Source: Georgenia satyanarayanai (GTDB taxonomy: Bacteria > Actinomycetota > Actinomycetes > Actinomycetales > Actinomycetaceae). From it: a stretch of DNA of 35,651 bases. The stretch covers positions 1-35,651 of the forward strand of contig NZ_UETB01000021.1 of NCBI RefSeq assembly GCF_900116375.1, given 5' to 3'. The notes below the pieces were generated by a model. That model worked only from the letters and a program-made list of their open reading frames with translations, did no database searches and was not told the DNA's origin. Position numbers and translations under genes: made by a program. Below are positions 1-35,651 of this stretch, piece after piece. Numbering within the stretch: the first letter of the stretch is position 1; every line of letters starts with the position of its first letter.

Positions 1-3000
1 AAGAGCTTGCCCACGCCCGCCTCGACGGACCGCTGACCGAGCCGGTCCATCGCCTCGGCCGTGGCCAGGGTGTTCTCGTAGCTGCCGATACCGGGAGCCG
101 GGAAGCCACCAGAACCGACGTACTGCTGACCGAGCGTCTCCACGTACTCAAGCGTCTGGTCGAAGTTCGCCTCACCCACGTTGTAGTGCGAGGACAGCAC
201 GTTCAGGCCGATGGAGTCGACCATCTCGCGGAACTGCTCGGCCGTGTAGCCATCGAAGTTCGAACCGTAGGGCTCGATGTTCTCCAGCCCGATCTCCGCC
301 AGACGCGCCAGCACCGACGGCAGACCCTCATCGCCCACCCACGGGATGAGCGAGTACAGACCGATCGACACCTTCTCCACCGGGACCAGCACCGGGTCCG
401 GGAGCTCGTCACCGAGCACCCGGAAGTAGTCGAACCGGATGGTGGGTTCGGCCGTCGAGGCCGCACCCACAGCGAACAGGCCGACCCGGCCGTCCGCAGC
501 CACCCCGGCGTTGGTCACGGCCGGCAGCGTGGTCCACGTCTCGCCGTCGACGGAGTAGGAGCCGGTGAAGGTCTCCCCCGCCTTGGCCAGCCGCAGGTGC
601 ACCGTCGTCGCGCTGATCCCCGGCGAGTTCGGCTGGGGGTTCTGGATGACCGCGTCGACCTCGCTGCGGAGCTCGACGTTGCGCGTGACGGTGGATCCGG
701 CGGTGTTCGTGGTGAGCATGTCGAGCTTGACGTAGTTGTCGTCGTCGACGTGGACCATGAGGCCGCCCTGCTCGTACTGCTGCGTCGTCTCCGAGACGTC
801 GACGACGGTCTCCACCGTCCAGTCACCCTCGACGTCCTGGAGGACGAAGTTGCTCGGGGTGCCGTTGTCACCGACGTAGATGTCGCCGGTGGTGGCGTCG
901 AGCTCGAGCTGACCGTCCACGACCCGCATGTGGTCGGGGTCCGGCCGGACGATGTCCCAGCGGCAGCCGTCGAGGACGGCACCGTCGAACTCGTCGTCCG
1001 GGTCGACCGGCAGGACCGAGTCGTCCGGGGTGATGGTGAAGTTGTCGAACGCGGCGTCGACCGGCGCGAAGCCCCGGTCGGTCCCCTGGACGGCGAACAT
1101 GCCGACCCGGGGGTTCTCGATGCCGGCGAGCGACTTCGTCTCCGCCATCTCGGTGAAGGCCACGCCGTCGGCGCTGTAGGACGCGCGGAGGTCCTCCCCG
1201 TCGCTCGTGAAGCGCACCCAGACGGTGGTCGGGTAGTCCGCCCCCAGGTTCGGGCTGTTGCTGTCCCCGACCTCGTTGGGCACCCCGCCCTCCTCGCGGA
1301 TGAACTGGAAGATCCGGTCCGCGAGGCTGGCCTGCGTCGTGTTGCGGGCCTGGAGCGCCATCTTGGCGTAGTTGTCGTCGTCGCCGTAGATGATGAGCCC
1401 GGCCTGCTGGTAGGCACGGTCGGCCGGCAAGGTGAGCTTCGTCGTCGCAGTGAAGGGCCCGTCGGGCAGGTCCTGCAGGACGATGTTCGGCGTGTCCGAG
1501 TTGTTCGTGCCGTAGATGTCGGTCTCCGACGTCGGCATGATCAGGCTGCCGTTGCTCACCCGGAGGTTGTGGTCCGGACGGACCACGCTCCACCGGTCGG
1601 TGTCGAGCGAGTCGCCGGTGAAGTCGTCGGAACGGCCGTCGAAGCACTGCATCGCCGGCGCGTTCACGGTGATCTGCACCGTCGCCGTCGCCTCGGCGCC
1701 GCCCGGGTCGCTCGCCGTGACGGTGGCCGTGAAGGTCCCCGCCTCGGTGTAGGTGTGGGTCGCCTCGGCGCCCTCACCCGTGCTCCCGTCGCCGAAGTCC
1801 CAGGCGTAGGTGACGTCGTCACCGTCGGGGTCCTCGGCGGTGGCCGAGAACGTGACCTCGAGCGGAGCGCTACCGCGGACCGGCGTCGCCTCGACCGAGA
1901 CGGTCGGCGCCGCGTTGGCCGCGGCACCCCGACCGCTGAATCGGATCTCGTCGACGTCGAAGAGCGCCTCCGTGGTGTCGCCGGTGAACACGAAGTACAC
2001 CGGTCCCTCCCCGCCCGCGTCGGTGATCGGGACGGTCTCACTGACGTCCCAGGTCTCCCAGCCGCCGGTGGGGTCGAGCTGCAACGTCGCGGCCACCGGG
2101 CCGTCGACCGCACCCTGGCGGATCTCGAGGGTGCCGCCGGCACCGTTCGAGGCGTACCGCACGGAGACTCCGTCGATGTTGACGAAGTTCATCGGGTCGA
2201 AGGAGATCCAGTCCCCGTCGTGGATGTCACCGACCTGCGCCCCACCGCGGGCGCCGTCCTTGTCGAAGACGTTGACGCCCTCGGAGTCGGTGTAGAACTC
2301 CGCCTGCTGGTTGCGCAGCCGGAGCACCGCCTCGTCGTCGTCGCGGAGGGCCGGCAGGTCACCGGCGCCCTGGTCGATGTAGGAGGCGTTGATGACGCCG
2401 AAGATGTCGGCGTCCAGGCCGTGCCCGTCGTCCGTCGGCGTGACGATGACGCCCTCACAGCCGGTGGTCGAGGAGAGCGGGTGCCCGTGGGCGTCGTGGC
2501 CGAGGATGTACTCGACGCGGACGTCGGAGCAGTCGATCTCGCCGTCCTCGGCGTCGGTGACGGTGACCCGGTAGGGCACCTGGTCGCCGAAGCCGAACAT
2601 GCTGCCGTCCTCGGGGATCTCCAGGGTGACCTGCGGGGCGCTGTTTCCGACGATGATGTTCACCGTCGTGGTCCCGGTGCGCGCGTCCTCGCCCTCCCCA
2701 GCGGTGACGGTGAGCCGGGCGGTGTACTGGCCCTCCTCGGTGTAGGTGTGGCTCGCGGTGGCGCCGGTGTCGTCGACCGTGCCGTCGTTCTCGAAGTCCC
2801 ACGCGTAGGTGAGGGGCTCACCCTCGGGGTCGCTGGACCCCGAGCCGTCGAACTCGACGGTGAGCGGCGCCTGGCCGTTCGTCGTCGAGGTCGAGATGGT
2901 CGCGCTCGGGTTACGGCTCCCGGCGACGTAGTCGATGCGGTAGACCGCGGAGTCGGCGGCCCCCGTGAAGTAGCCGCCGGTGCCGTAGTCGAGCACGTAC

Positions 3001-5093
3001 ATCGCACCGTCGGGACCGAACTCGACGGCGATGGGCACCTTGACGTCGAGGTGGTCGAGGGTCGGCAGGATGTCGACGAGGTTGCCCTCGTCGTCCGTGA
3101 CGAACTCACGGATCCAGCCACGGCCCCAGTCGTAGTTGAAGGTCTTGCCGTCGAAGTACTCGGGCCACTTGGTCTCCGAGTCCAGCTCGGGGTCGTAGCG
3201 GTAGGTCGGGCCACCCATGGGTGACTCGCTGCCGCTGCCGAGCTCCGGGACGGAGCCGCCGTCGTAGGGCAGCCACGCCGGCACGACCGGCGGGAGCTCG
3301 GTGAGGCCGGTGTTGTTCGGGCTCTCGTTCACCGGGTTCGCGCAGTCGAAGGCCTGCCCGGACTCCCCGGTGCCGAAGTCGTAGTCGATGTACGCGTCGT
3401 TGTCACCGTGGCAGTACGGCCAGCCGTAGTTGCCCGGCTCCTTGATGAGGTTGAACTCGACCTGGCCACCGGGGCCACGGTCGGGGTTCGCGCTGCCGGC
3501 GTCCGGGCCGTAGTCACCCAGGTGGACCCAGCCGGTCTCCTGGTCGACAGCGAAACGGAACGGGTTGCGGAAGCCCATCGCGTAGATCTCCGGGCGGGTG
3601 AGCTCGGTGTCCTCGAAGAGGTTGCCCTCGGGGATGTCGTAGCTGCCGTCCTCGTTGACCGAGATTCGCAGCAGCTTGCCACGCAGGTCGTTGGTGTTGG
3701 CCGAGGACCGCTGCGCGTCCCACGCGGGGTTGCGGTCGGCCCGCTCGTCGATCGGCGTGTAGCCGTTGGAGGCGAAGGGGTTGGTGTCGTCACCGGTGGA
3801 CAGCCAGAGGTTGCCGTCGGCGTCGAAGTCGATCTCACCACCGGCGTGGCAGCACGTCCCACGGTCGGCCTCGACCTCGAGGATCTTCTGCTCCGAGGCA
3901 AGGTCGATGGTGTTCTGGTCGGTGAGCGTGAATCGGGAGAGCTGGTTGTAGCCGTCGAAGGCCGCGAACTGCTCGGCCGTCCCGAACTCGGGCGCGTCAC
4001 CGGCCGGAGTGTCGAGCGGCGGGGCGTAGTAGGCGTACACCCACCGGTTCTCCGCGAAGTTCGCGTCGACCGCGATGCCCTGGAGCCCGTCCTCGTCGTG
4101 GCTGTAGACCGGGATGGTGCCGGCCGTGTGGCTCTCGGAGTCCGCGGTCGTGTAGAAGATCCGACCGTCGCGCGCCGAGTGCAGGACGTCACCGTTCGGC
4201 AGGACCGCGAGCGCGATCGGCTCACCGACGTTCTGCTCGCCGATGACGAGCGTCGTCTGCTCGAAGGAGCTCTCGACGGTGGCGGCGCAGTCGCCGTCGA
4301 CAACACCCGCCGCGGTCTGGATGCCGCCGAGGATGTGCTCGACGAACGCCGGCTCCGAGAAGGACTCGTTCGTGTGCCCACCACCCGTGTACCAGGAGCG
4401 GCCGCCGTCGTAGTCGTGGCACCAGGCGATGGGATGGTCGTGGCCCATCGCGTTGTTCGCGGGGTCGTACGTGGTCTCGTCCAGCGTCGCGAGGACGTGG
4501 ACGTCGCCGCGCGGGTTGTCGCGGTAGTTGTACCACTCGTCAGTACGGTTCCACGTCGTCGGCAGGTGGTCCGTGGAGGGGTGCACCTGGTCGACGACGG
4601 TGACGTCCGCGTTCGGCGTCCCGGGCGGGTGGCTGGCGAAGTAGGCACCGACGAGCTCGCCGTACCAGGGCCACTCGTACTCGGTGTCGCTCGCGGCGTG
4701 GATACCGGCGTAGCCGCCACCGCCCTGGATGTACGCCTCGAAGGCTGCCTGCTGCTCGTCGTTGAGCACGTCGCCCGTGGTGGAGAGCCAGACGACGACG
4801 TCGTAGTTGGCGAGGTTCTCCTCGGTGAAGTCCTCGGCGTTCTCGGTGGTGTCCACCGCGAAGTTGTTCTCCTCGCCGAGCTCCTCGATCGCGGCGATCC
4901 CGGCGGGGATCGAGCCGTGTCGGAACCCGGCGGTCTTCGAGAAGACGAGAGCGCTGAACTCCTCCCCGTCCTCCGGTGGTGGTTCTACATCGGCGCTGGC
5001 GCCGCTCATGGCGAGCGGGAGCACCAGGGCACTGGCGAGCACTGCGCTCGCGCCCCGGGCCCACCACCGCCCAGCTATCGGTCGTCTGGTCAC
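1..5093 (-). CDS. Secreted ThuA / PQQ sugar dehydrogenase / PKD / CBM6-like / LamG-like / TIM-barrel protein, C-terminus beyond window
   Basis: The frame is open from a GTG at 5093 to the window edge (1697 codons seen). The start is fixed by AGGAGG at 5098-5103 and an export signal ending near residue 34 (LPLAMSGASA). Domains in order, rough residues: ThuA-like 45-265; glucose/sorbosone dehydrogenase (PQQ type) 275-715, with RGTCCHAGG, LSTGDDTNP and GFRNPFRF; PKD 725-815; Ig-like 818-922; CBM6-like 928-1052; second PKD 1058-1142; two concanavalin/LamG-like domains (DUF1349 type) 1152-1352 and 1362-1560; then a xylose-isomerase-like TIM barrel from about 1570, cut at the edge after GVGKL. The paralogue at 5354-11029 has one PKD and one LamG-like domain, so this copy has extra modules. 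The missing end probably holds the rest of the barrel, an Ig-like domain and five repeats. Extracellular sugar oxidation is likely from the family; the substrate is unknown. Confidence 0.92.
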   Translation of the reverse strand, partial: MTRRPIAGRWWARGASAVLASALVLPLAMSGASADVEPPPEDGEEFSALVFSKTAGFRHGSIPAGIAAIEELGEENNFAVDTTENAEDFTEENLANYDVVVWLSTTGDVLNDEQQAAFEAYIQGGGGYAGIHAASDTEYEWPWYGELVGAYFASHPPGTPNADVTVVDQVHPSTDHLPTTWNRTDEWYNYRDNPRGDVHVLATLDETTYDPANNAMGHDHPIAWCHDYDGGRSWYTGGGHTNESFSEPAFVEHILGGIQTAAGVVDGDCAATVESSFEQTTLVIGEQNVGEPIALAVLPNGDVLHSARDGRIFYTTADSESHTAGTIPVYSHDEDGLQGIAVDANFAENRWVYAYYAPPLDTPAGDAPEFGTAEQFAAFDGYNQLSRFTLTDQNTIDLASEQKILEVEADRGTCCHAGGEIDFDADGNLWLSTGDDTNPFASNGYTPIDERADRNPAWDAQRSSANTNDLRGKLLRISVNEDGSYDIPEGNLFEDTELTRPEIYAMGFRNPFRFAVDQETGWVHLGDYGPDAGSANPDRGPGGQVEFNLIKEPGNYGWPYCHGDNDAYIDYDFGTGESGQAFDCANPVNESPNNTGLTELPPVVPAWLPYDGGSVPELGSGSESPMGGPTYRYDPELDSETKWPEYFDGKTFNYDWGRGWIREFVTDDEGNLVDILPTLDHLDVKVPIAVEFGPDGAMYVLDYGTGGYFTGAADSAVYRIDYVAGSRNPSATISTSTTNGQAPLTVEFDGSGSSDPEGEPLTYAWDFENDGTVDDTGATASHTYTEEGQYTARLTVTAGEGEDARTGTTTVNIIVGNSAPQVTLEIPEDGSMFGFGDQVPYRVTVTDAEDGEIDCSDVRVEYILGHDAHGHPLSSTTGCEGVIVTPTDDGHGLDADIFGVINASYIDQGAGDLPALRDDDEAVLRLRNQQAEFYTDSEGVNVFDKDGARGGAQVGDIHDGDWISFDPMNFVNIDGVSVRYASNGAGGTLEIRQGAVDGPVAATLQLDPTGGWETWDVSETVPITDAGGEGPVYFVFTGDTTEALFDVDEIRFSGRGAAANAAPTVSVEATPVRGSAPLEVTFSATAEDPDGDDVTYAWDFGDGSTGEGAEATHTYTEAGTFTATVTASDPGGAEATATVQITVNAPAMQCFDGRSDDFTGDSLDTDRWSVVRPDHNLRVSNGSLIMPTSETDIYGTNNSDTPNIVLQDLPDGPFTATTKLTLPADRAYQQAGLIIYGDDDNYAKMALQARNTTQASLADRIFQFIREEGGVPNEVGDSNSPNLGADYPTTVWVRFTSDGEDLRASYSADGVAFTEMAETKSLAGIENPRVGMFAVQGTDRGFAPVDAAFDNFTITPDDSVLPVDPDDEFDGAVLDGCRWDIVRPDPDHMRVVDGQLELDATTGDIYVGDNGTPSNFVLQDVEGDWTVETVVDVSETTQQYEQGGLMVHVDDDNYVKLDMLTTNTAGSTVTRNVELRSEVDAVIQNPQPNSPGISATTVHLRLAKAGETFTGSYSVDGETWTTLPAVTNAGVAADGRVGLFAVGAASTAEPTIRFDYFRVLGDELPDPVLVPVEKVSIGLYSLIPWVGDEGLPSVLARLAEIGLENIEPYGSNFDGYTAEQFREMVDSIGLNVLSSHYNVGEANFDQTLEYVETLGQQYVGSGGFPAPGIGSYENTLATAEAMDRLGQRSVEAGVGKL

Positions 5094-5097
5094 GTTT

Positions 5098-5103
5098 CCT
5101 CCT
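5098..5103 (-). promoter_or_regulatory. Ribosome binding site of the first large secreted gene
   Basis: AGGAGG stands four bases before the GTG at 5093. It decides this start, because the frame has no better initiator that keeps the signal peptide intact. Confidence 0.85.
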
Positions 5104-5180
5104 CGAATCGTGTACGCGTCTCGGCCTCTCGGCCGGTGCCGGCGCGGCGTCCCGCTTCGGTGCGGAGCCGTGCCGAGCCT

Positions 5181-5196
5181 TGTGCGATAGATCACA
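5181..5196 (-). promoter_or_regulatory. CRP/GlxR-like site downstream of the first large gene's promoter
   Basis: On the minus strand the site reads TGTGATCTATCGCACA. It matches the TGTGA-N2-TA-N2-TCACA pattern of actinobacterial CRP/GlxR regulators with one mismatch. It lies nine bases beyond the -10 box, about +3 to +18, where a bound protein would be expected to repress or gate initiation. Similar sites occupy the same place at the two paralogous genes. Confidence 0.55.
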
Positions 5197-5205
5197 GGCG
5201 CGCCC

Positions 5206-5234
5206 AGCCTAGGGCGGGTTTTGCCTATGGTCAA
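5206..5234 (-). promoter_or_regulatory. Promoter of the first large secreted gene
   Basis: On the minus strand TTGACC (5229-5234) and TAGGCT (5206-5211) are separated by 17 bases, a good housekeeping sigma spacing. The predicted 5' leader is about 105 bases. The -35 box is the inner part of a perfect inverted repeat (5230-5246). Confidence 0.65.
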
Positions 5235-5246
5235 CCAAAAGTTGAC
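5230..5246. promoter_or_regulatory. Inverted repeat overlapping the -35 box (candidate operator)
   Basis: GTCAAC-N5-GTTGAC is a perfect 6-bp inverted repeat covering the -35 box of the first large gene. The surrounding sequence, including CCAAAAGT and a downstream CACG-TCGGT block, is recognisably repeated at the promoter of the third large gene (17082-17130). No regulator gene is in the window. Confidence 0.5.
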
Positions 5247-5301
5247 ACCCGAGTACGCACGATCGGTGAGCGCCGCACGTGTTGGCGGAGGCTGGACACG
5301 G

Positions 5302-5339
5302 CACAGGGCCCCGCAGCCGTGCGGCTGCGGGGCCCTGTG
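5302..5339 (-). terminator. Hairpin terminator downstream of the second large gene
   Basis: A perfect 17-bp GC-rich stem with a 4-base loop starts 15 bases after the stop codon at 5354. There is no clear U tract. Nearly the same hairpin follows the third large gene at 11323-11356. Confidence 0.75.
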
Positions 5340-5353
5340 GACCAGCGGTCAGG

Positions 5354-11029
<5,676 letters not shown>

Positions 11030-11162
11030 GGCAATCTCCTTGGAGTCGCGTTCACGTGCGGGCCGCGCCAGGCGCGACCTTCTGCGGCCGGACGGCGTCC
11101 GACTGGGTGTCACCCTCTGCGTCTGCACAGAACTCAGTGACCCCCACCGAGCACACGGTCGA

Positions 11163-11178
11163 TGTGTGCTGCGTCACT
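11163..11178 (-). promoter_or_regulatory. CRP/GlxR-like site downstream of the second large gene's promoter
   Basis: On the minus strand the site reads AGTGACGCAGCACACA, two mismatches from TGTGA-N6-TCACA. It lies ten bases beyond the -10 box, the same place as at the two paralogues. Taken alone it would be weak; the shared position is the support. Confidence 0.4.
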
Positions 11179-11188
11179 CTCCCGCCCG

Positions 11189-11218
11189 AGGGTATGGCTG
11201 GGGCCGTGCCACCGTCAA
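11189..11218 (-). promoter_or_regulatory. Promoter of the second large secreted gene
   Basis: On the minus strand TTGACG (11213-11218) and TACCCT (11189-11194) are 18 bases apart. The CCAAAAGT element found at the -35 boxes of the first and third large genes is absent here, so this copy may have lost one input. Confidence 0.5.
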
Positions 11219-11322
11219 CGACTCCGCCGGGAGGTGACGCACCTGCCGTGACCGGCGCGCGACCGTCCGGGTGGGCGCCGACACGGTCGGCCCATGCGCC
11301 GCTCAGGAGGTGGACGCACGCA

Positions 11323-11356
11323 CAGGGCCCCGCAGCCGAACGGCTGCGGGGCCCTG
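11323..11356 (-). terminator. Hairpin terminator downstream of the third large gene
   Basis: A stem of up to 16 bp with almost no loop, beginning CAGGGCCCCGCAGCC, starts 16 bases after the stop codon at 11373. The stem sequence is the same as in the hairpin after the second large gene, so gene and terminator were probably copied together. Confidence 0.7.
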
Positions 11357-11372
11357 CGGGTCAGCTGTCGGG

Positions 11373-14300
11373 TCAGCCGATCTTGCTCAGCGTGCCGATC
11401 GCCTTGGCGGTGGCAGCGCCACCGACCGGGCGGCGGATGCCGAGGGTGTCGGTCCCGTCGCCGTTCCAGTCACCGACGTAGACCTCGTCACCGAGGCGTC
11501 CGAAGGTGAGCACCGTGTCCGCGTCCCCACCGCTGAGGGTGTTGGAGACGTGGTAGGTGCGCCCACGCTGGATGGCGAAGGAGTCCGTACCGTCGCCGTC
11601 CCAGTCGCCCGCGAGGGTGACGTCCGCGGCCCGACCGTAGGTGAAGACCACGTCGGCGTCGCCGCCGATGACCGAGTTCTTCACGTGGTAGGTCGCGCCA
11701 CGGCGGATCGCGAGGGTGTCGACGTCGGAGCCGTTCCAGTCACCGACGAGGACCTGGTCGTCCGCGCGGCCGTAGGTGAAGCTCACGTCCGCGGGACCGC
11801 CGCGGAGCGTGTTCTTCACGTGGTACTCCGCACCGCGGCGCACGGCGAAGGTGTCCTTGCCGTCGCCGTCCCAGTCACCGACGAGGATGACGTCACCGGG
11901 GCGGCCGTAGGTGAACACCGAGTCCGGGTTCCCGCCACGCTGGCTGTTGGACACGTGGAACTCGTTGCCCTTGCGGACAGCGATCGTGTCCTTGCCGTCG
12001 CCGTCCCAGTCACCGATGAGCACCTCGTCGGCCCAGCGGCCGTACATGAAGTGGACGTCGGTGGAGCCGCGCCAGGTGTTGGACAGGTGGAACTCCGCCG
12101 TCCGGCGGTCGGGAGCCGGAGCGCCCGCCGTCGAGAAGGTGTGGCTCCACTCGGTGGCCGAGCCGTCAGCGAGCACGAAGCCCTCCGCAGCCTGCGCCGT
12201 GACCGTCACGGTGCCGACACCCGGGTGGGTACCCGCCTCGACGATCTCACCGTTGACGACGTACTCGACACCCGTGACACGCGGCACCGTGAAGGTGTCG
12301 CCCGCCGTGCCGTACTCGTCGGTGAAGGTCACCGGAGCGGTCGTCGTCTCCACCGGGCGCGAGCCCTCCTCCCCGGCCGGCTGGCCGGTGAGGTACTCGA
12401 AACCGGTCTCGGCGAAGTTCTCACCCAGCGGCGCGACGTCGTACTCGAGGACGTAGAGCTCGACGTTCGCGTGGTCACGAGCGGCGCGCAGGATGTCCTG
12501 CAGCGGGACGTCGCCCTCACCGAGGTTGGTGAAGGTCGGACGGTCGCCACCGAGGTTCGTCGCGTCCTTGACGTGCAGGAGCTCGATGCGGTCGCCGTGC
12601 TCCTCGATGAGAGCCGGCACGTCCACACCAGCGTGCGCGGCCCAGGCCACGTCCAGCTGGAAGGTCACGTACTCGGAATCGGTCTCCTCGACGAGGATCT
12701 CCCACACCGGGGTCTGCTCACCGTTGTAGTCGAACGTCCTGGTGAACTCGCCGGCGTGGTTGTGACCGAAGAACTTGCCGACGCCAGCCTCGACCGAGGC
12801 CCGACCCAGCGCGTTCATCGTCCGAGCCGTGTCCATGACACGTCCGATGGAGTCGAAGCCCGGCTCTGCAAACCCGCCCGAGCCGACGTACTCCTGGCCC
12901 AGCGTCTCGACGTACTCGAGGGTCGCCGGGAAGGTGGCCACGTCGACGTTGTAGTGCGACGAGGGCACGTTGAGGCCGATGAGGTCGGTCATTGCGCGGA
13001 ACTGCTCGGCGGTGTAGCCGCCCAGGTTCCCGCCGAAGGGCTCGACGTTCTCGAAGCCGATCTCCGCCAGCCGCGCGAGCACGGACGGGAGGCCCGCCTC
13101 GTTGACCCACGGGATGAGGGAGAACATGCCGATCGAGACGTCCTCGGTGTCGACCCGGACCGGAACGAGCTCCTCACCGGTGAGGTAGGAGAAGCCGGTC
13201 TCGGCGAAGAGCTCACCGAGGGGCGCCTGGTCGTACTCGAGGACGTAGAGCGCGATGTCCGCGTGCTCCTCCGCCGCGCGCAGGATCTCCTGCAGCGGGA
13301 CCTCGCCCTCGCCGAGGTTGGTGAAGGTCGGACGACCCTCGCCAGCCACGTTGACGGCGTCCTTGACGTGCAGCAGCTCGATGCGGTCGCCGTACTCCTC
13401 GATGAGGGCAGGGACGTCCACACCGGCGTGCGCAGCCCAGGCCACGTCCAGCTGGAAGGTCACGAACTCCGGGTTCGTCTCACGAACGAGGATCTCCCAC
13501 GCGGAGAGCTCCTCGCCCTCGTGCTCGTACACCGTGGTGAACTCGCGGTCGTGGTTGTGGCCGAAGAACTTGCCCAGCCCAGCCTCCACGGACCGCTCAC
13601 CGAGACGGTTCATGGTGGCCGCCGTCGCCAGCGTGTTCTCGTAGCCGGAGGCCGTCTCCGTCTCGTTGATCCCGGGGGCCGCGAAGCCACCGGAGCCGAC
13701 GTACTGCTGACCCAGCGTCTCGACGTAGTCGAGCGTCGCGTCGAAGGTGTCCTCCGCGACGTTGTAGTGCGAGGACGGGACCTTCAGACCGATCTCGTCG
13801 ACCATCGCGCGGAACTCCTCGGCGGTGTAGCCGTTGAAGTTGCTGCCGAAGGGCTCGACGTTCTGGAAGCCGATCTCCGCCAGCCGCTCGAGCACGGTCG
13901 GCAGACCTGCCTCACGGACCCACGGGATGAGGGAGAACATGCCGATCGAGACCTTCTCCGCGGGGATGCGGATGTTCTCGACCGGGGGCTCCTCGCCCGA
14001 GGCGGTGAAGGCCAGGTAGTCCAGGTCCACACCGGTGCTGGTGACGACGACCTCGCCCGATCCCTCGGGAACGCTGGTGAAGCGCGCCTCGACCTCCTGC
14101 CAGCCACCGTCGCCGGGGGCAGCAGGAGCGTTGCGGTAGGCCTCGACGAGCTCAGCGATCGCGTGCGCGGAGATCTGCCCCTCGGAGAGCTCGACGAGCC
14201 CCTCCAGCGGAACGTCGCGAACGGCGTCGTGGAACTCCTCCGGGATCAGTCCGCTGACGAACTCGGCGCCGACCGGGTCGGCGAGCCACTGACCGACCGT

Positions 14301-16868
14301 GGACTGCGCGGTGAGGTTGCGCTCGGACGGCTCGCCGCCCGTGAACTCGACCTCGGCGAAGGGGGTGTCCTCGCCCGCCCAGGTCAGGGAGACGGTGCCC
14401 TCGCCCGCGCCGCGGGCGGTGACAGTGTCGATGACGTCACCGGTGGGGGCGTGCGTCATGGCCATCGGGCGGAACGTGATGGAGCCCTCGCCGAGCTCGA
14501 CGTAGGAGCCGGCGTCGGCCTCGGCGTCGTCGACGACGGTCGCGCCGTCGGCGGCGTCGTACCACTCGGCCTGCTGCACCTCGGGCTTGAGGATGAGCGT
14601 GGCCTCGCCGGTGATGGACGGGACGTCCTCCTGCGCCTGGTCGGCGTAGGTGACGACGAGGGTGCCGTAGAGCTTCTCGCCCGCGCCGTGCTCGGTCGCG
14701 TCCTCGCTCGTCTCGATGACGAACTCGCAGCCGCGTCCGGAGACCTCCGGGTGGGCGTGCTCGTTGTGGCCCAGACCGAAGGTCCAGCGCACGCCGTTGC
14801 AGTTGAACTCCTCGCCGTCCTCCGCGTCGGTGACCGACACGGAGACCGGCACGTCGTCGCCCCAGTTGAAGATGGCGCCGTTGTCCACGCTCAGCGTGAT
14901 CTCCGGAGCCGTGTTGCCGACGGTGATCTGCCGGATGGCCAGGGCCGCCTTGCCCTCGGGGTCGACGGCGCGGAGGGCGGCGTCGTACACGCCGAGCGCC
15001 TCGTAGGTGTACGTCGGGTTCACGCCCGTGGCGTCGTCGTACTCACCGTCGCCGTCGAGGTCCCACTCGTAGGTGAGCTCCTCGCCCTCCGGGTCACGGG
15101 AGGCCGAGGCGTCGAAGACGACCTCGAGCGGAGCCCCGCTGCTGGACGCCGGGGTGGCGGTGAAGGACGCCTGCGGGGTCTTGTTGCCCTCCCCGACGTA
15201 GTTGACGACGTACAGGCCGGCGTCCGGGTTCTGGCGGAAGAAGCCGTCCCCGTACTCCAGCACGTACATCGCGCCGTCCGGACCGAACTCGAAGTCCATG
15301 ACGTTGTCCCAGATGGGCTGGTTCACCGTCTCGAGGTGGAGGTTCGGCAGGAAGTCGGTGACCTCGGTGACCTCGCCCTCCGAGGAGAGCTCGTCCATGG
15401 TGAAGGCCACGACGTAGTCCTGGGAGAACTCGGCCATGAACGGCTTTCCGTCCCAGTACTCAGGGAACTTGTTCTCGGACTCGAGGCTCTCGTCGTAACG
15501 GTAGACGGGGCCACCCATCGGGGCCTGGCCGCCGCCACCGAGCTCGGCGAGCGGGTCGAGCAGCTCGGGCTGGTCGCCGGCGCTGTCGCCGTAGTAGACC
15601 TGCGGCTCGGTGACCGGCGGGACCTGCTCCAGGCCGGTGTTGAAGGTGGAGTTGTTCACCGGGCCCGCGTCGCAGTCGAACGTGATGTCGCCGGGCGAGT
15701 TGGTCTCGAAGTTCCACTCGTTGTAGGCGCCGCCGTCGTTGGGACCGTGGCAGTAGGGCCAGCCGCTGTTCATCGGCTCGGTGGTCAGCTGCCACTCGAC
15801 GTAGCCCATGGGGCCGCGGTCGGCCTGGGCCTCGCCGGCGTCGGGGCCGTAGTCGCCCCACACCAGGGCTTCGGACTCGATGTCGTAGTCGATGCGGAAC
15901 GGGTTCCGCACGCCCATGACATAGATCTCCTCGCGGACCAGGTCGGGGTCGTACTCCTCGGAGTCGAAGAGGTTGCCCTCGGGGATCGTGTACGTGCTGC
16001 CCGGGCCGGTCTCCGCGCCCGCGTCGATCTCGTCGAGCGGGTTGATCCGCAGGATGGAGCCGCGCAGGTCGTTGGTGTTGCCGGCGCCGCGACGGTCGTC
16101 GAAGCCCGGGTTCATCCCGGGGGCGTTGTTGATCGGCGTGTAACCGTTGGCGCCCGGGGTGCCGGCAGGGGTGTTGTCACCGGTCGAGAGGAAGAGGTTG
16201 CCCTCCGCGTCCCAGGCCATGTCGGCCCCGACGTGGCAGCACTGGCCACGCTGGGCGTCGACCTTGATGATCTCCTGCTCGGACTCGAGGTCGAGCGTGC
16301 CGGCCTCCGCGTCGAACTGGAAGCGGGAGAGCACGTTGTAGCCGAGCCACTGGTCCCAGTAGGTCTCGGGGTCCGCGCCCTCGGGCAGGCTGTTGGGGGC
16401 GTTCCCTGCAGGCGTCGTCTCGGGGTACTCGACACCGGTGGGCGACGTCCCGGACATGACGCGGGGTGCGTAGACGAGGTAGACCCAGCCGTTCTCCTCG
16501 AAGTTCGGGTCCAGCGAGACACCCTGGAGACCGTCCTCCGAGTTCGCGTAGACGTCGAGCTGGGCGATCTGCGTCGTCGCGCCCGTGCCGGGGTCCGTCA
16601 GGCGGACGACGCCGTTGCGTGCGGTGTGGAGAACCCGCGAGTCCGGCAGCACGGCGAGGTCGATCGGTTCGCCCGTGTTCTTGGTGAGCAGGACCTTCTC
16701 GTAGTTGTTCCAGTCCAGTGCCGGGTCCTCGACCGGGGCTGGCTCCGCCTCTGGCGGCTCGGTTTGTGCTTGCGCACCGCTCATCGCGAGCGGCAGCACG
16801 AGAGCGCTGGTCAGCAGCGCGCTCGCACCTCGGGTCGCCCAGCGGCGTCCCGTTGATCGTCTGACCAC
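11373..16868 (-). CDS. Secreted PQQ sugar dehydrogenase / PKD / CBM6-like protein with two tandem TIM barrels and five C-terminal repeats
   Basis: 1831 residues from GTG at 16868, preceded by AAGGAGG four bases upstream; the longer open frame to 17033 is unsupported. The signal peptide ends near residue 34 (LAMSGAQA). Domains, rough residues: PQQ-type glucose/sorbosone dehydrogenase 53-557 with RGQCCHVGA and LSTGDNT; PKD 563-657; Ig-like and CBM6-like region, with an apparently helical insert of about 65 residues near 850-915; TIM barrel one 970-1227; TIM barrel two 1240-1500; Ig-like; five repeats 1593-1813. Both barrels keep GHNH-EF, FQLDVAWAAHAG, LLHVKDA and VLEYD, so both look active. Unlike its two paralogues it has no ThuA or LamG-like domain. 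The last 500 residues are very close to those of the second large protein. The substrate cannot be read from the sequence. Confidence 0.95.
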   Translation of the reverse strand: MVRRSTGRRWATRGASALLTSALVLPLAMSGAQAQTEPPEAEPAPVEDPALDWNNYEKVLLTKNTGEPIDLAVLPDSRVLHTARNGVVRLTDPGTGATTQIAQLDVYANSEDGLQGVSLDPNFEENGWVYLVYAPRVMSGTSPTGVEYPETTPAGNAPNSLPEGADPETYWDQWLGYNVLSRFQFDAEAGTLDLESEQEIIKVDAQRGQCCHVGADMAWDAEGNLFLSTGDNTPAGTPGANGYTPINNAPGMNPGFDDRRGAGNTNDLRGSILRINPLDEIDAGAETGPGSTYTIPEGNLFDSEEYDPDLVREEIYVMGVRNPFRIDYDIESEALVWGDYGPDAGEAQADRGPMGYVEWQLTTEPMNSGWPYCHGPNDGGAYNEWNFETNSPGDITFDCDAGPVNNSTFNTGLEQVPPVTEPQVYYGDSAGDQPELLDPLAELGGGGQAPMGGPVYRYDESLESENKFPEYWDGKPFMAEFSQDYVVAFTMDELSSEGEVTEVTDFLPNLHLETVNQPIWDNVMDFEFGPDGAMYVLEYGDGFFRQNPDAGLYVVNYVGEGNKTPQASFTATPASSSGAPLEVVFDASASRDPEGEELTYEWDLDGDGEYDDATGVNPTYTYEALGVYDAALRAVDPEGKAALAIRQITVGNTAPEITLSVDNGAIFNWGDDVPVSVSVTDAEDGEEFNCNGVRWTFGLGHNEHAHPEVSGRGCEFVIETSEDATEHGAGEKLYGTLVVTYADQAQEDVPSITGEATLILKPEVQQAEWYDAADGATVVDDAEADAGSYVELGEGSITFRPMAMTHAPTGDVIDTVTARGAGEGTVSLTWAGEDTPFAEVEFTGGEPSERNLTAQSTVGQWLADPVGAEFVSGLIPEEFHDAVRDVPLEGLVELSEGQISAHAIAELVEAYRNAPAAPGDGGWQEVEARFTSVPEGSGEVVVTSTGVDLDYLAFTASGEEPPVENIRIPAEKVSIGMFSLIPWVREAGLPTVLERLAEIGFQNVEPFGSNFNGYTAEEFRAMVDEIGLKVPSSHYNVAEDTFDATLDYVETLGQQYVGSGGFAAPGINETETASGYENTLATAATMNRLGERSVEAGLGKFFGHNHDREFTTVYEHEGEELSAWEILVRETNPEFVTFQLDVAWAAHAGVDVPALIEEYGDRIELLHVKDAVNVAGEGRPTFTNLGEGEVPLQEILRAAEEHADIALYVLEYDQAPLGELFAETGFSYLTGEELVPVRVDTEDVSIGMFSLIPWVNEAGLPSVLARLAEIGFENVEPFGGNLGGYTAEQFRAMTDLIGLNVPSSHYNVDVATFPATLEYVETLGQEYVGSGGFAEPGFDSIGRVMDTARTMNALGRASVEAGVGKFFGHNHAGEFTRTFDYNGEQTPVWEILVEETDSEYVTFQLDVAWAAHAGVDVPALIEEHGDRIELLHVKDATNLGGDRPTFTNLGEGDVPLQDILRAARDHANVELYVLEYDVAPLGENFAETGFEYLTGQPAGEEGSRPVETTTAPVTFTDEYGTAGDTFTVPRVTGVEYVVNGEIVEAGTHPGVGTVTVTAQAAEGFVLADGSATEWSHTFSTAGAPAPDRRTAEFHLSNTWRGSTDVHFMYGRWADEVLIGDWDGDGKDTIAVRKGNEFHVSNSQRGGNPDSVFTYGRPGDVILVGDWDGDGKDTFAVRRGAEYHVKNTLRGGPADVSFTYGRADDQVLVGDWNGSDVDTLAIRRGATYHVKNSVIGGDADVVFTYGRAADVTLAGDWDGDGTDSFAIQRGRTYHVSNTLSGGDADTVLTFGRLGDEVYVGDWNGDGTDTLGIRRPVGGAATAKAIGTLSKIG
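11431..12092 (-). repeat. Five-repeat cassette of the third large protein
   Basis: Five 45-residue units with GDWDGDGKDT-type loops, near-identical at DNA level to those of the second large gene. The third unit has an altered loop (GDWNGSDVDT). Confidence 0.85.
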
Positions 16869-17033
16869 GATTCCTCCTTGAGTCGCGCACGCGGAGGACC
16901 CGCCGTCACTCACGGCAGGACCTGACCGGCCCGACGACTGGCGGGGGGTCCGCCAAACTGCCTCTCGGGCCGGTTGGCGGCAGCGGCGACCAGTGCGCAC
17001 TTCGTGGTGCGCGGGGGCGCCCTCCCCCACCAA

Positions 17034-17049
17034 CGTGCTTCAGATCACG
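17034..17049 (-). promoter_or_regulatory. CRP/GlxR-like site downstream of the third large gene's promoter
   Basis: On the minus strand the site reads CGTGATCTGAAGCACG. It shares GTGATCT and GCAC with the site at the first large gene and lies the same nine bases beyond the -10 box. Confidence 0.5.
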
Positions 17050-17058
17050 ACCCGGCCA

Positions 17059-17087
17059 ACGATAGAGAGAGGTTTAGCAACCGTCAA
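17059..17087 (-). promoter_or_regulatory. Promoter of the third large secreted gene
   Basis: On the minus strand TTGACG (17082-17087) and TATCGT (17059-17064) are 17 bases apart. The block just upstream (17088-17130) resembles that at the first large gene, including CCAAAAGT. Confidence 0.65.
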
Positions 17088-17211
17088 ACCAAAAGTCAGC
17101 ATCCGGACATACACGTTCGGTCAGTTCTCGCCTCGGCCCACTACCGTACGCCCGGCACCTTCGCACCCTGGGACCTCGGGCGGCCCGACTCGCACGGTGG
17201 CCGACAGTGCG

Positions 17212-18318
17212 TCAGCTGGCGGCGGCGCGGACGTGCGACAGGGCGTCGTCAAGACTCTTGGCGACGACGGCACGGGCGGCGCCCACAACTCCGGTCGCAC
17301 GAGCGAGGAGGGCCGAGTCCTCCAGCACACGGTCGACGGCGGCGAGCTCCTCACGGGCCTGGGCGGCCACGCGCTCGGGGGCCGCGGAGAGCGCGAGCTC
17401 CCGGCGCAGGACGGCGGCCGTCCCCTCGTCCAGGTCCGCGCGGCCGACGTCGGCCCCGATCCGCGACCACACCGGCAGGGTGCGGGCGTGCAGGACGAGG
17501 GTCGTCGCCTTGCCCTCGCGCAGGTCCGACAGCGCGCTCTTGCCCGTCACCGACTCGGGCGCGAAGACACCGAGGAGGTCGTCGACGAGCTGGAAGGCCT
17601 TGCCGAGGGCGAGCCCGACCGCCTCCACCTCCTCCCGCACGGCCGGCGGCGCCCCCGCGAGGATCGCGCCCGCCCGCAGCGGTGCCTGGAAGGAGTACAG
17701 GGCCGTCTTCTCCGCGGCGATGCGCAGCGCGTCCTCCAACGAGACGTCCTGCAGACCCAGGGCAGCGGCGACGTCACCGAGCTCTCCGGCAACACTCACG
17801 AAGACGGTGTCCCACAGCAGCTGCTGGAGCCGGGTGTGCACCTCGGGCGGGGCGTCCACCGAGGCGACGAGCCGGTGCGCCAGAGAGATCGCGAGATCAC
17901 CGGCCAGCACGGCGGCCCCCTCGGCGAGCTGCTGCGCGCCGTGCTCGTCGGCCCCGCTGTCCCGTGCCGCGAAGGCCATCCGCGACGCGAGGTTCGGCTC
18001 CCCGCGACGCATCATGTCGTGGTCGATGAGGTCGTCGTGGACGAGGAACCCCACATGGAGGAGCTCGAAGGCGGCCCCCACCTGCGCCGCCGCCGCCCGC
18101 CGGGTGCCGCCCAGGGCGTCGTGCAGCTCGACGACCAGCCTGCCCCGGAATCGCTTGCCGCCGGCGGCCGCCCGGCCCAGCTCCTCCCAGAGCCGTCCGT
18201 AGAGCCGGCCGTGCCGCTCGGCGACGGGCCGCAGCTCGGCGAGAAGGCCGGTGAGCACCGAGCTGATCTCCGCCTCGGCGGATCGCGCGGCACCCGCGAG
18301 CGTGGGCGTGCTGTCCAC
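17212..18318 (-). CDS. Polyprenyl (probably geranylgeranyl-type) diphosphate synthase
   Basis: 368 residues, all-alpha trans-prenyltransferase that condenses isopentenyl diphosphate with an allylic diphosphate. The first aspartate-rich motif is HDDLIDHD (D95, D96, D99) followed by RRG. The second is LVDDLLGVF (D246, D247, with G in place of the last Asp), a form I know from actinobacterial geranylgeranyl diphosphate synthases, followed by DLREGKATTL. GTG at 18318 is chosen because AGGAG stands five bases before it; an open frame to 18345 lacks a site. The gene is divergent from the ebo-type operon, so it may supply the prenyl donor for the UbiA enzyme there. Chain length cannot be fixed from the sequence. 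Confidence 0.9.
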   Translation of the reverse strand: MDSTPTLAGAARSAEAEISSVLTGLLAELRPVAERHGRLYGRLWEELGRAAAGGKRFRGRLVVELHDALGGTRRAAAAQVGAAFELLHVGFLVHDDLIDHDMMRRGEPNLASRMAFAARDSGADEHGAQQLAEGAAVLAGDLAISLAHRLVASVDAPPEVHTRLQQLLWDTVFVSVAGELGDVAAALGLQDVSLEDALRIAAEKTALYSFQAPLRAGAILAGAPPAVREEVEAVGLALGKAFQLVDDLLGVFAPESVTGKSALSDLREGKATTLVLHARTLPVWSRIGADVGRADLDEGTAAVLRRELALSAAPERVAAQAREELAAVDRVLEDSALLARATGVVGAARAVVAKSLDDALSHVRAAAS

Positions 18319-18385
18319 TCGGTCTCCTCTCACGAGCCCGTGCACGGGCTTGCCAACGCCTCCGCCGAGCCCCGCGACGACGAGT

Positions 18386-18413
18386 AGGCTAAGGACAAGT
18401 CACGATGTGTTAA
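18386..18413 (-). promoter_or_regulatory. Promoter of the polyprenyl synthase gene
   Basis: On the minus strand TTAACA (18408-18413) and TAGCCT (18386-18391) are 16 bases apart, giving a leader of about 60 bases. On the opposite strand I see TAACAT (18459-18464) ahead of the ebo operon but no good -35 box for it. Confidence 0.5.
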
Positions 18414-18520
18414 CGTCTTTTGTCAAGCCGTGTTTCGCCACAACGACACTGTCTTACGTAACATTGCGGAGTTCGGGAACCACAGTCGGTTGCCCGAAGC
18501 ACATACAACGAGGTGATGTG

Positions 18521-19690
18521 ATGACTCAGCCTAATGCCGTTCACGACCAGCGGGTCGGAGTGTGGTTCGTCGGTGCTCGCGGTTCGGTCGCGACCACCGC
18601 CACCCTCGGCGCCCTGGCCATGGCGGCGGGGCTGGCCCCGCGCACGGGACTGGTCAGCGAGCTGCCCGAGGTGGCCGTCGCCGGTCTGCCGTCCCTCGAG
18701 GGGCTCGTCACCGGTGGCCACGACATCCTCGAGACGCCGCTCGCCCACCGCGCACAGGTGCTCGCGGACTCCGGCGTCTTCCCGCCCTCGCTCGTGACGA
18801 CCCTGGCCGACGAGCTCGCCGCCGCCGACTCGCGCATCCGCATCGCCCCCCGGCTCGGCACGCAGCGCGAGAACGCGCGGGCCGTCGAGCAGGACATCCG
18901 CGACTTCCGCGCCGCCAACGACCTGGACCGCGTCGTCGTCGTCGACGTCTCCAACACCGAGCCACCGGTCACCCCGCGGCCCGAGCTCGACAGCCTCGCC
19001 GCACTGGAGGAGGCCCTCGACGCCGGCCACGCCCCGCTGCCCACGAGCTCCCTGTACGCGTACGCGGCGTTCCGCGCCGGGTGCCCGCTCGTCTCCTTCA
19101 CCCCCAGCCCGGGCGCGACGCTCGGCGCGCTCACCGAGCTCGCCAAGGAGCAGGCGCTGCCCTGGGCCGGGCGCGACGGCAAGACCGGCGAGACGCTCGT
19201 GAAGTCGGCCCTCGCCCCGATGTTCGGCACGCGCGCGCTCAAGGTCCGCTCGTGGGCGTCCTACAACATGCTCGGCGGTGGTGACGGCCAGACGCTGTCC
19301 GACCCGCGCGCCGCGCTGAGCAAGACGACGACCAAGGGCGCGGGCCTGGACGCCATCCTCGGCTACCACGTCGACGGCCCGATGCACATCGACTACGTCG
19401 AGGACCTCGGGGACTGGAAGACCGCCTGGGACAACATCTCCTTCGAGGGCTTCCTCGGCACCCGGATGACGATGCAGTTCACCTGGCAGGGTTGCGACTC
19501 GGCGCTGGCCGCCCCGCTCGTCATCGACCTCGTCCGGCTCGCCGCCCGTGCGCACGAGCGCGGGGAGAACGGCGTCGTCGGCGCCCTCGCCTTCTTCTTC
19601 AAGGACCCGCTCGGCGGCATCGACCACACCCTCGCCGACCAGTGGCGCACCCTGGCCCAGTGGTGCGAGAACCTGGGCGCGTCGGCGTGA
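18521..19690 (+). CDS. Inositol-3-phosphate-synthase-like NAD-dependent sugar phosphate cyclase
   Basis: 389 residues from ATG at 18521, with GAGG seven bases upstream. It resembles myo-inositol-1-phosphate synthase, which turns glucose 6-phosphate into inositol phosphate with NAD. Visible family marks are a glycine-rich N-terminal nucleotide fold (VWFVGARGSVATT), GRDGKTGETLVKS, NMLGGGDGQTLSDP, PLVIDLVRL and FFFKDPLGG. It is the first gene of a tight operon and its stop overlaps the next start by four bases. In ebo clusters of cyanobacteria and Bacteroidetes a dehydroquinate-synthase-like cyclase (EboD) is the sugar-phosphate enzyme; here this unrelated cyclase is the only such gene. The exact substrate is not proven; a dedicated mycothiol-pathway enzyme is less likely from this context. 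Confidence 0.88.
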   Translation: MTQPNAVHDQRVGVWFVGARGSVATTATLGALAMAAGLAPRTGLVSELPEVAVAGLPSLEGLVTGGHDILETPLAHRAQVLADSGVFPPSLVTTLADELAAADSRIRIAPRLGTQRENARAVEQDIRDFRAANDLDRVVVVDVSNTEPPVTPRPELDSLAALEEALDAGHAPLPTSSLYAYAAFRAGCPLVSFTPSPGATLGALTELAKEQALPWAGRDGKTGETLVKSALAPMFGTRALKVRSWASYNMLGGGDGQTLSDPRAALSKTTTKGAGLDAILGYHVDGPMHIDYVEDLGDWKTAWDNISFEGFLGTRMTMQFTWQGCDSALAAPLVIDLVRLAARAHERGENGVVGALAFFFKDPLGGIDHTLADQWRTLAQWCENLGASA

Positions 19691-20553
19691 CCACGGCCCG
19701 CGACATCGCCGAGCTCGTCCGGCTGCCCGCCGCCCTGTCGGTGCCGGGCGACGCCCTTGCCGGCGCCGCCGTCACCGGCACGCTGGGGTGGCGCACGGCC
19801 GGTCTTGCCGCGTCCTCCGTGTGTCTGTACTGGGCCGGCATGGCCCTCAACGACTACGCCGACCGGGAGCTCGACGCCGTCGAGCGGCCCGAGCGGCCCA
19901 TCCCCTCCGGCCGCGTGAGCCCGACGGCGGCGCTGCGGGTCGCCGGTGGCCTCACCGCCGCGGGGATCGGGCTGGCAGCGGTGGGCGGGCGGCGCGCCGT
20001 CGCCGTCGCCTTGCCGCTCGCCGCGACCGTGTGGACCTACGACATGCTCGCCAAGCCGACCCCGCTCGGCCCCGTCGTCATGGCCGCCGCCCGCAGCCTC
20101 GACGTCCTGCTCGGCGGGTCGGCCGCCCCGCGGCGCGCGGTCCCGGCCGCGCTCGCCCTCGGTGCCCACACCGCCGCCGTCACCGTCCTCAGCCGCGGCG
20201 AGGTCCACGGCTCGAGCCCCGCCGTCGCCCGCGCCGCGCTCGCGACCACGACGGCGGTCGCCGCCGCCGTCGCGGGCACCGGCCTGCGCCGGGGCCGGAC
20301 CGGGGCGCTCGGCCGGCTCGCGTCGGCGACGCTCGCGGGCACCTACGCGCTCACCGTGGGACGGGCCCAGGCTGCCGCCGCCGCCAGCCCGGACGCGGTC
20401 ACGGTCCGCCGGGCCACCGGCACCGGCATCCGTGGCATGGTGCCCCTCCAGGCGGCCCTCGTCGCCGGCGGTGGCGCCGTCGCGACCGCCGTCGGCCTCA
20501 TGGCCGCCGGCCCCGCACTCCGCGCCGCAGCGAAGGGAATCTCACCGACATGA
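19687..20553 (+). CDS. UbiA-family prenyltransferase (EboC position; resembles SCO3242-type enzymes)
   Basis: 288 residues, many hydrophobic helices, membrane-bound. The UbiA motif is LNDYADRELD (N55, D56, D59, D63), and a second signature YDMLAKPTP (D119) with LGPVVMAAARSLD follows. UbiA enzymes move a prenyl group from its diphosphate to an acceptor in the membrane. The GTG start overlaps the preceding stop (GTGA), showing translational coupling. By order and size it occupies the place of EboC, and I recall similar actinobacterial proteins being called SCO3242-family prenyltransferases. The acceptor is unknown; an inositol- or sugar-derived head group is a guess from the cyclase upstream, and the donor may come from the divergent prenyl synthase. 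Confidence 0.85.
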   Translation: MTTARDIAELVRLPAALSVPGDALAGAAVTGTLGWRTAGLAASSVCLYWAGMALNDYADRELDAVERPERPIPSGRVSPTAALRVAGGLTAAGIGLAAVGGRRAVAVALPLAATVWTYDMLAKPTPLGPVVMAAARSLDVLLGGSAAPRRAVPAALALGAHTAAVTVLSRGEVHGSSPAVARAALATTTAVAAAVAGTGLRRGRTGALGRLASATLAGTYALTVGRAQAAAAASPDAVTVRRATGTGIRGMVPLQAALVAGGGAVATAVGLMAAGPALRAAAKGISPT

Positions 20554-21395
20554 GCCTGCGCCTGTCCTACGGGACCAACGGCTTCACCGACCACCGCCTG
20601 CCCGAGGCGCTGGCGATCATGGCCGACCTCGGCTACGAGGGGGTCGCGCTCACCCTCGACCACCAGCACCTCGACCCCTTCGCGCCCGACCTCGCCGCCC
20701 GGGTGTCCGAGACGGCTGCGCTGCTCGAGCGGTACGGCCTCGCGGTCGCCGTCGAGACCGGCGCCCGCTACGTGCTGGACCCGTGGCGCAAGCACGAGCC
20801 CACCTTCGTCTCCGAGGACGGTGCGGAGGAGCGGGCACGGCTCATCCGCACCGCCGTCGACGTCGCCGGCGACCTCGGTGCCGACATCGTCCACCTGTGG
20901 TCGGGGACGCTGCCGCCGGGGACGCCCGACGACGTCGCCTGGGAGCGGCTGGTCTCGGGGCTCGCGCCGGTGCTCGAGCACGCCGAGCGCGCCGGGGTGC
21001 GCCTCGCCTTCGAGCCCGAGCCCGGGATGTTCGTCAGCCGCCTGGCCGGGGTGCGCGAGCTGCGCTCCCGCCTCGGCGACCCCGCCGCGCTCGTCGCGAC
21101 CGTCGACGTCGGCCACGCCGTCGTCAACGAGGAGGCCAGCCCGCAGGACTGCATCCGCGAGAACGCGGAGATCGTCGCCCACGTCCAGATCGAGGACATG
21201 CGGCGCGGGGTCCACGAGCACCTCGAGTTCGGGGAGGGCGAGGTCGACGTCCCCGCCTCCCTGCGGGCCCTCCTCGACATCGGCTACGACGGACTGGTGT
21301 CCGTCGAGCTGACCCGTCACAGCCACGACGCCCCCGCAGTCGCGGCCCGCTCCCTCGCCGTCCTGCGCAGCGCCCTCGACGCCGCCCAGGCCTGA
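20550..21395 (+). CDS. Sugar phosphate isomerase/epimerase-like TIM barrel
   Basis: 281 residues from ATG at 20550, overlapping the previous stop by four bases. It is a cytoplasmic xylose-isomerase-like (AP-endonuclease family 2) barrel. Likely metal ligands and catalytic residues lie in FEPEPGMF, VATVDVGHA, HVQIEDM with HEHLEFGEGE, and SVELTRHSH. Families with this fold isomerise, epimerise or cleave sugars and cyclitols, including inosose isomerases and dehydratases. That would fit a product of the inositol-phosphate-synthase-like enzyme two genes earlier. It is distinct from the EboE barrel further down, so this cluster has two such barrels. The reaction is not known. Confidence 0.85.
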   Translation: MSLRLSYGTNGFTDHRLPEALAIMADLGYEGVALTLDHQHLDPFAPDLAARVSETAALLERYGLAVAVETGARYVLDPWRKHEPTFVSEDGAEERARLIRTAVDVAGDLGADIVHLWSGTLPPGTPDDVAWERLVSGLAPVLEHAERAGVRLAFEPEPGMFVSRLAGVRELRSRLGDPAALVATVDVGHAVVNEEASPQDCIRENAEIVAHVQIEDMRRGVHEHLEFGEGEVDVPASLRALLDIGYDGLVSVELTRHSHDAPAVAARSLAVLRSALDAAQA

Positions 21396-21420
21396 CCACC
21401 CGCCCGCCCCAGGAGCCGAC

Positions 21421-22101
21421 ATGAGCCGCACCCACCAGATGCGCGACGCGATCGCCGCGGACCTCTCCCCCGCCGCCGCGAGCCGGCTGTCGCAGATGAC
21501 GGCCGAGATCGCCGCGGACACCTCCGCCGCCGCCCGCCTGTTCCCCGCCGCCGCCCGCGAGGTCGCGCGCGGCCCCCTCGACCCGGCCGACCCGAGCGGT
21601 ATCCACGGCCCCACCCTCGACGACGCCGTGCGGGGCGTGCTCCTCGCCGCCCTCGCCGAGGCGCTGGGCGACGACGCCCGCCTCCTGCGCGAGGTGAGCG
21701 ACCTGTACCGCTACGGCGACGGCGACGAGAAGCGGGCCGTGCTCCGCGCCCTGCACCTTCTCGGCCCGGAGGCGCAGCCGATCGTCGAGGACGCGCTGCG
21801 CACCAACGACATCCGCATCGTCGCGGCCGCCATGGGCCCCTGGGCCGGCACCCACCTCGACGACGCCACCTGGCGTCAGGGCGTGCTCAAGTGCCTCTTC
21901 GTCGGCGTCCCCCTCGCCGCCGTCGACCGTCTCGACGAGCGGACCGACCCCGAGCTCGCCCGCATGGTCGCCGCCTACGCCCACGAGCGGCTCGCCGCCG
22001 GCCGCAGCGTGCCCGACGACGTCCACCTCGTGCTCGACCAGGAGCCCGGTGCCCTGGACCAGTTCCCCGACGTCGCGGCAGCGCTGCGCCCGTCCGCCTG
22101 A
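21421..22101 (+). CDS. eboA: EboA domain protein
   Basis: 226 residues, ATG with AGGAG eight bases upstream. The sequence is rich in predicted amphipathic helices with no signal peptide, and has the pattern YRYGDGDEKRAVLRALHLLG and later MGPWAGTHLDD that I associate with EboA proteins. EboA has no established biochemical role; it marks the ebo cluster, which in cyanobacteria is needed to deliver a metabolite precursor to the periplasm. It sits 25 bases after the TIM-barrel gene and 27 bases before eboB in the same operon. The recognition rests on sequence pattern plus neighbours. Confidence 0.82.
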   Translation: MSRTHQMRDAIAADLSPAAASRLSQMTAEIAADTSAAARLFPAAAREVARGPLDPADPSGIHGPTLDDAVRGVLLAALAEALGDDARLLREVSDLYRYGDGDEKRAVLRALHLLGPEAQPIVEDALRTNDIRIVAAAMGPWAGTHLDDATWRQGVLKCLFVGVPLAAVDRLDERTDPELARMVAAYAHERLAAGRSVPDDVHLVLDQEPGALDQFPDVAAALRPSA

Positions 22102-22128
22102 CCCCTTCACCTCACCAGGAGCCCCTCC

Positions 22129-23001
22129 ATGCGCATCTTCGACCCGCACATCCACATGACGTCCCGCACGACGGACGACTACGAGGCCATGCACGCGGCC
22201 GGCGTGCGGGCCCTGGTCGAGCCGGCGTTCTGGCTCGGGCAGCCGCGCACGAGCGTGGAGTCCTTCGTCGACTACTTCGACGGGCTCGTGGGCTGGGAGC
22301 GCTTCCGTGCCTCGCAGTTCGGCATCGCCCACCACGCGACCATCGCGCTCAACCCCAAGGAGGCCAACGACCCGCGCTGCCGCGGCATCCTCGACCTCCT
22401 GCCCCGCTACCTCGCCAAGGACGGCGTCGTCGCCGTCGGCGAGGTCGGCTTCGACTCGATGACGCAGGCCGAGGAGGAGGTGTTCGTCCGCCAGCTCGAG
22501 CTCGCCGGCGAGCACGGCCTGCCCGCCATGGTCCACACCCCGCACCGCGACAAGGCCGTGGGCACCCAACGCACCCTCGACCTCGTCGCCCAGGTGGGGA
22601 TCGCGCCGGGGATGATCGTCGTGGACCACCTCAACGAGACGACCGTCGAGATCGTCGACGACGCCGGCGCGTGGATGGGCTTCTCCGTCTACCCGGACAC
22701 GAAGATGGACGAGCACCGCATGGTCGCGATCCTCCAGGAGCGCGGGCTGGAGCGGGTGCTGGTGAACTCCGCCGCGGACTGGGGACGCAGCGACCCCCTG
22801 AAGACCTACAAGACCGGGCAGGCCATGCTCGCGGCCGGCTTCACCGAGGACGACGTCGACCGCGTGCTGTGGCGCAACCCCGTGGAGTTCTTCGGGCAGA
22901 GCGGGCGCCTCATGCTCGGCTACGACACCTCCGACACCACGGCCGCCACCTTCGAGGGCAACTCCATCCTCCGCGGTGAGCGCAAGACCCCCGAGGCCTG
23001 A
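22129..23001 (+). CDS. eboB: TatD-family metal-dependent hydrolase (EboB)
   Basis: 290 residues, ATG with AGGAG seven bases upstream. TatD-type amidohydrolase barrel with all expected metal ligands: FDPHIHM (H7, H9), GEVGFDS (E105), VHTPHRDK (H136), VVDHLNE (H167) and SAADWGRS (D217). The active site therefore looks intact and should hold two metal ions. TatD proteins include nucleases and small-molecule hydrolases; the ebo-associated branch has no known substrate. Lacking a signal peptide, it should act in the cytoplasm. The next start follows after three bases. Confidence 0.87.
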   Translation: MRIFDPHIHMTSRTTDDYEAMHAAGVRALVEPAFWLGQPRTSVESFVDYFDGLVGWERFRASQFGIAHHATIALNPKEANDPRCRGILDLLPRYLAKDGVVAVGEVGFDSMTQAEEEVFVRQLELAGEHGLPAMVHTPHRDKAVGTQRTLDLVAQVGIAPGMIVVDHLNETTVEIVDDAGAWMGFSVYPDTKMDEHRMVAILQERGLERVLVNSAADWGRSDPLKTYKTGQAMLAAGFTEDDVDRVLWRNPVEFFGQSGRLMLGYDTSDTTAATFEGNSILRGERKTPEA

Positions 23002-23004
23002 GCC

Positions 23005-24171
23005 GTGCGACTGCGTCACCCCGACGGCACCGTCGTCCACCTCGCCTACTGCAGCAACGTCCACCCCGCCGAGGACCTCGCCGGCATCCACGAGCAGCTG
23101 CGGCGCTTCGCCGGGCCCGTGCGGGAGCGGCTCGGCGTCGAGCGCCTCGGCCTGGGGCTGTGGCTCCCGGCCGCGGCGGCCGGCCGGCTCGCCACCGAGC
23201 CGGGCGAGCTGGACGACCTGCGCCGTGTCCTGGACGAGCAGGGCCTGGAGGTCGTCACCCTCAACGCCTTCCCCTACGGCGGCTTCCACGACCCCGTCGT
23301 CAAGCATCGCGTCTACCGACCCGACTGGACCGAGCGCGCCCGGCTCGACTACACGCTGGCCGCCGCCCGCGTGCTGGCGGGCCTGCTGCCCGCCGACGCT
23401 GCGCGAGGGAGCATCAGCACCCTGCCGCTGGCGTGGTGGACCCCGTGGTCGGAGGAGGCGGCGCAGGCCGCCCGGGCCAACCTCGACGCGCTCGCGACCG
23501 GCCTGGCCCGGCTGCGGGAGCAGACCGGCCGCACCATCCGGGTGGGCTTCGAGCCGGAGCCCGGGTGCGTCGTCGAGACGACGACGGACGCCGTACGCGA
23601 GCTCGCCGGCATCGACACCGAGCACCTGGGGGTGTGCGTGGACACCGCCCACCTCGCCACCGCCTTCGAGGACGCCGACGAGGCGATGGGCCGGCTGACC
23701 GGTGCGGGGCTGCCCGTCGTCAAGGCGCAGCTGTCCGCCGCGCTGCACGTCGCCGACCCCGCCGCGGCCGTGGAGCAGGGACTGCTCGACGACTTCGTCG
23801 AGGACCGCTTCCTCCACCAGGTGCGCGAGCCCGTCGCCGCGGGCGTGGCCGGCCGCGACGACCTGCCGGACGCGCTCGGCGGCTCACCTCTCCCGGCGCA
23901 GGCGCCGTGGCGGGTGCACTTCCACCTGCCGCTGCACTCCGCCCCGCGCTCCCCGCTCGCGGCCACGACCAGCGAGCTCAGCGCCTCCGCGCGGGCCCTC
24001 GTGGGCGGCGAGCGGCCACTGACCGACCACCTCGAGGTGGAGACCTACACGTGGTCGGTGCTGCCCGCCGACCAGCGGCCCACCGACGACGCCGGACTCG
24101 TCGCCGGGATCGCCGCCGAGCTGGACCACGCGCGCGCGGAGCTCCACGCGCTGGGACTGGAGGACGCATGA
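23005..24171 (+). CDS. eboE: EboE-type TIM-barrel protein (metabolite traffic protein EboE)
   Basis: 388 residues from GTG at 23005, three bases after the eboB stop. A xylose-isomerase-like barrel longer than usual, with LAYCSNVHPAEDL near the start, LNAFPYGGFHDP, VGFEPEPGC, GVCVDTAHLAT and HFHLPLHS. The first two of these are what I associate with EboE. Key acidic and histidine residues of the barrel are kept, so catalysis is plausible, but the reaction is unknown. Its stop overlaps the next start (ATGA), giving coupling to the phosphodiesterase-like gene. Confidence 0.87.
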   Translation: MRLRHPDGTVVHLAYCSNVHPAEDLAGIHEQLRRFAGPVRERLGVERLGLGLWLPAAAAGRLATEPGELDDLRRVLDEQGLEVVTLNAFPYGGFHDPVVKHRVYRPDWTERARLDYTLAAARVLAGLLPADAARGSISTLPLAWWTPWSEEAAQAARANLDALATGLARLREQTGRTIRVGFEPEPGCVVETTTDAVRELAGIDTEHLGVCVDTAHLATAFEDADEAMGRLTGAGLPVVKAQLSAALHVADPAAAVEQGLLDDFVEDRFLHQVREPVAAGVAGRDDLPDALGGSPLPAQAPWRVHFHLPLHSAPRSPLAATTSELSASARALVGGERPLTDHLEVETYTWSVLPADQRPTDDAGLVAGIAAELDHARAELHALGLEDA

Positions 24172-25544
24172 CCGACAAGCTGCTCGTACTCAACGTCGTC
24201 GCGCTCACGCCACGGCTGCTCGAGCACATGCCCCGGCTCAAGCGGGTGGCCCAGCAGGGCTACCGCGCGCGGCTGGACACCGTGCTCCCGGCGGTCACGT
24301 GCTCCGCGCAGTCCACCTACCTCACGGGCCTGACACCCAGCGAGCACGGCATCGTCGCCAACGGGTGGTTCTTCCGCGACCTCGGCGACATCCTCCTGTG
24401 GCGTCAGCACAGCGGCCTCGTCGAGGGCGAGCGGGTGTGGGAGACGATCAGGCGCCACCGCCCCGACTACCGGGTCGCCAACGTGTGCTGGTGGTACGCC
24501 ATGGGCGCCGACGTCGACACGACCATCACCCCGCGGCCGGAGTACCACGCCGACGGCCGCAAGGAGCCGGACTGCTGGACCTGGCCGCCCTCGCTGCACG
24601 ACCAGCTCGTCGCCGAGCTCGGTCCCTTCCCGCTGTTCACCTTCTGGGGCCCGGGCGCCAACATCGAGTCCTCGAAGTGGATCATCGGCGCGACCCGCCG
24701 TGTCATGCCCGACCACGACCTCACCCTCGCCTACATCCCCCACCTCGACTACGACCTCCAGCGCTTCGGTCCCTCCGGGCCGGAGGCCGTGCGCGCGGCC
24801 AAGGAGGTCGACGAGGCGCTCGCCCCGCTCCTGGACGACGCCGAGCGGATGGGCGCGACCGTCGTCGTGCTCAGCGAGTACGGGATCACCGACGTCGACC
24901 GGGCCGTGGACGTCAACCGGGTGCTGCGCCGTGCGGGGCTGCTCCACGTCCACACGAACTCCACCGGCGAGATCCTCGACCCGTGGACGTCCAAGGCCTT
25001 CGCCGTCGCCGACCACCAGGTCGCCCACGTCTACGTCCGCGACCCCGACGACGTCCCCATGGTCCGCGACATGCTGGCCGCGCTCCCCGGCGTCGAGCAG
25101 GTGCTCGACGCCGAGGGCAAGAAGGCCGCGGGGCTGGACCACCCGCGCTCGGGGGAGCTCGTGCTCGTCGCCGAGCCGGGCGCGTGGTTCACGTACTACT
25201 ACTGGCTCGACGACAAGAAGGCCCCGGACTTCGCCCGGCTCGTGGAGATCCACAAGAAGCCCGGGTACGACCCTGTCGAGCTGTTCATGGACCCCGAGGA
25301 CAAGTGGGTCAAGCTGCGGGCCGGCAAGGCGCTGCTGCGCAAGAAGCTCGGCATGCGCTACATGATGGAGGTCGTCCCGCTGGACCCGGCGCCGCTCCGG
25401 GGCAGCCACGGCCGGCTGCCCGAGACGCCGGACGAGGGCCCGGTGCTCCTGTGCTCGGACCCGTCCGCGTCGACGGACCACGTGCGCGCGACCGAGGTCC
25501 GCGACCTGCTCCTCCGCCTCGCCGGAGTCCCCGCCCCCGCCTGA
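24168..25544 (+). CDS. eboF: Alkaline phosphatase / nucleotide pyrophosphatase superfamily protein (EboF-like)
   Basis: 458 residues, last gene of the ebo operon, start overlapping the eboE stop. The fold is recognisable from PAVTCSAQSTYLTGLTPSEHG, which has the usual nucleophile Thr (T44). The canonical metal ligands are altered: the first Asp is N9, the His of the D-x-x-x-H motif is Q198 (HLDYDLQRFGP), and the usual DHG is E237-Y238-G239 (LSEYGITD); D194, D282 and H283 remain. It may therefore bind fewer metal ions or act on an unusual phospho-substrate. This could be general for EboF proteins. No signal peptide is visible. Confidence 0.85.
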   Translation: MTDKLLVLNVVALTPRLLEHMPRLKRVAQQGYRARLDTVLPAVTCSAQSTYLTGLTPSEHGIVANGWFFRDLGDILLWRQHSGLVEGERVWETIRRHRPDYRVANVCWWYAMGADVDTTITPRPEYHADGRKEPDCWTWPPSLHDQLVAELGPFPLFTFWGPGANIESSKWIIGATRRVMPDHDLTLAYIPHLDYDLQRFGPSGPEAVRAAKEVDEALAPLLDDAERMGATVVVLSEYGITDVDRAVDVNRVLRRAGLLHVHTNSTGEILDPWTSKAFAVADHQVAHVYVRDPDDVPMVRDMLAALPGVEQVLDAEGKKAAGLDHPRSGELVLVAEPGAWFTYYYWLDDKKAPDFARLVEIHKKPGYDPVELFMDPEDKWVKLRAGKALLRKKLGMRYMMEVVPLDPAPLRGSHGRLPETPDEGPVLLCSDPSASTDHVRATEVRDLLLRLAGVPAPA

Positions 25545-25586
25545 CCCACCCCGCGCTCCCCCGCCCCACCCCCCCGCCCCACCGCC

Positions 25587-25705
25587 GACAGCTGAGTTGT
25601 TACCCCACCCCCACCCGCGACAGCTGAGTTGTTACCCCACCCCCACCCGCGACAGCTGAGTTGTTACCGACACGTCGACGTCCTACCGGTAACAACTCAG
25701 CTGTC
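25587..25705. repeat. 18-bp element: three direct copies and one inverted copy
   Basis: GACAGCTGAGTTGTTACC occurs at 25587-25604, 25619-25636 and 25651-25668 with an exact 32-base period; the 14-base spacers are identical. The reverse complement occurs at 25688-25705. The third and inverted copies can form an 18-bp stem with a 19-base loop. The array lies between convergent operons. Confidence 0.9.
25651..25705. terminator. Possible bidirectional terminator between the ebo operon and manA
   Basis: The 18-bp stem from the last direct copy and the inverted copy lies between two genes that converge (ends at 25544 and 25750). It has no U tract, so the terminator role is inferred from position. 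Confidence 0.5.
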
Positions 25706-25749
25706 GGCGCGAAACGTGGGGCGCGGGCGTTGGACGGCGGGGGCGGGAC

Positions 25750-26949
25750 CTACGGGACGTCGGCCTGGACGAGGGTGCCGGTGCCGTGGACGGTGAGCGG
25801 GCCGTCGTCGGCGCGCGCGAAGGCGGCCTGTCCGCGGCGCAGGCGCAGGCCGCCGGACGCGGCGGCGACCTCGACCTCACCCGCCAGGCACACGAGCATC
25901 CGAGGGCCGCGGCCGGGGAGCGGGCGCGCGCCGTCGGCGCAGTCGCCGTCGGCCAGGGTGGTGACGGACAGCTCGAAGTCGTCCACAGGCGCGTAGAACA
26001 CGCGCGTGGCGCCGTGGAAGACCTCGGGCGCCACCCGGATCGGCGGTGCCGCGACGTAGTCGACGCAGTCGAGCACCTCACCGACGTCCACGTGCTTGCT
26101 CGTCAGGCCGGCGCGCAGGACGTTGTCCGAGGACGCCATGACCTCCACCCCGATGCCCGACAGGTAGGCGTGCACGCCGCCCGCCGGCACGAACAGCGAG
26201 TCCCCCGGCTGCAGCGTCACGGGGTTGAGCAGGAGCGAGGCGACGACGCCCGGGTCGTGCGGGTGCTCCTCTGCCAGGCGTCCGACGATCGCGTCCGCAC
26301 GCGGTGAGGGTGACCCGTCCGCTGCCCGCCGCCGGCACGCGTCGACGACGTCGGCCACCTCGCGTGCCGAGGGCCGGGTGTGCGGGTCGAGCAGGGAGGT
26401 GAACGCCGTGCGCATCCCGTCGGGGGTGGGATCGGTGACCAGGGCCGCGTGGAGTGCGCGGGTGAGCGGCGCGTCGAGCTCGGCGAGGAGCTCGGCGGCG
26501 CGGCGCGGGGCGCGGAAGCCGGACACCGCCTCGAAGGTGGTGAGCGCGAAGACGAGCTCGGGCTTGTGGTTGGGGTCGCGGTAGTTGCGCCACGGGGCGT
26601 CCAGCGGCACGCCCGCCCGGTTCTCGGCGGCGAAGCGGGTGCGCGCCCGCTCGAGGTCGGGGTGCACCTGCAGGGACAGCGGACGGCGCGGGGCGATGAG
26701 CTTGAGGAGGTAGGGCAGCTGAGCGCCGAAGCGAGCCAGGACGTCACGGCCCAGGGTGCCGGACGGGTCGGTCTCGATGAGGCGGCGCACGTCGTCAGCG
26801 CCGTCCTCCGTGCGGGCGGGGCCGCTGGGGTGCGCGCCGAACCACAGCTCGGCGAGCGGCAGGCCGTCCGGCTCGGTGCCCATGAGCTCGTGGATGGCCG
26901 ACGGGGAGCCCCACGCGTAGTCGCGCGGGACACCGAGCACTCGCCGCAT
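25750..26949 (-). CDS. manA: Mannose-6-phosphate isomerase, class I
   Basis: 399 residues. Interconverts fructose 6-phosphate and mannose 6-phosphate in the cytoplasm, feeding GDP-mannose and mannan or glycolipid synthesis. Visible marks: DYAWGSPSAI, AELWFGAHPSGPA, the zinc motif LSLQVHPD, NHKPELVFAL (the Glu ligand), and VHAYLSGIGVEVMASSDNVLR near the end of the catalytic part. ATG at 26949 is preferred, with GAGAGG five bases upstream; GTG at 26955 is possible and adds two residues. The gene converges with the ebo operon and lies after the CAP gene on the same strand, but a hairpin separates the two. Confidence 0.93.
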   Translation of the reverse strand: MRRVLGVPRDYAWGSPSAIHELMGTEPDGLPLAELWFGAHPSGPARTEDGADDVRRLIETDPSGTLGRDVLARFGAQLPYLLKLIAPRRPLSLQVHPDLERARTRFAAENRAGVPLDAPWRNYRDPNHKPELVFALTTFEAVSGFRAPRRAAELLAELDAPLTRALHAALVTDPTPDGMRTAFTSLLDPHTRPSAREVADVVDACRRRAADGSPSPRADAIVGRLAEEHPHDPGVVASLLLNPVTLQPGDSLFVPAGGVHAYLSGIGVEVMASSDNVLRAGLTSKHVDVGEVLDCVDYVAAPPIRVAPEVFHGATRVFYAPVDDFELSVTTLADGDCADGARPLPGRGPRMLVCLAGEVEVAAASGGLRLRRGQAAFARADDGPLTVHGTGTLVQADVP

Positions 26950-27024
26950 CTCCACCTCTCACCGCCGCAGGCGGGGCGCCTGCCGGCCCGCCTACCGTAT
27001 CGGTCGGACCGGAGGGCACGGCGC

Positions 27025-27054
27025 ACCCCGCGCGTCGGTGCGGACGCGCGGGGT
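27025..27054 (-). terminator. Terminator of the CAP-domain gene
   Basis: A perfect 12-bp GC-rich stem (27025-27036 with 27043-27054) with a 6-base loop starts 11 bases after the stop codon at 27066. It separates this gene from manA. Confidence 0.7.
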
Positions 27055-27065
27055 ACGGGTGGCTC

Positions 27066-28277
27066 TCAGGAGCAGCTGCTGGCGAAACGCTGGGTGTTGT
27101 ACACGTTGCCGTTGGCCGCCTGCGCCGTCCCCGCCGCGAAGAAGCGGTGCTCAGGGTTGAGGATGTTGGCGCGGTGGCCCGGGGAGTTCATGTACGCGTC
27201 GACGGCGGCGTCCGGGTCGTCCACGTAACCGCGGGTGCCCCAGAAGATGTTCTCCGCAGCGGCGGTGCAGCCCACGGCGCGGGCGTCGGACCGGATCGTC
27301 TCCGTGGTCGCGTGCTCGAAGTTGCCGGTGCGCCCCATCCACTGCGAGTGGGACAGTGCGCCGGTCCGCAGCCCCGGCCACAGCCGCATCGGCGCGACAC
27401 CCGCGGCGACGCGCTCCTCGTTGACGAGCCGGAACATCCGCTCGTCGTAGGCGGTGAGCCCGCCCTGCGCCGGCGGCTGCTCGACCTGTCCGGCGCGCTG
27501 GGTGCGGAGGCCGATCGTGTCGGTCCGGTTCCCGTTCCAGTCCCCCACGAGCACGGCGTCGGCGGTGCGGCCGTAGCTCATCACGCGGTCGGCGTCGCCG
27601 CCCGAGATCGAGTTCTTGATGTGGAAGACGTTGCCACGGCGGAGGCCGAGGGTGTCGCGGCGGTTGCCGTTCCAGTCGCCGACGACCACCTCGTCGCGCT
27701 CGCGGCCGTAGCTGACGACGGAGTCGGCGTCACCGCCGCTGATGGAGTTCTTCAGGTGGTAGACCGAGCCGCGCCGCACGCCCAGGGTGTCGCGGCCGTC
27801 GCCGTTCCAGTCCCCGACGATGACGACGTCGCCGCGCCTGCCGTAGGTGGCCACCCGGTCGGCGTCGCCGCCGGAGAGGCTGTTCTTGACGTGGTACGTG
27901 GCACCGCGCCGCACGGCGGGGGTGTCGACGCCGTCCCCGTCCCAGTCGCCCATGAGAACGGTGTCTCCCGCGCGGCCGTAGGTGACGACGCGGTCCGCCT
28001 CGCCGCCGGTGAGGCGGTTGGTGAAGTGGTAGGTGGCTCCGCGGCGGACGGCGAGGGTGTCCACCCGGTCCCCGTTCCAGTCGCCGACGTAGACGACGTC
28101 CCGGTCGCGCCCGTAGGCGAAGGCGACGTCCGTGCGGCCCTGCCAGCCGTTGGTGAGGTGGTACTGGTCCCCCCGGCCGCCGATCTCCCCACCCGTGGCC
28201 CCGGCCGCCGGCGCGCCGACGGCGATCAGCGAGACGGTCACCGAGGCCGCGAGGACGGCTGCTCGTCGCAAAGTCAT
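27066..28277 (-). CDS. Secreted CAP (SCP/PR1) domain protein with N-terminal five-repeat cassette
   Basis: 403 residues from ATG at 28277, preceded by GGGGGAG; an upstream open extension to 28331 would overlap the promoter. A signal peptide ([21 protein letters not shown]) is followed by five 45-residue GDWNGD-type repeats, a short Q/P linker, then a C-terminal CAP domain of about 125 residues. CAP marks are [36 protein letters not shown] and [11 protein letters not shown]. Bacterial CAP proteins are secreted and mostly of unknown activity; some interact with the cell wall. Here the repeats come before the effector domain, the reverse of the large proteins. Confidence 0.93.
27503..28163 (-). 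repeat. Five-repeat cassette of the CAP protein
   Basis: Five units starting at YHLTN, YHFTN, YHVKN, YHLKN and FHIKN, each ending with a GDWNG or GDWDG loop. Two loops have R in place of the second G ([10 protein letters not shown]), so any calcium binding may be uneven. Confidence 0.85.
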
Positions 28278-28330
28278 GTTCTCCCCCGAACCGGGCCGCC
28301 GACGGCGGCGCCCTGTCTGTGACGTCCTCA

Positions 28331-28359
28331 ACTGTAGGTGGCCCTCACGACATCGTCAC
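28331..28359 (-). promoter_or_regulatory. Promoter of the CAP gene
   Basis: On the minus strand GTGACG (28354-28359) and TACAGT (28331-28336) are 17 bases apart. The leader would be about 50 bases. Confidence 0.45.
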
Positions 28360-28411
28360 CCGCGGTCCCCGCTGGTGGATCACGGCGGTCCGATGGGCAA
28401 CACTGGCCCCT

Positions 28412-29278
28412 ATGCGCGGGATCATTCTGGCAGGTGGCTCAGGGACACGGCTGCACCCCATCACCCTGGGAGTGAGCAAGCAGCTGGTGCCGGTGTACGA
28501 CAAGCCGATGGTCTACTACCCGCTGACCACGCTCATGCTCGCCGGCATCCGCGACGTCCTGGTCATCACCACGCCCCACGACCAGGAGGCCTTCCGGCGG
28601 CTGCTGGGCGACGGGTCCCAGTTCGGGATCTCGATCTCCTACCAGGTCCAGGAGGTCCCCAACGGCCTGGCGCAGGCTTTCGTGCTGGGCGAGGACTTCA
28701 TCGGCGGGGAGCCGGCCGCCCTCGTCCTGGGTGACAACATCTTCTACGGCCCGGGCCTGGGCCAGACGCTCTCGCGCTTCTCCGACGTGCGCGGCGGGGC
28801 GATCTTCGCCTACCACGTGGCCGAGCCCAGCGCCTACGGCGTCGTGGAGTTCGACGCCGACTTCAAGGCCCTCTCCCTGGAGGAGAAGCCCACCGAGCCC
28901 AAGAGCTCCTACGCGGTGCCGGGCATGTACTTCTACGACAACGACGTCGTGGAGATCGCGAAGAACCTGCAGCCCTCTGCGCGCGGGGAGTACGAGATCA
29001 CCGACGTCAACCGCGTCTACCTCGAGCGCGGCGACCTCCACGTGGAGGTGCTGCCGCGCGGCACGGCCTGGCTGGACACCGGCACCTTCGACTCCCTCGC
29101 CGACGCCACCGCCTTCGTCCGCACCGTGGAGGCCCGCCAGGGCCTGAAGATGGGCTGCCCGGAGGAGGTCGCCTGGCGTCAGGGCTTCCTGTCCGACGCC
29201 GAGCTCGCCGAGCGCGCCGACGCCCTGGCCAAGTCCGGGTACGGGAACTACCTGCGCAGCCTCCTCGAGCACGGCTAG
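28412..29278 (+). CDS. rfbA: Glucose-1-phosphate thymidylyltransferase
   Basis: 288 residues, usual length. Makes dTDP-glucose from dTTP and glucose 1-phosphate, the first step to dTDP-L-rhamnose. The N-terminal nucleotidyltransferase signature is complete: [14 protein letters not shown], then [12 protein letters not shown]. Also visible are [11 protein letters not shown], the sugar-binding EEKPTEPKS, and GEYEITDVN and [13 protein letters not shown] at 28412 gives the standard N-terminus; no ribosome site precedes it, and AACACT seven bases upstream could be the -10 box of a leaderless transcript. It is divergent from the CAP gene. Confidence 0.96.
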
Positions 29279-29319
29279 CCTCGGTCGGGTCCTCACCCAG
29301 CCGAGCACAGGAGCCCGCC

Positions 29320-29622
29320 TTGTCGATCGAGCACACCGTCGCCTTCCGCCTGTCCCACCCCGCCGGGTCTGCCGAGGAGGCGGCCTTCCTCGAGGAGGGA
29401 CGCACGGTCCTCACCTCGATCCCCGGCGTCGAGGACTTCGCGGTCATGCGGCAGGTCAGCGCGAAGAGCCCGCTGACCTGGCAGTTCCGGATGCGCTTCG
29501 CCGACCAGGCCACCTTCGACGCCTACGACGCGCACCCCTCCCACGTCGACTTCGTCGCGCGCCGGTGGGTCCCTGAAGTTGCCGAGTTCCAGGAGCTCGA
29601 CTTCGTCGCGCCGTCCGCGTAG
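29320..29622 (+). CDS. Dabb-family (stress-responsive alpha/beta barrel) small protein
   Basis: 100 residues from TTG at 29320, with AGGAG six bases upstream. The short dimeric alpha/beta-barrel pattern is visible: IEHTVAFRL at the start, IPGVEDFAV in the middle, and YDAHPSHVDFVARRWVPEV near the end. Members are stress proteins or small enzymes of varied activity, so no reaction can be assigned. It lies 41 bases after rfbA on the same strand, possibly read through from it; an imperfect hairpin at 29280-29305 lies between them. Confidence 0.85.
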   Translation: MSIEHTVAFRLSHPAGSAEEAAFLEEGRTVLTSIPGVEDFAVMRQVSAKSPLTWQFRMRFADQATFDAYDAHPSHVDFVARRWVPEVAEFQELDFVAPSA

Positions 29623-29784
29623 GACAGCGGCCCAGGATCGGCCATCAGGGTCCGCCTCGCTTGCGGCACCCGGAGACGCGATCGCGAGACGTCAGACTGA
29701 TTCGCCTCGTGGATCAGCCGGACGTCCCCGCACACCGTCGGCTTCCGCCCACGGCCGGCACGCGACGGGCCTCCGGCAGCCCGG

Positions 29785-30651
29785 TCAGCCGCCCGCGAGC
29801 ACCGTGGGCGCGGCGACGGTCCAGCGTTCGGCCCAGTGGCCGATCGGCTCGACCCCGGCCGCGAGCAGCGCGTCGTGGCCGAGCACCGAGTAGGCGGGCC
29901 GGGGCGCGGGACGCGGGAAGTCCGCGGACGTCGTCGGCTGCACCATGGCCGGGTCCTTGCCCAGCGTCCGGACGATCTCCTCGGTGAAGCCGTGCCACGA
30001 CGTCTCCCCCGAGGAGGTGCCGTGGTACGTGCCCGCGGGGGCTGCGGCGTCGACGAGGCGCACGACGAGGTCGGCGAGATCCGCCGTCCACGTCGGCTGA
30101 CCGACCTGGTCGGCGACGACGGTGAGCTCCTCACGCTCCGCGGCGAGCCGTGCCATCGTCCGCGGGAAGCACGCGCCGTGGGCGCCGTAGAGCCAGGCGG
30201 TGCGCACGACGAGGTGGTCGGGACACTCGACGCGCACGGCCCACTCCCCCGCGGCCTTCGTCCGGCCGTAGGCGGACCGGGGAGCGAGCGCGGCGGACTC
30301 CTCGTAGGGCCGGGAGGCGTCGCCGGCGAAGACGTAGTCGGTGGAGACGTGGACCATCCGCGCACCCGCGAGCCGGGCGGCGCGCGCGAGGAGCTGCGGG
30401 GCCACGGCGTTGAGGGCGAAGGCCTCGTCCTCCAGCCCTTCCGCGTCGTCGACGGCGGTCCACGCGGCGCAGTTGACGACGACGTCGACGTCCCGGACCC
30501 GCTCGGCGACCTGAGTGGGGTCGGTGACGTCGAGGTCCTGCCGGCCCAGCGCCGTCACCTGCGCACCGCGGTCGCGCAGCAGCGCGACGAGGTCAGTGCC
30601 GAGCATGCCGCCGGCACCCGTGACGATCCACCGCTTCTGCTCGAGGCTCAC
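29785..30651 (-). CDS. rfbD: dTDP-4-dehydrorhamnose reductase
   Basis: 288 residues from GTG at 30651. Last step of dTDP-L-rhamnose synthesis, NAD(P)H reduction of the 4-keto group. Rossmann motif GAGGMLG near the N-terminus, VVNCAAWTAVDDAE, HVSTDYVFAGD, and the catalytic YGRTKAAGE (Tyr and Lys of a short-chain dehydrogenase). It lies back-to-back with rfbC. The 162 bases after its stop, up to the Dabb gene, hold nothing I recognise. Confidence 0.95.
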   Translation of the reverse strand: MSLEQKRWIVTGAGGMLGTDLVALLRDRGAQVTALGRQDLDVTDPTQVAERVRDVDVVVNCAAWTAVDDAEGLEDEAFALNAVAPQLLARAARLAGARMVHVSTDYVFAGDASRPYEESAALAPRSAYGRTKAAGEWAVRVECPDHLVVRTAWLYGAHGACFPRTMARLAAEREELTVVADQVGQPTWTADLADLVVRLVDAAAPAGTYHGTSSGETSWHGFTEEIVRTLGKDPAMVQPTTSADFPRPAPRPAYSVLGHDALLAAGVEPIGHWAERWTVAAPTVLAGG

Positions 30652-30709
30652 GGCGGCAGCCTACGTGCCCTAGCCTGAGCTCGACGTCGACTGCAGGAGG
30701 AGTGTGCGC

Positions 30710-31339
30710 GTGGAGTTCCGCGAGCTGTCAGTGCCCGGAGCCTGGGAGATCACCCCGAGGCAGTTCAGCGACCCGCGAGGGACCTTCCTCGAGGCCTTCA
30801 GCGAGCCGCGCTTCGTCGCGGCCGTCGGCCACCCGCTCGACCTGCGGCAGGCCAACTCCTCGGTGTCGGCCGCGGGCGTCGTGCGCGGCATCCACTTCGC
30901 CGACGTCCCGCCGTCGCAGGCCAAGTACGTCATGTGCCCGCGCGGGGCGGTGCTCGACGTCGTCGTCGACATCCGCGTCGGCTCGCCGACCTTCGGGCAG
31001 TGGGACAGCGTCCTGCTCGACGACGTCGACCGGCGCGCCATCTACGTCTCCGAGGGGCTGGGGCACGCGTTCTGCTCCCTCGAGGACGACTCCACCGTCA
31101 TCTACCTGTGCTCGGCCACCTACGCGCCGGGCCGCGAGCACGGCATCGACCCGCTCGACCCGGCGATCGGGATCGAGTGGCCGACGGCGGACCGCCAGGG
31201 CCGCCCCCTCGAGCCGCTGCTGTCGGACAAGGACCGCGACGCCCCCGGCCTCGGGGAGGCTCGCGCCTCCGGCCTGCTGCCCACGTGGGAGGCCGTGCAG
31301 GCTCACCTGGACGGCCTGCGGGCGCAGGCCCGGGACTGA
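30710..31339 (+). CDS. rfbC: dTDP-4-dehydrorhamnose 3,5-epimerase
   Basis: 209 residues. Third step of dTDP-rhamnose synthesis, a cupin-fold double epimerase. Marks: RELSVPGAWEITPRQFSDPRG, with the typical start, VRGIHFADVPPSQAKYV (the catalytic His and nearby Lys), and SEGLGHAFCSLEDDS and YLCSATYAPGREHGIDP. GTG at 30710 is preferred because AGGAGG (30695-30700) stands nine bases upstream and gives the usual N-terminus; GTG at 30704 is only three bases from it. TAGCCT at 30671-30676 may be its -10 box. Its stop codon lies in the loop of the following hairpin. Confidence 0.95.
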   Translation: MEFRELSVPGAWEITPRQFSDPRGTFLEAFSEPRFVAAVGHPLDLRQANSSVSAAGVVRGIHFADVPPSQAKYVMCPRGAVLDVVVDIRVGSPTFGQWDSVLLDDVDRRAIYVSEGLGHAFCSLEDDSTVIYLCSATYAPGREHGIDPLDPAIGIEWPTADRQGRPLEPLLSDKDRDAPGLGEARASGLLPTWEAVQAHLDGLRAQARD

Positions 31340-31354
31340 TCCCGGGCCCGCGCC
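31321..31354. terminator. Bidirectional terminator between rfbC and the secreted repeat protein gene
   Basis: Two 15-base arms (31321-31335 and 31340-31354) pair with one mismatch around a 4-base loop. The loop contains the rfbC stop codon (31337-31339). The opposite gene ends at 31362, eight bases away. Confidence 0.7.
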
Positions 31355-31361
31355 GCGCGTC

Positions 31362-32657
31362 CTAGATCCTCCGCCAGGTGCCGCAGTCCTCAGTCCTGAA
31401 GCCGGTGTCCGAGCCGGAGATCGTCACGATCGGCCGCTGGTCCCCGTAGCCGTTGGCGATGACCTCGTCGAGGTACCCGCTGAACCCGGAGAGCCGCTCC
31501 CAGTAGCAGCTGTCGCCACCTGCAGCCTGGTACGTCCCGGGCTTGATGTGCCCTCCGACCACGAAGCTGCCGCTCGTGAACGAGGTGGCGGGCGCCGTCG
31601 GATAGGTGGCCTCGACGCTCTTCCACGTGCCGCAGTCCTCGGTGAGGAATCCTGCGTCCGACCGCTCGATCCGCACGATGGGACTCGTGTCCGCGTAACC
31701 GTTGGCGATGATCTCGTCGAGAGTGCCGCCGAAGCCGGACACCTTCTCCCAGTAGCACTGGTCACCGCCCGGGGCGCGGTAGACGCCGGGCTGCACCGAC
31801 GAGCCGACGCGGTGCGCCCCGTCCTTGATGGTGCGGACCGGCGCGGGGGCGGGCTCGGCCGGCCGCGACGTCGCGACCCGGCGCAGGCCGATGGTGTCCT
31901 TGCCGTCCTTGTTCCAGTCACCGACGAACACGGTGTCGTCGGGACGCCCGTACGTCTCCACCCGGTCGGCGGCGCCGCCGCGGAGCTTGTTGGCGAGGTG
32001 GTACTCGTTGCCGCGGCGCACCGCGAAGGTGTCGTCGCCGTCGCCGTCCCAGTCACCGACGAGGATGACGTCTCGCTCACGCCCGTAGTTGACGACGGTG
32101 TCGGCGTCCCCGCCGCGCAGGGCGTTCTTCACGTGGTAGACGCTGCCGCGGCGCACCGCGAAGGTGTCGCGGCGGTCGCGGTCCCAGTCGCCGACGAGGA
32201 TGGTGTCCTCGGCGCGGCCGTAGCGGAAGACCCGGTCGGCGTCGCCGCCCGTCACCGAGTTCTTCACGTGGTACTCGGCCCCGCGGCGCACCGCGAAGGT
32301 GTCCTTGCCGTCGCCGTTCCAGTCACCGACGAGGATGACGTCCCCGCGGCGGCCGTACTTGAAGGTCCTGTCTGCCGTTCCGCCGGTGAGGGAGTTGGAC
32401 ACGTAGAACGTGTTGTCCCGGCGGATCGCCAGGGTGTCACGACCGTCGCCGTCCCAGTCACCGACGAGGAGCTCGTCATTGGCCCTGCCGTAGGTGAACC
32501 GGTTGGCGGTGCTGGAGAAGTTGTTGGTGAGGAAGTACTCGTTGCCGTTCCCGCGGACGACATCGCCCTTCGCGAGGGCGGGGGCACCGGCGCCGAGCGC
32601 CAGCCCCAGGGAGAGTGCCGCCACCGCCGCAGCGGACAGCGAACGTCGAAGGTTCAC
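31362..32657 (-). CDS. Secreted protein: five-repeat cassette plus two cysteine-paired C-terminal domains
   Basis: 431 residues from GTG at 32657, AGGAG six bases upstream. Signal peptide (LSLGLALGAGAPALA), then five 45-residue GDWDGDG-type repeats to about residue 260, a Pro-rich linker, and two similar domains of about 65 residues. Each domain has G-x-Y-x-x-x-GGDxCYWE, LDEIIANGY or LDEVIANGY, a second Cys in TEDCGTW, and probably one disulfide. I have seen this small domain in secreted actinobacterial proteins but know no function for it. No catalytic motif is visible, so a binding or structural surface role is likeliest. Confidence 0.9.
   Translation of the reverse strand: MNLRRSLSAAAVAALSLGLALGAGAPALAKGDVVRGNGNEYFLTNNFSSTANRFTYGRANDELLVGDWDGDGRDTLAIRRDNTFYVSNSLTGGTADRTFKYGRRGDVILVGDWNGDGKDTFAVRRGAEYHVKNSVTGGDADRVFRYGRAEDTILVGDWDRDRRDTFAVRRGSVYHVKNALRGGDADTVVNYGRERDVILVGDWDGDGDDTFAVRRGNEYHLANKLRGGAADRVETYGRPDDTVFVGDWNKDGKDTIGLRRVATSRPAEPAPAPVRTIKDGAHRVGSSVQPGVYRAPGGDQCYWEKVSGFGGTLDEIIANGYADTSPIVRIERSDAGFLTEDCGTWKSVEATYPTAPATSFTSGSFVVGGHIKPGTYQAAGGDSCYWERLSGFSGYLDEVIANGYGDQRPIVTISGSDTGFRTEDCGTWRRI
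31878..32537 (-). repeat. Five-repeat cassette of the secreted protein
   Basis: Five units starting at YFLTN, FYVSN, YHVKN, YHVKN and YHLAN, each with a GDWDG or GDWNG loop or a near variant (GDWDRDRRDT, GDWNKDGKDT). Confidence 0.85.
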
Positions 32658-32747
32658 GGAGGACTCCTGTGTGAGAAGAGGCCCCCGTGCGAGCAGAGCG
32701 TACCGCTGCGCTACGCCTGTTGACGCCAGGTCCGGCCATCCTGTCCG

Positions 32748-34643
32748 TCAGCCGCTGCGCCGCACCGCGAAGGTGTCGCGTCCGTCGCCGTCCCAGTCAC
32801 CCACGAGCACGACGTCGTCGGCCCTGCCGTAGGTGAGGACGACGTGTGCGTCGCCGCCGGTGAGGGAGTTGCGCACGTGGTACTCGCGGCCGCGCCGGAC
32901 GGCGAAGGTGTCGCTGCCGTCGCGGTCCCAGTCCCCCACGAGGACGATGTCGTTGGCGCGGCCGTACCGCAGGACGACGTCCGCGTCACCACCGGCGATG
33001 CGGTTCTTCACGTGGTAGTCCGCACCGCGGCGCAGCGAGAGGGTGTCGCGCCCGTCTCCGTTCCAGTCGCCGACCAGGACGTCGTCGCGCGGGCGGCCGT
33101 AGTGGATGACGGCGTCGGCGTCCCCGCCCGTCATCGAGTTCTTCACGTGGTAGGTCTGCCCGCGCCGCACGGCGAGGGTGTCCTTCCCGTCGCCGTCCCA
33201 GTCACCGACGAGGACGACGTCGCCGGGCCGCCCGTAGCGCACCGTGCGGAAGCGCTGACCGGGGTGGGCGTCGTAGACGAGGTAGGTGCTCCCGCGGCGC
33301 AGCGCGAGGGTCTCGCGGCCGTCGCCGTCCCAGTCCCCGACGAGGACCTCGTCGGTGGACAGGCCGAGGCGGAAGGCGAGGTCGGCGTCGCCACCGGTGA
33401 GGCTGTTGCGCAGGTGGTAGTCGTCGCCGTCGACGAGGGTGGCGACCTGCTCGTTGAGCCGCGGGATACGCGCGTAGATGTTGTCGCCCGGGCACGTCGT
33501 CGCGCCGACGTCGCGGTGGGCGAAGACCCGCGGCAGGGTCTGTCCCGCCGGCCGGTGGGCGGTGCCGGGCGAGATCATGCCGCTGGGCGCGCTCATGTCG
33601 ATGTCGGCGGCGTCGAACTTCCAGGCGATCACGCGGGCCATGGTGTCGAGGACGGAGTCGGGGGCGTAGAGGCTGGAGTAGTCGCCGAGCACCGAGATGC
33701 CGAGCGTGCCCCGGTTGAAGCCGCGGGCGTGGGCGGCCTCGGGCAGGCGTCCGGGCGGCGCCGTGAGGGAACCGGCGCGCCCCTCGAAGACCTGGCCGTA
33801 CTTGTCGACGAGGAAGTGGTAGCCGATGTCGCCCCAGTCCCGGGTGACCGCGTGGTAGTGGTAGATCCCCCGCACGATCCCGGCGGACTGGGCGGCGGTG
33901 TAGCTGTTCGACCCGGCCGTGTGGTGGACGACGGCGGCGCGCAGCGGGTCGTGCCGCGGCGTCCACGTCATCATCGACTCGTCGGCACCCCAGCCGGCGC
34001 GGTGGATGACGCGCGGGGCGGGGGCGGCCGCCCGGGCGTGCGTAGCAGCCGGCTCGGGGGTGGCGCTCCGTGCCTCGGTTGTCGCGGGACCCGCGGGTGC
34101 GGCGGAGGTGCCGGTGCCGGCCGTGGCCGCGAGCCGCGCGGTCTCCTGGGACGTCCTCGCGACGGCCTCCTGGTCGCCCGGCTCGGGCGGGATGAGGTGG
34201 AGGTGCACGTCGTGGGGCAGCACGCCGTCGCCCGCCGCCACGCGCAGCTGCACCGCGGTCGCCCCGCCGACGACGTAGGGCTCGGTCCCGCCGACGTCCC
34301 CCGCCACGGCGGCGTCGGGCTCGAGCTCGGCCCACGCCGTCCACTCCCCGCCCGCGCGCACACGCACGGAGAAGCTCTCGTCGGGCGCGTCCAGCCCGTC
34401 CCAGGTGACGGCCGCGACGGAGAACTCGGGCACGTCGAGCTCGTCGGTGAGCACCGCCCCGTCCACCTGGACGCCTGCCGCCAGGTCCGTCGGTACGCCG
34501 TCGCCGTCGGTGAGCTCGAGGACGACGACGGCGTCACCACCCGGCGGTTCCTCCACCCCCTGCGCGGCCGGTGCGAGCACCCCGACAGCGGTCAGTCCGG
34601 CCATGGAGCAGCACAGAGCGATTCGCCCCCCGCGAACAGTCAT
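32748..34643 (-). CDS. Secreted N-acetylmuramoyl-L-alanine amidase (PGRP/Amidase_2) with five-repeat cassette
   Basis: 631 residues from ATG at 34643. A longer open frame to 34997 is rejected because it overlaps ugd. Signal peptide (VGVLAPAAQG), then a beta-rich region of about 150 residues, an Ala/Pro linker, and a PGRP-type amidase domain from about residue 200. Zinc ligands are visible in AVVHHTAG and in FAHRDVGATTCPGD (His and Cys); IGYHFLVDKYGQVFEGRAG and NRGTLGISVLGDY are typical. It should cut the bond between muramic acid and the stem peptide outside the cell. Five 45-residue repeats end the protein, probably holding it at the wall. TACATT lies six bases before the ATG, which suggests a leaderless message. 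Confidence 0.93.
   Translation of the reverse strand: MTVRGGRIALCCSMAGLTAVGVLAPAAQGVEEPPGGDAVVVLELTDGDGVPTDLAAGVQVDGAVLTDELDVPEFSVAAVTWDGLDAPDESFSVRVRAGGEWTAWAELEPDAAVAGDVGGTEPYVVGGATAVQLRVAAGDGVLPHDVHLHLIPPEPGDQEAVARTSQETARLAATAGTGTSAAPAGPATTEARSATPEPAATHARAAAPAPRVIHRAGWGADESMMTWTPRHDPLRAAVVHHTAGSNSYTAAQSAGIVRGIYHYHAVTRDWGDIGYHFLVDKYGQVFEGRAGSLTAPPGRLPEAAHARGFNRGTLGISVLGDYSSLYAPDSVLDTMARVIAWKFDAADIDMSAPSGMISPGTAHRPAGQTLPRVFAHRDVGATTCPGDNIYARIPRLNEQVATLVDGDDYHLRNSLTGGDADLAFRLGLSTDEVLVGDWDGDGRETLALRRGSTYLVYDAHPGQRFRTVRYGRPGDVVLVGDWDGDGKDTLAVRRGQTYHVKNSMTGGDADAVIHYGRPRDDVLVGDWNGDGRDTLSLRRGADYHVKNRIAGGDADVVLRYGRANDIVLVGDWDRDGSDTFAVRRGREYHVRNSLTGGDAHVVLTYGRADDVVLVGDWDGDGRDTFAVRRSG
32754..33419 (-). 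repeat. Five-repeat cassette of the amidase
   Basis: Five units; four start YHxxN-like, the second is degenerate (YLVYDAHPGQ). All five have a GDWDG or GDWNG loop or a near variant. Confidence 0.85.
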
Positions 34644-34649
34644 GCGGCG

Positions 34650-34655
34650 AATGTA
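34650..34655 (-). promoter_or_regulatory. -10 box of the amidase gene, probable leaderless start
   Basis: TACATT on the minus strand ends six bases before the ATG at 34643, where transcription would begin at or next to the start codon. The -35 box is poor (TTCGCT). Confidence 0.4.
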
Positions 34656-34730
34656 CCTCGCGGGCCGGACACAGCGAACGAGCGACAAGACCCCGACCGA
34701 AGTCTCATCTTCCTCACACCTTGGCATGGC

Positions 34731-34736
34731 TAGTGT
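34731..34736 (+). promoter_or_regulatory. -10 box of ugd, probable leaderless start
   Basis: TAGTGT ends seven bases before the ATG at 34744, and no ribosome site is present. The -35 box is not clear. Confidence 0.4.
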
Positions 34737-34743
34737 GTCCCCC

Positions 34744-35651
34744 ATGCAGATTTCGGTGATCGGTTGTGGGTACCTGGGTGCGGTGCACGCGGCGTCGATG
34801 GCGGAGCTGGGCCATGACGTCGTGGGGATCGACGTGAACGCGGAGAAGGTCGCCCTGCTCAACGCGGGCAAGGCCCCGTTCCACGAGCCCGGGTTCGACG
34901 AGCTCCTCGAGCGCAACGTCACCGCCGGGCGGCTGCGTTTCTCCGCCGACTTCGCCGACGTGGCGGGGGCACGGGTCCACTTCATCGGGGTGGGCACCCC
35001 CCAGCAGGCCGGCTCCTACGCCGCGGACATGTCCCAGGTCAACGGTGCGGTGGCGGGGCTGGTGCCCCACCTGGCCCCCACCCCCGACGGTCCGGTCCTC
35101 GTGGTGGGCAAGTCCACCGTGCCGGTGGGCACCGCCGCCGGGATCGCCGAGCAGGTCACCGCCGCGGGCGGGGTGCTGATGTGGAACCCGGAGTTCCTGC
35201 GCGAGGGCTTCGCCGTGCAGGACACCATCTCCCCCGACCGCATGGTCTACGGCCTGTCCCCCGACCCCGAGGCCGCCCGCATCGGCCAGGAGGTCCTGGA
35301 CGAGGTCTACGACAACCTCATCAACAACCAGGGCATCCCGCGCCTGCTCACCGACTACGCCACCGCCGAGCTGGTCAAGGTCGCCGCGAACTCCTTCCTC
35401 GCCACGAAGATCTCCTTCATCAACGCCATGGCCGAGCTGTGCGAGGCCACCGGCGCCGACGTCACCCAGCTCGCCGCCGCCATCGGCCACGACGACCGCA
35501 TCGGCCACAAGTTCCTGCGCGCCGGCGTCGGCTTCGGCGGGGGCTGCCTGCCCAAGGACATCCGCGCCTTCATGGCCCGCGCCGAGGAGCTCGGCGTGGA
35601 CGAGGCCCTGGGCTTCCTGCGCGAGGTCGACTCCATCAACGACCGCCGCCG
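34744..35651 (+). CDS. ugd: UDP-glucose 6-dehydrogenase (3' end beyond window)
   Basis: 302 codons seen, about two thirds of a usual 430-450 residue enzyme. It oxidises UDP-glucose to UDP-glucuronate with two NAD in the cytoplasm, giving glucuronate for envelope polysaccharides. NAD fold GCGYLGAVHAASMAELGH, GVGTPQ, STVPVGTA, WNPEFLREGFAVQD, then the substrate-binding Lys in ELVKVAANSFLATKISF and the catalytic Cys in GVGFGGGCLPKD. It is divergent from the amidase gene. The window ends 2 bases into a codon after DSINDRR. Confidence 0.95.
   Translation, partial: MQISVIGCGYLGAVHAASMAELGHDVVGIDVNAEKVALLNAGKAPFHEPGFDELLERNVTAGRLRFSADFADVAGARVHFIGVGTPQQAGSYAADMSQVNGAVAGLVPHLAPTPDGPVLVVGKSTVPVGTAAGIAEQVTAAGGVLMWNPEFLREGFAVQDTISPDRMVYGLSPDPEAARIGQEVLDEVYDNLINNQGIPRLLTDYATAELVKVAANSFLATKISFINAMAELCEATGADVTQLAAAIGHDDRIGHKFLRAGVGFGGGCLPKDIRAFMARAEELGVDEALGFLREVDSINDRR

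Follow-up and report, generated by a model that had tools for sequence, protein, structure and literature searches.

An ebo gene cluster of Georgenia satyanarayanai with an inositol-phosphate-synthase-like cyclase and a second barrel protein in the place of EboD

The locus described here raises the question of what an ebo gene cluster makes when its usual cyclase, EboD, is missing and a protein of another enzyme family stands in its place. The ebo cluster is described in PMC5133447 as a set of six genes, eboABCDEF, and is reported from cyanobacteria, Bacteroidota and the plastids of eustigmatophytes (PMC5133447, PMC6282210); in Nostoc, the ebo genes are reported to be needed for the scytonemin monomer, from which a pigment is made, to leave the cytoplasm (PMC6282210). 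The window analyzed is a stretch of 35,651 nucleotides (contig NZ_UETB01000021.1) from a Georgenia satyanarayanai genome of 3.9 Mb in 37 contigs, which is listed as 100% complete. Seven genes form a tight operon on the forward strand of the window (18521-25544), encoding in order a myo-inositol-1-phosphate-synthase-like cyclase (MIPS), UbiA, TIM1, EboA, EboB, EboE and EboF (Table 1). Gaps of -4, -4, 25, 27, 3 and -4 bp separate them, indicating that they are arranged as in one operon. As in eboABCDEF, homologs of EboA, EboB, EboE and EboF stand together with a UbiA-type prenyltransferase, but the operon lacks EboD, contains MIPS and TIM1, and has a UbiA protein of the SCO3242 rather than the EboC family. 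The same gene order is found in all 17 MIPS-carrying clusters compared (16 fetched clusters and the window), although in cluster L028 UbiA was detected solely with relaxed settings; this uniformity suggests that the arrangement is more than chance. Profile matches in the window bear out the genes, strands and limits given in a preliminary description of this DNA, which listed genes that are all present but overlooked TIM1, a second xylose-isomerase-like barrel.

Table 1. Features of the window, with the profile matches on which their names rest
Feature	Position	Strand	Match or remark
Large protein with glucose/sorbosone dehydrogenase domain, PKD and two IolE-like barrels	11373..17033	-	PF07995 79.3 bits (cut-off 25); PF01261 twice; PKD
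Polyprenyl diphosphate synthase	17212..18345	-	PF00348 153.7 bits; divergent from operon
MIPS, myo-inositol-1-phosphate-synthase-like cyclase, in EboD position	18521..19690	+	PF07994 160.4 bits; PF01658 112.8 bits
UbiA-superfamily membrane prenyltransferase, SCO3242 family, in EboC position	19687..20553	+	NF045897 373.6 bits (cut-off 260)
TIM1, xylose-isomerase-like TIM barrel	20550..21395	+	PF01261 139.3 bits
EboA, predicted all-helical solenoid	21421..22101	+	NF035938 162.6 bits
EboB, TatD-like metal-dependent hydrolase	22129..23001	+	PF01026
EboE, TIM barrel; NCBI name metabolite traffic protein	23005..24171	+	NF035939 415.7 bits (cut-off 250)
EboF, type I phosphodiesterase/nucleotide pyrophosphatase family	24168..25544	+	PF01663 210.4 bits

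The closest solved relative of MIPS is the Ino1 structure 1u1i (E 5e-67), which we take to be that of Archaeoglobus fulgidus. Both Pfam domains expected of a myo-inositol-phosphate synthase are present, as are four lysines (Lys268, 272, 300 and 361), presumably those that are catalytic in the A. fulgidus enzyme, which are identical in 48 of 48 aligned rows. MIPS keeps the residues that a functional inositol-phosphate synthase should have. These domains and lysines are common to MIPS and synthases of the 1u1i type, whereas MIPS is tied to a prenyltransferase and ebo genes and its product is a predicted one. It is not the mycothiol Ino1 of the same strain, as it scores 31.5 bits against a cut-off of 638 for that family (TIGR03450), while the true Ino1, located on another contig, scores 705.4 and is about 20% identical to MIPS.

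The only gene of the DHQ-synthase family found in the Georgenia genome is AroB (TIGR01357, 351.7 bits, cut-off 305), leaving it without a detectable EboD. In a set of 396 Actinomycetota genomes, all 17 that carry the MIPS subfamily fall among the 19 that carry EboE; these MIPS proteins score between 569 and 624 bits, and the next match in any of the 396 genomes reaches 332. The subfamily was also found in 72 of 78 further EboE-carrying genomes, bringing the overall figure to 89 of 97. Within the 78 genomes, 70 of 76 MIPS copies lie no more than 8 kb from EboE, while 11 of 81 EboE genes have no MIPS within that distance. An EboD ortholog was found in none of these 78 genomes when they were searched whole, the best match being 139 bits where the same query gives 445 bits for EboD of Herpetosiphon. 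Conversely, among 80 ebo loci of other phyla, picked as the nearest to an EboD-type query, EboD was matched in 77, with scores of at least 200 bits in 75, and MIPS in none. MIPS and EboD cyclases have unrelated folds. The preliminary proposal that a MIPS-like cyclase replaces EboD is thus well supported by its co-occurrence with EboE and by the lack of EboD orthologs in the 78 genomes, and neither of the observations that it had named as telling against it, an eboD homolog elsewhere or a grouping with the mycothiol Ino1, was made. The swap is not one-for-one, however, as the pair of MIPS and TIM1, and probably the prenyltransferase subfamily as well, is exchanged.

TIM1 is predicted to be a sugar isomerase, epimerase or dehydratase. 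It is present in 17 of 17 MIPS-carrying clusters and in none of the 80 ebo loci from other phyla, and its residues E155, D186, H189, H222 and H224 are kept in 30 of 30 aligned rows (E253 in 29 of 30). A second class of MIPS genes, of which 10 were found, has a TIM1 relative within 6 kb in all eight cases read, and no such relative was seen near the 20 genes read among the 62 listed for a third class. Two ebo clusters, those of G419 and G279, lack both MIPS and TIM1, and the pair is encoded elsewhere in each genome. This arrangement amounts to natural complementation, and MIPS and TIM1 form a unit whether they are encoded in cis or in trans to the cluster. MIPS and TIM1 relatives are also housed in clusters without ebo genes.

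The prenyltransferase of the operon belongs to the superfamily of EboC but, by its profile scores, to a different subfamily: the EboC model gives it 139.2 bits, under the cut-off of 250, and it clears the cut-off of the SCO3242 model given in Table 1, as scored for a protein with three extra N-terminal codons. The motif NDxxDxxxDxxERPERPxPSG is present. Geranylgeranylglycerol-phosphate geranylgeranyltransferase of archaeal lipid synthesis was rejected as an identity (66.7 bits against a cut-off of 296, NF009521); the superfamily is shared with archaeal digeranylgeranylglyceryl phosphate synthase, and UbiA weakly matches 6m31 (E 1e-5). Ubi-297, a relative of EboC, is reported to farnesylate an aromatic acid, 8-hydroxyquinoline-2-carboxylic acid, in vitro (PMC9235831), and the acceptor of the operon UbiA may therefore be aromatic. 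The namesake of the family, SCO3242 of Streptomyces coelicolor, is counted within the CDA cluster together with SCO3243, which is listed as a myo-inositol phosphate synthase (PMC3610822); we liken the pair to UbiA and MIPS by description, and the account of it in that source, as far as seen, draws no link to ebo.

The remaining four genes are recognizable ebo genes. EboA scores 162.6 bits on the EboA_domain model (cut-off 50) and 80.5 on the stricter EboA family, under its cut-off of 320. Its AlphaFold2 model (mean pLDDT 91.9) gave no match in the PDB at E <= 0.001; the predicted fold would perhaps suit a scaffold. EboB and EboF are 42.9% and 52.8% identical to their counterparts in the EboD-type cluster L030 of genome G381. 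In the EboB tree, proteins of MIPS-type and EboA/EboD-type clusters are joined against those of EboG-type clusters (100/100), a grouping that carries a long-branch warning. Clusters of the eboG type (PMC5133447), among them L030 and cluster L198 of Gemmatirosa, have homologs of EboB, EboE and EboF and a prenyltransferase of the EboC superfamily in common with the window, but EboG replaces EboA, and EboD is usual.

The Gemmatirosa cluster departs from that rule and shows the swap in a second background. On plasmid 2, EboG, EboB, EboF and EboE occur together with UbiA, MIPS and TIM1, and the 1.04-Mb record contains no match to EboD; the EboB encoded there is 71.5% identical to that of the EboG-type L030. 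Haloarchaeal plasmids bear a related gene set; the MIPS of Halomarina, which falls in the ebo-linked clade, has no ebo gene in its vicinity. The Gemmatirosa MIPS groups with ebo and haloarchaeal MIPS (100/100), and MIPS with TIM1 behaves like a portable pathway head that stands in for EboD/EboC. UbiA probably belongs to this head as well, on the basis of one Gemmatimonadota cluster and haloarchaea. The Gemmatirosa UbiA groups with actinobacterial UbiA (93/90 in the full set, 99/92 in a reduced set); constraining it with EboG-type EboC was rejected at p 0.026 for the full set, in which the EboG-type rows do not form a single group, whereas the reduced set did not reject the constraint (AU p 0.20). 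Its scores lie under both cut-offs (172.5 for SCO3242, 135.6 for EboC), and the UbiA of Halocatena scores higher with the EboC model (178.2) than with the SCO3242 model (164.5).

Two genes beside the operon may be connected with it. The divergent prenyl diphosphate synthase noted in the preliminary description is real and could possibly supply the prenyl donor, but a relative lies near only five of the 21 MIPS-carrying clusters read, window included. The large protein encoded at 11373..17033 has, by eye, a signal-peptide-like N-terminus and is a possible outer partner of the cluster. Of 22 clusters of this type, 14, counting the window, have a glucose/sorbosone dehydrogenase domain nearby, as do 0/20 and 0/8 other MIPS loci and 3/80 loci of other phyla; the Georgenia genome has eight further matches to a comparable model, none over its cut-off. 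IolE-like barrels also occur near some of the clusters, and Natronococcus has both a dehydrogenase and an IolE-like barrel beside its set. Of two Streptomyces plasmid copies, one lies beside an NRPS-type gene and the other beside a type II PKS set.

Our preferred reading, to which we assign a probability of about 0.5, is an ebo cluster whose pathway head has been exchanged while EboA, EboB, EboE and EboF were kept, and which would make a prenylated cyclitol that serves in export. An archaeal-type MIPS, TIM1 and an SCO3242-type UbiA would occupy the places of EboD and EboC. MIPS would convert glucose 6-phosphate to inositol phosphate or to the inosose phosphate intermediate, TIM1 would isomerize, epimerize or dehydrate this product, and UbiA would attach a prenyl chain to the resulting compound in the membrane. 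The lipid so formed would be trimmed or recycled by EboB, EboE and EboF, in a complex that EboA holds together, and the prenylated cyclitol would carry a metabolite across the membrane or aid its movement, as ebo does with the scytonemin monomer. For Georgenia satyanarayanai, we infer all of these chemical steps, the lipid and the export role.

Retention of the four ebo genes across the swap, with two enzymes in place of one, would also fit two routes to the same cyclitol, by EboD or by MIPS with TIM1, with the downstream chemistry and the final lipid or carrier unchanged. Glucose 6-phosphate, the substrate of MIPS, is used by 2-deoxy-scyllo-inosose synthase as well. The EboD superfamily includes this synthase, but EboD itself is placed near the sedoheptulose-7-phosphate cyclases (PMC5133447); the prenyltransferase subfamily moreover seems to switch with the cyclase, which would be needless if the acceptor were identical, and we consider a shared product unlikely. 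It is similarly improbable that UbiA prenylates an aromatic secondary metabolite, with MIPS and TIM1 giving its sugar or cyclitol part, in a natural-product pathway rather than a lipid carrier system. The in vitro activity of Ubi-297, the biosynthetic neighbors of the Streptomyces plasmid copies and the assignment of SCO3242 and SCO3243 to the CDA cluster point in this direction, but the operon has no further conserved biosynthetic gene, the two plasmid copies lie beside different biosynthetic clusters, and the Nostoc ebo genes act on export.

The residues of an active synthase in MIPS would equally suit an extra supplier of inositol phosphate for mycothiol or phosphatidylinositol that lies ahead of the ebo operon by chance. 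Against this stand the genome's own mycothiol Ino1, the 4-bp overlap of the MIPS and UbiA genes, the presence of the subfamily in 89 of 97 EboE genomes and the lack of TIM1 near all 20 third-class MIPS genes read, and such a role is very improbable. Little credence can likewise be given to oxidative processing of a sugar or cyclitol at the cell surface by the secreted glucose/sorbosone-type dehydrogenase, with lipid export secondary. The enrichment of this domain near clusters of the window type and the neighboring IolE-like barrels would favor it; however, the dehydrogenase is outside the operon and was not found near eight of 22 clusters, the genome has several other matches to such a model, all under its cut-off, and the loci used for comparison belong to different lineages, in which the family may be rarer.

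A prenylated cyclitol has already been proposed as the ebo product (PMC5133447), while the MIPS swap in ebo clusters was not found in the published literature searched. The ebo cluster spans several phyla and plastids, and the literature examined gives no natural substrate for its enzymes. The natural cyclase swap is an experiment by evolution that hints at the likely acceptor of the prenyltransferase, and the exchange of the cyclase with an apparent change of prenyltransferase subfamily suggests a cyclitol-based lipid as the likely product. More tentatively, and with some doubt, MIPS, TIM1 and the SCO3242-type UbiA may constitute a portable cassette whose product is a prenylated lipid derived from inositol. 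Such a lipid would form a new class of carriers that take small molecules through membranes, and the cassette would have been plugged into EboA-type (Actinomycetota), EboG-type (Gemmatimonadota) and haloarchaeal versions of the cluster. If so, the compound that is prenylated throughout the ebo family would be the product of its cyclase. The starting compound in actinobacteria would be inositol phosphate, which is common and easily labeled, making the question directly testable in laboratory Streptomyces. A prenyl-inositol lipid as the product would add a new kind of membrane carrier to those of bacteria and archaea.

The window covers completely a contig of 35,651 bases from a genome of 3.9 Mb, and carries a forward-strand run of seven closely packed genes, encoding in order a myo-inositol-1-phosphate-synthase-like cyclase (MIPS), a UbiA prenyltransferase, a xylose-isomerase-like TIM barrel (TIM1), EboA, EboB (TatD), EboE and EboF (a phosphodiesterase), with intergenic spacings of -4, -4, 25, 27, 3 and -4 bases. 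The genes named in the preliminary description were correct, and TIM1 was left out of it. A fold search with EboA returned weak matches to helical repeat proteins alone, none at E <= 0.001.

Features of the window, with profile scores in bits
Feature	Position	Strand or orientation	Profile match
Weak dehydrogenase-model match, in a large protein	3351-4100		
Weak dehydrogenase-model match, in a large protein	9293-10039		
Secreted-looking protein	11373-17033	-	Glucose/sorbosone dehydrogenase domain PF07995 79.3 (cut-off 25); two IolE-like barrels
Polyprenyl diphosphate synthase	17212-18345	divergent from operon	
Seven-gene operon	18521-25544	+	
MIPS	operon, 1st gene	+	PF07994 160.4; PF01658 112.8
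UbiA	operon, 2nd gene	+	SCO3242 family 373.6 (cut-off 260)
TIM1	20550-21395	+	
EboA	operon	+	EboA_domain 162.6 (cut-off 50)
EboE	operon	+	415.7 (cut-off 250)

The operon had been described as an ebo cluster lacking EboD, and this absence is upheld by the rest of the genome. The dehydroquinate (DHQ) synthase family is represented there by a single gene, which scores 351.7 against the AroB model (cut-off 305), i.e., the shikimate enzyme, leaving no EboD concealed elsewhere. The EboD of L030, an actinobacterial locus of the EboD and EboG type, belongs to a different model, scoring 563.7 on NF004852 (cut-off 333) and 209.5 on the AroB model. The alternative that the cyclase is simply the Ino1 of the mycothiol pathway also fails, as the mycothiol Ino1 of the strain is a distinct gene on another contig that scores 705.4 bits on the Ino1 model, versus 30.9 for the window MIPS, and the two share approximately 20% identity. 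Among solved structures, the window MIPS most closely matches 1u1i, an Ino1, and variants of it (E 5e-67). Residues K268, K272, K300 and K361 align with what we take to be the four active-site lysines of 1u1i Ino1 and are identical in 48 of 48 aligned rows; the sequences thus give no sign of a dead enzyme, and as these rows include other MIPS classes and Ino1, the four lysines cannot separate the MIPS classes.

EboE is present in 19 of 396 Actinomycetota genomes, in 18 of them above the cut-off. The MIPS subfamily, scored with a profile (A2) of 15 members, was detected in 17 genomes at 569-624 bits, scores that are inflated for the 15 of the 17 clusters first found from which A2 was built; all 17 genomes are among the 19 with EboE, and the next match in any of the 396 was 332 bits. 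Clusters outside the training set, those of G128 and G334, scored 586 and 584, and 72 genomes found later scored at least 524. The gene order of the window operon recurs in each of the 16 MIPS-carrying clusters fetched, making 17 with the window itself; in one of them (L028), UbiA was detected with relaxed settings only. Of the two EboE genomes that remain, G381 possesses a DHQ-synthase-type EboD and a small putative EboG gene, with no match to MIPS, TIM1 or EboA in the stretch read, and G279 has an ebo cluster that lacks MIPS and in which the EboE and UbiA frames are split. For the genomes of this sample other than the window's, the search for EboD covered the stretches read. G128 contains two ebo clusters (L027 and L028), of which L027 is without MIPS.

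A class-wide sample of 394 genomes, 90 of which have EboE above the cut-off, extended this pattern. Of 98 genomes with any EboE match, 12 were already in the first sample and eight with below-cut-off matches only were left out; 72 of the 78 analysed carry the MIPS subfamily (524-599 bits), and EboE is no more than 8 kb away from 70 of their 76 MIPS copies. The best match of an EboD query in these 78 genomes was no higher than 139 bits; as a control, the same query and tool recovered the Herpetosiphon EboD at 445 bits, with other matches at 106-136. The proposed co-occurrence of the cyclase with EboE and its anti-occurrence with EboD were both borne out. In family f95 of this sample (e.g., G441, G514, G617 and G681), partial EboE matches spanning model positions 1-242 were found at 15 places, in frames of 312-447 aa and once of 721, and possibly represent a shortened EboE relative.

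MIPS is not within 8 kb for 11 of the 81 EboE genes of the 78 genomes. These comprise the six MIPS-less genomes, the second cluster of G659, G549 with its MIPS fragment, and three genomes (G458, G575 and G667) in which MIPS sits on a different contig from EboE. The six MIPS-less genomes do not break the rule, as five show an EboE-family gene alone across the 19.5 kb examined, and the sixth (G419) carries MIPS and TIM1 in trans. The five lone genes (L157-L161, in G428, G452, G537, G614 and G653) are paralogues that exceed the EboE cut-off; nothing else in those 19.5 kb matches an ebo gene at 45 bits or higher. Besides the MIPS fragment in its ebo cluster, G549 (loci L162 and L163) encodes a complete MIPS of that subfamily on another contig, adjoining a dehydrogenase domain like that of the window.

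Outside Actinomycetota, 80 named EboE loci contain EboD in 77 cases (75 of them scoring at least 200 bits, the other two truncated at contig ends) and MIPS and TIM1 in none, in a set that favours EboD clusters because it comprises the 80 top-scoring of 583 or more matches to an EboD-type EboE query. No EboD was seen in L054, L070 and L094; in L070, which is of the EboG type, the upstream gene checked is PorQ, and no replacement cyclase was found. Fourteen of the genomes from which these loci come gave no MIPS match exceeding 264 bits. Among 301 genomes of Herpetosiphon's phylum none reached the level of the actinobacterial subfamily (best match 314 bits), and their lower matches could include divergent MIPS like that described below for Gemmatirosa. 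The small gene of L030, labelled EboG from its gene position, recurs in seven of the 80 loci, among them that of Herpetosiphon, which is listed as EboG-type in PMC5133447.

Evidence from Gemmatimonadota and haloarchaea, drawn from plasmid records, shows the cyclase in other backgrounds. A plasmid locus of Gemmatirosa kalamazoonensis (L198) carries EboE, EboG, EboB, EboF, UbiA, MIPS and TIM1, with no EboD match on the plasmid 2 record searched. The EboB of this locus shares 71.5% identity with its L030 counterpart and 41.4% with the window protein; for its MIPS and TIM1, identity to the window proteins is 44% and 49%. The L198 UbiA scores 172.5 on the SCO3242 family, to which the window UbiA belongs, and 135.6 on the EboC family, each below its cut-off, and clusters in the tree with actinobacterial UbiA (93/90 in the full set, 99/92 in the reduced set). 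A topology that joins it to the EboG-type EboC proteins fails the AU test with the full set (p 0.026), in which those EboG-type proteins do not themselves form one group, and is not rejected with the reduced set (p 0.20); a switch of the UbiA subfamily together with the cyclase is thus likely, not proven. MIPS and TIM1, and probably UbiA, travel as a unit.

On three haloarchaeal plasmids (Halocatena, Natronococcus and Halobaculum), MIPS and an EboF-like phosphodiesterase lie beside a TatD-barrel-UbiA-barrel set; Haladaptatus has the same gene set with MIPS not nearby. The probes used found no EboA or EboG in the haloarchaeal loci (L197, L212, L213 and L214, MIPS not being near in L213). The Halocatena barrels score 27 and 20.6 bits on the EboE model, under its cut-off of 250, and the Halocatena UbiA fits the EboC model (178.2) better than the SCO3242 model (164.5); in the tree, this UbiA falls among the SCO3242 proteins, at 88/59 for the full set and 95/89 for the reduced one.

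In a MIPS tree without Ino1, the ebo, haloarchaeal and Gemmatirosa copies are set apart from the rest (100/100), and a Halomarina copy (L196) falls inside this group yet has no ebo genes near. When the very distant Ino1 is included, the 22 ebo rows are not one clade; their monophyly is not rejected (AU p 0.44), and holding the ebo copies together with a second MIPS class gives AU p 0.17. A branch of the EboB tree (92/62) separates off the actinobacterial clusters, next to which stand the EboA/EboD clusters; both together are split from EboG/EboD clusters (100/100, with a long-branch warning). Because EboD occurs on both sides of this split, its replacement would be the simpler history. In the tree labels, L027 and L156 are in the MIPS group though without MIPS in cis, L070 and L054 are marked EboD though none was seen near, and L044 was excluded for its split genes.

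TIM1 does not accompany every kind of MIPS. The second MIPS class (320-343 bits, 10 genomes) has a TIM1 relative within 6 kb in all eight of the 10 loci read, none of which has ebo genes, and a third class (208-265 bits) shows no TIM1 nearby in the 20 loci read of 62 listed. In G419 and G279, the ebo cluster is without MIPS and TIM1, and a pair of the second-class kind is found at another genome site. Pairs of MIPS and a TIM1 relative outside ebo clusters were observed in L164-L171 (G419, G554, G635, G053, G076, G237, G279 and G152) and L199 (Methylobacterium bullatum). In L169, of the second class, a methyltransferase, a Gfo/Idh/MocA oxidoreductase with distant resemblance to inositol 2-dehydrogenase, a YcaO protein and one gene without a match lie between MIPS and TIM1, followed by a glycosyltransferase; the non-ebo context looks like another cyclitol-derived pathway. 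Given this linkage across contexts, TIM1 plausibly acts on the MIPS product. TIM1 retains, across 30 aligned rows, acidic and histidine residues characteristic of metal-dependent sugar isomerases. Actinobacterial EboA fused to a xylose-isomerase-like domain has already been noted (PMC5133447), in agreement with the TIM1-EboA pair. A single 473-residue frame of locus L042 (7211-8632) joins TIM1 and EboA like that fusion.

A dehydrogenase domain of the kind found in the secreted-looking protein occurs near 14 of 22 MIPS-type ebo clusters, the window counted, compared with 0 of 20 third-class and 0 of eight second-class MIPS loci and three of the 80 loci of other phyla, comparison loci that are from other lineages. 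An oxidation step outside the cell may thus belong to the system. Of two Streptomyces plasmid copies, one is beside an NRPS-type gene and one beside a type II PKS set.

Since the swap alters the cyclase, and probably the prenyltransferase with it, while EboA or EboG, EboB, EboE and EboF stay, we infer that the prenyl acceptor is the cyclase product and that the remaining machine handles the prenylated product. Glucose 6-phosphate would be converted to an inositol phosphate, from which TIM1 would make an isomer; this would be prenylated in the membrane, and the prenylated cyclitol may be used in export. Against this route, Ubi-297 is reported to have in vitro aromatic activity (PMC9235831), and a prenyl synthase relative is near only five of 21 MIPS-carrying clusters read, although the divergent synthase of the window fits it.

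Some ebo operons without eboD were already noted in PMC5133447, and the individual pieces are already named in databases; in the open-access full-text literature, we found no paper linking an inositol-phosphate synthase with ebo genes. What is new here is the exchange of MIPS for EboD, the pattern of exclusion between them, the partnership with TIM1, the cases in Gemmatirosa and haloarchaea, and the pairs in trans.
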